Shown: piece by piece, positions 1 to 64,000 of the stretch
Layout: each line of letters begins with the position of its first letter
Numbering within the stretch: the stretch's first letter is position 1
NCBI GenBank assembly: GCA_947034895.1
Contig: OX344765.1
Span: 17,675,001 to 17,739,000, forward strand
Source of the DNA: Rhytidiadelphus loreus
Lineage: Eukaryota; Streptophyta; Bryopsida; Hypnales; Hylocomiaceae
Length of the DNA: 64,000 nt
Direction of reading: 5' to 3'
Notes under the pieces: generated by a model
The model's input: the letters and a program-made list of their open reading frames with translations, nothing else
Told to the model about the DNA's origin: nothing
Database searches by the model: none
Position numbers and translations under genes: made by a program

Positions 1-214
1 CTTTGGGCCTTCTTGAACCTACTTTCCCAACCTTTTTATTTCCCCAAACCTACTTTCCCAACCTCCCGGCCTCCCCGAACCTACCTCACCAAGCCTGCTA
101 ACTTTCCGGAATCTACTTTGTTGAATGTACGTCGCCAAACTTGCCTGCCAAAAACTTGCTCTTTCTAAGCTTCAAGTCCTATACACGTATATGTCTTGAA
201 CCCTTGAACCATGG

Positions 215-810
215 GCGGATCAACGTGGAAATCAACTTTTTTGTCAATGTAGGAATTGTTGGCTTAAAAAAAAATTCACTCTCATTAGAAGACAAACTAC
301 TATAGACGAACTTTCCTTTCCACTCAAATTTTGGAGGATGAATAGTTGCATTTTTGTCCTACACGGAAGAATTTTTGTCATTCTTCAACCTAAAAATGGC
401 CTTGGCGTTATGTATGGTATGAAGAATGTAAGAGAACTTCATCCAATTAAGTTTTTGTAGGTTCCTATTTTTCAAAGAAGCAGCATTTGATTTTGAAGAA
501 TTGAAAATTCAACCACAACATTATACCCCAGGACACTTGGGCTATCTAAATGTTGCAATTTAAAAAAAATTAACCCATGAATGCCAGGCTAGTCATCATG
601 GAAATCATTTGTTTTGTCACCGTGTAATTTGCTGGCTCATAAAAATGAAAAAATACTAATTGAAAGACAAACTATTGTATATGATCTTTCCTTTTCATCC
701 TAAATTTTGGATGATGGATACTTACATTTGTGTCCTATATGACAAGATTTTTTGTCATTCATTGACTAGGAGATGGCTTTGGAGTTGTTTATGGATTAAG
801 GAAGGTAAAG
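215..810. repeat. Diverged direct duplication (unit about 370 bp)
   Basis: Bases about 215-440 and 587-810 align along their length. Shared words in the same order include GGAAATCA, TTTTGTCA, AGACAAACTA, CTTTCCTTT, AAATTTTGGA and TTTTTGTCATTC. The copies are well diverged, so the duplication is old. No coding potential is visible. Confidence 0.5.
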
Positions 811-1121
811 AGTCCACATAATGGGAGAATTCATCTCTTTTAGACTTTTCCATTTAATGTAGACTTATTTTTAGCACAAAAATAAAGGAAAAAATTCCAT
901 ATCCATTGGTGGTTTTCATATTTCCTAAAACCCTAAACAAATTTGAATAGAATTTAATATATAGTATTTCTAATTTGTTATGTATCTAACCCTCTAAATG
1001 ACCAACGTGTTTTTTGAGCTTTTTGGAATTCACTATAACTAAAGTATCAAATGAATCGTGCATTTTTTAAACTTGTACACTAAAACACAATTCCGAAATT
1101 CCATACCCTATTCAAAGCTTC

Positions 1122-1131
1122 TGTTACATTT
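1122..1131. repeat. Target-site duplication, left copy (element 1)
   Basis: TGTTACATTT lies directly outside the left terminal inverted repeat and is repeated exactly at 14788-14797 outside the right one. A 9-11 bp duplication is typical of Mutator-like elements, so 10 bp fits the transposase found inside. Confidence 0.85.
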
Positions 1132-1160
1132 CAAGGTTGCTATATTGTGAGCCTGCGAGC
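1132..1160 (+). repeat. Left terminal inverted repeat of element 1
   Basis: It begins CAAGGTTGCTATATTGTGAG and ends CCTGCGAGC. It matches the reverse complement of 14759-14787 at 25 of 29 positions. Further GTGAGC copies follow to about 1196, then the TATGACCGCGG-type subterminal motif. Confidence 0.85.
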
Positions 1161-4100
1161 GTGAGCCTGTGAGCGGGATCTTGTGAGCCTGTGAGCGTAT
1201 GACCGTACATTTTTTAGATTTGGAAATTAAAAAAGTACCTATGACCGCGGTTTTCATTTCATTTTTTTTTTTCAATTTTTAAAATTAATTTTCTTTTTAT
1301 TTATGTGTAGGCAATCCTAAGACCGTGGACTCTGAAATAATGATTTAAATTTGGACTTTACAGAAACAATTTCACTGTACAATGCATGATGGGAAGAAGA
1401 AATGGTAATATATTTTTTTGCTTCAAAAGGCATTCAAAAAATTTGTAGCGAAGTTTATTGTGCATCCTTAATATAATTAGGATTCTGGATTTTTGAAAAA
1501 TATACTAAATTCATCAATCGCCTTTGTAGTGCATTCGGTCCATATTGAGGTATTTATTGATGGTGAAAAAGGCCTTGTTCATTCAAATAATGTCCTTTCA
1601 ATGTTTGTCCACAAATATAGGAGTAGCTTATTAAACGAGATAGAAAATATATTAGAAGCTTTAAAATATAGATGGACTTAGAACCTTTGTTGATAATTTT
1701 GAATTCTAAAATGACAAAACTACTTCACATTTCAACAACTGTACAATAGTATGATTACAATATCATATATAACCGATACGGTTTTAAAAATAAAAGCCTA
1801 CAAAAAAAGAAGTTAAGGTAAAAGAAACTGTAATGCTTGGAAGACATAAAACAACATATAATAATAGATAGAATGAAATCCAATAATTGCAATGTAATAA
1901 ACAGAAGAATCAAGAAGACGATGTAGACATAGACTGAGAGTGGGCACTACTATCAGTCGATGATGTATCCATCTCTAATTCTACAGCTTCCACATCTAAA
2001 AACTTCAAAACTGTTGGGTCTAAAGAAGTAGACTTCTTCTGTGCAGGAAAGTCTTCTTCAGATGCAAATGTAGATGCTAAGGCCTCTGCATATGATGGCA
2101 ATATGTAGGACTTCTCCGGGCTTGAAAAAAAAGAGGGTAAAGTGAAAAAAGGCTGTTGAGTTGCCTTGTTTGAAATCATGCTGTAAAACCAAAGAAGTGT
2201 TAGAACAAATTTCAAAATCACATTGATAATAAACAAAATGTGTAATATATGTGCAAAATGACAAAAGCATTAGAATTAGACATATAATTTGGCAAATAAT
2301 GTTAGATGAGGATAGACTTACTCACATGTGAAACGAGATTTCTTGACAATGCATGGAAGTTGAACTTCCACTGTATCATCATCATCGTCAAGCAATACGG
2401 CAGCTACGGTTGGTTTAGGAACAGGTGGAATTGTCCGAATCATCGGAGCCAAAACTGCATTGAAGAGGGCTTTGTCACCCTCAAGTGCAACGATGTGCCT
2501 ACCCAAGTTTCGACAAGCATGGATAGAGGCCCCTAGTACCAAGTACAACACAGATGAAATTAGAAAGCAGACCTCTATAAGGGTAAAAGAGAAAGAAAAA
2601 AAAATTATAGAGAAGAATGATTTAAGTCGTCTAATATTACCTGTACCAGCATTGCAATCCATAATAACATCATTTGGAAATGAACACCGTTGTATCAACA
2701 TTTGGAGTAATCTAGGATCCTTCTCTCGTGCCCCTCTCCATGGCTTGGAACTCTAGTCCATAGTCATAGTCTCTAAATTTGTGAAATTGTGAAGTACATC
2801 ATTAGCCGCAACATCCAAATTCAGTTTTGCTAAACTTGGTGGGCATGGCTGGAATTGAAACTTGGAAGATTCAACTCCAGGCAACTTCCTGACGAACAAC
2901 ATAATTCCAAACCGCTGTGTCTGCAAAAACGCAGATGTAGAACCATAGAATAAATTCAAAGAAGTGTAAGAGATTGAGGGACTATAATGAAATATAAAAA
3001 AAGACATGTCAATGAAATTGAAAAAGGAACATTAATTTATAGTAACACTTGGTTTGACAACAAAACGTCTATAAGAAATTAAAAACATCCAAAATTCAAA
3101 TGATAAAGGAATGTACCGTTCTTCCTGGCGCAACAGGTGAGGCCAAATGTAACGTGTTCGTTCCCCACCAATCCTTCATCAGCTCAAAAGAGTAAGTAAT
3201 ACCGTATTGTACAACGGTAGCCTTTGTAATGGCCCTCAAGGGATAGATAATGATAAGAGCTCCATCATCATGTACATGACCATCACTGAACTCAAAAAAC
3301 AATTGAAGCCAGTCCGGATCCTCTGCGTTCCACTTGGGAATGCTAGTCGGAGGCATCGATAAACCAAGGACAGGCAATCCCTCTGGCATGTCTCCAATAA
3401 TGAGGTCTACACGAGGCTTATTACACTTAACTCCTTTGAACAGGCGTTCCTTGTCCCCCTTGTACTGCAACAGAATTACAATGGTAAGTACAACAAACAA
3501 ACAAATCTAAATGAATGGGAAAAAAATGTATGAGGACAAACAAGAGAAAACGCTCACCATGTCTATGAACTTCAAAATGTCATGGTACACCTGGGGGAGA
3601 GGATCAGCCAACACACTTGCAAGAGAATGGTTAATGATGAATTCATTCATAGATATGTCTGAGTCGGTCAAAAATTCTATAGGTGATGGACCGTGCAACA
3701 TGCCTTCTTCACTAAGTGAAGCAAAATCTGCATCTCGTTTGGTGCCACGTGAACCCGAACCTCGATGCTGTGAGACCTCATCTTTAGTCGACGAAACTGG
3801 AATTGGATCTTTTGCCTTCTTCTCCTTGTTCTTCTTCGCCTTTGCAGCCTCCACCAATTTCAAGGTCCGTTTCGTCAATCTTTCCTTAGCCTTCTCCACT
3901 GCTTTGGCATTTTTCAATGCTACCTTCTTATCTGCCTCCTCTCTTTTCTTCATGGCTTTGGCTTTAGCATCGTCGTCAAGGCCAGCAAATTCTTCATTGT
4001 CCACTTCCTTGCTCTGTGAATTTGTAGAAAGCTTTAGCTGCTGCTCAGTCTCTGGCGTGAACTCAGGTGGGCAATCCAAATACCAAGCACCCGTCTTCAA

Positions 4101-5809
4101 GTGCAAACTGGTCCACAACTGTAATTGCGACGAAGAAAACATGCAATGCTCAGATGAAGCATCCACCCACGTGGAGAGAAAAACTGGTAAGTCATGTTTC
4201 GCAATGGCTCCTTTTGCTAGCAACTCAAACTTGAAATACCTGTAGCAAGAACCAAAAGATATCAACTACAAGATATCAAGTTCCACGTGCAACTATTCAA
4301 TCAATTACTAAAACAAAACCCTGTGTGAGATAGTATACCAGAAAGAATTAGTAATAAGTACTCATATAAAGAGCATTATATAACTCCACCTACAATCATT
4401 GTATCCTTAGCGCAGAGTCCATTCAATAAGACCAGATTTTAGTCATCCAAACACACATACGAAGATCATTACCTAATTCCACTTATAATCAGTTTGCCCT
4501 TGGCGTCGAGGGCATTCAATAAAATCAGATTTAGTCATCGTCATTAATATGAATAGAATATAGAAATGTCGGATGATGCTGAGGAAAGAATTATCAAGAC
4601 TGAACAACAAGTTACGGAATCTGCTATAAACTAACAACAAGCAATTTTGTCATTACCTGAAAAGTACACGTTTCACGACCAAGTCCGTGCCTTTGCGTTT
4701 CCTAAAGTCATCTGACTTCTTAAAACCGTCATCACCCTTGGAATCCCCCTTAGAATTCCCCTTGAAATGCCCCAAAAAAGCTTTGTCCCAAACACGAACC
4801 CTCCACCCCTCAAGATAATCTGGAAAAGAGTCCGGCTCTTTCGGAGTATCCATATTCAATCGCAATTGGTCCTTCTTCACTATCTCATCAAACATTTCAG
4901 ACCCCAACTCTTCAATCTGTTAACCAAATATAAATAAGTTATCAAATAAGAAGAAATTATTTTCGCGCAACAAAGAATCATGCAAGATTAAAACAGAATA
5001 CCAAAAATGATGAGATAGAGTTGAAATACATACCGTAGCATACCAGCATGCTTTAGCCAAGAAAGACTTCAACTCATTCTCTCCAACTGGCTTCGGTGGA
5101 AACCAGAGTGACTTCCTTGTTTTAGTTGAGGTATTCCACCACTGAAGCCACCGGACTTTTTGCACACTATTGGCATTGGAAGTTGCAATCAATTGCAACT
5201 TCTCTAATGTCATTTCTGGAGTGATATTCTCAGTCCAGTGGCGCTCAATCTGTAGCACTCAAAAATGTACTTAAAAAAACAAAAAATTGAAAGAAAGACC
5301 CAGAAATGGAAGTGACCAAGCAATAACAAGATGTAGTCAAAATGAACATACTTCTTCAAGGAAACCGCTCCCAAGCTGGAGATTGGCCACTGCTGTCAAT
5401 TTGTACAACTTTTGAGTCAAATGAGTTGTTGCTTCCTTCGTAGTAACCTTCATGGTAGCCAAAATGGCTTCTGGGGACTGATCTTCTTCATCAGATTCTT
5501 CTTTGTACTTTCGAACTGCAGCATCAGCTGTGGCAGATATCTCATACTACAGAAAAAACATAAAATAAGTAGTGTTTCGTAATTTGATGCAGAAAACATA
5601 AAAGTCTGGATTTGTGACAAATATGAAATATTACCCGAAAAATGAAGGCAGTGAAGACTTCTACGGACATGGAGTACCAACTTTTCCGTGAGTTCTGGGT
5701 GCATTGGGCCATCTCCGAGGTATTCAAGTGCTCCGCAAACATATGTAATGGCAGCACTCCATACTTCTAGACACGGTACAACGTGTGAACCAAATTCGTT
5801 TTGATAAAC

Positions 5810-6392
5810 CACGGGGAGGACACTCCCCATGTTTTAGCAAACTACGTGCGGCGGAAAAAGTAAAACAAGTAATACACCTTAAAATTTAATTTCTTTTTCA
5901 AAAAAAAAATTATGGATAGATTTTACTACTTTATAAGTTTATGTTTTGAATTATTGGTATTTTTTTGTGCTAATAGTAATTAGTTATAAATTTTTGAAGA
6001 AAAAAGATACACTGTAAAGCTGAAAATAACTTTCACACCTCTATATTATATAAGAAAAAAAAATTGAAAAATGAAAAAAAAATTATATAGAATAGCTTTC
6101 TATTGAAAGTTTATTTTGGTTGAATATTGATGCAATAGTCATCTTCATGTGAGCTCTATAAATATTTTAGTTGGAGAACATGCCATTTTAGTTCATTTTT
6201 CAACCCTTTCTAGACAATATATCTTATGTTATTTGGAATTGAATTTTTTGTCAATAGAAACCTTTAGTCATTGTTAAACAAAGCTCAAAATTTTAGAATG
6301 AAATTATAGTTTATTCAAGGTGAATTACATGAATTACTTTTTCCACCGCCGCACGTAGGTACCCCAAATGTAGTGAGAGTGTCCTCCCCTAG
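5810..6392. mobile_element. hAT-like MITE inserted in exon 4 of copy A
   Basis: A 583-bp insertion flanked by an 8-bp duplication, TGATAAAC (5802-5809 and 6393-6400). The ends are inverted repeats: CACGGGGAGGACACTC on the left against CTAGGGGAGGACACTC on the right. A second matched block, CTACGTGCGGCGG...AAAAAGTAA, lies about 30 bp further in. No coding capacity. The 8-bp duplication and CA/CT-GGGG ends suggest a non-autonomous hAT element. Removing it rejoins an exon that aligns with exon 4 of copies B and C (FIKTNLVHTLYRV). Confidence 0.75.
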
Positions 6393-7429
6393 TGATAAAC
6401 GAATTCTCTGTTTATCTGCAAGGCAAAATGATAAAGATTAATAAATATGAAGAAACTTAAATAAACCATTCGAAAAGAGAAATAAGTAATAAATCAAATG
6501 ATGAACTTACTGGTTGATATCGTGCATGGCATGCATGACTTGGGTAACTTTTCCTTTTGTATCCAAAATAATAGAATCAACCGAGATGTGCCAATCTTGA
6601 TCGCTGGCATGTCGTTTGGAAATGTAGGAAGACCACGCCAACAGCCTATGGTTCCCATCACAAACAAAAAACTTCAAAGATTGAAAACTCTCCAACCCAG
6701 GAGTTGCATTGAGGTAGGCATTGAAGACGTCATTTTCAGCCTTCCAGATTGGCCCCCAAGTCTCCATTTCAGCATCAGAGACTTCCTCCATTTCTCCTTG
6801 CTCGTTCGTGATTGATACATAAAATACATTGGATCCATCTCGGTATCCATGTACAAACTCCTACTCAAGTTTTGTAAGATCGCATTGCAGAGCTGAACGG
6901 ATCATAGGCATAGTCTTTAAACGACATAAGGGGATTTTCAAACGAGAGATTGAATTCGGTTTCAATCTCAAAGCAGAAATTGCAGCAACCGAATTGACTT
7001 TCTGTGCCTTCCGGAAGTCGTCCTCTGTAGTAAGATCCGTATCTTTGTTCTCAACATCTACCACAGAGGAAGTCTTCTCTTCCACAACGTGTCCATCAAT
7101 GTCCTCTCCCTCCTTACTCAAAGATTGAAAATCAAGAGATTTACCTTCCTCATCCTATCACACACAAGCAATATTTACATTAAATGATTACTTATACTTG
7201 AAGGTGTCATTTGACTAGAAAACACCGAAAAATTTATTATCACTAAATCCAATAGTTAAAGAATAGGATAGCTCTGCAAGTGTTGTTATATGGTCCCATC
7301 GGTGCCGAGGCTACAAAATTTAATGCCAAATTTCGCAGTGAAGAGGTCCCCTAGGCGCCGAGGCTTCCAGGATGGAGGCCGCAGCTTGGGTACACCGGGT
7401 CTCCTCGTGCCTTCGCCGTGCACTGGCAT

Positions 7430-8095
7430 GGGCCCCTCGGCGCCGAGGCTTGGAGAGGGGAGCCCTCAGCCCGACGTCGTCGTGCTATCGCCACGCACCG
7501 GCAGGTTGCCTCGTGACGTCGCCACGCACTGGCAGGGTCCCCTCGTTACGTCGCCACGCACTGGCTGGGTCCCCTCGGTGCCGAGGCTTGGAGAGGGGAG
7601 CCCTCAGCCCGACGTCGTCCTACTGTCGACCCGCACTAGCAGGGTCCCCTCATGACGTCACCACGCATTGGACGGGTCCCCTCGTTACGTCGCCACACAC
7701 TGGCTGGGTCCCATCGGCGCCGAGGCTTGGAGAGGAGAGCCCTCAGCCCGACGTCGTCTTGCTGTCGACCCGCACTAGCAGGGTCCCCTCGTGACGTCGC
7801 CACGCATTGGACGGGTCCCCTCGGCGCCGAGGCTTGGAGAGGGGAGCCCTCAGCCCGACGACGTCCTGCTGTCGACCCGCACTAGCAGGGTCCCCTCGTG
7901 ACGTCGCCACACACTGGTTGGGTCCCCTCAGCACCGAGGCTTGGAGAGGGGAGCCCTCAGCCCGACGACGTCCTGTTGTCGACCCGCACTAGCAGGGTCC
8001 CCTCGTGACGTCGCCACGCACTGGACGGGTCCCCTCAACGCCGAGGCTTGGAGAGGGGAGCCCTCAGCCCGACGACGTCTGTGGAGTTCGATCTT
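7430..8095. repeat. GC-rich minisatellite in intron 1 of copy A (107-bp unit)
   Basis: Anchor CCGAGGCTTGGAGAGG(G/A)GAGC recurs at 7443, 7581, 7720, 7827, 7934 and 8041, giving spacings of 138, 139, 107, 107 and 107 bp. The longer spacings contain an extra copy of a roughly 32-bp sub-unit with GACGTCGCCACGCA. Each unit carries the palindrome CTCGGCGCCGAG or a variant. It is very GC-rich in an AT-rich region, and long open frames through it are by-products of the repeat. A degenerate start of the array reaches back to about 7290. Confidence 0.9.
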
Positions 8096-8413
8096 GGTCG
8101 AAATTCGATGTGTGAGTTCCGAGTGCGGGATTCGTGAAGGTTCCTTGGCCCTTATTCAGGATTCCCTTGGACCCATTGCGAGACAAGCTTCCCTCGAATC
8201 TCACAGGCCGCGGAGATTCCTGTAGAGGCAAGGTTTGATACAAAGCCAACAAGTAAGACAGTAAGACAACAATAAATTCCTCACCTGTAATTCCGAAGGG
8301 GGGATCTCGGCCATGTGATCTTGAAGTCCGTGATCCTCATTGCTTCCACTTGCATCACCGTCGCCTCGTGTCTCTCCAAGTGCCGCACTCCTCGTCGTTG
8401 GCCTCCTTGCCAT

Positions 8414-10326
8414 TGCTCTTCTACCCTAAAGAGGAAACCAAACCCTAGATTAGTTTGAAGTCACGGTGGAGTTCTACAAACGGAGAAGGTTTAGTCTTCA
8501 AGAATGAGAAAGAGTTTCGAAAATGTTTTGGCACTCACAACGCAAGGTCGATGATCCAGTAGTCTAAAACGGAAACAACATGCAACCTGCTTCTAAAGTA
8601 CCGCAAGAGAGACCGTAAGGGTACCGCAAGAGAGAACAGAGCACGCGGGAAATGGGAGAGGCGGGGAGACTGCCGGTCAAAGTTCGGCGAAGTTTCCTGG
8701 ATAGTCCAAAGCGGGCCGGGATCCTACGAGTTCCGTGGACAGAGCCCTAATATAATACTGAGGTCTGGAATATAAAGTAATATTACATATTTGTAAAGAA
8801 AAGCATCTAGTGGTATACTTACACTTGAATCTGACATGTGTCCTTCACTTGATAGCTCCTCCGTATGCTTCTTCTTAATCAGTTCTTCCTGTATGCTTCT
8901 TTCATTTTTGACAATAACATCTGCATTGACATGATTGACTATGCAACTCGGCTTGGGAGGGGTCTCTTTTTTTACTACAACACTCTTCTCTCATGCAAAC
9001 TGTGCCCGTTGCAATTCCTTTCAGGAAGAAAAGAAAAGCTTTCTTTTCTTCTTCCGCTTTCGCAGATTGTACTGGGGACCACTCTCTCTTGTCCCCTTTT
9101 CAGCATGCATGGGACTAAAGGATCATACTACTCAAAAACTCTATAAAATGGATAGACATAGGAGATGCAATAGAAGTGCAATATCTAATAAGCACTTGTG
9201 ATTGATTTCAACGTATAAGCTGAACTCAAAATTCTACTATGTCATGATTCTACAAAAATGGCTAGACATGAGCTCCATCCATCATTTTATACTGTATCTT
9301 AAAATATTTTGTGTGGAAATTTAAATTTGAATGTTTGCTTCAGTACTCTTTGAAATAATGTCTTCAAATATTTGAAGGATCCTAAGTCATAACTATCAAG
9401 TACTCTATTATGGGCACAGAATAGAGAAAAATTCATTGATTAAATACTGTTTTGTACTCGCTAGAAATTTAATTAAAAAATGTGGTTTACAAAATAGAGA
9501 AATTAGGTTTAACTCCAATTAGATCGTCGTAATTCAATTCAATTTAATTACCCCTTGAATCCTGACTTTTAGACTTGGGTGGGCATACAACTCTCTGAAC
9601 CATGCCTTGATCTAGTGCTATAATCTATGCCACACACATGGCTTACAGTTAATTAAATCATGGTACAATAGCATAAAATATTGATATAGTGTGGATTGTC
9701 AAGAAATTAGCATGGAGCAAACAGATTTCACTATTTTGTCTACATAACCGTTATTTTTTTTTTTGAATTGTTTTTAGATCTCCTAATTCATCATGGTAAT
9801 TTACGCTATCCAAATCTTTTAAACCTACAAAAATTTAATGTAGATCTCCATGGATCCGTTTTATAGTCCCTCCAGAAAGAGTCTTCATTATATGTGTATG
9901 TTAGAATTAATAGAAATTCAGGGTACATGGATTGCTATAAGGACAAGAATCAGAGTTTTTCAACTTTGGCATATTCTTAAATTTTGCCCAGTCATAATGG
10001 ATCCGAGATCTACAACAGAGAAATCTTGCTACATTAGTTGCATTACATTTGTATTTATGAATTTGTTAAGAAAAACGGCTTTCTCAGGGAATTAAATTTG
10101 GATAGTCAATTAAATAGGAGATATTTATATTTGAAATAGTAGTTCACATTTAATATTAGTTATCGCATATTTTTCACACTACAATGTACCTTCATTGTTT
10201 CCATGTAATGTTTCATCATCTGCTTATATATCATACTGATGTTTATTCAATCCATCTCTAATCTCTAACCTTTACTAACTTAGTCATCGTAAACATTTCA
10301 TTGTTGATGTGCCTCCTTTTTACTCA
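8414..10326. promoter_or_regulatory. Head-to-head intergenic region of element 1
   Basis: This 1.9-kb gap lies between the start codons of copy A (minus) and the transposase (plus), so it must hold both promoters. The part next to copy A (8550-8740) is GC-rich with a short direct repeat (GTACCGCAAGAGAGA). The part next to the transposase is AT-rich. A TATATA at 10225-10230 lies about 100 bp before the transposase ATG. No gene is visible. Confidence 0.4.
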
Positions 10327-13300
10327 ATGGCGTCCATTCGAGCGGATGGCCATGAGATTCCAGTAGTTCTTCCTCTTGGGCCAGATGGGTATGTTGTAGT
10401 GTCCTTACACCTTCTTCATGTCCGATTTGGTTTCATCCAATCTACTGTCTATGTTGAAGAAGAGGTCATGTCTGATTCTGGGCGCTTGAAGGAGTATGTC
10501 CACATGCTTAAGTTAGAACTCCAAGACGGTCATGTGTGGCACCTTCGGCAAGGTCGCTATAGAGCTTATGGGCTGTTGTCTCCCGTTTTAGATGCTGCTA
10601 CACAAATTCTACTGCGCCAGTCAGACCCTTCTACCGTGAACAAGCCCCCTGTTCAGCATACTACTAGTACTTCTACAGTTCGTGATCATGTTACGATTGC
10701 TAGTACACCAACTCTACTTACACGTATCAAGCAAGAGGTCTTGAACCCCATCATAGATCTATCTAGTGAATCAGAGGGAGAGTCTCCTAGTCAGCCAGTT
10801 ATTCAAGCATCTCTGCCTACTAGAGTCCCAGATGATGTCTTCAGGACATCTTCCGGTATATACCAAACGCCAACAAGTAGTCCTTCTTTGTCAATGCATT
10901 CTCGCCCACCAACATATCCAACTAATATAACTACAATTAGTATTGTTGGTTGCCTGCGCAGTCTTGGATCAATTCGGAAGTCTCGAAACGAAATTGCTGC
11001 ATTAGACTACAATTCATTGATCCACCGAGAAGTGCAGTATCTTCCTCCTGACTTTGACGGAGATGTGATATTTGAGTTGCCTTCACTTCGTGTTTCTTCT
11101 TCATCATCTTCTGGTGGAAATCTACAAGGGATGGATAAAAAATACGATGGTCATCCTTGGTGTCGGACCATGACATCCAATATCCACAACCAGAATGGTT
11201 TGAAGTTTAGGAAATCCTCCTGTGCAGGCCATCTTGTATGTAACAATTCTGAATGTGATTATTTGAAGCGATTCTCAAAGCGCAACGAGACGGAGTGGTG
11301 TGGTTATACTAACGTTCCATTCTATGTTGGCGCTAATCCTCCAAAGGATTCTTGTGTTCTCTGCAAGATGTGCAAATGTCCGCCACATTGCATTAGTATT
11401 TGTGATGCTAGAATATATTACATCCACAGTGATACTGCTCTAATGACCCGAGCGTGCATTCACTTAGGTAATCATATGCATCCTGTAGCTTCTGGTGTAT
11501 GCAGAGAGGCTGTAGATACTATTTCAGGTCTCATTGCATGTGAGGTTGCCAAAACACCGATTGCAACTAACTCAGCCATTGCCATGGCAGCAAGTAAGCA
11601 ATTTCTAGATAATCACCTCATATACAACGGTGAAGGTCCTAAAGAGATGTTGCAGGGGAAGTTATTAGAGGATGTCATGGATAGGTTCCAGAGACTAAGT
11701 TCACCTAACATTCATAACATTATCACTTCGTTTCGTAGCACAGGCAAAAATGGTGTTATAGATAGTATCATGAATATGAAACGGAATTTGAAGTTCGAAT
11801 ACATTCATGATAGTGTGTTCCGTGGACAAGGAAAAGAGAAGGTATACTTATTCAAGATGTTGGTAGAAGGGCCTGGTAGTGGAGTGGACTTAGTAAGGCG
11901 CATGCAACCGAGTGGAGACCTCGAGAATGCATGGCTCATGTTCGACCACGTCAAGCGTGTGAAGGATTGGACGACCATGGCATGCCATGTTTATGACACA
12001 GATTGTAGAAAGGTGATGACAATTGCTGTCTGCGACATGCAATCTGAGGACACCGAGGTTCAAAGCATCATGTGGAGGTTACTGAATGATGTCATGAAAC
12101 GCAATGGTGTGCCAAATCCGAACTTCAAGGGCTTCATGGCTGATAGTGCACAAGCAAATTGGAATGCCGTCCGCATTGTGTATGGTTCAGGGGATTCCAA
12201 AATTGAGATGGTGAACCGTGAGCGAACTTGTCTCTTGCATTGGAGTACGTCATTGCATCGCCATACACAGAAGCTCATCAAACCGGATTTACAACATCAA
12301 CATACTCGTCTTTGCAAGCAATATAAAGATGCAAAGACTATGGAGGAAGCTGAGACGCGGTACCTGGCAATTCGTTCTTGGTGGCTTTCATCTGGCCCAG
12401 CCTCAGAAGATGCTCTGCGTGAATTGGAGTTGTAGCTTGCATTTTGGCACTTTCGGTATCGCCAGTGGGGTGGCTTCATGCAAATGGTATTTTAATCAAT
12501 CTTTGTTTTTTGTATTATATCTTCCGTTGAGTTGCACTTGCATTTTATATTGCCTTCTGTAGAGCAAAACTTTTATATTCTGTCTTACATAAGGATTTAA
12601 ACAACATAAATTGAATTTTTATCAGTATACGAAGTAGGTCACTTTGCCCTCGGCGCCGAGGGGAGACTTTGATCTCAATCCCGAAGGTAGACTTTGATTT
12701 CAATCATGAGGGCAACTCTATCCTCGGCTCCGAGGAGAGATTTTGACCTCGGTTGTGTGGAGTGACTTTGTCCTTGACTCCAAGGGGAGTCTCTACCTTG
12801 TATCGGTGAAATTAGACTTGTGGTGGTATGCCTTTATCTGAAGTGTGTCTTTGAATTTCTTTTTGATTTCATTTTGACCTTAAGGATACATTTGTTTTTC
12901 TTCAGGACTTGAACCTTGACGAGATGGCACACATGCCATCATGCAACTTATCCGAAACAGTCCATAATAGATGGTTGCAACAATCGGGTAATCGTGGTAA
13001 TGATTTGTTCGCGGCCACATGTGATGACTGCATTCGATCGTTTATGCAAATGACAAATTATCGAGCTTTCTTAAACGGCACAACATCAAGGTCAGGGCCG
13101 TCAAAGGAAGAGTTGAAGTTGAGAGGCGGTAGACGTAGTGGGGACCCAAAGAAGATTGCAGAGGCGTTGAATGGACTTCCTGGCTTAAGTGACGTTGGAA
13201 CACGTATTCCACATTTGGAAGGTGAAGAGGTGTTTGACAGTAGTAAATGCAAGCTTGACATTCCTATTGGTTCTGATGGTGATTCTCATCATCCGGACAA

Positions 13301-14312
13301 GGTCAACTTCTCCTAGCCACGTGTGCAAAGGCGATCTACTTCTACATCCACCGTTCCTTGCACTCAAGTAGACATGCCGATTACCTCGACGCATGTACCA
13401 CACGTCACAACTGCAATGGAGACTGACTGTGACACTTCGCAATGGCATATTGCAAGACTGTCTCACAAATCTAGCTGCAAATGTCATGCCCAACAAAGGG
13501 GTTCAAATATCCGTTGCGTCACCAAAATTGCAAAGGGATCTAAAGGCACTCCAGCTCCAACTTATCGTGGTCGCAAAAAACAATATGGTGGAAATAAGGA
13601 GATCATGACTGACTTTTGGTTCTGTCTTGACGATATTGACCGATGTGTACGAGGCTCTAAGCGTGCTTGGGTAATTGACTGGCCTCAAGTACCTGACGTT
13701 TGGCCTATACTAATTGATACAAGTTTGACCCGCCAAGAAACACTATTGTTACAGAAAGCCGGCTTTCAACTCCAGGAACGACCTCCTATGTCCCCTCGAC
13801 GTTTGTTCAAAATGTCAAATGTTTTCACAGCGGTCCTTTACGATCAACCTGACCCTCAGCATGCGGATACATATCCATCAACTCGAAGAAGCAAGGCGAT
13901 TCGACGTATTGCAAACGCTCCCACTATAGAGCATCGCAATAAATGGGAAAGTGTTGGTAATGTCAAAGGAATGATCTTAGGGGTAACTATGCTTCCCTTC
14001 CCTGGACTTGGAGCAATAGTCTCTCTTCAATCTGGAATAGAACCCTCACAAAAGGTTTATAGAATCACACTTGGCATGTACTCCGAGTGTACTTGTCCTG
14101 ATTTTGTAGACATGGCCGTTTCAGCAATTGGAGGCCGCCATCAGTACGTGAATTGTAAGCATCTTTACTATTTGTTCCGTTATTTTTGCAAAATGAATTT
14201 GATGGAGGATAAGTTTATACATTCTCCAAGCTTTAGCTTCAATGAAGTGAAGTTCCTTCTTATTAGGGTTGGTATCATCAAGACTTCAACTGAGAATCTT
14301 GAACATGCCTAG
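10327..14312 (+). pseudogene. MULE transposase 1 (GCM-like finger, DDE, SWIM), two in-frame TAGs
   Basis: Transposase of element 1, expected to cut and paste the element in the nucleus. Two exons, 10327-12486 and 12906-14312, with a GT-AG intron in phase 0. The start is the ATG of MASIRADGHE. Order of parts: an N-terminal domain (about 1-90) conserved with transposase 2 but unknown to me; a SUMO-interaction-like PIIDLSSESE near residue 140; a Cys/His-rich GCM/WRKY-like region (DGHPWCRTM, SCAGHLVCNNSECDY, a run of CxxC pairs, HLGNHMHP); a MULE core with D in LMFDHVKRV, FKGFMADSAQANW and the CxxH-type TCLLHW; and in exon 2 a SWIM-like CTCPDF...NCKH finger. Interruptions are TAG at 12433-12435, where transposase 2 has Trp, and TAG at 13314-13316, where transposase 2 has CAG. 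No frameshift was seen, so this is the best preserved of the three transposases. Confidence 0.8.
12640..12805. repeat. Short GC-rich repeats in the transposase 1 intron
   Basis: Three to five copies of a roughly 34-bp unit (GACTTTG-(A/C)-CTC...GAGGGGAGA). Two contain the palindromes CTCGGCGCCGAG and CTCGGCTCCGAG. The first palindrome is the same as in the minisatellite of copy A at 7435 and 7821, linking the two arrays inside one element. Confidence 0.55.
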
Positions 14313-14758
14313 AAGCCACAATTCTTTGGAGTGATTGACCTTTGAGAGTGGAAGAATTTAGACTGAAATTAAATATGTAGCTGAAGACCTATCTATTTCC
14401 AATTGGACAAGTATTGTATTTATCGACATATTTAATATAGCCTGTTTTTACTTTCCATTTCGGTTTACTATACTTCAATAATTTGCTTCTATTGTATACT
14501 CTTGAAGAGCATTTTCAAAAGTAATGCAAATCCAAAATCCCACACAAATTATTCATAAGCACAATTATAGGTTGATATTCTTAGTTTCCGCGGTTATGGG
14601 TCCTTATTCATTGTTCCACGGTAATAGGTTTTCAATTTACTATAAATTGGAAAAAATAATAAAACTTTTAAAATATATTTTCTATTTTTAGAAAACAAAT
14701 TTTCTTTAATTTAAAAAAAAAAAATTCAAATCTTAATGCTCGCAGAATCCTGCTCACA

Positions 14759-14787
14759 GCTCGCAGGCTCACAATCTAGCATCGCTG
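14759..14787 (-). repeat. Right terminal inverted repeat of element 1
   Basis: Reads ...TCTAGCATCGCTG at the outer edge. Its reverse complement begins CAGCGATGCTAGATTGTGAG. Subterminal ACCGCGG and ACCGTGG motifs lie inward at about 14590 and 14617. Confidence 0.85.
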
Positions 14788-14797
14788 TGTTACATTT
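14788..14797. repeat. Target-site duplication, right copy (element 1)
   Basis: TGTTACATTT, identical to 1122-1131. It marks the exact right end of the element. Confidence 0.85.
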
Positions 14798-17100
14798 AGG
14801 GCATTGCATGTACTAAAATTTTTTAAGAAATAAAAAATTTAGTAGATTTTGCTAAACTACTAAAGAATTGTCATGAATAAAAGAATAATTAAATAATAAA
14901 GTATTTAGTTTTTACAATTTTTTTAAAACAAAATTATAAAGAACTTTTACTATTTAGATGATTCTAACCCATAAAGGTCTAAACACCATTTTTTAAAGAT
15001 TTAACATTTGAAAAGGTATGGAACAACCATTAAATGGAACAAGAAAGAAAATGTAAAATTTGAAAATATTTTGAACATGAATTTATGATTCTTGTGTGAA
15101 TTAATTTGGTGCCATTTGTTTGGTACTACACAACAATACATTAAAATTAAGTATTCATATTTTCTAGTTTAAAGAACTCTTATTTCTGAATTCATGAAAT
15201 AGGGTTTAGGGTAGAATGACAAAAAAAATGCAACTTCTACATTTTTTTTACTTGACCCTTTTCATTAAAATTCCAAGATTCCTGTGCATTGGATTTAGTT
15301 TTGAAAGTACAACGAACGCTTGGCTTGTTTTACTTCTTAATTCCATGTTAAAAAGATTAAGAATTAGTTCAATATAAAATTTTGTTTATTGAAAAGTTAT
15401 AATGACAAAATTATAAAAGTATAGCACTCAAAATTGTTTATAGTAGTTAGAAGATACGTGTTTCATTTATACAGAACTTGCACTTTTTGAATAATTATGT
15501 GTTTTAAAAACACAAGATGTAAAGAATTTCTAAAACTTGTAGAGAATAGTATTTTTAAAGAATTTAGAAAGTCATTGTCTGGGATACATTGTAATACATT
15601 CATTTCTAGGAGGTGAACCTTTCAAACATAATGATTATTTATGAGACATTGAAGTGGTTCAAGTCTCTAAACCATGATGAAGCTCATAATAATGATTGGT
15701 AGCAAATGAATTCAAAGTCCATCATTCATTTTAATGTACTAACAAAGTAGACCCATTTGAAGCCAATTATGCTTTGAATCATGGCTTGGGATGCCATGAG
15801 AGTAGACATGATGACTTCTTAGAATAAAGGTTTTTGTATTTTTTTACTCTTTACATAATTACCAAGCTTGTAAAAATAGGTGTCCTACTTTGTATAGTCT
15901 GGTCTTGTACTTTCTTTTTGAAATATTTTAAACATTTATTTTTATTTTCTTCATCTTCATAGAAGATTTTGGCTTTTTTTTTATTGTAGTTCTTTACAGT
16001 GTTGTGCAAATTTTAGGTTTTCCCCCCCAAATCATTCTAATTTAAAAAACAATTGAACAGAATAATTAACTATGTTGAAGAATCATTTTTCTTTCTAATT
16101 TTATCCTAATTTAACTAGTACATTATTTTGTTGTTCTCCGATAGTTATCTTCATTAAAATTTTAGGCTATAGTGATTTTAATTATATACAGTACAACATG
16201 AATGGCTTCGTTTCTTTTTTGGTTTCCAACATAATGTACAAGAAGAATAGCTAGTATTTAATGTGCTCCTCTATAAATGCAAATTCATTAGAATGTGTTA
16301 CAACATTATGGGAAACAAAATATAACAAGTACTACATTTTATAGAATTGAATGTTCAAAAATTCACAATTGTACATTATTCTTTGTTTTGGAAAATGAAG
16401 CTCAAAGTTGTATATATTTTTTATGACATGAAATTAGAAATTGTGCAATGTTTCGAGAAATTTTGAAAATGTACGGTCATTTAGAAGTCCACAAAATTGG
16501 AGATTAGTCTGGAGTTGAAATAAATAATATATAAAATAAAGGGTATTAAGTTTTATTGACCGCTTTCATTTAAAAAATACCTGAAACCCAATAAATTTCA
16601 AGGTTTACGAAAATCCTTCAATTTTTGGATATTGGAATTTCAAAAACAAATATGAATTTTCAATATAATTTGCAAAATCACAATGTGAAGAACATTGAAT
16701 TTGTGAACATGAAATTTACATTTTGTGAAGACACTGTTGTTGCTTCTAAACCAATAAACCCTGAAGTTCTAAACCCTATACCCTATACCCTAAATCCTAA
16801 ACCCTAAACCCTAATCCCTAAACCTACAATTCTGTTTATATCCCTATACATTCATACCGTCTGACATTAGAAAAAACTATTTAAAAAAAAAGGTTGTTTG
16901 GCGACTGGTGTAAGAAATGCCAAATTTGACAAACCTGAAATTCCGCTGTGCTTTCAAAGAATATTTCCACATTCTCTGAGAAAAGGTGACTGCCAAAAAT
17001 TCCACAAACTATGAACCCCCCCTATTTCAATCTTAAAAAGATTGGCTACATTAGATTCCTATTCTATTTATAAAAAGCTCCTTTATATTCTACGTCGTTG
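14798..17100. other. AT-rich spacer between element 1 and the DUF7869-like gene
   Basis: Very AT-rich sequence with only short chance open frames. No motif, splice pattern or inverted-repeat structure was recognised apart from the telomere-like tract listed separately. Confidence 0.5.
16769..16823. repeat. Degenerate interstitial telomere-type repeat (CCCTAAA)
   Basis: About seven units alternate CCCTATA, CCCTAAAT and CCCTAAA, the plant telomere repeat read on the C-rich strand. It lies inside AT-rich spacer and is too short and degenerate to be a chromosome end. Confidence 0.6.
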
Positions 17101-17622
17101 TCATTATGTGGGCGATGAGAATGTCAACGGCCCCCTAATCCGAGGAGGTACTTCTCCCCTACGTCCTGAAAATCATGAATCATTCAAATGTCGTTGAATT
17201 TCCCGCTCATATTCTCCCACTACTGTGTGCATTGTCTCTCATCCTTGAGCACCTCATTTCCTCTCTTCTGTTTTCCAATTTTCCCTCCTCCGCGGCCTCT
17301 TGCAGACATTGCTGCCACACGGCTTTTGAATTTGTGTTTTGCATTTCATTTACATGTTTTTGTGACTGGGTGGCTTAGTTTCTGACGGGTTGACGTGAGT
17401 TCCTCTATTTCCCTTCTTCCCCTCTCACTGAATGCTACATTCCTGCTCTTCCTACTCAGTTTTAAGCATAGGTGCATGCAGTACTCCATAGACCTACAAT
17501 TCTTGTAGTATTGAGAATTCCGGTTCCACGTCTAAATGTAATCCATCGTATGTTATGTTTGATAAAGAACAACCGAATTTTACGCCGTAAATTTCGGAAC
17601 TAAAAATTTATCTATCACATAC

Positions 17623-17965
17623 ATGCATGGAGGTTATCCTCGAGCCGAGGATAATCACGAACATAACATTTTTGGGTTATTCTCGGTTATTTGGGGTTAT
17701 TCTTGTCTCGAGGAGAATCACAAACATGAATGGGAGTTATTATTGGCTCCAGGAGAATTAGAGACTTTCATGGAGGTTATCCTCGAGCCAGGGATAATCA
17801 CTGACATGCATCGATCTATCCTTTTCTCCACGATAATTTAAGCCATGCATGGAGATTATCCTCGAGTCGAGGATAATCACAGACATGCATGGAGGTTATC
17901 CTAGACACGACGATAATCATAGACATTGATCGAGGTTATCCTCGTCTCGAGGATAATCCCAAACA
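17623..17965. repeat. Palindromic tandem array upstream of the DUF7869-like gene
   Basis: About eight degenerate units of 40-45 bp, each built around an inverted repeat of the type TTATCCTCGAGNCGAGGATAA followed by TCACNNACATGCATGGAGG. Each unit could fold into a short hairpin. A single further copy lies at 18376-18402, just before the presumed start of the gene. The likely role is a transposase-binding or promoter array. It is not a CRISPR array: the repeats are degenerate and spacers are not unique. Confidence 0.65.
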
Positions 17966-18441
17966 TGCATAGTATGTGAATGATAACCATAGAGAAGCAC
18001 AAACATTCATTGTCATTTATGATGATATTTAGAGTTGATATGCATAATCACTCTGATACTCTAATGTCGTGTGTAGGAATGCATAATATCTCTCAATCGT
18101 TTCTATGTGTTATCTTCGAAGCGAAGATACCTTTGATTATCTTACTCCTTGGGATGAGTGTTTGGTGGATGATGTAAGCATGTTCTAATTTATTCTAAGG
18201 AATGCAAAGATATTAGATTAATTTCTGTTTCATGGTACTGCTCTGCTAATTCCTCGCATTTCCTCTTCTTTTAGTCTAAGTGGATGAATTATTAAACTTG
18301 ATCACAAAATGGTTTGCAAGTCTCCACTTCTTTGGAGGTCACTTTGCTCCTGATTTTGTCAATATGTTGTATCTAATTATTATCCTCGCCTCGAGGATAG
18401 TCACAATAGTATGAATTAATTTGTGTTCTTTCACGCGCAAA

Positions 18442-21290
18442 ATGGATACTCCAGATGCCAACGAGTTTACAGTTCCAGTGCCAACTTTACCGCCGGGTGT
18501 CGCAACCTGCGAGGGATTTCCTCGAGCTTCTTGGTATACCAAATGCGTCACACTCAGAAATGAAGAGGGGTAGAGGTGGCAAAAGGAATTTGTCATAATG
18601 TTGATGCAGATCTCGTCATTGACATGGACGGGCAGCCACTTGGTGATGACCGGGTTGCAATTCAAATTGCAGAGTCTTTGTGTGAGGCAGATGTTCCGTC
18701 GGAGTGGATGTGGTCCATGCACTCTTGGCACATTTCCAGGGTCTACCTTAATGGTGCTAGCTTATATGACCACGAACAAACGCATCTCTTCAATACTGCA
18801 GTCTCTTCAAACGGTTCAAGGCGGCGTGTTCGGACTGGAGTTCGTTCCTATGAAAGCTCACGGGAGAGGACTGAACCTACCAATCTCCCGAAGAAAGAAG
18901 CCCTCCTCACAGAGCAAGCAATTGCTGATGTTTCTAGTATGAAATGTTGCCAGAAGAATTGCTTGCAACCATTTCCACGTGGTCAGATTCAAGCCGTTCG
19001 GTCTCTACTTCATATTGACGGTGGAGTGTTCTAGCGCAAGTCACGTCTACTAGATGTGCACAAGCAAACCCACATTGATTCCAGTGGAAGGGACATGATC
19101 ACCTTGGCAAACCATGAGATTTGTTCGGTTGCTTGGTGCGCCATCCATGGAGTATCGAAGGCTACCTTTTATAGATACAAGAAGATGGCAAAAGATGACC
19201 AAAAACCGGAGCATCATGGCAACCTTGGAATGAAGAAGCCTCGGACACACACTTTGCAAGCCACTGCAACTCTTCGATTGTTAGTGGAGAATGAAGCGGA
19301 TACGATGCCCCACAAGTCGAGGACCCTTGAGTCTGGGGAGAAAGTCCCCTCCATGGTCCTACCATCTGCATTTCGTTGGAAGGACAAGTTGCCACAGATC
19401 AACAATGTGAATTCTTCTCTTCAATTGCAACATATTTCAGCTAGTGGATTGAGCAACATTCGACGTCAATCTTTTCCAGAGTATGCCCCCAAGGCTAGAG
19501 GAGATAGTTTTGCTCGTTGTGGAACCTGCGATAGATATAGGCAACTCAAGAGTGCTTGCACTCCACGTTCACGAGCACAAGAAGTATGGTCGAACAAATT
19601 GAGAGTGCACCTATCGAGACAGAAGGCGCATAGGGACTTGTACTATGGAAACCGTTCTATGTCTGAGATGTATCCTGACAAGGTTCTCACTATAATCCAT
19701 GACAAGATGGATCACTCCAAGACTGCTTCTCCTCATTACTCTCACAAGAGTAAGGGAAATGATTCTTTCATGAAGATGCCTGTTGCTATTACGGGCATGA
19801 TTGCTCATGGTCATGGAGATGTGCAATATGCACACTATGGCTTGGACATCTTCCCAACAGACTCCAACCATACTATTGGGTCCATTGCAAAATTATTGCG
19901 AGATCTAGAGTCACAACCGAAGCATTCATCTCGTCAATTATTTGTAGGAGGAGAGCGTTCTGAATTGACAGAGGCTTTGTTAATAGGCTCAGAGATTTGT
20001 ACGGACTCCCTCGGGTCCCCCCCTGAAGTGTTGGTGGAAGCTCAACCTCTTTCTCCAACATTGACTCTTCAGCTTGACAATGCTTCTGGCGACAACAAGA
20101 ATCGGTGGGTTTTTGCATTCTGTTCTCTCCTAGTCTACAGAGCTATTTTTCGAGAGATATACATCAATTTCCTCATTGTTGGACACACTCATGAGGACAT
20201 TGATGCTCTATTTGGTCGTTGGAGTACTAAATTGAAGACGAATGACTACCCCACGCTTCCAAGGTTGATGAAGTCTTTCATGGATTGTGAAACGCAACCT
20301 GTAATTCCTCATCTCATTGAGGAAGTTCCTGATTTTAAGCAATTTGTAGACGGGTATTTGCATACAGGCGATGATTCTCTACAGGATCATTCTCAAGCGC
20401 AGCAGTTCAAGTTTTATAAGGACTCTAATGGGTGGCCATTGATGCAATACAAGATCCTTTGTACCGATGTGGATTGGTTGCCAAAAGAAGGTGGGGAGAT
20501 TTGCTTGTGGAAGGAGACAATAGATGGGCACCCTAAAGTACCGAGGGGTAGTCTTCTACCTTTGCCACGGCAACAAATGCGTTGCTTTGATGAGATTTGC
20601 AAGGGTTTAGATGGGTACATTGCATTGTGGGGGGCAATGGGAAATCAAGACTTATCTGGCGAGTTTAGGAGGAAGAATGAGCCGGTGCGGAAATATTGGG
20701 AAGGTGTGAGAAGTGCTCTCAATGCTCCGCTTGTGGTACATGAGACATTGCAGCATGGATTTTGGCCAAATTCTCGTGTTGCTGATGAGGTGGAAGACCA
20801 ATACCTAGATGATGGTACGATGCGTGAGGAGTTTGCAGAAGATGCACCTTTTGTTGGTTGTAGACGTGATCGTCCACCTCCTTCATTTCGTATTGGCCGT
20901 GATGTATATGCAGATTACTTAGTTGTTGTGCGCCCCGCTAACGGTGACCTCCGTCCATTTTGGCTTGCTCGAGCTCTAACAAATCCTAATCCAGATCCAG
21001 GTCATGTCAATTCGATTCAACTTCAATATTGGACACCTACGTCTTTTCATCACACCAATGAAGAAACATATGCTGGGTGGGACACAAAACAAGGGAATTC
21101 TTGGTGCGAGGATAAGGCTATCTCTCTGAGTTGGACGCATACAGACTGCATTATGACTGCTTGGAAGCCACGTTTCAAAGAAGGCACTTCTGATTCAAGA
21201 GTTAGAATTCCCAAAACACAAATTGCTATCATCCAGACATCGGTGGATGCATATGTATCTGGTGAAAGCAATAATGTATCTTCGGAGTGA
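18442..21290 (+). pseudogene. DUF7869-like transposase-type gene, broken near the start
   Basis: The main frame runs from about 18576 to the TGA at 21290, roughly 900 residues, interrupted once by TAG at 19032-19034. An ATG at 18442 opens a short N-terminal peptide in another frame, ended by a TAG at 18571, so a one-base indel or missed intron lies near 18560. Early on there is a Cys motif MKCCQKNCLQPF and, after the TAG, a helix-turn-helix-like GVSKATFYRYKK. The core has QLDNASGDNKNRW and GHTHEDIDALFGRW, the signatures I associate with DUF7869, an RNase H-like family spread as mobile elements in many eukaryotes. The C-terminus (PFWLARAL...IQLQYW) is unassigned. I infer a transposase of a separate element, but its ends were not found. 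The family name is from memory. Confidence 0.6.
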
Positions 21291-22848
21291 AGATGAATAG
21301 TTTGTAGGCATAGGAAATCATGAGGAGTTTTGCGAGTTTGTACGTTATTTTCTTAACTTTAGGAAGGATGACAAAAAATATGGAAAAAAAGAGATTATAA
21401 AGAGTTGTAGAAGTTGATAGTTTCTTTGATTAGGGCAAAAAAAAATATAATAAAAAGTTGTTAGAAAAAAATATGGGGAGAAGATGAAATAGATTTAGTT
21501 TTTTTATTCTTTTAGTTCATTGTTTTGATCTTTTTTTATATTATTTTAGAATTTGATGTTATAGATGTTGTATAATATAATATATTTTAATTTTAATTTC
21601 TTGTATTGTATTGTGTATTTTGTAAGTTCTTCATTGTAATTCTATTGTCTATGACATTTGTTTTAGAACACTATGACTCTATGAGTACTAATGTTATCTA
21701 TACAAAGTAATTTTGAACTTCTCTATCTAAGCATATGTCAAATTCTTTAATTTGACATTGTAGTTTTTGAGAAGGCTAGGTGTACAAATGTATTCTATCA
21801 TGGATGATTTCAAAATTGTCTACCTCACTATAATTATGTCAAACTATTTATTTAGATATTTTAGTTAAGTACTTATTATAAATGGTTCTAGTTTCCCATC
21901 CAAAATCCCTCCTTTCAACGTCCTTCACTACTATTTTTTTCCTCCAATTTCTTGTACTTGTACAAATTTCTTTATTCTTCCAGCAATTTATGGTCTCAAT
22001 TTTTCGAATTGTCTCAATTTAATGGACTCTTCTATATACTAAATTTAGGAAGATGATTAAAATGAGAATCCACATTGTCTCAATTTAATGAATATGGCCT
22101 TGTATCAATAGTTAGTGAGATAATTTAGAAATTAGTTCGTCAATTATAATTGGCTAATTAATAGTAAGTCGGATTAGAAGAAGATTTAGGCAAAATTAAG
22201 AGAGGAAATTAGGTTAGAACTTCCTAAGTAGGGTTAGAGAATTAAACATAGCAATTAGTAGTAACCAAGTTAGAATTAGTCGTTAATCTTAGGTCGATAA
22301 TTAGTAGTAAGCTGGATTAGAAGAAAATTAAGAAAGGAAATTAGGATTAGGACACCTTAAGTAAGGTAAGAACGATAACCATAAGCAATTACTAGTAAGA
22401 GGTGAGAATTAGTTGTTAACTGTAGGCCAATAATTAATAGTGAGCACAGTTAGAAGAACCTTAGAAGGAATCAAGGAAGGGATTAGGATAGGATAAAATA
22501 CCCTAAAATCGAATTAGGATAGTGAAGCAAGGATTAGTTAGAAGTAGAACACTTGCAGGATACTTAGAAGATAGATCACTCACAAAGTCAGACGTTAGGG
22601 TTAACCACGATCCAAAAGTAATAGTAGTAGAGGAAAGGAGGTACCTCAGGATACCTTTGAGATCTTTTTAGAAATAGTTAGTAGAGATTAGAGCTTAGGT
22701 CTTTGAGCATAGGCTAGAACTAGTAAGGAGTAGAAATATTGAAGCTAGCTTCTAGTTACCACAAGGATTGAGCCACTTGCAACTCCTAGGCCAGATAGGT
22801 AGCAAGGGTAGGAGGAAGAAGTCTTAAGGCTAACAAAACAAGTTAATT
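21291..22848. other. AT-rich spacer leading to the retroelement
   Basis: Very AT-rich 3' flank of the DUF7869-like gene to about 22100, then the degenerate repeats listed separately, then 350 bp of leader before the first retroelement ORF. I looked for a 5' LTR here by comparison with 27600-28800 and did not find one. No convincing tRNA primer-binding site was seen. Confidence 0.4.
22140..22500. repeat. Degenerate AG-rich tandem repeat (about 130-bp unit, three copies)
   Basis: Three diverged copies share the order (AT)AATTA(G/A)TAGTAAG, GGATTAGAAGAA, AAATTAGG, ACC(T)TAAGTA and CAATTA(G/C)TAGTAA. Non-coding, upstream of the retroelement ORFs. Confidence 0.5.
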
Positions 22849-23832
22849 ATGAAGGAAGACGAGCCAGAACCTTGCTTTGAGTTCACACAGCTCAACTTTT
22901 ACGACCGGTTGCGCCGCCGCCCTCGCAAAGCATACCGAGACGACGAGGAAGGACATAGTGACTCCGAAGACAACAAGGAGCTTCCGTTAGAAGACCTGTT
23001 GCTCGGTCTCGACCGCTTGGGCATCTCTTTCGAATACTGGGAACATCTGGCGCAACAATACTTGCTCAGCCCCAACCAGTACACGCCCTGCATCCAGCAA
23101 GCGATCAAGTCGGAGACCTTTGGGGTCTCAAGGGAGGAGATAGCCAAATGCCTCTCGTTCTACTGGGCGGTGGTGCTAGCCACTTGGAAGTTTGAAAGCG
23201 CGTTTGTCAAAACGTGCTTCGACGCCTAGCATCCCGCCTACCCGACTTTCAGACCTCTCACAGAGGTCCCTCACCTCGTCATCCGATATGCCGCCCCAAG
23301 CCCACTTGGGGACGACTCGGACCAGTATTTCCGCTTCAACCAGCTAGTTGGGGACTTCGATCGGTTTCTCGACAACCCATACTCACAGTCTGCGGACTTC
23401 CGTGCAAGGCACAACGGAGCCAGCCATCTCACGTTGGAGTGTTGCCGCGGTATCTCCACCATACTGACACCGTCCACCTTGGATACGGCGGATCAACTTC
23501 GATACATCACCGAGTACGCTACCGCTTGTGAACCCTGTCAGGACGCAGAAGACTTCAAAGTCTCCAACTTCCAACTACCTGGGGACGAGGGGATCCATCA
23601 CCCTCGTTACCATCCAATACACTACGAGTACCCTAGCCGTGGGAAGAGGAGCCGTTCCAAACGACTCAAGGACGCGACCTTCTTCACCAACGCAGCCACG
23701 TGGAAGCAGCATTCGTCAGCCACGGCAAGAATCGAGGTTGCACAAGCCCCGTACTTCTTCGAGGTTCGACCGACGGCGGCGGAGATTGTCACCACATTGG
23801 TCTGTGCAGATCAAGTGATAGAGCTAGTCTAG
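22849..23832 (+). pseudogene. Retroelement upstream ORF, unknown function, one TAG
   Basis: One frame of about 328 codons is interrupted only by TAG at 23227-23229. It is acidic at the start (EDNKELPLEDLLLGLD), then globular-looking with several Trp and Tyr, and basic near the end (RGKRSRSKRLKD). It lies 62 bp before the gag ATG. I do not recognise a domain. It is not a chromovirus envelope or a known movement-type protein as far as I can see. The clean frame on both sides of the stop indicates it was coding. Confidence 0.55.
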
Positions 23833-23894
23833 GACTAGAGCTTGGACCACCAGTTGGCCAACTTTTATTACTGTAAACACTTTTTTCTATATAT

Positions 23895-25271
23895 ATGTCC
23901 TCGCTTGGCATATTATCAGGCCATCTGAGTTCGATGCCACCAAAAGTCTCCACCACACTACAATCTGGTAGGGTGCTACGACCAAAGGGAGGGGGAGGAA
24001 GTTCAGCCCGACCACCATCGCCGAGTTCCCCTGCCTCATCAACACACAAAGGGGCTAGTTCTTTTGACTCTTTCGAGCGAGTCAGCTCACCTAATCCATC
24101 AGAAGAGATGGGCGACCGCAAAGCCAGGATGCCACCTATGGCTCCAGGAGCACCGGAGGTGGGAGAAGAACCACCTGCCATACCCGAGGTAGACCCTATG
24201 ATGTTGCCACGGGGTCTGCCTATCTTAGTACCTCATGGGCTAAGAAAGATCTCCGTCCCCCATCACTTCTCTGGATCTCGGGACGACGATCCAGCTATCC
24301 ACATGGAGCGGTTTGAAGAGATTCTCATCTCTAACCTCGTCACCGATCCAGGATATTACTTGATCTGGTTTCCGAATACCTTGACAAGGACCGTCTACTC
24401 TTGGTATCAATCCCACGATGCAGGGGTCTTCACTTCGTGGACACAACTGCAAGCGTCATTCCTACGTTACTTCCGACCAGCGACAGGCCAACAGCAGGTG
24501 TTGTCCGCTCTGACCAGCATCCGACGGGGGGCCACGGAGGACCTCACCTCATATATTCGACGGTTCCAGATAGTCTGCACCCGCTACGTAGGGGGCCTTC
24601 TAAACGACGACACCATACGACACTACTTTATCCAAGGAATCGACTCGGCTTCAACTATCCGGGAGATCTTGTCCCGACGTCCCGTAACCTTGGACGACGC
24701 CATCCGCACTGCGCTAGAGATCGAGATCATTGACAAAGAAAACGAACGAATGATTCGTCGGGAGCACGACCCGATACTAGCCTTCATTCCCATACATCAC
24801 CAAGAGCCCGCCCTAGCACCATATCGCTCGTCTCCCACTCAGCGGGACAACTTACATCTGACCCCCTTGTCTTCGCAGGAACCAATGTTAATGCTAACCG
24901 TGCCTGTTGAACAGATTAGGACGGAAATGCGGCAAGCATCCAATGACATGGCCCAAGCAGTACGCGAACTGACCGAGCAAATGGCATGCCTCATCAAAGG
25001 ACAAGGGCAACAAGCCCCACTCCGATATCATGAATCGAGATCTCATTCCACGGGAGTTTGGTGCAACCACTGCGGCCAGCCCAACCACACGCCCCTATTT
25101 TGCCCCCTGCTCAAGGACAACCCGCCTCGATCACAACCTCGAGGGTCAGGACAACCTTGCCGACACCCTACGCCCAAGCTCAGGTACGTAACAACAATTC
25201 ATTTGATAGGCCCCTCATGTCCTATTGCGCCGTGTGTAAGAGGACACACGGCCCTGGCCAATGTTGGGTAG
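23895..25271 (+). pseudogene. Retroelement gag protein
   Basis: ATG at 23895. After a Pro/Ser-rich N-terminus (about 1-110) comes a retrotransposon-gag domain: PHHFSGSRDDDPAIHMERFE, then WFPNTLTRTVYSWYQS, then LQASFLRYFRP and LTSYIRRFQIVCTRY, the usual helical capsid-type pattern. Near the end is a zinc knuckle, WCNHCGQPNHTPLFC (CxxC...H...C). The frame then loses coding character and the polyprotein continues in another frame (25058 onward), so a frameshift mutation or programmed shift lies between about 25100 and 25200. Confidence 0.7.
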
Positions 25272-27595
25272 AAAACAATGTGGTTTGTGAACGCTGTGGG
25301 GATCACCACCCCACGGTTCGCTACCAAGTCACAGATAGGGTGATTCCGCTAGAATTCCCGAAGGCCGACTACGCCAAACAAGCCCAAGAGAACCTCAAGG
25401 GCGTCCGCTTTACGGAGCCTCACGATACGACCGGTCCGCCAGATATGTATTACGATCGCACCAATCATCGCCAAACCCAGGCTGCACCACCCGCCGTCCA
25501 AACCAACCAAGGGGTTGTCCCATTAGGTCCAACCCCCACCACCCAGGATGTTAGGTTTGTTATTGTGTCTAACCCAACTAAAACCAACGAATTTCAGAAT
25601 ACGCTTTTCGTAGCTGTAGACACCTTGGAGACCGAGGCCGTCTGCAAGTCCCTACCTGCCCTGGTGGTCACTCGAGGAGGGGCGAAGACCGGCCCTCCTC
25701 CACCTGAACCAGAAATAGTTAGCTCGCCGGATTCTAGCTCGCAAAGTAATATGCATTTGCACTCGTCCCAAGATTCCCCTTAGTTCTCTGACCTACAGAG
25801 CACTTTGAAGGAGACTGCCAAGGAGGTACGATTCCAAGAGAATTTGCCAACTTCGACCGAGATGGATGAGAATGAGTTCCAGTTTGTTCAAACTGGAACT
25901 CCATTCCATCCAACCAGCCCACAATTACGCTCACGGCCAAAGAAGGGTAGTAACCCTTCTCAGCCATACAATCTGTGGGAGGACCTGGCCAAGGTAAAAG
26001 CAAATATATCCTTTGGGCAATTGATCAACACCGCCCCCACTCTACGCAAGCAATTGAAGGAAGGAGCCACCATCCCTCGAGGTTCCAAGGTAGTTGGCCC
26101 AGTTAATCAAGTGGGGTCACTTCTATTTCGGGGGGACCCAAGTCCCGACGTCAAGGAATCAGAACCCTTGACGGGAGAACCCAAACTAGGCCTAAAAGAA
26201 CCTAGGGAGAGCTTCGAGCCTGTTGAGATAGAGGTAGAGATCGTCGACAAGGTCATACCAAAGACGCTAGTGGATGATGGAAGCGGTGTCAACATCATGC
26301 CCGCTTTCACCATGCGCAAATTAGGTCTAGAAATCATGCACCCCTCGTTGGTCACTCTCAAATGTGCAGATCAGAGATCAGTCCCAACCCTGGGACGAAT
26401 CAAGGACCTCAGAGTTCAAACCGGAGGAGTAGATTACACACTCACCTTTGAGGTCCTCCAACTCGAAGAAGAAGCCAGCACCTCATACCCTCTACTCCTA
26501 GGTAGGGGCTTCCTCCGCTAGTGTGGAGGCATTGTCAATTGGGCGGAAAAGCGACCCACGTTCACCTACGGTCCCAAGAATGTGAGGACCATGATTGCCA
26601 TAGTCTCCAACACCCCGGCCTTTCTAGGGGTCCAAGAACTGGGACTATCGGCAGTCCAAGCAATCCAAGCCAAGCCCACCGCTAGCTTGAGCCAGCTCAA
26701 GTGCATGGGCCCGGGACTCTACGGGTTCGAAGACGATGGGTTCCTCGAGAGATGGCTCTTAGAGCACCCCTACTCAGGAGACGATGCTTACGTCGTCATG
26801 GAAACGCCAACGGTCTACGTCTTGGAGGGAGACACGGGAGACCCATCTGCCATCGTCCACGCCAACGGCGACCCACCTTCTCCCGATTCCTTCTCCAGCT
26901 TCAGCCCCACGACTCACGTTACGGAAAGTCAAGAACCTACGACGGACATCGAACCGTCATCAGAGATCAGCCCTACCCCGGCCAACAGTCCCAGTTCGGA
27001 AGGCACTCCTCATACGGCACCACCCCCGGGAACACAAGTCGAGACACCTCCTTCCGATTCCATGGAGCTAGTGCCAGCAGTACAAGCTCAGCCATCACGG
27101 GCAACGTGCCCTCTTTGTTGGACGCCATATGAGTTCCAATTTTGTGTCACTTGGTCCGGCCCTCAACGTCTAGTAGAACCACGAACCCCGCCGCCAACAC
27201 AACGAGCATCCGCGACACTCTTCGGGGAGGATCCAAAAGACCACCCTTGGAGTCAATCAATTCAAGCGGCTGACCTTGACCTGGCCACCCGCCCCGTATC
27301 CACGAACCTCGTTGCCGTGAGAGATTTTCCTCCAGGATGCCGACCCCAAGACGATGAGGTTTTAGGCATTTATGACAGCCAGCTGGAGATACCAGTAAAT
27401 CACAGCCCGACGGCGATGGAATGCGTAGAGGCCGCACCGTACAACGTGCGCCGTGCCCCTAGCACGCTGCAAGACGACCTTCGCAATCTAGAGACGATTG
27501 AATTGCCAGGGGAAGTCAACACATCCCATGGACGACCACCTACTCAAGTAATCACTCTGTCATCCATTACCCTCCTCAACACGCTTCTCCACTAG
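25058..27595 (+). pseudogene. Retroelement protease region and C-terminal tail, two TAGs
   Basis: A single frame interrupted only by TAG at 25781-25783 and 26519-26521. It opens with a second Cys/His cluster (SYCAVCKRTHGPGQCW, CERCGDHH) and continues through linker. A retropepsin-like protease domain follows (about 26220-26520): LVDDGSGVNIMP holds the active-site Asp, and YPLLLGRGFLR is the conserved flap/C-terminal motif. The D-D-G-S loop replaces the usual D-T/S-G. After the second TAG, GGIVNWAEKRPTFTYG continues the family pattern seamlessly. A Pro/Ser/Thr-rich tail of about 300 residues follows with no enzyme motif. Confidence 0.65.
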
Positions 27596-28765
27596 TGTCA
27601 GGGCATTTAAAGCTTGATCGGTTGTAATTACTGAGGGCCGATAGAGGCTCTCAGTTCTCTTATTTGACTTAAGAGTCAAGTCTTAGGTTAGATAGGATGT
27701 AAAAGCCATTTTAGGCCTCTGCACGTAAGCCCACAAAAAATCAATAGTTAGTCAATTTAGGGAAGATAAATTGAAGAGCTAGAAAAAAACCCATAAAAAC
27801 CCTAAAAAATCTTCCAACCCATCACCAAGTTACTAAATCACTAAGTCACTAAGTTACTTGTCACTATTGGTTTCCGATTGTGGATTGTCTCCGTAGATAG
27901 GTGCAGTTGGTGTAAAATGAAAGGCCTTTGGTCAGCCAAGCCCGGGGGATCTTTGGATTCCCCAAAACTAAGATTTTTTGGTTGTTAAACATAAGTTATT
28001 GCGTGAGATAACCGATGCTAACGTAAAATGGTCCTTGGCAAGACTCCTAGAATTCTTAGAGTTACTTTTAACTTCACTGATCCGTAGGGCCCTAAAACAC
28101 GTCACTCAGAGCCACTTGGTTGTTAGTTCTTAGGTAGTCGCGGGGTAATGAACTCACGTGGAAATCTACATCTGACGTAAAAAGAAAAGCTTAACCGCTA
28201 GCCAACACTTTGTTTAGATTTGTTTTCAGCTATACTTCTTAGGATGTCAGGTCAGGGTTGATGTTGGCATATGACCCATGCCTCACCCGCTTATCAGAAG
28301 ATAGCTTCAAGGGGAAGTTGAACTCAACTCCCCGATTGGATCCAATGCCGCTAGACTGGACGTAATATATGCCTGAGATGCTGAAAAGATAGCTAGTTGG
28401 GGGGATTCTCTTATGACTCACCAGACCGGACGTAATAGACACCATCGAGTTGAAAAGACGGTTGGTTTGAGGGCGTTTTCGTACTGGCTAGACCGGACGT
28501 AATAGATACCATAGAGTTGAAAAGACGGCTAGTTTCAGAGAGGTTCTGTATTGGCTAGACTGGACGTAATAGATACCATCGAGTTGAAAAGATAGCTAGC
28601 TTCAGGGAGGTTCTATACTTGCTAGACCGGACGTAATAGATACCATCGAGTTGAAAAGACAGCTAATTTAAGGGCATTACTAAGTCTCGCTAGTCGTCGT
28701 ACACCTAGTTAGAGTACTGACAAACGACTAGCCTAGGATTTCCACACTTGGCCTTCGCACCTTAG
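27596..28765. other. 3' region of the retroelement, possible LTR U3
   Basis: Non-coding. AT-rich to about 28000, then the tandem array listed next, then a TATA-like box at 28766. The layout resembles the U3 part of an LTR. No matching direct repeat was found upstream of 22849, so this is unproven. Confidence 0.3.
28345..28680. repeat. Tandem array, unit about 70 bp, five copies
   Basis: The unit contains GCTAGACCGGACGTAATAGA, then TACCATCGAGTTGAAAAGA and C(G/A)GCTAG. Copies start near 28350, 28421, 28489, 28555 and 28621, and the first is the most diverged. It sits upstream of a TATA-like box and may be an LTR enhancer repeat. Confidence 0.75.
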
Positions 28766-28774
28766 TATAAAAAT
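28766..28774 (+). promoter_or_regulatory. TATA-like box (TATAAAAAT)
   Basis: TATAAAAATAGGAGGGAG follows the tandem array and precedes the short open frame at 28838. The spacing fits an LTR-type core promoter. Confidence 0.35.
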
Positions 28775-28837
28775 AGGAGGGAGTCCCTCGTCTTTGTGTG
28801 TTGTGTGTTGTGATGTGCAGGTGCAGTAGATTAGCAG

Positions 28838-30249
28838 ATGGACCACGGTTGGTACAATCCACCGACGGTCCTTTCAGTAGGACTCTTCAACATTCGGGTT
28901 CAGCGTATCGAGAAGCTCAACTTTACTACTTTCCTCCGCACTCATTTTGGTCAAGAATTCCTGACCCAGGTGCTCCGTAGCCCCTGGCCTTTGATAGTTC
29001 CAACAGTCACCTACTGGGAAATCTGGGATAGCGTGATTTACATCCTCATCTAGCACTATGCCGAGCGACCTGTGAAGCACTTCTACTTCCTACCTTCCAT
29101 CATCTTCTATCTTCTATCTTTCTCTTAGTCCAAACTTGCTCCGTCAAGGGCGGAAGGTGGGTTTTCCAAATTTCTTGTCTATAGATCCAAACCAACTCCA
29201 TTTGGGGCGGATAGTAGGGGATTAGTATAGCATAGCATATCGTCGTCATCATTGCCTCTTCACTCTTCCTTCATCACAGCCACTTCATTCTCCTCAGTAT
29301 CGCTGACATCGCCATCCGGTAGCACCACCGCGGATTGCAGTGGTCTGACCGTCCTTCATACTAGGTAACTGGATCTGAGGCCTGGCCGACCGCATGTGGA
29401 TCTACGGTGGCGCCCTTACATCACCGCCCTGGTCAACGAGATGGGATCTCTTCCATCTTTTCGCTTTCTTCGCCGTCATAGTTAGCATTGGCATTCTCTT
29501 CCTCACATTTCGAACTGCAGTCACTAGCAATAGACAACTTTTCCCAGCTAATCAAGACATCTTCCGCGAACACCTACACCACCGCACAGCGAACCGAAGA
29601 CATCGAGTGGAGGCACAAGAATATCACTGACAACCTCAATGGGAGTCATGCCAGACCGTCGGAATGCAACTTCCGAGTCCCAACCTTCCTCCCCTTCATC
29701 CGCGGGCTCTCCCAGACCCTCTGAGCCTTCACCTCAAAGGACAACGGAAGAACCAACAAGGGGATTCTCATCCCCATCGCATTCCGGGCCCTCAGCTCAA
29801 CCGGGCGATACGCTAGCCTAGGAGGCCCTCACGGAGCTCCTCACACAATCCAGCAGGCCAGCATTGACGACAGTCCTCATTCAGTCGAAGAGCCAACAAC
29901 GCCCGCAGAACCTGAAGTCAACTCACCAAAGGAAGAAGAAGAGATGGTGACACTTCAGGAAGCGGCACTTTTGACACATCTACCAGGCTCTCAAAGGCGG
30001 CCGCACGCGGAGGAGGTGGCACCTCAACCCCGCAACATCCGACCTCGCCTACCAAATGCGGCCAGGGAGGAGGATTCTCCCATCGTAGAAGACAGGGAAC
30101 TACTCATCTACTTGCAATATCGTACGGATGAAAGTACGGGGGAGCATACCACCCTGGTTGGCAACTACTACTCCACATATGATATGGGGGTCATCACCCG
30201 TCAATCGGATGGCGACCACCACGAATTCCGGGTGGAGGGGCCACTGTGA
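28838..30249 (+). pseudogene. Retroelement-like ORF fragments, unknown
   Basis: Scattered frames after the TATA-like box. Bases 28838-29053 encode a 71-residue peptide with LNFTTFLRTHFGQEFL, ended by TAG, after which the same frame continues with HYAERPVKHFYFLP. A second frame (29488-30249, broken by a TGA at 29722) contains QRTEDIEWRHKNITDNL and then a Pro/Glu-rich region ending TYDMGVITRQSDGDHHEF. They look like gag-type N- and C-terminal pieces of a decayed element, but no domain is certain. Confidence 0.3.
29127..29225. repeat. Dispersed repeat unit (GTCCAAACT-type), first copy
   Basis: Contains TAGTCCAAACTTGCTCCGTC, AAGGGCGGAAGGTGGGTTTT and, 30 bp on, a second half TAGATCCAAACCAACTCCAT. 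The same two-part unit recurs at 30773-30985. Confidence 0.55.
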
Positions 30250-30353
30250 ACCTTGACCCCAGACTTCAGGGTGATGCACTCCATCAACTCCCTCATCCAG
30301 ATCCTCACCTTCTTGGGCTTATCTCGGGCTTAAAACCCTTGTACATAGCTAAT

Positions 30354-30354
<1 letters not shown>

Positions 30355-30446
<92 letters not shown>
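30355..30446. repeat. Poly(A) tract followed by (TA)n microsatellite
   Basis: About 32 A residues run directly into roughly 30 TA units. It may mark the 3' end of a retroposed copy whose tail expanded. The open frame through it (Lys/Ile/Tyr) is not a gene. Confidence 0.9.
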
Positions 30447-30447
<1 letters not shown>

Positions 30448-30499
30448 TTTGTTTTATCTAGGGGGCACTAGTTCAGGGCTAGCCAGGTATATATACCAC

Positions 30500-30775
30500 C
30501 CCGACAAGACGACGGACGTCTCCCGCCGCGGCAGCTTGGTGGCCTGTGACCGACAACCTCAATTCCGGTGGCGAGGGTTCGACCTTTGGGCCATCGCCGG
30601 GGCGCCACCCCTGAGCTAGTGACAAGGCAAGGAACCGCTACCAACTACCACGATGGGAGATACTTTTGCAAGGGTCAAACCCCCCAAAAGGTCCTCTTGC
30701 CTCCCTCTTGTGACTTCTTTCTTTGTTTCTTTTTTTCTTCTTTTTTCTTTTTTTTTTCTTTTCAAAACACATAGT
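30500..30775 (+). mobile_element. Possible tRNA-derived SINE
   Basis: CGGCAGCTTGGTGGCC resembles a pol III A box, and GGTTCGACCT about 40 bp later resembles a B box. The segment ends in a polypyrimidine tract rich in T (30715-30772). No target duplication was found. The orientation of the tail is unexpected for a plus-strand SINE, so the call is weak. Confidence 0.25.
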
Positions 30776-30985
30776 CCAAACTCACTCCGTTGAGGGAGGA
30801 AGGCGGGTTTGAAATATTTTTGGCTATAAGTCCCAATTTGCTGCATCAAGGAGGGACAGGGGGTTTTCTTTCTCTTATTCTATCTCCCTTTAGTTCCAAG
30901 CTCACTCTGTTGAGGGCGGAAGGATGGTTTTCCAATTTTTTATCTGTAGGTCCAAATCAATTCCATTTGAGGAGGATGGGGAAAA
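30773..30985. repeat. Dispersed repeat unit, two further copies in tandem
   Basis: AGTCCAAACTCACTCCGTTG and GTTCCAAGCTCACTCTGTTG begin two tandem copies of about 120 bp. Each has GAGGG(A/C)GGAAGG and a second half with TCCAAATCAATTCCATT or a variant. They match 29127-29225. Confidence 0.55.
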
Positions 30986-30999
30986 AATTCTATAAAATA

Positions 31000-32600
31000 T
31001 AAAAACTATAAAACATAAAATGAACAAAAATATCATTCCCCCTTGTACGATGGTGTCAAGACTTGTCTTGTTCACTGTCTACTTCTTTCGTCTTGGGTTG
31101 TGAGGACTTAGTCCTCGCAAAATAGTCATTACCCTCGCATACGGACAGTTTAGAACCAGAGTGGCCCTCATGATGGTGCTCAACTAACTAAGCTCTTTAT
31201 AGAGTTCCTGATGATAATCAATCCACATGATGGTAGAGCTACTCTACCAGACCTAGCACTAGCTGCTTAACCCTCAAGTCGCCATTAGAACATTTGACCG
31301 TGTGCCCAAGGATAGCAAAACATTCTAGGTTCTCATAAATTTTCAAATCATACTGCAGATGGCCGCCATATGTGAGTCCCAAATTCGTCACTTGGGACTC
31401 ATTGTTTTCTTTTTTTTTAGTTTATTACAAATTAAGGCATAAAGTACTACAAAAAGTCCAAAAAAAAGTGTAGAACCAAAATAGGTATGTCACGTACCAG
31501 TATAGCATTTGGTCATAAATAGCCTTTTATCCATAGATTACCCATAAAACCCACTTGTATATAGGTTAGAACCCGTAATTAATGGAAAACAATAGGGCTA
31601 CTGGGAACTTACCCAAAATAGCCCAAACCTAGTGCATGTGACCATGATAGGCTAAACTAAGTCTTAGGAGAGGGAGGGAGGTCCCCACGTAAATCTCCAA
31701 AGATAGGTTCTAGTTTCCCCATTCCACCGACGAAACATTAGGAATCCAAATTGTTAGTTTGCAGGTGTTACTTGTCCCAGACAGGCCGCATGGAAGAATC
31801 CACAGCCGCCGGATAGTGTTCTCGGATCTGGAACATGTCGGGATGTCCACGGCAAAACCCATTCGTCAAGATTCCCTCACATGTGAAAGATTCCCTGACT
31901 GCCGGTGATTCAACCGAAGTCAATCTCCACCTCGCCACCAACTGTGTGCCAGAATCGCCCAAGACTTGGCACTTGGCTTGGGGGACTCCATGAGAGGTTC
32001 CCCAAAAAGTCTCGGTTTTTTCTGATCTCCAAAGGATCTTTTTCCGAGCAGTCAACCGCCAAAGGCCACGTTGGGAAATTCATGGAAAATACCCAAGCTG
32101 CGGTAAAATCTCACTAAAAATTAGGCTAGCACCTTTTATGTTAATAACGCGCCCCGACAAATTTCATGATGTTCCAATAGCGGGAAGCAGCCGAAACTGA
32201 CAACATCCCCCTAATTAATAATTACAGCAAGATCTTTGCGGGGTTGACCGGCGTCCCGGGAGCGTACGAAGTCGGAACGAAGACATCAAGGAGCCTTATC
32301 TTACTCCCTAGAGCCTCCCCCAAAACCCTAGCTAGTTACCCAAGCCAAAAGAGGTAAACCCCAAAAGTTAGGTTTTTACCCTTTTAATTGGCTCTAGTTG
32401 GCACTAGTTTCCGATGGGTTTTTTGTGATAGAAATAGGGGTAGGGGGTCTACTAGGCTAAAAATGGCATTCTGAAGCCATTGGCGCAATCCATTTGCAAT
32501 TCCGAGCTAAACTCCAAAAGTTAGAGGTTAGGACCAGAGTAAAACCCAAAATTAGGTGAAAATCTCAAATTTGGATGAAAATCCGGATGGATGAGGTTAC
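31000..32600. other. Spacer with retroelement debris
   Basis: No coherent open frame, domain or RNA gene was seen. Several short pyrimidine-rich and CCCAAA-rich stretches resemble LTR sequence but have no matching partner in the window. Confidence 0.35.
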
Positions 32601-32632
32601 TCGTCGAGGGGGGGAGTGGGCCCTTGGAAACC

Positions 32633-32639
32633 TATAAAA
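32633..32639 (+). promoter_or_regulatory. TATA box of an LTR-like promoter
   Basis: CCTATAAAAGGGGGCCC is a strong plant TATA context followed by a C/T-rich leader. It lies in GC-richer sequence (about 32200-33600) that looks like an LTR or similar promoter, but no second copy is in the window and no gene follows. Confidence 0.35.
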
Positions 32640-33044
32640 GGGGGCCCTTCTCTCTCCCAAAACACCCCCAATACTTGTTTTGGGTCCGTGGGTTCAAGTT
32701 ATCTTGGAATTTTTGGCCTTTCAAGCCAAAAAACCTCTATGGTGTTTTTGGAGCACTTTTGGCTCCCGTTGTTGTTCTATTTCAAGCTTCCGAAGGTCCC
32801 TTTGGGCCCTTCTATCTTACCTTGTACCTTGTTGTGGGTCGAGTGAGTTTCACTTACGCTTGCGTGTCCCCGTTGTACCTTGTACTAATCCTAAAGTCAC
32901 CCCCCACCGTACATTGGTGATGCCGCTTTGGGGGGCCTTTAGTATGTAAGTCTGGCCTTGTTTATGCTTACTTTGTGGGTACGGTTGCCTTGTATTTTAG
33001 TCCTAACCATAGTCAACCTTCCGTGTGTTGGGTGTGGGCCCCAC

Positions 33045-33245
33045 TGCCCTGAAGGCGGCGAAGCTTTGAACCTATAACCTACCCTAGTCTTAGAGTGTGT
33101 GTCAAAAACAGGCCTTAGACGGCAGAGCTTTGGACCCAGGGGCATCCCAAGTCTTAGAGTTGGTGTCAAAACCAATTTGACGGCGAAGCTTTGCACTCCA
33201 TACATTTTTGGCTCCAAAGTTTAGTTCCCAAGATCTTCTTGGGAA
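33045..33245. repeat. Short direct repeats (about 62-bp unit, three copies)
   Basis: ACGGC(G/A)(A/G)AGCTTTG starts units near 33053, 33118 and 33179. Between them (A/C)CC(T/A)AGTCTTAGAGT(T/G)(G/T)GTGTCAAAA recurs. Non-coding, downstream of the TATA-like promoter. Confidence 0.5.
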
Positions 33246-33454
33246 AAGCCAAAGTTTAGCCCCCAAGAGTTGCCCTAGGTTGTAGGAAAGTAGCAACCCT
33301 CCCCGTCACGAGATAGCGGGATTAGGAGTCACAAAGTCCAAGGTTAACCCCCACGGTGAAGCTTTGACCTTGACCCTAGGCAAACGGCTTCCGGTTTAAT
33401 TTTATATAAGTGGGTTCCCATACGGGAACCCGAGGGTGAGGAATTTTGGGATTA

Positions 33455-33510
33455 AGCCAAGCCAGCCAGCCCAACCAGCCCAACCAGCCAGCCCGCCAGT
33501 CCAGCGGCCG
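33455..33510. repeat. CCAGCCCAA minisatellite
   Basis: Repeats of CAGCC(A/C)(A/G)(A/G)C, about six imperfect units. Downstream to about 34100 no gene is visible apart from a possible short exon at 34107-34169 ending in a GTGAGT donor. Confidence 0.5.
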
Positions 33511-34374
33511 ATACAGCAAGCCAGCAGCTGGTTGCTCCAGACCAAACGGGACGATGCCCTGCGGGGCTCCAATCTACTTTTTTTTTGGATTTTTTCCCAA
33601 CAAGACTAAAAACTGGGGGTCCAATTAGTGGGTATTAAAAAAAAAGCTGATCAATCCTAAGAGCAAACAAAGGGAGGAGGGAGGAAAAGAAGTCGCCGTC
33701 CGTACACCCGACCTGCACATGCAACCAAATGCTCTCACATCCCTCCAACAAGACAAAACAAACAATGGAGCGAGATTAGAGAGGGACATGACTAAGTAGG
33801 GGAGGAAGGAGAGAGAAGATCAATAGTAAAGTAGGCTTAGGGGTGTAAGGGAATCCCCAAAAGGGCCTCTCCAACCATTAGGGGAAGGATGAGAATGACG
33901 CGGAACATGACAACGTAAGGGGGTAGTTAGGCTCGCAAGAAGTTAGCGTCATAGTTGTAAGACTCCATTAAGAGTTTGGTAGGAATAGTGTGGGAGTAAA
34001 AGAGGGGGAGACAAAGAGAAAGAAAGGGACCATTAAGGGTCGTTAGAGTGCACTACTTCGCCAAAGACTAAGCCATAGGCATTTGACTGCTTCAACATAC
34101 GTGTCTACTATGGAATACAAGCACGCGGCCGGAGGTACGGAGGAAAATGTCGCGCATGCCAACAACGATCAGGTGAGTCAATAAACTAACCCCCTGTGCT
34201 TTTCCTTTAATTTACACTAAACTCTGTTAAGTAGTGATTAATTTTGATTAGCAAATAGGAATTAAGGGGGGACCTTAAGTTTAGACATAGAAGTTTATCG
34301 ATAGGACTAGAAGTATCCAACCCATCTCATACATAGAAGTTGACCATAAAAGCAACCAAATTAGATTAGAAGGT

Positions 34375-34645
34375 AAGATAACCTAGGAAAAAAGATAAAT
34401 TAAATTAGAAGATCAATTAGGAAAAAGGATAAATTAAATTAGGAAAAAAGATAAGTTAAATTAGGAAAAAAGATAAATTAAATTAGAAGATCAATTAGGA
34501 AAAAGGATAAATTAAATTAGGAAAAAAGATAAGTTAAATTAGGAAAAAAGATAAATTAAATTAGAAGATCAATTAGGAAAAAAGATAAATTAAATTGGAA
34601 GATAAATTAGGGAAAAGGTAATTTAAATTAGGAGATAAATTAGCA
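34375..34645. repeat. AT-rich tandem array, 78-bp unit
   Basis: AGAAGATCAATTAGGAAAAA recurs at 34408, 34486 and 34564, an exact 78-bp period. Inside it are 25-30 bp sub-repeats of AAATTAGGAAAAAAGATAA. Open frames through it are by-products. Confidence 0.85.
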
Positions 34646-35224
34646 AAACGATAAATTAAATTAGAAGGAAGATAACTTAGATTAGGAAAAAACCCAATCA
34701 ACTTAGGAAACCATGGAGGGGACTTAGGTAATCCTCCCTCAGTCTTAGGGGAGGTCATTTAGCCTCAGATTCCCATAGATTAGGATAGATTCGGTGGTAG
34801 TTCGCATAGGTTGCCATTAGGGGACGGTTAGCCCGAACTAATCCCTCGCCAATTGGGGCAACTCCGTTGTCACCTGCGGAAACTGGGAACTTAGTAAAGA
34901 AGATCCATTGCTTGGAAGGCACAATGGACCTACGCTTAGTCACCCGTTAGGTTAGAATTTAGTTAAGCCCTAGAACTTGGTTGTGTCCGATTAATTATCA
35001 AGGGTGGGTAATTAAGCGCCCACAGGGGCACTTAACCAAAGATGATTTGAATCCAAAATATCAATTGATTGTGTCATTTGTATGTTGCTTTTCTACAATG
35101 AAGCATGATATATTGCAAGATGATGAAAAAAATTAAAAAATTTGGCTTCATACTTGTGGTAATTGAAATGCTTTTGAAAGGCTAGAGGATCATGATGATA
35201 TGATTGTTAATCCTGTTTCAACCA

Positions 35225-35450
35225 GGGTTGCAATTCAGGAGGACAGCTGCGACTGTGTCGGAATTCCAACGGCCCGAGGCAACATCGGAATTCGGACGGC
35301 CAAGGCAGCGTTGGAATTCCGACGCTTGAATTTACCTCGAGGTAAATCGGATGGACGGCTCCGTTTTACCCAGCGTCCCCTACGTCCGCCACGTCTGGAC
35401 GTCCGCTTTTTGGACGCGATTTTGGGCTGGACGCTCCAATTCGTCAACCT
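35225..35450. repeat. GC-rich segment with GGAATTCCGAC repeats, 5' of copy B
   Basis: Four imperfect copies of the word CGGAATTCC(A/G)AC(G) within 100 bp, then a CGTCC-rich stretch. It occupies the same relative place (intron 1, before exon 2) as the GC-rich arrays in copies A and C. The 104-codon open frame here is probably not a gene. Confidence 0.45.
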
Positions 35451-35696
35451 TGCCTTGACCTTCTTTCCTTGTCAATATGCATTATACTCTTTGACCTTGT
35501 TTTTTAAAGACTAGAACAATTGTTTATCTTGTTTGAAATTGATTTTGGACTTAATTTTTGTTTTATCATAAAGCCAATTCATTGTAGGAGTTTTAATGAA
35601 TAGAAATTCTTAATGTGCAAATGTGCCTCTTTGCTCTTGTCCAATTAGGATTATTTACTTGAACAACACATTTTTAAATTCTTTCATTGGAAACAG

Positions 35697-38600
35697 GCAA
35701 GGCGTGGACGTAGTTCTTCAGTACCCATTGCGCAGCTTGAAAATTTGCCAAGTGCTCATGGAGTAGGACCTTCTGAGCCATTTACTCCGGGAAATACACC
35801 AAAGAAAATCTCTAGTGATGAAAAAGAGGATGAAATTGAGAAAGAAGACGTGGTAAGTTTCTATGATGTCATGGATGCTGCAGACCAAGCAGCAGATGCC
35901 CTTGAGAGCTCAGTAATGAGCCAAGTGAGTGACACTGGGGAGCGTCGTCGTGAGCGATTGGAGAGGGTCATAATGATGGCTAGAAATAGGGATCCGACGA
36001 GACCATTTATGTCTCTTGAGAGTTCCGAAACTGAGTACAGCTCAGACAGTTAGGATTCCATCACTATAGACGGTCCAGAGATGGACTACTGTATGTGTGA
36101 TTGTAGCCAAATTCTGGGTAGACAGGAGGTTGTCATCATTCACATTAGCTCCGACTCGGAGGTGGATGTTGACATTGACTGATCTTAATGACTTGGAATT
36201 ATTTTTTGCTCACAGTTATGTAGACACTTGCATATCTAATACGTATATTTGTTTTATCTTCTTTCCGTGCTATTTTCAAATCACTAATGGTTAAATAATG
36301 CCATGTAATTTCATTTAAAGTCCTTCACTTATTCATCAAAATTCTTGTAGCATGTATTTCATATGGAAAACTTATTATGAACATGAAGATTAACACGGTT
36401 CATTTATTCTTTTTTGTACTACCAGATGGATGCATCACCTTCCATTTTGTCACAAGACGAAACTATATTTGAGACCCAAGTCAACGATGACACCTCCCAA
36501 CCGGACATTGGAGGCGAGGAGGACGAAGAGTTCGTAGAAGAGGATGTGGCAGTAGATGTCTTGGAGCAAGATGATAAAGGCTTGGATGAGGATGACCTAC
36601 GGTCATATCACAAGGTCAATTTAGTGAAGACCATTGCATCTCTGAGGATGAAGCCTGACCATCTCTTTCGACTAAGGGTCCCACTCTGTCGAATGGTGGC
36701 CATGCCTATGGTAAGGCCGACGCTTGCTTGTGACCAAAAATTGCTGGAGTAGGAGTTCAATACAGGGTACCGTGATGGAGCCGCAGTGTTTTATGTGACC
36801 ACAACAAACGAAGCCGGAGAGAGTCTAGCATTCACTGAAGAGGAGATGGACGGATGGGATCCATTGTGGAAAAAGAGAAATGACATTTTCAACGCCGAGG
36901 TTGATGCCGTACCAGAGTTGAGATTTCTCAAGAACTTGAAGTTCTTTGTTTGTGACGGTTCTCACAGGCTCCTTTCTTGGATGAGTTATATCACCAGGAA
37001 ACACTCCAAAGATTGGGAGTGGCATTGTGCTGTGGACTCAATTGTTCTGGATACCAAAGGGAAGACAGAATTGGTCATGCATGTAATGCATGACATCAAC
37101 AAGTGAGTATTTCATTTACTTTTTGTGAAAGCGCTTACAATTTCTTTTTGTATTTTTATTTAGAAATGTTTCATCTGTAGCTAAAACTTGAAATAATAAT
37201 GTTTTTATCAATTCCAGGTCCACAGAGGATTCCCATGTGAAAACAAACCTCGTCTATACTTTATATCGCGTTCAGAAGTACGGACTTCTTCCCATCAAGA
37301 GATTCAATGAGATGCTCAAGCCGTTAGAGCTCAAACAGTGTGATATACCAAAATCAAGGAGGACTTGGTACTCTATGCCCTTGGAGGTCTTCACTACTTT
37401 CGTTTTTCGGGTGAGATACTGTTTGGATCAGAGTACTATAATTCAGTCTTGCTTCTACTTAAGTATAGATATTCTAGTTTTATTTGGACTACATATTGAG
37501 TATTCTGTGCCGATTTTTTTTTTGATTTTTAAATGATTATTATTTTGATTTTCATTCTTATCATTGGTCTTTTACAGCAAGAGATATCACAGGCAATGGA
37601 TGCTGCAGTTCGAAAATACAATGAGACTTCACCAGAGAAGGAAAAGACTCCCTAGGGAGTTGTGCATGCCATGAGAGCAGGTGCAAATGAAAAGACTGGA
37701 AAATTGAATGTGAAGATGATGAAATTGGTCACGGTGGCCAATCCTGCTCATCAGCCGGAATTCCTAGCTGAGGTATGTTTCATTCACACATTTTCATTGG
37801 ATGTCAATTATATTGGATGAAGTTCAAATTATAATTTGTATTGTGGCTATTTATGAGGTAAGTGGAGAAACATTCGAGCGCTAATGAGGTCCCGGAGATG
37901 ACCTTTGAAAAACTTCAAATGGTAGCTACTTGCAACACCACTCCTTTCCACAAGACCAAGTTTCTGAAGTGGTGGAACTCCTCAATGCCTACACGTGATG
38001 TTATACGACTTCCACCGAGGCCCGTATCGGAGACACTACTAGGCCCTTTCTTAAACAGATGCGTGTGGTATGCTGGGGTAAGTGTTTCAAATGAAAATGA
38101 GTTGCATTTGAGATCCTAAGAGTTTGGAATAAATAAAATCATGTACTCTATATATTCTAGTACCACAATATATATATATTGGAATGAACTAATTATTGGA
38201 TTTTATAGATTGAAGACGCAGTTGTTGACTACTTCAACAAAATAGTGTAGCAAGACAACATCAATATCAACATGGCCACTCTACTGAAACCCGAGACGTT
38301 GTCAGACTATTTGGAAGGGTGGAGGAGAAAGATCTGGGACCAAGGCTTCATAGCTCACTTTAGAGGAACGAACTACTTCAAGAAAAATGACAATTTCATG
38401 ACTTTTGAAGGTGGGAGGCAGGTAGTGCGAAGGGTTGTATTCCGGTATGTTTCAGTTTCTTTAAAAGTATTAGATTTTATAAGATAGGAGAATCGTGAAT
38501 TATGCAATATTTATATTTCTTGGAGATATATTTATTTTGAAAATAAATTAGGAATATAAAGGAGGTCAATAATTTGGGGGTCCTTTTGGTACCTCTAAGA

Positions 38601-41014
38601 CCACTGTCGGATCCGACGGTGGTTAGAGTGGTACTTGGTGGACCCCCTCATTTTTTTGCCTCAAAGTCCTGAAATGAAATTTTTTTCCATCACAATTTTT
38701 TAAGGGAATATTCTAAGTTCTGTGTTGATGTAGAACTGCATGATGTTTAAATGGAATTGAGGCCTCTTTGGTGCTTTGTTACTGGTCTGTAACGGACATT
38801 GTGTTTTCTTATTTGGCAGATACTTCAAGTACGAGCTAGAGGCAAAAAACGCAATTCAGAAAAAAGATTTGCCCTCATTCCTCTCAAATTTTTTGGATCG
38901 TAGTTCCGCGGATTGCATGTACACACCAAACCAGCTGCGGACATACACGACGGCTCACCTCAATGGCGTTGGATGGTACATTGATTGTCCTATTGCCTAC
39001 ACTCATCCATCTGAGGTACAACTGCGGTTGTCTTTGGAGGGAATTGGGACTATTGACATGGAGGTGGATGAGTTTGCAGGGCTCGATGATAAGCAAAGGG
39101 AGAGGACCATTGCAAGGAGGGATAACCTTGACAGGAAGAAAGCAACTCGACTACAAGTTGCTCTGGAAAACAAAGAGAAGAAGGAGGCAGAGCGTGTGGC
39201 CAAGTTGGCGGACAAGGAGAAGGAGAAGGAAGAGAAGGCGAAGGCAAAAGGAAAGAAAAAGCAAGATGATGGAGACAGCATTCCGACATCACCAAAAGAG
39301 GATCAGAACATGCAGATGGAAGGTGGAATTCATGTGGGGATGAAGAGGAAAGCCGTGTTGCCAGAGTTCTCAAAAGACGTTGTTACACAAGGTGTACAAG
39401 TGATTGAACTTGGTGACGATGACAATGTGACCTCAGAAGAGTTGGTACTCAACGTCTCTATTGAAGAGGTTTTCGACAATGAGGAAACGCAAGGCTCCAA
39501 TTGCTACACCGAAGTTATGGATTTTCTGAAGAAGGTAATGTACATGTTTTGATAATTAATAATTTGATTTTCAAAGTATATAGCTATTCCTTACTCGTGA
39601 CATGGACTTAACACCTGTCAATTTGTGTTTGCAGATGGTCAAAGGGAAGGGCAGGATGTTTGATGGAGTAGTCAATCGATGGCTGGGATTTGACCTCATG
39701 CTTTTTTATTGCCAGGAGAATTTGCCAATGCCGGATGTGTCGACTAGACCTAATCACGTGCCTTACTGGAACTCGGATCCAGAGTACAACATGATTAATG
39801 AAGCATTTTTCTTTGCTGAAAAACATTTGCAAGACCATGGCTGCATTGTGGTGTTCCATTCGTGGAGCGTGGATGCCAAAAGCACCACTGCTGGACTCTG
39901 TGAAGGGTACCCCACAATGGTAAAGAAGAAAGAATGGATGGGCATGAATCGAGTGCATTTGACTTCGGCCATAGACCAAAAGAGCACGGTATGATGATTT
40001 TTTTCACAAAACCAATGTAGTGTGTACTTTTCATTTTATATTTTCTCTCAATTTTTTAATGTGTTTGTTTTAATGCTTACAGACTTTGAAGTTCGGCATC
40101 ACACTTTTGATCAAAGACCTCGGTGGCAGAGGAAAATCAAAATTCTTTTTTAAGCGCTCACCAACAATGTCGAAGGCCAAAGTCGACCTCAAGCTTGATG
40201 ACTTGCTCATGAACTACACCACCGAGGATTCCATGTTAATGAACAACATGGATCGAATGCCATGGCGAGGGGCTCGAGAGAAGGACGCCCGCTTATTGCG
40301 GCATATCATTGAAGGAACCACCGAGGAAGGAGATGTTGTTCTTGACTGCACAACATCCATGGGTGAGTTTCGAGTGAACATGTGTATATTCCATGTGTAT
40401 GTTGTACTCAAAATGATATTTGGTAGTGACATCATTTTTGTTTTTTTCAAGTGCCTCTATTACAGCCTGTCGTGCGACAGGGCGCCACATTCTGGTATTG
40501 GAGGCAGATAAGATGATTTTTGCAGGCATCCTTGAGCCTATGAAGAAGACCATCCCTCCTATTGTGACAACTGTAGTTTCCAAAGCGCCACCAGTTGTGG
40601 TTTCGCAGGATCCAGACGCTATGACTATAAAAGTGCGGAAGTTTGTTCGGCGAGATAGACCTAGTAAGTAAGTTTCTTTGTTTTCAAATGATTGATTTGC
40701 ATGATACTTGTAAACTTTCAAGAATCTAACACTCAATCATTTGTGTTTGCAGCAACGAAGGATTGATGGCACCGGGGGTCGTGAAGAAGATACGAAGACT
40801 TATCTTGAGTCCGGAGAAGTCATTTGATCTTTCCGTCTATGCAGAGCAGCTGGCATCGGCGTTTGCTGAGTTTGGTACTTCAAAGTCCAAACGCCGTACT
40901 CCTTCCTACGCTCTAAATGTCTTGCAATTCATAGACGGATCAACTTCCGAGGGTGGAGAGACTTTTGATTCTTCTAGTGACAAGGATTCTGTGACTGAAT
41001 CTATGGCAAGTTAG
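35697..41014 (+). pseudogene. Copy B: ParB-methyltransferase-like gene without a transposase partner
   Basis: Close paralogue of copy C, with introns as well as exons alignable. Exons: 35697 to 36053 or beyond, 36426-37102, 37218-37410, 37578-37772, 37862-38077, 38209-38444, 38820-39534, 39635-39988, 40083-40372, about 40453-40667 and 40753-41014. Exon 1 was not found. It has CDGSHRLLSW where A and C have CDGNHR, YCQENLP at motif IV, DCTTSMG at motif I and CRATGRHILVLEAD. Breaks: TAG at 36051, 36750, 37653 and 38248, of which the first three face CAG in copy C and so does the fourth. Two splice acceptors changed from CAG to AA-ending (before 37862 and before 40452). Similarity to copy C continues to about 41250 and then stops. 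The copy lies just outside the left end of element 2 and is clearly non-functional. Confidence 0.75.
38573..38652. repeat. Foldback 1 (TCGGATCCGA centre), copy B intron 7
   Basis: TTTGGGGGTCC on the left pairs with GGACCCCCTCA on the right. Inner arms GGTACC...CCACTGTCGG pair with CCGACGGTGG...GGTACTTGG. Centre at 38607-38616. It sits in the same intron position as foldback 6 of copy C, so it predates their duplication. Confidence 0.7.
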
Positions 41015-41401
41015 ACTCATGAGATTGACGTATCTTATGAGTCAAACCATTATGTTTTCATTTTCATGATGATTGGATTTCTGTGTTTTATGGCTACATG
41101 TTGTGTGATTTATTTCCTTTCACACCTTTGCATTTCGGGTGTTGGCTAGTACACAAGCATGATCCACGGGGTCTTCAATACTGGAAATGGAAGAGGAAGA
41201 GTGAAATAAATGTATACCACCCTAAACGCTTAACAAATAAAAAAGTTTGCAGTCCAAAAATATATTCTCACCAACTGAAGTGTGCAGCCACAAAAATTGT
41301 AGTGTAAGCTAAAAAAAAAATGGAGTATCTTTACCCCCCTATAAAGAGCTCAATGACAAATAAAGAAATTCACAGCCTTCATAGTGAAATATCCAGAAGT
41401 G
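41015..41401. other. 3' flank of copy B and junction with element 2
   Basis: Matches the 3' flank of copy C up to about 41250, then unrelated AT-rich sequence. No right-hand terminal inverted repeat is seen for copy B, so its own element is truncated here. Confidence 0.5.
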
Positions 41402-41425
41402 CAACGACGCTAGCATGCGAGCTTA
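41402..41425 (+). repeat. Left terminal inverted repeat of element 2
   Basis: CAACGACGCTAGCATGCGAG followed by CTTA, then further GCGAGC and GTGAG words to about 41465. Pairs with 58383-58407 and resembles the element 1 end. Confidence 0.65.
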
Positions 41426-41999
41426 GAGCAGCGAGCCTGCGAGCTGTGAGTGTCAAGTTTGCGAGCATAGAGATCCAAAATTATATAAATTTTGTTAATG
41501 ATGTTTAAAAAAGGAAAGTTTTCAAAAAATTGCCTAAAATAGAAAAAAAGTTACTATTTATAGTAAGTATTGCGACCTATGACCGTGGCTCCTAAAACCG
41601 TGGATTCAGTTAAAAAAAAAATTTATGTATAGAAAATTCTTATTTTCTATGTCTTCAAGCTTTTACTCATTTTGACTTTTTTGCAAAGTTAAAGCACTTA
41701 CGACATGTGTAGAATGAATACACAGCTTGAAGGGTAGTTTCAGATGAATACCTCATATCATTGTTGTAGATATATGACTCCAATGTTTGCAGGCCTTAGC
41801 ATATAGAGTTTAAAATTTTGAAATTAATTTCTAGGACTCGTTGTAAATTTGTAATATCCTGCCTCATGTTCACATCTTAAAAAAATTTGTACAAAATGGA
41901 AGAAGAGAAAGTTTAGAACTGGAAGGCGTTGTATTAGAAAAAAAGATGAAGAAAGTGAGAACCTCAACGAATGAAATGAATGAAAAAAAAGGTGGATTA

Positions 42000-42330
42000 A
42001 AGAGAAAAAGGAAAAGAAGGTTTAGGGTTTATCGAAATTGAAGGGAAATAAAAATTGAGAATTACAAATGAAAGGAAAACGAGAAAGAAATGGAAATACA
42101 AATGGAAGGGAAATGAAAAAAAAATATGAAAGAAAAAAAAATGGAAAAGGAAAAAAAAGGAAAAATGAAAGGAAAAATGAAAGGAAAAAATGAAAAATGA
42201 AAAATGAAAAATGAAAATGGAAAAAAAATGGAAAAGGAAAAAAAAATGGAAAAGGAAAAAAAGGAAAAAGGAAAGGAAAAATGAGAAAAATTTGAATGAA
42301 ATGGAAAAAAAGTAAGAAGAGACTAAAAAA
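42000..42330. repeat. Purine-only low-complexity tract (GGAAAAA/TGAAAAA)
   Basis: Long run of GGAAAAAATGAAAAATG-type words downstream of transposase 2, inside element 2. The Phe-rich minus-strand open frame through it is an artefact. Confidence 0.85.
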
Positions 42331-42782
42331 ATAGGAAAAGATAAGGGAAAAAAGTGAAGTACGCCAATAAAATCGAGAATGGATTCAGTGAAAATGATTT
42401 TCATATTCATAAGTGTAATACTAGATAGGGGTTTAGGATCATTCGCAAGAACTCACCTTAGAACAGTGTACTAATGAGACTTATGAGACATGTTTTCAAT
42501 TTCCTATACTTCACAAATACCTACTCATTCTTTATTCCGCTTAGAACAAATGGAAATCCCAGTGCATTCACAAAAATACAGAATGCAATAAAGAATTAAG
42601 CTACGAGTCTGGACAATGAAGAGAAAAGAATAGAAGATAAGGGTTTGAGGAAAACAAAAAACGAATGAAGGCCCAAAAAAAAGCTTACCTATTTTCAATA
42701 TTAGGGGTTTCAAATCATTTCAATCGAAGTATACTTAAATAAATACCATACAAATGAAGTACATTTGAAAATGCGCCTATGC

Positions 42783-45700
42783 CTATTCGGGAATTGCAAT
42801 AATTCCTGCTCGAACTAGAAGTAGCTTCAACTCATTGAAGCTATAACTGGGTGCATGAATGAATTTGTCTTCATTCACGTCCATCTTACAGAAGTACCTA
42901 TACAAGTAGTACAGGTGTTTGCAATTTACGTATTGCTGTCGACCTCCAATAGCAGAAACAACCATATTTACAAAGTCTGGGCATGTACACATGGGAAATA
43001 GGCCGACTATAATTCGATAGACGTTTTTGTTATGATCTACCCCTGTCTCTAGTGACACTACTGCACCTAAACCCGGATTGGGGATTAAGGTTACTCCCAG
43101 AATTTGACCTTTAATGTTTCCTGCACTCTCCCACTTATTCCGTTGTTCTGTAGTTGGTGCATTTGCAATCCTTCGAATGTTTCGGCTATTCCTAACCGTT
43201 GGATACACATCTGGATTCTTCGGTGGTGGTTGGTCAAATAAAATAGTGTTGAAAATCTTTGACATATTGAAAAGTCGACGAGGCGACAATGTAGGGCGTT
43301 GTTGGAGTTGGAATCCTGCATGTTGTAAGATCAAAGTTTCCTCTCGATTGAGATGTGTTCCTGATAGAACTGGCCAAACCTGTGGCACCTCCGGCCAATC
43401 TATTATCTACTTCCGTTTTGAGCCTTTGACACATCGTTCTATATCATCCCAACAAAACCAGAAGTCCACCACCACCTCTCGCTTACTTCCATACTCTACT
43501 TTTCTACCTCGATATGTTGGAGCTGGAGTTCCTTTCTTTCCCCTTGCAATTTTGCCAGTACACTTGATATTTGACCCTTTCTGTTGAGCGTGACATTTTG
43601 CATTCGATTTGTGGCTAATCCTTGCAATATGCCACTTCGTTATGTCATAGTCACTTTCGCACGCAATAGTGACATGTGGAGAACTGTTAGCGTCCGGCTC
43701 TTTACCTTTCTCTTGAAAGATGTCATTAGAAGTTGTTGTAGACCTCGTTCGCACCCGCGGTTGACTGAAATTCACTTTATCTGGTCTATGTGAATCTCCA
43801 GCATCTCCAATGGGTACATCTAACTTCCTCTTTGTACTTCCAAAGATTTCTTCTCCTTCCAAATGCGGTACACGATTTCCAAGCCCCTTTGCTCCAGGTA
43901 AAGTGTTCAGTGCTTCTGCAATTTTCTTTGGATCTCTGCTTCGTGTGGCAGCCCTCAACCTCAATTCTTCCTTGGAAGGACCAAAACCACATGCATGACC
44001 TCTAAGGTAGGCCCGATAGTTCGTCATTTGCATCCAAGCACGAATATTGTCGTCACAAGTGGCATCAAATAAGTTGTTTCCTCTTTTCCCGGACATTTGC
44101 AGCCAATTGTTATGGACCGTTTCAGATAAATTGCATGACGGTAAGTCCAGCATCTCTTCTAAATTCAATTTCTACATATTCAAGCAAGTACAAGGGTTAG
44201 TTAGCAGTTCACTTTATAAACTTAATAGACTTTCGTATTTTCAAACTCAATTGTGATCCACTTAATATGTCCTCTTATGAAATGAAGGACAGTCAATGAA
44301 AAATTCATTTAGAAATATATTACCATATCAAAAGAAAAAAACAGAATATTTACCCAATTTCTTCATATAGGAAAATATTCGCAATTTCTTTTAACAACTA
44401 CTTACTACCAGGCCATACTCACATTCAAAAATTGTACTCCTACTAATTTGAAGTTGTGTTTGAGGTTGAAAAAATCAAGAGGTTCACCAAACACCAAAAA
44501 AACAACCGTCGGATCCGACGGATGTATCTTCAGTATTTGAGGGACCACCACAATTCGAATACTTTAAAAAAAATTATCAACAAATAAAAATAAAAATTAA
44601 GTGGTTTCTTTATATTTGGTCAACAACTGTAAATTACAGAAAATTACATGAAGCAATACAGGTTTTGGGTTGTATTCAATAAATGCATCTCCTCAAATAA
44701 ATTTATTTGCAAACATTGAACTAATGAATTCACTCACCATGTCCATGAAGCCTCCCCATTGCCGGTACCGAAAATGCCAGAATGCTAACCAATGGTCTAA
44801 GTGATGAAGCGATTCTTCATTTGCAACTCCAGATGATAGCCACCAAGATCGTATTGCACTGTATCGTGTCTCTGCTTGGTCCATATTCATGGAATCTTTG
44901 TACTGTTTACACAGAGAAATATGTTGATGTTGAAGTGCTTCTTTGATATACTTCTGGGTGTGTTTATGAAGAGAACTACTCCAGTGCAGCAAACATGTTC
45001 TCTCACGATTTGCCATTTCCTCATTGGCAAAGCCATTTCCGTAAACTATACGGACAACGTTCCAATTGGCCATGGCACTATCTGCCATGAATCCTTTAAA
45101 GTTTGGCTGAGGCACTCCATGTTGCTCCATGACAGCATTTAAACTCTTCCAAAACTGTACCTGCACCACGGTATCTTCGGATTGCATATCACACATTGCA
45201 ATGGTCATCACCTTTTTGTACTCGGCATCGTATACGTGGCAAGCCATTGTGGTCCAATCCTTCATGCGTTTCACGTGATCAAACATCAACCACGCGTTCT
45301 GTAGATTCCCTCCTGGTTGCATGCGCTTGACGAGGTCCACTCCACTTCCAGGTCCTTCCGTGAGCATTTAAAAAATGTAAACCTTCTCCTTGCCCTGACC
45401 TGGAAAGACGTTGTCATGTATGAATTTGAACTTCGACTCCTTCTTCATTGTCATGATGTTGTCAATGATCCCTCCTCGATTGTTTGAGCGAAATGACGAG
45501 ATCACATTCCGAATACTTGGAGATGAAAGATATTGGAAGCGGTCCATCACTTCTTCCATTTCCTCCCCCTTCAGCATCTTCTTCTCTCCTTCTCCGTTGT
45601 GAAATAGATGATTAGTCAGAAATTCTTTACTAGTAGATAGTACAATTGCGGAGTTTGTGGCCGACGGTGTTTTGGAAACTTGCTCTTCTATAAGTCCAAA

Positions 45701-46902
45701 GATTTCCTGTGTGGAATCTCTGTACATCCCCTTCGCAACCGGGTGGTTGTGCTCTCCGAAGTGAATAGCAGCCCTACTCATTTCTGGATTATCACCAAAA
45801 CAATAGTATATCCTAGCAGTGCAAGTGTGAAGACATGAAGGTGATATCTTGCACACCTTACAAACTAGAGTAGAGTCTTTAGGAAGACCATTTCCAACTG
45901 CAAAAGGAAATGATGTGAAGCCAGACCACTCTGTTTCATTCTTCTTGGAAGATCTTGCTAAGTAATCACAGTTCGGGTTCATACAAGCAAGATGGCCAGC
46001 ACAGAGAGACTTACGGAACTTGAGATTGTCGAAGTTGCTGATGTTTGTAGTCATGACCCTACACCATGGATGTCCATCATAGCGCTTATCCATTCCTTCT
46101 AAGCTCCGCGCCGCTGATGAAGATGAAGTAGATCGGCACGGGGGCAGTTCAAAGATGACATCTCCATCATAAACGACAGGAAGAAAGAAAACATGATGGT
46201 GTTTCATAATGGTCAGATCCACTGTAGACAACTCATTCCGAGATCGACGCATGTTGGCTAGTTTCCGCAAGCAATCCATTATGCTTACAGAGGAAGCTGG
46301 ATATGGATGCAACGGAGTCCGAGGCATTATAGATTGCACTTGACTGCTCGAAGGGCTGTCAGATATTGAATCCAATACAACCTTCTTTTCAGTTCTAGTT
46401 CTAGTTCCGATCGAACCTCCTATATTCTCTAGAATGACCTGGGAGACTTTCCTTCCGATTCACTAGATAGTTCTATGATTGGATCTAATTTCTCTACCTT
46501 CACAACATGAAGTAATGAAGGCTTCATGAGGACCGGAGAAGCTGAAAGACCTACATTAGGTGAAACAGGTTTGACTGTATACGGCATATCTACTGTTGAA
46601 TTATCTGATTGGCGACTCAAAATCTCAATGGAAGTACCGAGCATAGAAAGAGGAAGTCCGTATGCTCTATAGTTCCCTGGCGAAAGGTACCAGCAGTGTC
46701 CTTCATCTTCCGCAGATTTAACGATGGGGACAAACTCCTTGACTTTGCCCGACTCCGACATCCTTTCTTCTTCAACATAGATGGAATTCTCTACAAATCT
46801 AAATCGGACGTGCAGAAGATGACTGAGAACTCTAGCGTGTCCTCTGTCCTCCATCGGAAAAAGAAGAGGTACCTCATGACCATCTACTCGAATGCAAGCC
46901 AT
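42783..46902 (-). pseudogene. MULE transposase 2 (GCM-like finger, DDE, SWIM), broken
   Basis: Paralogue of transposase 1 with the same single intron: exon 1 46902-44738, exon 2 44171-42783. The start is the ATG of MACIRVDGHE. Parts in order: the shared N-terminal domain (LLHVRFRFVENSIYVEEE); SUMO-interaction-like PIIELSSESE; GCM-like Cys/His region (DGHPWCRVM, SLCAGHLACMNPNCDY); MULE core (AWLMFDHVKRM, FKGFMADSAMANW, TCLLHW); and the SWIM-like CTCPDFV...NCKH. Breaks: a frameshift between about 46429 and 46375; TAA at 45368-45370, where transposase 1 has Lys; and TAG at 43407-43409, where it has Trp. At the site of transposase 1's second TAG this copy keeps CAG. It ends in TAG at 42783. Confidence 0.75.
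44478..44556. repeat. Foldback 2 (TCGGATCCGA centre), transposase 2 intron
   Basis: Perfect core CCGTCGGATCCGACGG (44507-44520). The outer arms are degenerate, with GGGACCACCAC on the right. It lies within the only intron of transposase 2. Confidence 0.5.
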
Positions 46903-47077
46903 CTTCAAAAATCATAAACGGAAGTGTCAAAGGAGAAGTCTCAGACTGAGTCCTAAGCATAATATGAAGAAGAATAGAACTTTTGTACCCCTAGAGAGTC
47001 TATCATCAACACATATACAAAAGTAGAGTTTAGTACTAGTAGTCTTCTAGTCAATTGTTTGTCTTGCAAAATGGACC

Positions 47078-47085
47078 TTTATATA
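47078..47085 (-). promoter_or_regulatory. TATA box of transposase 2
   Basis: Reads TATATAAAGG on the minus strand, about 180 bp upstream of the ATG at 46902. That implies a 5' leader of roughly 145 bases. Confidence 0.5.
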
Positions 47086-47289
47086 CTTCCTCTGCTTAAA
47101 TATTGGCCGCCATGATCATTACAGTGTCACTGTCTACAACCAGCCAATATTACCACCTACAAAAGCCAAAGACAATAAAAATCTTGAAGAAGGCCGTCAG
47201 TTGTATCTATTTATGAGTATCCCCCTACCATTTCCCTACTGTACAATAAACTTTACCTACCATGTGCATCCGTTCAACATAGCCTTGTC

Positions 47290-47790
47290 CGCTACCACCA
47301 TCCACACCCATTATGGCCTCATTCCTTACAACAGTCAAAAATACAATTTCGGCGCCTCTTTGATACCATTACTCATCCAGAAAGGTGTTAGGTTGTCTTA
47401 CAAATGGTGTACCCTTTTTTCCGCTCGATTTGAAATTCAGCTTCACCGCGTTGTAGATACCTTGGCACATCTAGGTGGAAGTCAGGTTCTTTTACACTTC
47501 CATGTCACGTTCTTCGTAGCAGTCACAAGTCCAATTTTGACGGCTCTTTGATAACATAGCACATCAAGCGAGGTGTCAGGGTTCATTTGAAATTTGATTC
47601 ACCTTCTTATTAACAGTCAGAAATTATGTTGTGGCGCCTATTCAATTGCAGTGCACATCCTCCAAGGTGTCAGGGTTTCTTAGAAATCTGTGTTTACTTC
47701 ATTACAGCAGTCACACAGCAAGTTTCGCCGCCTATTCCATTCCGTTGCACATCCATCGAAGTGTCAGTGCTTCTTTGAAATTCACATCAA
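47290..47790. repeat. Degenerate tandem repeat in the divergent promoter of element 2
   Basis: About five units of 90-105 bp share AGGTGT(C/T)AGGGTT(T/C), CTTTGAAAT or TTAGAAATC, and GCCTATTC(A/C)ATT...GCACATCC. It lies between the start codons of transposase 2 and copy C, where both promoters must be. Confidence 0.6.
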
Positions 47791-50214
47791 GTACACGTTT
47801 TATTTTCGCGACGCGTGAAGCCATTAGTTTTGTACCACGCTGCCACTGCCTTGAAAGAACTTTGTCATGGCCCTAGTGTACTATAGGGTACCCAATGCTT
47901 CATGTTGTCTCCCTCAAGACTATAAGAAGATGGCATTCTTCCCATTAGAGGCATTCACAGTTTGGGTTCTTGCTTGCACCGGAGTTGAGTCGACGGAGAG
48001 TCTCTTTGAAGTGATCTTCCTCATGCTTGTAGAGCAGTTTGTCACGTCTACAGCTTGCAAGTTGTTCACAAAGAGAAGGAGTCGACGTAGGTCTTTGTAT
48101 TTTTCATCTTCAAGAGAATTGAAAAGATCTAGAATGACCCGCGGGAAGAAGCTTGTGTCGAAGACAAGTAATTCTACTGGAGATGACCTTCGCAAAGTGT
48201 TGCACTTTGGTATTGGAGGTACGAGCGAGGAGGACAATGAGGGTATGAACAACTTCGATGAAGTGCAGGAGATTTCCGTGGATACAACACAGGGTCAACA
48301 TCTAAGGAGACAAGAAGACAATGCAAATGTAAGTTACAGTTGCTGTACATTATTCTCTTATGTTTTCTGTATTTGCTATATCTTCTTCATGTTGTTTTTT
48401 CAAGGACTCTATGGATCAGAGACACATCCGAGAGTGCTTGAAAAATCATTTTACTTCTTTGGCTTGCATCTTTAAATTAGGAGCAGACAATAGTGATTGC
48501 TATGATTATAAATCTTTCCTTTTGACTGAAGCATCCTTTCTAAAATGCATACATGAATAGCTGTAGAAATTACAATATTGATTCATGTTACAATATTTGA
48601 CCTTCCTATATTCGAGCAATTTCGAATCAAAAAATTTTCCTGGGCTTTACAGTCAATATGCAAATATTTCTAGAAACATTTGACTAGTGGTCAAATGTTC
48701 ATGATCTTGGCTTCCTTACTTCAAAGTTAGAGCTTATAGTTTTAGGAAGTGTGTACTAACTAAATTCAGAATGTACATAGGAAAATTGCCTCATCGTCTT
48801 AACAAATATATGGATGGAATTAGAAACCCCATTTCAGTACTTGGATGGCTGTAGATGAAATAAAAGAATGAAAACGGTTACCCAATATTCTCTATCAATA
48901 TTCTCTATCTTTTTCAGAATAATTTGTTTAATGATGTGATAATTGCTGATCACTAATTGAGCAATCTCCAACGTATAAGGGAATATATACATATTCATTG
49001 CTAAAGACTTTATACTTCTAGTATAGCATTTATAGAAGCCGAATAATAATATGGAATCATACGTGCCTGTTTCTAGAAATGTAGATATCATTAGAATTAG
49101 AACTCACTAGAATAGTATGTTCAAAATTTTATCTTAAGGTCAATATTGTGAGATGGAGTCTAATTTATTATGAATCCAAACACTTTCTTACAGATTCTTC
49201 CATGGTTGTAGAAAAAAAGGAACAAGGAAGCGTGAAGAATAACTTCAAATAGAATGGATATGTCTTTAAAGAATTGAAGAACTGGTACTCTAATTGAGCA
49301 TTTCATCTATTGATATTGAAAAAAATCTAGTCTAAGGAGTACCTGCACTGGCAAAAACAACATTTTTTTATCCGTTATGATTATCTGTCTTGCTAAAGTC
49401 TCGGACCATCCCGCCCACAAGGCACGCTGAGCCAGCTCATACTCTCAAAGAATGAACGGTAAGGGCGATACATATTCGCAAACATCAAATATTCCTTTCA
49501 GACTGGAAGTTCTGATTCACTTAATAGTCCTCAGTACTCGGGAAGTCTTCGACTGCTAACTGGGAGTGTAGGTGCGCCAATTGGACTAGAATGTCGGCCT
49601 GCAAGGTTGGACTCTGAACTCGCTGAAGGGAGGGTAAATCTTGGACTCAGCACTAGGGCATTAAGTTCAAGAACTGGAATTATACAGGTTGAAAGTTGAA
49701 TTTCGATGAGCACCTCAGAATCCGCTGGAAGCATGCCTGCAGGTGCTTCCTGATTTCCAAATGTGAGCTACATTAAATTTCAGAATCTGCGCGCCGCTTC
49801 AAAATCTCGGACTGATCCACCGATAGCATCTACGGATGACAGGTGGTTGACCGAACCTTGAATATCAGCGTCCGAGTATCACGGAACCGTGAAGCGTGGA
49901 TCACCAAGTGATCTTTTTTCGGATTTCTTCCAGCACCGAACTCGGGACCGAACTAAACCACAGTCATGTCGAACTCACCGAAGTGGCGACGTCCATGCTC
50001 ACAATGACTGAATTACTTTTTTGGCCTTCAGGTGCTTACAATGACCCACACCACCCGAAGTCACGCACGCGAAGATTCCTGTTTGCAGCCTGCTGCTGGA
50101 GGGGAGAGTACTCAACGCCGCGTTATGAAGGTAAAAATCTTGACTTGGACATGCGTTGCTTCAAATCTGGTGCTTGAAACTTCGTTTGCTTCCAAATTTC
50201 ATTTCGGGATTGCC

Positions 50215-50870
50215 TGCACAGGCTTCCAAGGCAACCGATTAGATCAGGATGCCAAGGCAACCGATTACATCAGGCTTCCAGGGCAACCGATTAGATCAGG
50301 ATGCTTTCGGGGACAACCGATAAGATCAGGATGCTTTCGGGAGAAACCGATGAGATCAGGATGCTTCCCGGCCAGTCGAGTAGATCAGGCTACCCACGGA
50401 AGCCCGTATGGATGAGGATGCTTTCGGGAACCGATTAGATCAGGATGCTTCCAGGGCAATCGAGTAGATCAGGCTGCCCACGCCATCGATTAGATCAGGA
50501 TGCTTTCAAGAACCGATTAGATTAGGCTTCCATTTAAAACGAGTAGATCAGGATGCTTTCAAGAACCGATTAGATCAGGCTTCCATTTCAATCGAGTACA
50601 TGAGGCTGCTCACGGCAACCGATTAGATCAGGGAGCTTTCGGGAACCGATTAGATCAGGCTTCCATTTCAATCGAGTACATGAGGCTACTCACGGCAACC
50701 GATTAGATCAGGGAGCTTTCGGGAACCGATTAGATCAGGCTTCCATTTCAATCGAGTACATCAGGCTGCCCACGGCAACCGATAAGATCAAGCGATCAGG
50801 ATGCTTTCGGCAACCGATTAGATCAGGCTTCCAGGGCAACCGATTTGATCAGGATGCCACGGTCACAGTG
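50215..50870. repeat. Minisatellite in intron 1 of copy C (ACCGATTAGATCAGG)
   Basis: About 25 copies of ACCGATTAGATCAGG or a close variant (TCGAGTA(G/C)AT(C/G)AGG), alternating with ATGCTTTCGGGA or CTTCCATTTC spacers of 10-20 bp. From about 50560 a higher-order unit of roughly 82 bp repeats almost exactly three times. The variety of short spacers comes from repeat decay, so this is not a CRISPR array. Confidence 0.85.
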
Positions 50871-50883
50871 GGCAGGTAAGAAA

Positions 50884-50960
50884 TGTTGGGGTCCTACTGG
50901 TTCCGCCGGAGTGACCATCGGATCCGACAGTCCTCTTCCGTGAATCAACTGGACCCCCAA
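50884..50960. repeat. Foldback 3 (TCGGATCCGA centre), copy C intron 1
   Basis: Outer arms GTTGGGGTCC and GGACCCCCAA. Centre at 50918-50927. Inner arms GTTCCGC...GA pair loosely with TC...TGAATCAAC. Confidence 0.6.
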
Positions 50961-51014
50961 AGCTCACATTTTTTTTGGTTTTTTTTATCTGTCAATGAGC
51001 ATCGATATACATCG

Positions 51015-51180
51015 ACATGTCAGCCCGCTCACAATCGGAACTGTAGGCAGGCAGGTAGGCAGGCAGCCCGCTCACAATCGGAAGAACTGTAGGCAGGTAG
51101 GGGAGGTAGGCAGCCCGCTCACAATCGGAACTGCAGTGGGCGGGTCGGCATTCTGCTCAGAATCCTGAATGCAGTGGGCA
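51015..51180. repeat. Short tandem repeat (GCCCGCTCACAATCGGAA)
   Basis: Three to four units of 45-55 bp: GCCCGCTCACAATCGGAA followed by CTG(T/C)AG and (GGCA)n-type GGCAGGTAGG. Inside intron 1 of copy C. Confidence 0.7.
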
Positions 51181-51294
51181 GCTAGATAGTCAGAAATGAT
51201 TGAATGCAGGGGTTCAAAATCGGAAATGCATTCAGAAGCATAATACGCTGGGATGCAGGGGTTCCGAATCGGAAATTATGGGGTGTAGTTGTAG

Positions 51295-51381
51295 AGTTTT
51301 GGGGGGTCGGCCGGCTTTAGCTAATCCTATTGTCGGATCCGACAGTTGATTCAAGGAGATTTGCTTGACCCCCCCATTTTC
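51295..51381. repeat. Foldback 4 (TCGGATCCGA centre), copy C intron 1
   Basis: Outer arms GTTTTGGGGGGTC and GACCCCCCCATTTT. Central palindrome TGTCGGATCCGACA. Confidence 0.7.
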
Positions 51382-51604
51382 CTTATGGTGGTTGTCAGCA
51401 GACCCATTTGATTATTATCAAAATGCACATCCGGGCCATTGTTGGCTTTACGCTTGAAATTAGTGTTTACTTATAGGACTTCTGAGCATCCAAAATAGCC
51501 GACCTAGCGAGTACTCATGGAATGTCTGTTCATATTCTCTGAGGTTTCATTCTTCCTGGATTTTGAAATTGTGCTGATGTTGGAGGTTTAGTTATGGAGC
51601 TACA

Positions 51605-51690
51605 AATTTTGGGGGGTCATCTGGAATGACGCCACTTGACTGTCGGATCCGACAGTCATAAGGGCTCAATCTGCTTGACCCCCCAAAATA
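51605..51690. repeat. Foldback 5 (TCGGATCCGA centre), copy C intron 1
   Basis: The cleanest copy. Outer arms ATTTTGGGGGGTCA and TGACCCCCCAAAAT are perfect complements, and the central palindrome GACTGTCGGATCCGACAGTC is perfect. Total about 86 bp. Confidence 0.8.
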
Positions 51691-52038
51691 TGACTTTCAA
51701 GGCCCTTTTTTTTTGAAAGTCCGTGTTCAAAATTGTGTTCATGAGAATTTAGTGGGCTTGTATATCATGCTTCTGTGATTATGCATTTAAGTCTTCGCAA
51801 TCAATCTTATTATTTGGATTCATGCCAGCTGTTGTTAATTGATCTTCTAGTGGTCTAATAAACTTGTTACAATATGCAGTATTTCTTTGGGCAAAATATT
51901 GTTCTCTCGTTATAGCTTTTCATGATAAGAGTTTTTATCAAAAGCTAGTCTTTCCAACTTAGTGTCTTCTTGGTCTTCTCCTACTAGAATGATTTATTTG
52001 AAAAATAGAATTCATGGAAATTGTTTTTTGAAAAACAG

Positions 52039-52530
52039 GGAGGGCGAGGAGTGAGCACATCAGTACCCTTTTTGCAGCTCGATGATCTTCCAGTTGATCA
52101 TGGAGAGGGTCCATCTCAACCATTCACACCGGCAAATACATCCATGGACATCTGCACTGATGGAAAAGACGATGAAATTGAGAAAGAAGATGTGGTAAGT
52201 TTCTCTGATGTTATGGATGCCGCAGATCGAGCAGTTGATGCCTTTGAGAGCTCAATAATGAGTCGGGTGAGTGACCCAGGGGCGCGTAGACGTCGTGAGC
52301 GATTGGATAGGGTCATGATGATGGCTAGAAATAGGGATCCGATGAGACCATTCATGTCTCCTGAGAGTTCCGAAACTGAATACAGCTCAGACAGTCAGGA
52401 TTCCATCACTATTGATGGTCCAGCAATAGAGGACTTCTACATGTGTGACTCTAGCCAAGTTCAAGGTAGACAGGAGGTTGTCATCATTCATATTAGCTCC
52501 GACTCGGAGGTGGATGTTGACATTGATTGA
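52039..52530 (+). other. Alternative reading of copy C exon 2 with its own stop
   Basis: From the acceptor at 52038 the frame stays open past the GTAAGT donor at 52195 to TGA at 52530. It encodes an acidic, Ser-rich tail with an RRRRERLDR basic patch and the SUMO-interaction-like VVIIHISSDSEVDVDID. Copy B keeps the same tail in frame, with a 3-base indel and one TAG, and the same final TGA. So the region past the donor appears to have been under coding constraint. Either exon 2 is spliced at 52195 into the methyltransferase, or a short separate product is made. Confidence 0.45.
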
Positions 52531-54902
52531 TCCCATTGACTTGGAATCATTTTGTGCACACAATGATGTAGATACTTCCACATTTAATACGGATATTTCA
52601 TTTACCTATTTGTAATTCATCAGTGGTTAAACATTGCCATTTCATTCCATTTAAAGTCCTTGACTTATTCATCAAAATTCACAATGCATGTATTGTATAT
52701 GGGGCCATGATTATGAAGATGAAGTTTGACACGGATCATTATTTTTTTTTCCTAGCAGATGGATGCGTCTCCTGTTTTATCACAGGATGAAACTATACTG
52801 GAGACCCAAGTGAACGATGACACCCCCCAGCCGGACATTGGAGGTGAAGATGAAGGAGAGTTTGTGGAAGAGGAGGTGGAAGTACATGTCTTGGAGGAAG
52901 ATGATAAAGGCTTGGATGAGGATGAATTGCGGTCATATCACAAGGTGGATTCGGTGAAGACCATTGCGTCATTAAGGATGAAGCCCGATCATCTCTTTCG
53001 ACTACGGATCCCACTCTGCCGAATGGTTGCCATGCCTATGGTAAGGCCAACGCTTGCTTGTGACTTGAAGTTGCTGGAGCAGGAGTTCAATATAGGATAC
53101 CGAGATGGAGCTGCGGTTTTCTACGTGACAACAACAAATGAAGCTGGAGAGACCCTAGCATTCACTGAGGAAGAGATGCAAGGGTGGGATCCATTGTGGA
53201 AAAGAAGGAATGACATCTTCAACGTTGAGGTTGATGCCATACCAGAGTTGAGGTTTCTCAAGAACTTGAAGTTTTTTGTTTGTGACGGTAATCACAGGCT
53301 CCTTTCTTGGATGAGTTTTATCTCCAGGAAACACTCCAAAGATTGGGACTGGCATTGTTCCGTGGACTCAATTGTTCTGGATACAAAAGGCAAGACAGAG
53401 TTGGTCATGCATGTAATGCATGACATAAACAAGTGAGTATTTCATACAAACTTTGTGAAAAGGCATAAATTTTGATTTTGATTTTAATTAAAAAATGTCC
53501 AATCTGTTGCTCAATCCTTGAAATGAAATTGTTTTTATCATTCGCAGGTCCATAGAGGATTCCCATGTGAAAACCAACTTGGTCCACACTTTATACCGCG
53601 TTCAGAAGTATGGACTTCTTCCCATTGAGAGATTCAATGAGATGCTCAGGCCATCGGAGCTCAAAAGGTGTGGTATACCAAAATCAAGACGGACTTGGTA
53701 CTCTATGCCCCTGGAGGTCTTTACTACTTTTGTTTTTCGGGTGAGAAGTGGTTTGGATCACAGCACTATAGTTCATTGTTGCTTCTACATAAATATAGTT
53801 ATTCTAGTTTTATTTTGACTATGAAGTGAAAATTCCTTGTCGATTTTTTTTATGCTTCTGTAATGATCATTAATTTGATGCTCATTCTTGTCATTGGTCT
53901 TTTGCAGCAAGAGATATCCCAGGCAATGGATGCTACAGTTCGAAAATACAATGAGACTACACCAGAGAAGGAAAAAACTCCCCAGAGACTCGCGCATGCC
54001 ATGAGAGATGGTGCAAATGAAAGAACAGGGAAATTGAATGTGAAGATGATGAAGTTGGTGACGATGGCTAATCCAACCCTACAGCCTGAATTCCTAGTTG
54101 AGGTATGTTTCATGCACACATTTTCATTGGATGTCAATCATTTTGGATGGAATTCAAATTATAATTTGCATTGTGGATGTTCTTGAGGCAGGTGGAGAAA
54201 CATTGGAGCGCAAATGAGGTTCCGGAGATGACTCTTGAGAAGCTTCAAATGGTAGCCACTTGCAACACCACTCCTTTCCACAAGACCAAGTTTCTGAAGT
54301 GGTGGAATTCCTTAATGCTTACACGTGATGCTATTCGGCTTCCACCGAAGCCCGTATCGGAGACACTATTGGGCCCTTTCTTAAACAGATGCGTGTGGTA
54401 TGCTGGGGTAAGTGTTTCAAATGAAAATGAGTTGCATTTGAGAACCTAAAAGTTTGGAATAAATAAAATTATGTACTCTATATATTCTTGTAGCACAAGT
54501 TATATTTTTTGGTATGAACTAATTATCGCATTTTATAGATTGAAGACGCAGCCGTTGAATACTTCAACAAAACAGTGCAGTAGGACAACATCAACATCAC
54601 CATGACTACTCCACTGAAACCTGAGACGTTGTCAGATTATCTGGAAGGGTGGAGGAGAAAGATCTGGGATCAAGGCTTCATGGCTCACCTCAGAGGAACG
54701 AACTACTTCAAGAAAAATGACAATTTCACGAGTTTCGAGGGTGGGAAGCAAGCAGTGCGAAGGGTCCTATTCCGGTATGTCTCAATTACTTCAAAAATAT
54801 TTGATTTTATAAGATGTGAAAATTGTGAATTATGCAATATTTATGTTTCTTTTGGAATTATTTATTTTGGGAAAAAATAGAAATGTAGACGAGGTCAAAA
54901 TT

Positions 54903-54980
54903 TTTGGAGGTCCTGTGGTACCAAGCCAGTCTACTGTCGGATCCGACAATGGTTAGAGTAGTACTTGGTGGCCCCCCTAA
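54903..54980. repeat. Foldback 6 (TCGGATCCGA centre), copy C intron 7
   Basis: Left TTTGGAGGTCCTGTGGTACC, right GTACTTGGTGGCCCCCC, centre CTACTGTCGGATCCGACAAT. In the orthologous intron of copy B is foldback 1. Confidence 0.65.
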
Positions 54981-57351
54981 CTTTGATGCCTCAAAGTCCA
55001 TAAATGAAAATTTTTCCATCACAATATTTTGGGGGATATTCTAAGTTATGTGTTGATGTAGAATTGTATGATGTTGAAATGGAATTGTGGCCTACTCGGT
55101 GCTTTGTTGTTGGTCTTTAACGGACGTTGTGTTCTCTTATTTGGCAGATACTTCAAGTATGAGCTAGAGGCAAAAAAGGCAATAGAGAAAAAAGACTTGC
55201 CCACATTCCTCACAAATTTTTTGGATCGTAGTTCCGCAGATTGCATGTACACGCCAAACCAACTGCGGACATTTACCACGGCTCACCTCAGTGGCGGCGG
55301 ATGGTACATTGATTGCCCCATTGCCTACACTCATCCATCTGAGGTACAACTACGGCTGTCTTTGGATGGAATTGGGACTATTGACATGGAGGTGGACGAG
55401 TTTGCAGGCCTTGATGATAAGCAGAGGGAGAGGGCCATTGCAAGGAGGGATAACCTTGACAGGAAGAAAGCAGTTCGACTCCAAGTTGCTCTGGAAAACA
55501 AAGAGAAAGAGGCAGAGCGTGTGGCCAAGGTGGCTGAGAAGGAGAAAGAGAAGGAGAAGGAGAAGGAAGAGAAGGCCAAGGCAAAAGGGAAGAAAAAGCA
55601 AGACGATGGAGACACCGCCCCGACATCACCAAAAGAGGATCAGAACACGCAGATGGAAGGTAGTGTTCATGTGGGGATGAAGAGGAAGGCCGTGTTGCCA
55701 GAGTTTTCAGAAGACGTTGTTACACAAGGTATACAAGTGATTCAAATTGGTATCGATGACAACGTGACCTCGGAAGAGTTGGTGCTAAACGTCTCTATTG
55801 AAGAGGTTGTCGACAATGGAAAAACGCAAGGCTCCAATTGCTACACCGAAGTTATGGATTTTCTGAAGAAGGTAATGTACATGTATTTGTAATTTATAAT
55901 TTGATATTCCAAATAAAAAGCTATACCTTACTCTTGACATGGAATTAACACCGATCAATTTGTATTTGCAGATGGTAAAAGGAAAGGCCAGGGTGTTTGA
56001 TGGCGTAGTCAATCGATGGCCGGGATTTGACCTCATGCTCTTTGATTGCTAGGAGAATTTGCCGGTGCCGGACGTGTCAACTAGACCTAATCACGTGCCT
56101 TACTGGAACTCGGATCCAGAGTACAACATGATTAATGAAGCATTTTTCTTTGCTGAAAAACATTTGCAGGACCATGGCTGCATTGTGGTGTTCCATTCGT
56201 GGAGCGTGGATGCCAAAAGCACCATTGCTGGACTCTGTGAAGGGTACCCCACAATGGTAAAGAAGAAAGAATGGATGGGCATGAATCGAGTGCATTTGAC
56301 TTCGGCCATAGACCAAAAGAGCACGGTATGATCATTTTTTTAACAAAATCAATGTAATGTGTCCTTTTCATTTTATATTTTCTCTCAATTTTTTAATGTG
56401 TTTGTTTTAATGCTTACAGACTTTGAAGTTCGGCATCACACTTTTGATCAAAGACCTCGGTGACAGAGGAAAATCAAAATTCTTTTTTAAGCGCTCACCA
56501 ACAATGTTGAAGGCCAAAGTCGACCTCAGGCTTAATGACTTGCTCATGAACTACACCACCGAGGATTCCATGTTAATGAATGACATGGATCGAATGCCAT
56601 GGCGAGGGGCTCGAGAGAAGGACGCCCGCTTATTGCGGCATATCATTGAAGGAACCACCGACGAAGGAGACGTTGTTCTTGACTGCATAGCATCCACAGG
56701 TGAGTTTCGAGTGAACATGTGTATATTCCATGTGTATGTTGTACTCAAAATGATATTTGGTAGTGACATCATTTTTGTTTTTTTCAGGTGCCTCTATTAT
56801 GGCATGTCGTGCGACAGGGCGCCACATTCTGGCATTAGAGGCAGATAAGATGATTTTTGCAGGCATCCTTGAGCCTATGAAGAAGACCATTCCTCCTGTT
56901 GCGACAGCTGTAGTTTCCGAAACGCAAACAGCTGTGGTTTCACAAGATCCAGACGCTATGACTATAAAAGTGCGGAAGTTTGTTCGGCGAGATAGACCTA
57001 GTAAGTAAGTTTCTTTATTTTCAAATGATTGATTTGCATGATACTTGTAAACTTTCAAGAATCTAACACTCAATCATTTGTGTTTGCAGCAACGAAGGAT
57101 TGATGGCACCGGGGGTCGTGAAGAAGATACGAAGACTTATCTTGAGTCCGGAGAAATCATTTGATCTTCCCGTCTATGCAGAGCAGTTGGCATCGGCGTT
57201 TGCTGAGTTTGGTACTTCAAAACCCAAATGCCGTACTCCTTCCTACGCTCTAAATGTCTTGCAATTCATAGACGGATCAGCTTCCGAGGGTGGAGAGACT
57301 TTTGATTCTTCTAGTGACAAGGATTCTGTGACTAAATCTACGGCAAGTTAG

Positions 57352-58382
57352 ACTCATGAGATTGACGTATCTTATGAGTCAAACCATTATGTTTTCATTT
57401 TCATGATTATTGGATTTGTGTGTTTTATGGCTACATGTTGTGTAATTTATTTACTTTCACACCTTTGCATTTCGGGTGTTGGCTAGCAATTGAGTATGAT
57501 CCAAGGGGTCTTCAATACTGGAAATGGAAGAGGAAGAGTGAAATAAATGTATACCACCCTAAACGCTTAACAAATAAATTTTTTTGCAGTTAGTCAATTA
57601 GTATCATAAATAAATTATCTCCTTACTCCAAGCAAATAACTCCTACATCAATAACTATGGTGTCCTTCAAAAATTTGAATAGTAACTATAGTTTTCTTAT
57701 AAAAAATGATTATGTGTTAGAACAACAAATATATTTTCATGCTATTCCATATGTGTTTGCCGAAGAAATAGAGGGTGGAAAGAAGCTACTATAGCAATAG
57801 AGTCTCTGAGAGCAAGCTGGAGTGTGAGATAAAAAGATCATTTTAAACAAACATTGTATCATAATATCTTATCAAAACATAGGATGTAAAAAAACTAAAT
57901 CCATATACGTACCCGTACATATAATCCATACAAAAAATGAATGTGAGAAAGAAAATAATGTTTACACCATCCAAAATGAATACAATCCACTGAGCTTCCA
58001 ATATTACAAAGACGGTGTCAAAAGAGAAAAAAATTCACACAAATCAAAGGATGTATTTATGAAAAATAAGAGGGTGTCCCTTAAAAAGAATACTCCATCA
58101 TAAGTGTCTTACAAAAATGAATATGAATATAAGATATGAGCAAGTCATGCATGGACACTTTCCAAATAGCCAAAGAGTTCTAAACCCCAATGCAAATGTT
58201 GAAGCATATTTTTTTCCTTCAATTCATAAGATACTCAACATTTGAAAGAAAAAGAGCCTAACCATTTAGATTCAATGCAAATTCAATGCATGCACGGTCA
58301 TAGGTACATCCACGGTCATGGGCACCTCACTCTTTTTTTTCAAATTTTTTTTTCCCGCTCACAAGCTCACAAGCTCATGCTT
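57352..58382. other. 3' flank of copy C to the right end of element 2
   Basis: Shares sequence with the copy B flank to about 57590, then AT-rich, non-coding. Two inverted CACGGTCAT(A/G)GG motifs at about 58285 and 58310 mirror the left subterminal motifs. Confidence 0.5.
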
Positions 58383-58407
58383 TCAAGCTCGCACGGTAGC
58401 AACCCTG
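58383..58407 (-). repeat. Right terminal inverted repeat of element 2
   Basis: Plus strand reads GCTCGCACGGTAGCAACCCTG at the outer edge. Its reverse complement starts CAGGGTTGCTACCGTGCGAG. Tandem GCTCACAA words precede it (58350-58375). Confidence 0.65.
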
Positions 58408-58430
58408 TGACGAGATGATTGTTATACTCC

Positions 58431-59661
58431 GTTACTGATTGTTACTGATTATCAAAGTATTGTTACTGGTTTGTGAATTACGGGTGCAGTTCAGTGTTAA
58501 TTGTAAAGGTGGTTGGTTGTTAATTAAGGATTTAGTGGATAGTTAATTAAATTCCGAGATTGTCAATTAAATTATGAGATTGTTAATTAAATTCAAAGAA
58601 TTCTACCTTTTGAATTGGAAGATATTAGCATAAATTTGATTTATAGAAATTAAATTTTTATCTTTGAAAAAAGTGATTTTTTTTCTTGGCTCGAACTGCC
58701 CAATTCCAAAAAAAAATAACATTTAAGGCTATAACTTTTGACAATTGTATTTGAATGTCATGAAATTTTATTGACACAATAAATAAACATTGAAGTTATT
58801 TGAGTGCATAAATTTTTGCATGTAAAGAAATAGGGTTTAGAAAGATTCCATATTTTTTTCAGAATTTTATTTCTGAAAACATAATTACTATTTGTTGAAG
58901 ATTTTGTTAGACATGTTCTTGTCATATAAGTCTTCCTATTTCTTAAACCATGGATTGGTTGCAAAATCAACTAAGGCTTCGGCTAGTCAATCGTAATGCA
59001 CCCTCTATTGCATTGAAAATTGTACCATACTTAATCACAAATTTACTCATGCTTTTCCCAACAAATTGAAAAGAAAGTAGGTCCTTGGTTGGAAATGGGT
59101 TGGCTACCATACGTCCATAAATTAGCATTCCTTTGTTATCCATCAACACTCAAGTAAATAATACCAACAAGTTTAATTATGAAATAATTCCCCCATCAAT
59201 TTATTTCTCATTCATTATAATCAAGAAATTTGGAATTGTACAACATATAAGAAAGAAGTACTAAGTAGACAATAGTAGAGAATGATTAAAACAACTAGAT
59301 TGTTAAGAATTTAATTATAGAATTGAAAAATGTAATTCCAATTATTAAATTACTCTCCCATCAATTTATTTTTAATTCATTATAATTATATTTCATCAAT
59401 AACTTAACTTAAAAAATCACAATTTAAATTCAATAATCAATATCTGAATTAGCAACCAAACAAAATCTTAATTAACACCCAAACAGTACCTTAATTAACA
59501 ATCAACAAACTTTATAATTCACAATCAACTGAACCCTTAATTAATAATAATAATTAGTAAGAAGCGGTAATTTTATTAACCTTATTATGAAATCAGTAAA
59601 GTTTGTTAACTTCATAAAATGAAGAACACAACAACAGCAGACCAGTTATGAAATCAGTAAC
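58431..59661. mobile_element. Inverted-repeat element next to element 2
   Basis: Arms of roughly 200 bp are imperfect inverted repeats. GTTACTGATT at 58431 and 58441 is mirrored by AATCAGTAA at 59590 and 59652, and GTTAATTAAGG (about 58520) by CCTTAATTAAC (about 59495). Both arms are studded with TTAATTAA. The middle has only short chance frames. It may be a non-autonomous DNA element, but no target duplication was identified. Confidence 0.45.
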
Positions 59662-61263
59662 TTAAAATGAACAACATAACTTAATTGAGCCTGACTGATG
59701 GGAGACCTCAAGCCGCGGTAATTAAAGGAGCCAGGTGAGTACATGTTACCTCAAAGTCATTTCTGCACGTACTTTATGCTAAATTAGGGATACAGGTTAC
59801 TGAATGCCAGTTCCCTAAACGAGCCTCCATTTACAGGATTGGGAACCCCCCTCCCCCAAAATTTGGAGATGGAGTACGTTGTCGTGTTGAGAGCTTTTGC
59901 CTCGGGAAATCATGGGGATTCTAGCTGCGAATCGAAATGGTTTAGGAACTGAGAACGTAAAGTCACAAGTAAACTTGAATCTTCACACTCGAACGTCAAA
60001 TCTTTGGTCTCAAACGTCAAATCTTTTTCTTTGTCTTGAAACCGTGCCCGTTGGCCTATCCTGATGTGGCTCTAAATGGGTTTAAGGGTAAAGGTGTGTG
60101 ATAAGATCCCACGGCTTCGGACGGGTAAAACGGGACGGCCAAACCACGAGCTGACCGTCCGAAAGATTGGCTCCTAAACTTTCAAACTCCCGGTGACCAG
60201 CTTTAAGAAACAAGCTTTCACCGTGAGAACAAACAAGTCTCGACCATGTGGGCCATTAACCCCACTTCGTCACCCACAACACAAAATGAGGCTAGCGTTG
60301 GTCTTACCCAAGCCGCCTGCAACAACAATGTTTACAAAGCCACAAGTCACACAAACAAACACACAAAGTCTTCAAAACTCCTCCAACTGCAACTCCAATT
60401 CTCAAGCTGAACTTTGGTGGAGTGCCACCGTTGCATCACAACTCCAAATGAACCAAGTAATAGCTTTTTGGAAATTTTATACAATAATCTACTTCTCCTC
60501 CAAATCTCAAATGAATATAAAACTCTGTCCAACTTCTATGGCCATCCAAAGTTTCGGCCTTGACAAAAGAAAGGCAACAGACCCTCCTTTGCTTCCACAT
60601 TCACAACTTTCTCATACAAACTCCAAATAGAACGAATGATATGTTCATGGAAAGCTAACACAGTTTCCTACACTCCCTCCAAATTTCATTGCAAACCAAG
60701 AACCTGTCCGTCTTTTATGGCTGGTCGAAGTCTCTGCCTCTTATTTTCAAAGGCAACAAACCTCCCACCACTCAAACTAGCACAACTTTTGATTCACAAC
60801 TCCAAATTAAGCAAGTGAGATCAATTTGAAAACTGCACACCATGATACTCTACAACTCCAATTTTCATTTCAAAACTCCTCAAAATCACAACACAATGAG
60901 TCTCCAAACATTCGGGTCCTCTTCAAACTCACAACGGGAGAGAAGATGAATAGAACCCCCACCTTTTTCTCCACCCTATCTTCACTCTAACCACACAAAC
61001 AAGTGGGATCAGCCCCTAACTTACTCCCAAAGCAAAAAAAAACAATAATTGAGCCATTATTTGGCCCAAGCAACTATTTCCTTATCTTTATCATTGAAAG
61101 AAATTCACTCCAAGTTCACTTAGAAGGAAAATGAATTGGATATTTCTTTTAAACTACTTCTTATACACAAAACTATTGTATAAATTCACTCCAAGTATGG
61201 AATGAAGAACTAAAGATCCAATACATCTATTAGAGGTAAAAAACTAGAATTCCAATCGAAACT
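59662..61263. other. Spacer with tandem repeats, no recognised gene
   Basis: AT-moderate sequence. The plus-strand open frames at 60193 and 60636 lie in the diverged tandem repeat listed separately, and neither has a recognisable domain. No RNA gene was seen. Confidence 0.4.
60380..60890. repeat. Diverged tandem repeat, unit about 182 bp, three copies
   Basis: ACAACTCCAAAT or ACAAACTCCAAAT starts units near 60438, 60617 and 60799. Each continues with AAGTAATA/AATGATAT/AAGTGAGAT and then CTCCAAATTTCA-like sequence some 60 bp later. The unit size resembles plant satellites, but three diverged copies do not show a satellite array. Confidence 0.5.
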
Positions 61264-61722
61264 TCACTCTATCTGCAGAAATTTGAGAATGCGTTTGACA
61301 GTCGCCGCCACATATTCTACACGATCCACCTTAGTTAAAGGATTGACTGGCCCCTCTAACCATCGTTGGTGACCACGACTTCCTTCGATAGGCTTCACCA
61401 TGCAAAAGTATTGATCGTTGTTCAAACCTTCAAAGCTCCCTTCAAATGTCACTTCTCGGCAACCGGGCTCAATACATCCGACCTGAAGCAGAATCACCAA
61501 CGCTCGAGCATCTTCAAGTAAGTTTCCGTGCCAACACTACTCCACACGAGGTTGCTTTGGCAGATGGGAAGGCCCAGCTTCATCTTTAAGACGTTCGTGC
61601 GATAAAACAAGATTCCGTGGCAAAAGAGGCTGATCCGGTAGTTGTGACAAAGAAAGTTCAATCTCAGCTTCTGGTTGAAGCTCTTCATCTTGAGACTCAG
61701 AAAAAACCCTCCAATTCGACAT
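61264..61722 (-). pseudogene. Small unknown gene, one in-frame TAG
   Basis: A single minus-strand frame of 152 codons from ATG at 61722 to TGA at 61264, interrupted only by TAG at 61537-61539. The N-terminal third is acidic (ESQDEELQPEAEIELSLSQL). After the TAG the frame continues as CWHGNLLEDARALVILLQVG and then a compact region with GCREVTFEGSFEG and VEYVAATVKRILKFLQIE. I do not recognise a family. A good TATA box lies 65-75 bp upstream, so this looks like a real gene or a recent remnant of one. The TAG is the only defect. Confidence 0.45.
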
Positions 61723-61786
61723 TCTAAATCTAAAGTAAAAGCAAACTACAACACTTCAATTCAATGCAACTCTCATAGGGACTCTC

Positions 61787-61796
61787 CTTATATAGA
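61787..61796 (-). promoter_or_regulatory. TATA box of the small unknown gene
   Basis: CTATATAAGGAGAG on the minus strand, about 65 bp upstream of the ATG at 61722. This spacing fits a plant core promoter. Confidence 0.5.
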
Positions 61797-61895
61797 TGAC
61801 TCACATCTTCACTAGAAGGCGTCACCTTGAAGCTACACGAATAACACATACTACGTATTTTTATACTATGTACGAATTCACAATATGACAACGCT

Positions 61896-61961
61896 GGTGG
61901 GGGGGGGTTCTTCCCTATCCGGATGAAATTCATCCGGATAGGGATACGGAGGACCCCCAGT
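61896..61961. repeat. Foldback 7 (CCGGATGAA centre)
   Basis: Two 15-base arms, CCCTATCCGGATGAA and TTCATCCGGATAGGG, separated by one base, are perfect complements. The outer arms are TGGGGGGGGGTTC and GGAGGACCCCCA. Same outer design as the TCGGATCCGA foldbacks but a different centre, and it lies outside both MULEs. Confidence 0.7.
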
Positions 61962-62648
61962 AGGGATACTCTTATCCTATCGTTTTACAGTAGAGACTTT
62001 ACATGTTTGCTATTTTGTTCTTTTCTGAGTTATTTTGGGTGATTACGATAACAAGTAATTAAGGGCTGAAGACACCTCGCATGCGCACAAAAACATACTA
62101 ATTGTTCGTTTTTGTGTATGGGTGCAGGTGAGGCCCTTGTCCTCTTAAAATCACTTAGAACGCGTGAACAGGAATTTTTTCTAAACCTCTGTTAGTCTTA
62201 CTTGAAGAAAAAAAGAATGTATAGTGAGATGATTATTTTCTGATTACATTGCACTTTTGTTACTTCTATGGATAGTAACAAGTGTGTAACAGATTGAGCC
62301 TTGGATACAAGTTTTTCTCAACACACATTATGTTTATCTGGAGTGAAACAATGGAGCAGTATGATGATAAATGTTTTATTCTTTATATTTTTTTGATTAC
62401 ACTATGGACATTTTTTCTTGGTTGAAATGCTTGTTAAAACTACTATGTATCTTTATATGTAGTTTTCACAAACTTAGACACAAATACTTTGATATACAAC
62501 CACAATATCAGTTCATGTTCAAAATAATCCTCTACAATAACTTGCTGAAGATATGTGAGTGTATATGGTTATGGGAGAACAAATTAATGCTCTTGATTGA
62601 AAAGACATGTCCTGGAAAAGGTCTTTTTTTCCTGCTTCTTGAACCAAT
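61962..62648. other. AT-rich spacer before transposase 3
   Basis: No gene was recognised. The 93-codon plus-strand frame at 62371 is hydrophobic and AT-driven and has no domain. Confidence 0.4.
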
Positions 62649-62727
62649 ATGAGGGGTACCAAGAGGCAACCTTAAAACCTCAATTGGGTCTGACTGAGGT
62701 TTTGGGTGTGCCTTGCAATACCCCCAT
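62649..62727. repeat. Foldback 8 beside transposase 3
   Basis: Left arm ATGAGGGGTACCAAGAGGCA ... AACCTCA pairs with right TGAGGTT ... TGCCTTGCAATACCCCCAT. It lies just past the splice donor of transposase 3 exon 1, the same intron that carries foldback 2 in transposase 2. Confidence 0.55.
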
Positions 62728-62830
62728 TTCTGGTTTGAGGGTGGCAAAACAAAATTTAGTCCAAATTTTTTTAAGTCATTGATACTTTTAAATTCTTTGC
62801 TAAAACTAATGAATGCAAAGTTGTGCTCAC

Positions 62831-64000
62831 CATTTGCATAAACCCTCCCCACTGTTGGTAACAAAAATGCCAAAAGGCTAGCCAATGGTCTAAGTGATGA
62901 AGCCCATCTTCATTGGTAGCTCCAGATGACAACCACCATGACCGAATTGCTAAGTCCTGTATTTCTGCTTGTTCCATAGTCTTTGTATCTTTATATTGTT
63001 TACATAGCATAGTATGCTGCGATTGAAATGCTTCCTTGATATACTTTTGCGTGTGCTTCTACAAAGAGATAGTCCAATGTAGCAAATATGTTCTCTCACA
63101 ATTTTCCATCTTCTCATTGGCCAAACCACTACCGTAAACAATACGCACCGCATTCCAATTGGCCAAAGCGCTATCTACCATGAACCCCTTGAAATTTGGA
63201 TGATCCACACCATGTCATAACATTATCGTATTTAAGGAGCTCAAAACTGCACTTGAATCTCTATATCTTTGGATTGTCATGACTTTCTTGTACTGAGGAT
63301 CATACACGTGGCAAGCCATTATAGTCCATTCATTCACTCGCTTCACATGGTCAAACATCATCCGTCAATTCTGAAGATCTCCTCCAGATTGCATGCACTT
63401 CACTAGGTCCAACCCACTTCCAAGTCTTTTAGTCAACATCTTAAAAATGTAGACCTTTGCTTTGCTTTGTCTAGGAAAGATACTATCATGTATGAATTTG
63501 AACTTTGACTCCTTCTTTATAGTCATAATATTGTCAATGACACCTTCTTGGTTGTTTGAGCGAAATGAAGAAATTACATTCCGTATATTTGGATTGCTTA
63601 AGTATTGAAACTGATCCATGACCTCTTCTAGTTCCTTGCCCTTCAACATCTTCTTCTCTCCCTCTCCACTATGAAATAGGTAGTTTGTTAGGAAATCTTT
63701 GCTAGCGGAGAGTGCAATTGCAGAGTTGGTAGTCATGGGGGTCTTGGCCACTTGCTCCACTATTAATCCGCAAATTTTTTCTGTAGAATCTCTATACATG
63801 CCCTTTACTACAAGATGAGTATGATCTCCAAAATGAATAGCGGCCCTACTCATTTTTGGATTATCAGAATAGCAGTAGTAAATCTTACCATTGCATGTAT
63901 TAAGGCATGTAGGGGTTATTTTGCAAACCTTACAAATTACAGTACAATCTTTAGGAGGAATCTCTCATATAACAAAATAATAGATTGTATATCCAATCCA
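62831..64000 (-). pseudogene. MULE transposase 3, partial and decayed
   Basis: Exon 1 remnant running off the right edge of the window. Recognisable parts: MSRAAIHFGDHTH (end of the GCM-like region), EKKMLKGKELEEVMDQFQYL, SKFKFIHDSIFPRQSK, the MULE core, and HWLAFWHFCYQQWGGFMQM at the conserved splice donor (62831). It is closer to transposase 2 than to transposase 1 in several words. Breaks include TAG at 63059-63061 (His in the others) and at least one frameshift between 63150 and 63365. The second exon with the SWIM-like finger is not present downstream, so the copy is truncated at its 3' end. Confidence 0.7.

Follow-up and report, generated by a model that had tools for sequence, protein, structure and literature searches.

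A Mutator-like transposon family of a moss pairs its transposase with a ParB-fold and methyltransferase-fold protein and carries clade-specific palindromes

Here, we show that a large and recently active Mutator-like family in the moss Rhytidiadelphus loreus has two genes in head-to-head order between its ends, one for a transposase and one for a conserved protein (the cargo) that combines a ParB fold with an amino-methyltransferase fold. The clades examined carry their own version of a palindrome in introns and between genes. A bacterial-type ParB/methyltransferase protein is under selection in a transposon family whose DNA contains a matching signal. The palindrome TCGGNNCCGA with its clade-specific centres is new here and hints at built-in self-recognition by the transposon, which makes it testable how a transposon distinguishes its own DNA from that of the host and of sister families. 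For biochemists, the family is a source of a eukaryotic ParB-fold protein with an apparently re-purposed methyltransferase.

The window, a stretch of 64,000 nucleotides, includes Element A, a Mutator-like transposon at 1132-14787 with a divergent transposase and cargo. The matched ends and perfect 10-bp duplication that the preliminary description placed around this gene pair were borne out. The target-site duplication TGTTACATTT is 10 bp long and exact in both copies (1122-1131 and 14788-14797, + strand), and the terminal inverted repeats lie at 1132-1160 on the cargo side (+ strand) and at 14759-14787 on the transposase side (- strand). The sequence CAAGGTTGCTATATTGTGAGCC from 1132 and CAGCGATGCTAGATTGTGAGCC, reverse-complemented from 14787, are identical at 18 of 22 positions, and the arms 1138-1160 and 14759-14781 are 96% complementary. 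With up to 3 mismatches, ATTGTGAGCCTGCGAGC has five copies in the window, four at the two ends of Element A and one near the right end of Element B, compared with 0.05 expected from shuffles.

In Element A, the transposase on the + strand and the cargo on the - strand are arranged head-to-head. The transposase gene (10327-14312) has one intron and two in-frame TAG codons. Its exon 1 (10327-12486, with the end read from the sequence) contains ubiquitin-like, GCM/WRKY-like and DDE parts and a TAG at 12433, and its exon 2 (12906-14312) contains NLSETVHN, a SWIM-type CxCx19CxH pattern and a TAG at 13314. The cargo gene (1910-8413) is a pseudogene for which our model has 11 coding exons, not the 12 counted before. 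It is broken by three TAG, one TAA and an insertion of ∼583 bp within an exon (5810-6392, with no strand assigned), which has inverted ends GGGGAGGACACTC and an 8-bp duplication TGATAAAC. On the - strand, the ParB-like exon with the residues CDGNHR and one TAG is at 6511-7154, the exon of methyltransferase motif IV, where DMPE replaces DPPY, is at 3117-3464, the exon with the S-adenosylmethionine (SAM) motif I at its end is at 2641-2920, and the exon that follows motif I is at 2322-2532.

A second element with the same plan, also proposed earlier, is real: Element B spans 41402-58407 and keeps the head-to-head order, and no clear target duplication was found flanking this interval. Its transposase (42783-46902, - strand) has one in-frame TAG and one TAA, and its cargo (52759-57351, + strand), with 10 modelled exons counted from the ParB exon, has two in-frame TAG. 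Upstream of this cargo on the + strand are a 5' exon that is kept among B-type copies (48137-48328) and a third open frame or alternative exon (52039-52530). Fragment C (35631-41241, + strand) is a broken, cargo-only copy that is 88.6% identical to Element B across 5.6 kb and has TCGGATCCGA at 38607, and Fragment D (62826-64000, - strand) is a transposase piece that runs past the window end.

That the two genes belong together is supported by their co-occurrence in the 407-Mb source genome, the check that the preliminary description had asked for. Among A-type cargo copies, 85 of 105 had a listed transposase head-to-head within 25 kb, as did 41 of 57 among the B-type copies. These counts leave out lower-identity matches (45/150 A-cargo, 93/150 B-cargo, 47/150 A-transposase and 99/150 B-transposase), and partners could come from any of 255 cargo and 300 transposase places; 60 of 316 rows had no listed partner. 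Only 0.75% of random positions gave such a pairing, in a control that took contig C2 as 88.0 Mb (true length 89.9), and chance pairing was therefore rejected. The pairing persists across diverged clades. Mutator-like elements have terminal inverted repeats and target duplications of about 8-11 bp. Among 12 elements checked, nine have such duplications, which are exact and 9-10 bp long in A, E1, E2, E5, E7, E9 and E10 and have one mismatch in E3 and E4; none was found for B, E6 and E8. Terminal repeats that never enclose the methyltransferase gene had been named as counter-evidence; each of the nine elements for which both ends and a duplication were identified encloses the cargo. Together, the genome-wide pairing and the target duplications support the claim that a DNA transposon systematically carries a ParB and N4/N6-methyltransferase-like gene.

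At first look the source genome has about 1,290 cargo candidates, and 628 related ParB exons are found in public data. Some copies are young (96.8-98.4% identical), both genes are open in three of ten elements examined beyond the window, and both are under purifying selection, with low dN/dS between subfamilies. In view of the open copies and the low dN/dS, we reject a recent capture of a gene without function. In the window copies, in-frame stops are mostly TAG at positions where relatives have Gln. A recoded genome in which TAG encodes Gln was rejected, since other copies have Gln codons at these positions and listed copies have TGA stops in addition to TAG, which fits the decay of CAG codons. 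Scans with few patterns found no relatives in viral contigs or in contigs of prokaryote genomes, and therefore give no support to a viral or prokaryotic home of the family.

The transposase is probably of Mutator type, as the preliminary description had it, but this assignment is more weakly supported than the folds of the cargo. The SWIM zinc finger pattern CxCxnCxH, expected after the DDE domain, is present in all seven exon-2 sequences. None of 46 family members matches the curated MULE profile PF10551, which is a detection profile and not a biological feature, and none of the 58 genomic PF10551 matches is within 3 kb of the 300 listed family transposases. We therefore name the element Mutator-like and regard its membership as provisional. 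Pfam, PHROGs and NCBIfam searches with the transposase and the ParB exon returned a few weak unrelated matches at most, and a Foldseek search with the transposase gave nothing informative.

For the cargo, structure and profile tests support the ParB-like fold that had been proposed. The ParB/sulfiredoxin fold spans about 95 residues and, like bacterial ParB/Noc CTPases and sulfiredoxin, has a G-x-H-R type motif (GNHR), but identity to these proteins is only about 13%. The GNHR motif is nearer to the GCHR of sulfiredoxin than to the motif of ParB. The ParB profile, run against PDB sequences, gave one weak unrelated match. A ParB fold alone is not known to confer sequence-specific DNA binding, and no DNA-binding domain, including the HTH of ParB, was identified in the cargo.

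The N4/N6-methyltransferase fold is likewise supported, and profile searches did not return the fold-less result that would have spoken against it. All five cargo pieces match PF01555 at E up to 1; Ceratodon P0001 scores 30.4 bits against a cut-off of 26.7, while the whole protein of cargo B alone scores 21.2 bits, under the cut-off. The cargo has a profile match to the beta-class adenine methyltransferase CcrM (PDB: 6pbd) over the full domain length (E 2.4e-7), and the SAM-binding motif I, D[CL]xA[SAG]TGA, is kept in all five aligned sequences. Unlike CcrM, the cargo is encoded by an intron-rich nuclear gene and has an added ParB domain and a long middle region, and its DPPY is replaced. The canonical catalytic motif IV, [DNS]PP[YFW], is found in none of 14 cargo sequences, open copies included; the residues aligned to DPPY of CcrM are DMPE, DC[PQH]E, YCQE or DTPF, and the position of the catalytic Asp is Asp in 13 of the 14. 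Because motif IV is non-canonical throughout, we do not class the cargo as an active methylase, and self-marking by classical methylation is doubtful.

The palindrome TCGGNNCCGA recurs in the non-coding DNA of the elements, and its centre differs by clade (TCGGCGCCGA, TCGGATCCGA and TCGGACCCGA). Outside arrays 52 sites were observed where 0.8 were expected, and 55 kb of element flanks had none. Genome-wide counts were 657 and 436, compared with 2 and 8 in reversed controls. The clade's own palindrome is the commonest in ten of 12 elements; in E5 it is tied at one copy, and in E8 it comes second to another palindrome, ACCGCGCGGT. A third clade, examined as a test, passed. Among 50 listed sites of GTCGGATCCGAC, 20 are beyond 20 kb of any listed family gene, and further gene listing brings one of them within. 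In Element A, five TCGGNNCCGA sites (7299, 7437, 7575, 7714 and 7821) occupy 7299-7830, a region that overlaps a tandem array with palindromes in the modelled cargo intron 1 (7397-8079, + strand), and two (12650 and 12724) occupy 12650-12733 in the transposase intron. In Element B, TCGGATCCGA occurs in the transposase intron (44509-44518), three times upstream of the cargo (50918, 51333 and 51643, within 50918-51652) and in a cargo intron (54937-54946). Within the window, every palindrome site of A and B falls either in a modelled intron or upstream of cargo B. B-type sites sit in inverted repeats of ∼85 bp, which could be RNA hairpins or small insertions, and A-type sites are in arrays without a long inverted repeat. 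What is kept is the exact palindrome with its 2-bp gap, while the surrounding stems vary.

Our leading, though tentative, reading is that this Mutator-like element encodes an accessory protein by which it recognises itself; the protein would follow the logic of VANC with other domains and probably act against silencing. We propose that the cargo, perhaps together with the zinc finger of the transposase, would bind the palindromes, that bound palindromes would label the DNA as belonging to the element, and that the cargo at these sites could keep the element transcribable against host silencing. Judging from sequence, the candidate readers of the palindrome are the cargo, the transposase or a host factor, and it is possible that the cargo protects the element by binding. 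The ParB-fold domain could be a clamp that loads and spreads, as its fold suggests, and the methyltransferase domain would most likely still bind SAM or DNA without classical DPPY-type base methylation, in the manner of pseudo-enzyme partners like METTL14. A fuller version, which we consider unlikely, is a partition-like self-defence in which a nucleotide-gated ParB-fold clamp would load at parS-like TCGGNNCCGA, spread over the 13-17 kb element and shield it from silencing, with the methyltransferase domain as a DNA/SAM sensor and the clade-specific centres separating rival subfamilies.

A possible but doubtful alternative to self-recognition is that the cargo assists transposition, in cutting, end pairing, target choice or replication, and that the palindromes serve as enhancers or as assembly sites, to which the GCM/WRKY-like finger of the transposase may bind; the palindromes are, however, internal and intronic with none at the element ends, and the methyltransferase fold would have no obvious use. 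Palindromes are also typical methylase sites, and together with the full-length CcrM and PF01555 matches, the SAM motif kept in 5/5 and the catalytic Asp in 13/14 sequences they could point to a cargo with methylase activity on A or C of the element's DNA, with the palindrome as a possible target, which would mark or protect the element. The preliminary description had suggested such marking, but as stated it is unsupported, and the replacement of motif IV in every sequence, open copies among them, makes it quite unlikely in our view. Methyltransferases of the METTL3/14 kind act on RNA, and the intronic palindromes and inverted repeats could be RNA hairpins for splicing, export or small-RNA decoys on which the cargo acts; the placement of the window sites and the folding of many B-type sites as hairpins (seen without a shuffle control) are consistent with this, yet we hold it improbable, as the stems vary around a constant gapped palindrome and the A-type arrays have no long inverted repeat. 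That the cargo is a captured, functionless passenger now in decay would agree with the broken state of A, B, C and several other copies, but the low dN/dS, the open copies, the 628 ParB exons and a pairing kept across diverged clades make it very improbable.

To our knowledge, few transposons have their own epigenetic tools, and VANC has neither a ParB fold nor a methyltransferase fold; the best-known of these tools, VANC and TET/JBP, concern cytosine methylation. Plant ParB-methylase genes may be mentioned in the reviews of Iyer and colleagues on DNA methylation systems of eukaryotes. Our search of literature listings, mostly of openly available papers, found no ParB-methyltransferase transposon; in the parts available, a MULE review (PMC6446971) has no mention of ParB or methyltransferase, and PMC3710099 concerns bacterial systems. 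Giant-virus Mariner elements also combine a transposase with a DNA-methyltransferase-type gene, but, as far as the available text goes, they are Tc1/mariner elements with endonucleases, restriction-modification-like, and their methyltransferases are of C5 or Methyltransf_26 type (PMC3627910). Like the moss family, fungal DNA transposons carry an epigenetic enzyme gene, TET/JBP, and oomycete HarbingerS and MuDR families carry SET histone methyltransferases; the enzymes and hosts are different, and the accessible portion of that paper does not mention ParB or N4/N6-type methyltransferases (PMC12730594). The closest parallel is with the VANDAL MULEs of Arabidopsis, plant Mutator-like elements with an accessory gene, VANC, beside the transposase, in which, from the text at hand, a short family-specific motif occurs at high density in introns and in upstream DNA and is frequently arranged in tandem repeats (PMC5735166). 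In the moss elements a family-specific motif is similarly concentrated in the non-coding parts, but here the motif is a palindrome, the cargo has a ParB fold and a methyltransferase fold, and anti-silencing is what we infer.

Matched inverted repeats and an exact 10-bp target duplication, TGTTACATTT, enclose element A (1132-14787), which holds two divergent genes, as the preliminary description had claimed: a transposase on the + strand (10327-14312) and, start to start with it, a ParB-like and methyltransferase-like cargo gene on the - strand (8413-1910). Identity between the repeats is 18/22 at the outermost ends, and the arms at 1138-1160 and 14759-14781 are 96% complementary. The cargo is indeed multi-exon, but the model gives 11 coding exons rather than the 12 described, with GT-AG borders except at an exon split by an insertion. 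Both genes are broken, the transposase by two TAG stops and the cargo by three TAG, one TAA and this exonic insertion of ~583 bp (5810-6392; inverted ends GGGGAGGACACTC, 8-bp duplication TGATAAAC), which resembles a hAT-type MITE.

Element B (41402-58407) has ends of the same kind and the same gene order, with transposase B at 46902-42783 (-) and cargo B at 52759-57351 (+); no clear target duplication was found at its borders. Segments of its transposase are 48-71% identical to transposase A, and its cargo exons mostly ~33-60% identical to those of cargo A, with one at 24% in the frame searched. The window also contains a cargo-only fragment C (35631-41241), 88.6% identical to element B, and part of a further transposase. 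In-frame stops of both genes in A, B and C are mostly TAG at positions occupied by Gln in relatives, a pattern that C-to-T decay of CAG codons would produce. Upstream of cargo B, 48137-48328 and 52039-52530 make up a third open frame, unless they are alternative 5' exons; they are found at the same place in E6-E9 (of ten further elements, E1-E10) and in loci L042/L043. This frame is kept in B-type elements at 29-98% identity and in a third clade at ~35%; searched against Pfam, it had no match. Its product has an acidic end, VVIIHISSDSEVDVDID, presumably akin to a SUMO-interaction motif, and we assume the same of PIIDLSSESEGES and PIIELSSESEGKS, which lie in a disordered stretch of the N-terminal region of transposase A (~10750-10790) and its B counterpart. 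Elsewhere in the window, a 751-aa open frame at 19035-21290 matching PF25273 (DUF7869; E 5.9e-46) is possibly another transposon gene, and 22834-27595 is a Ty3-type LTR retrotransposon coding region with broken frames and a gag match (PF03732).

The source genome (407 Mb, 489 contigs, window included) gave 1,292-1,297 first-look candidates for the ParB exon and 1,292-1,443 for the transposase; the best 150 per search were scored, and pairing was counted for close hits among these. A listed transposase lay head-to-head within 25 kb of 41 of 57 close copies of B-type cargo and 85 of 105 of A-type cargo, while a head-to-head cargo was among the matches listed for 36 of 51 transposases of B type and 86 of 103 of A type. 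Altogether, 248 of 316 rows were head-to-head, against 0.75% at random positions, which supports the proposed association for these close hits. Eight rows were otherwise oriented and 60 had no partner among the matches listed, which may be real losses or have partners outside the best 150. Cargo copies form same-score groups, many at 207.7 bits for example, which point to recent bursts.

E1-E10 were paired elements picked for apparent intactness and spread. With A and B included, nine of 12 have both end types, near CAGGGTTGCTA at the cargo side and near CAACGRYGCTA at the transposase side, and a duplication of 9-10 bp, perfect in seven cases and with a single mismatch in the other two. E1, E2 and E3 are 96.8-98.4% identical to each other within long aligned blocks. 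In E3, E4 and E9 the ten modelled cargo exons are free of internal stops and the transposase exons are open too; the cargo of E5, E6, E7, B and C has internal stops, and a whole-gene model was not obtained for E2, E8 and A. Both genes have been under constraint: dN/dS is 0.12 for the cargo (in the three whole-gene comparisons where dS was usable, E9 being part of two of them), 0.10-0.25 for its methyltransferase exons and 0.08-0.14 for the transposase between subfamilies, values that are rough, as dS exceeds 1 throughout and is often saturated. Near-identical copies gave 0.34, 0.42 and 1.76, with too few changes to judge. Among 5.8 billion proteins, the sole named relative of the full cargo came from the moss Ceratodon purpureus, where it is annotated as hypothetical (30% identity, 83% coverage), which points to a moss as host; transposase exon 1 had 60 relatives in public protein data and the ParB profile 628, 120 of them listed.

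To find what a ParB-like protein might bind, we counted 10-bp palindromes with at least four G+C. TCGGCGCCGA comes first in A, E1-E4 and E10 and ties, at a single copy, in E5; in B, E6, E7 and E9 the top palindrome is TCGGATCCGA, which comes second in E8, where ACCGCGCGGT is also frequent, with 7 copies. The common form TCGGNNCCGA has 90 sites in 181 kb of elements versus 0 in 55 kb of flanks, E6 and E8 being taken as reaching the end of the available stretch. Outside the main tandem arrays, 13 elements hold 52 sites against 0.8 expected (first-order Markov). Its half-site ranks first in eight of the 13, second or tied in four and fifth in E5, and in nine elements enrichment is confined to half-sites 2 bp apart (54, compared with 0-7 for other gaps). 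The genome as a whole contains 657 copies of GTCGGATCCGAC versus 2 of its reversed sequence, and 436 of CTCGGCGCCGAG versus 8. Of the first 50 GTCGGATCCGAC sites listed, 30 have a listed family gene no more than 20 kb away, against 2.7% at random; an additional search placed one more near such a gene, and the others could be assigned to none of the listed genes. Since close copies are not independent, we tested the pattern on 18 kb of the third clade (C5:19.98 Mb). It has eight TCGGNNCCGA sites, seven being TCGGACCCGA or its complement, and other half-sites with at least two G+C reach at most two; the clades thus share the half-sites, and each has its own palindrome centre.

In A and B, the sites sit within modelled introns of both genes or directly upstream of cargo B, and tandem arrays hold some of those in E1-E3, A, E10 and the third clade. 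B-type sites are mostly in ~85-bp imperfect inverted repeats, GGGGGTC...GACCCCC, at whose centre they lie (e.g. 51590-51700), several with TTGACC, presumably a W-box-like motif; these repeats may serve as composite binding sites for proteins, form RNA hairpins or have arisen as small insertions.

The analysis establishes the element, the pairing of its two genes, the constraint on them, the ParB and methyltransferase folds of the cargo and the palindromic motif. From these we infer that either the cargo or the finger of the transposase binds to the palindromes and that the bound protein would keep the element active by anti-silencing. The ParB fold suggests that the cargo may spread in a clamp-like manner, and the methyltransferase domain would be a sensor or an altered enzyme. 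A literature search for a transposon with ParB-methyltransferase cargo found none. Epigenetic cargo as such is already known in kind (PMC12730594, PMC3627910); what appears to be new is the ParB-methyltransferase as cargo. In Arabidopsis VANDAL elements, according to PMC5735166, the VANC proteins bind to a short motif, which occurs at high density in introns and upstream DNA and whose evolution proceeds through tandem repetition; the layout of the moss elements is strikingly parallel to this.
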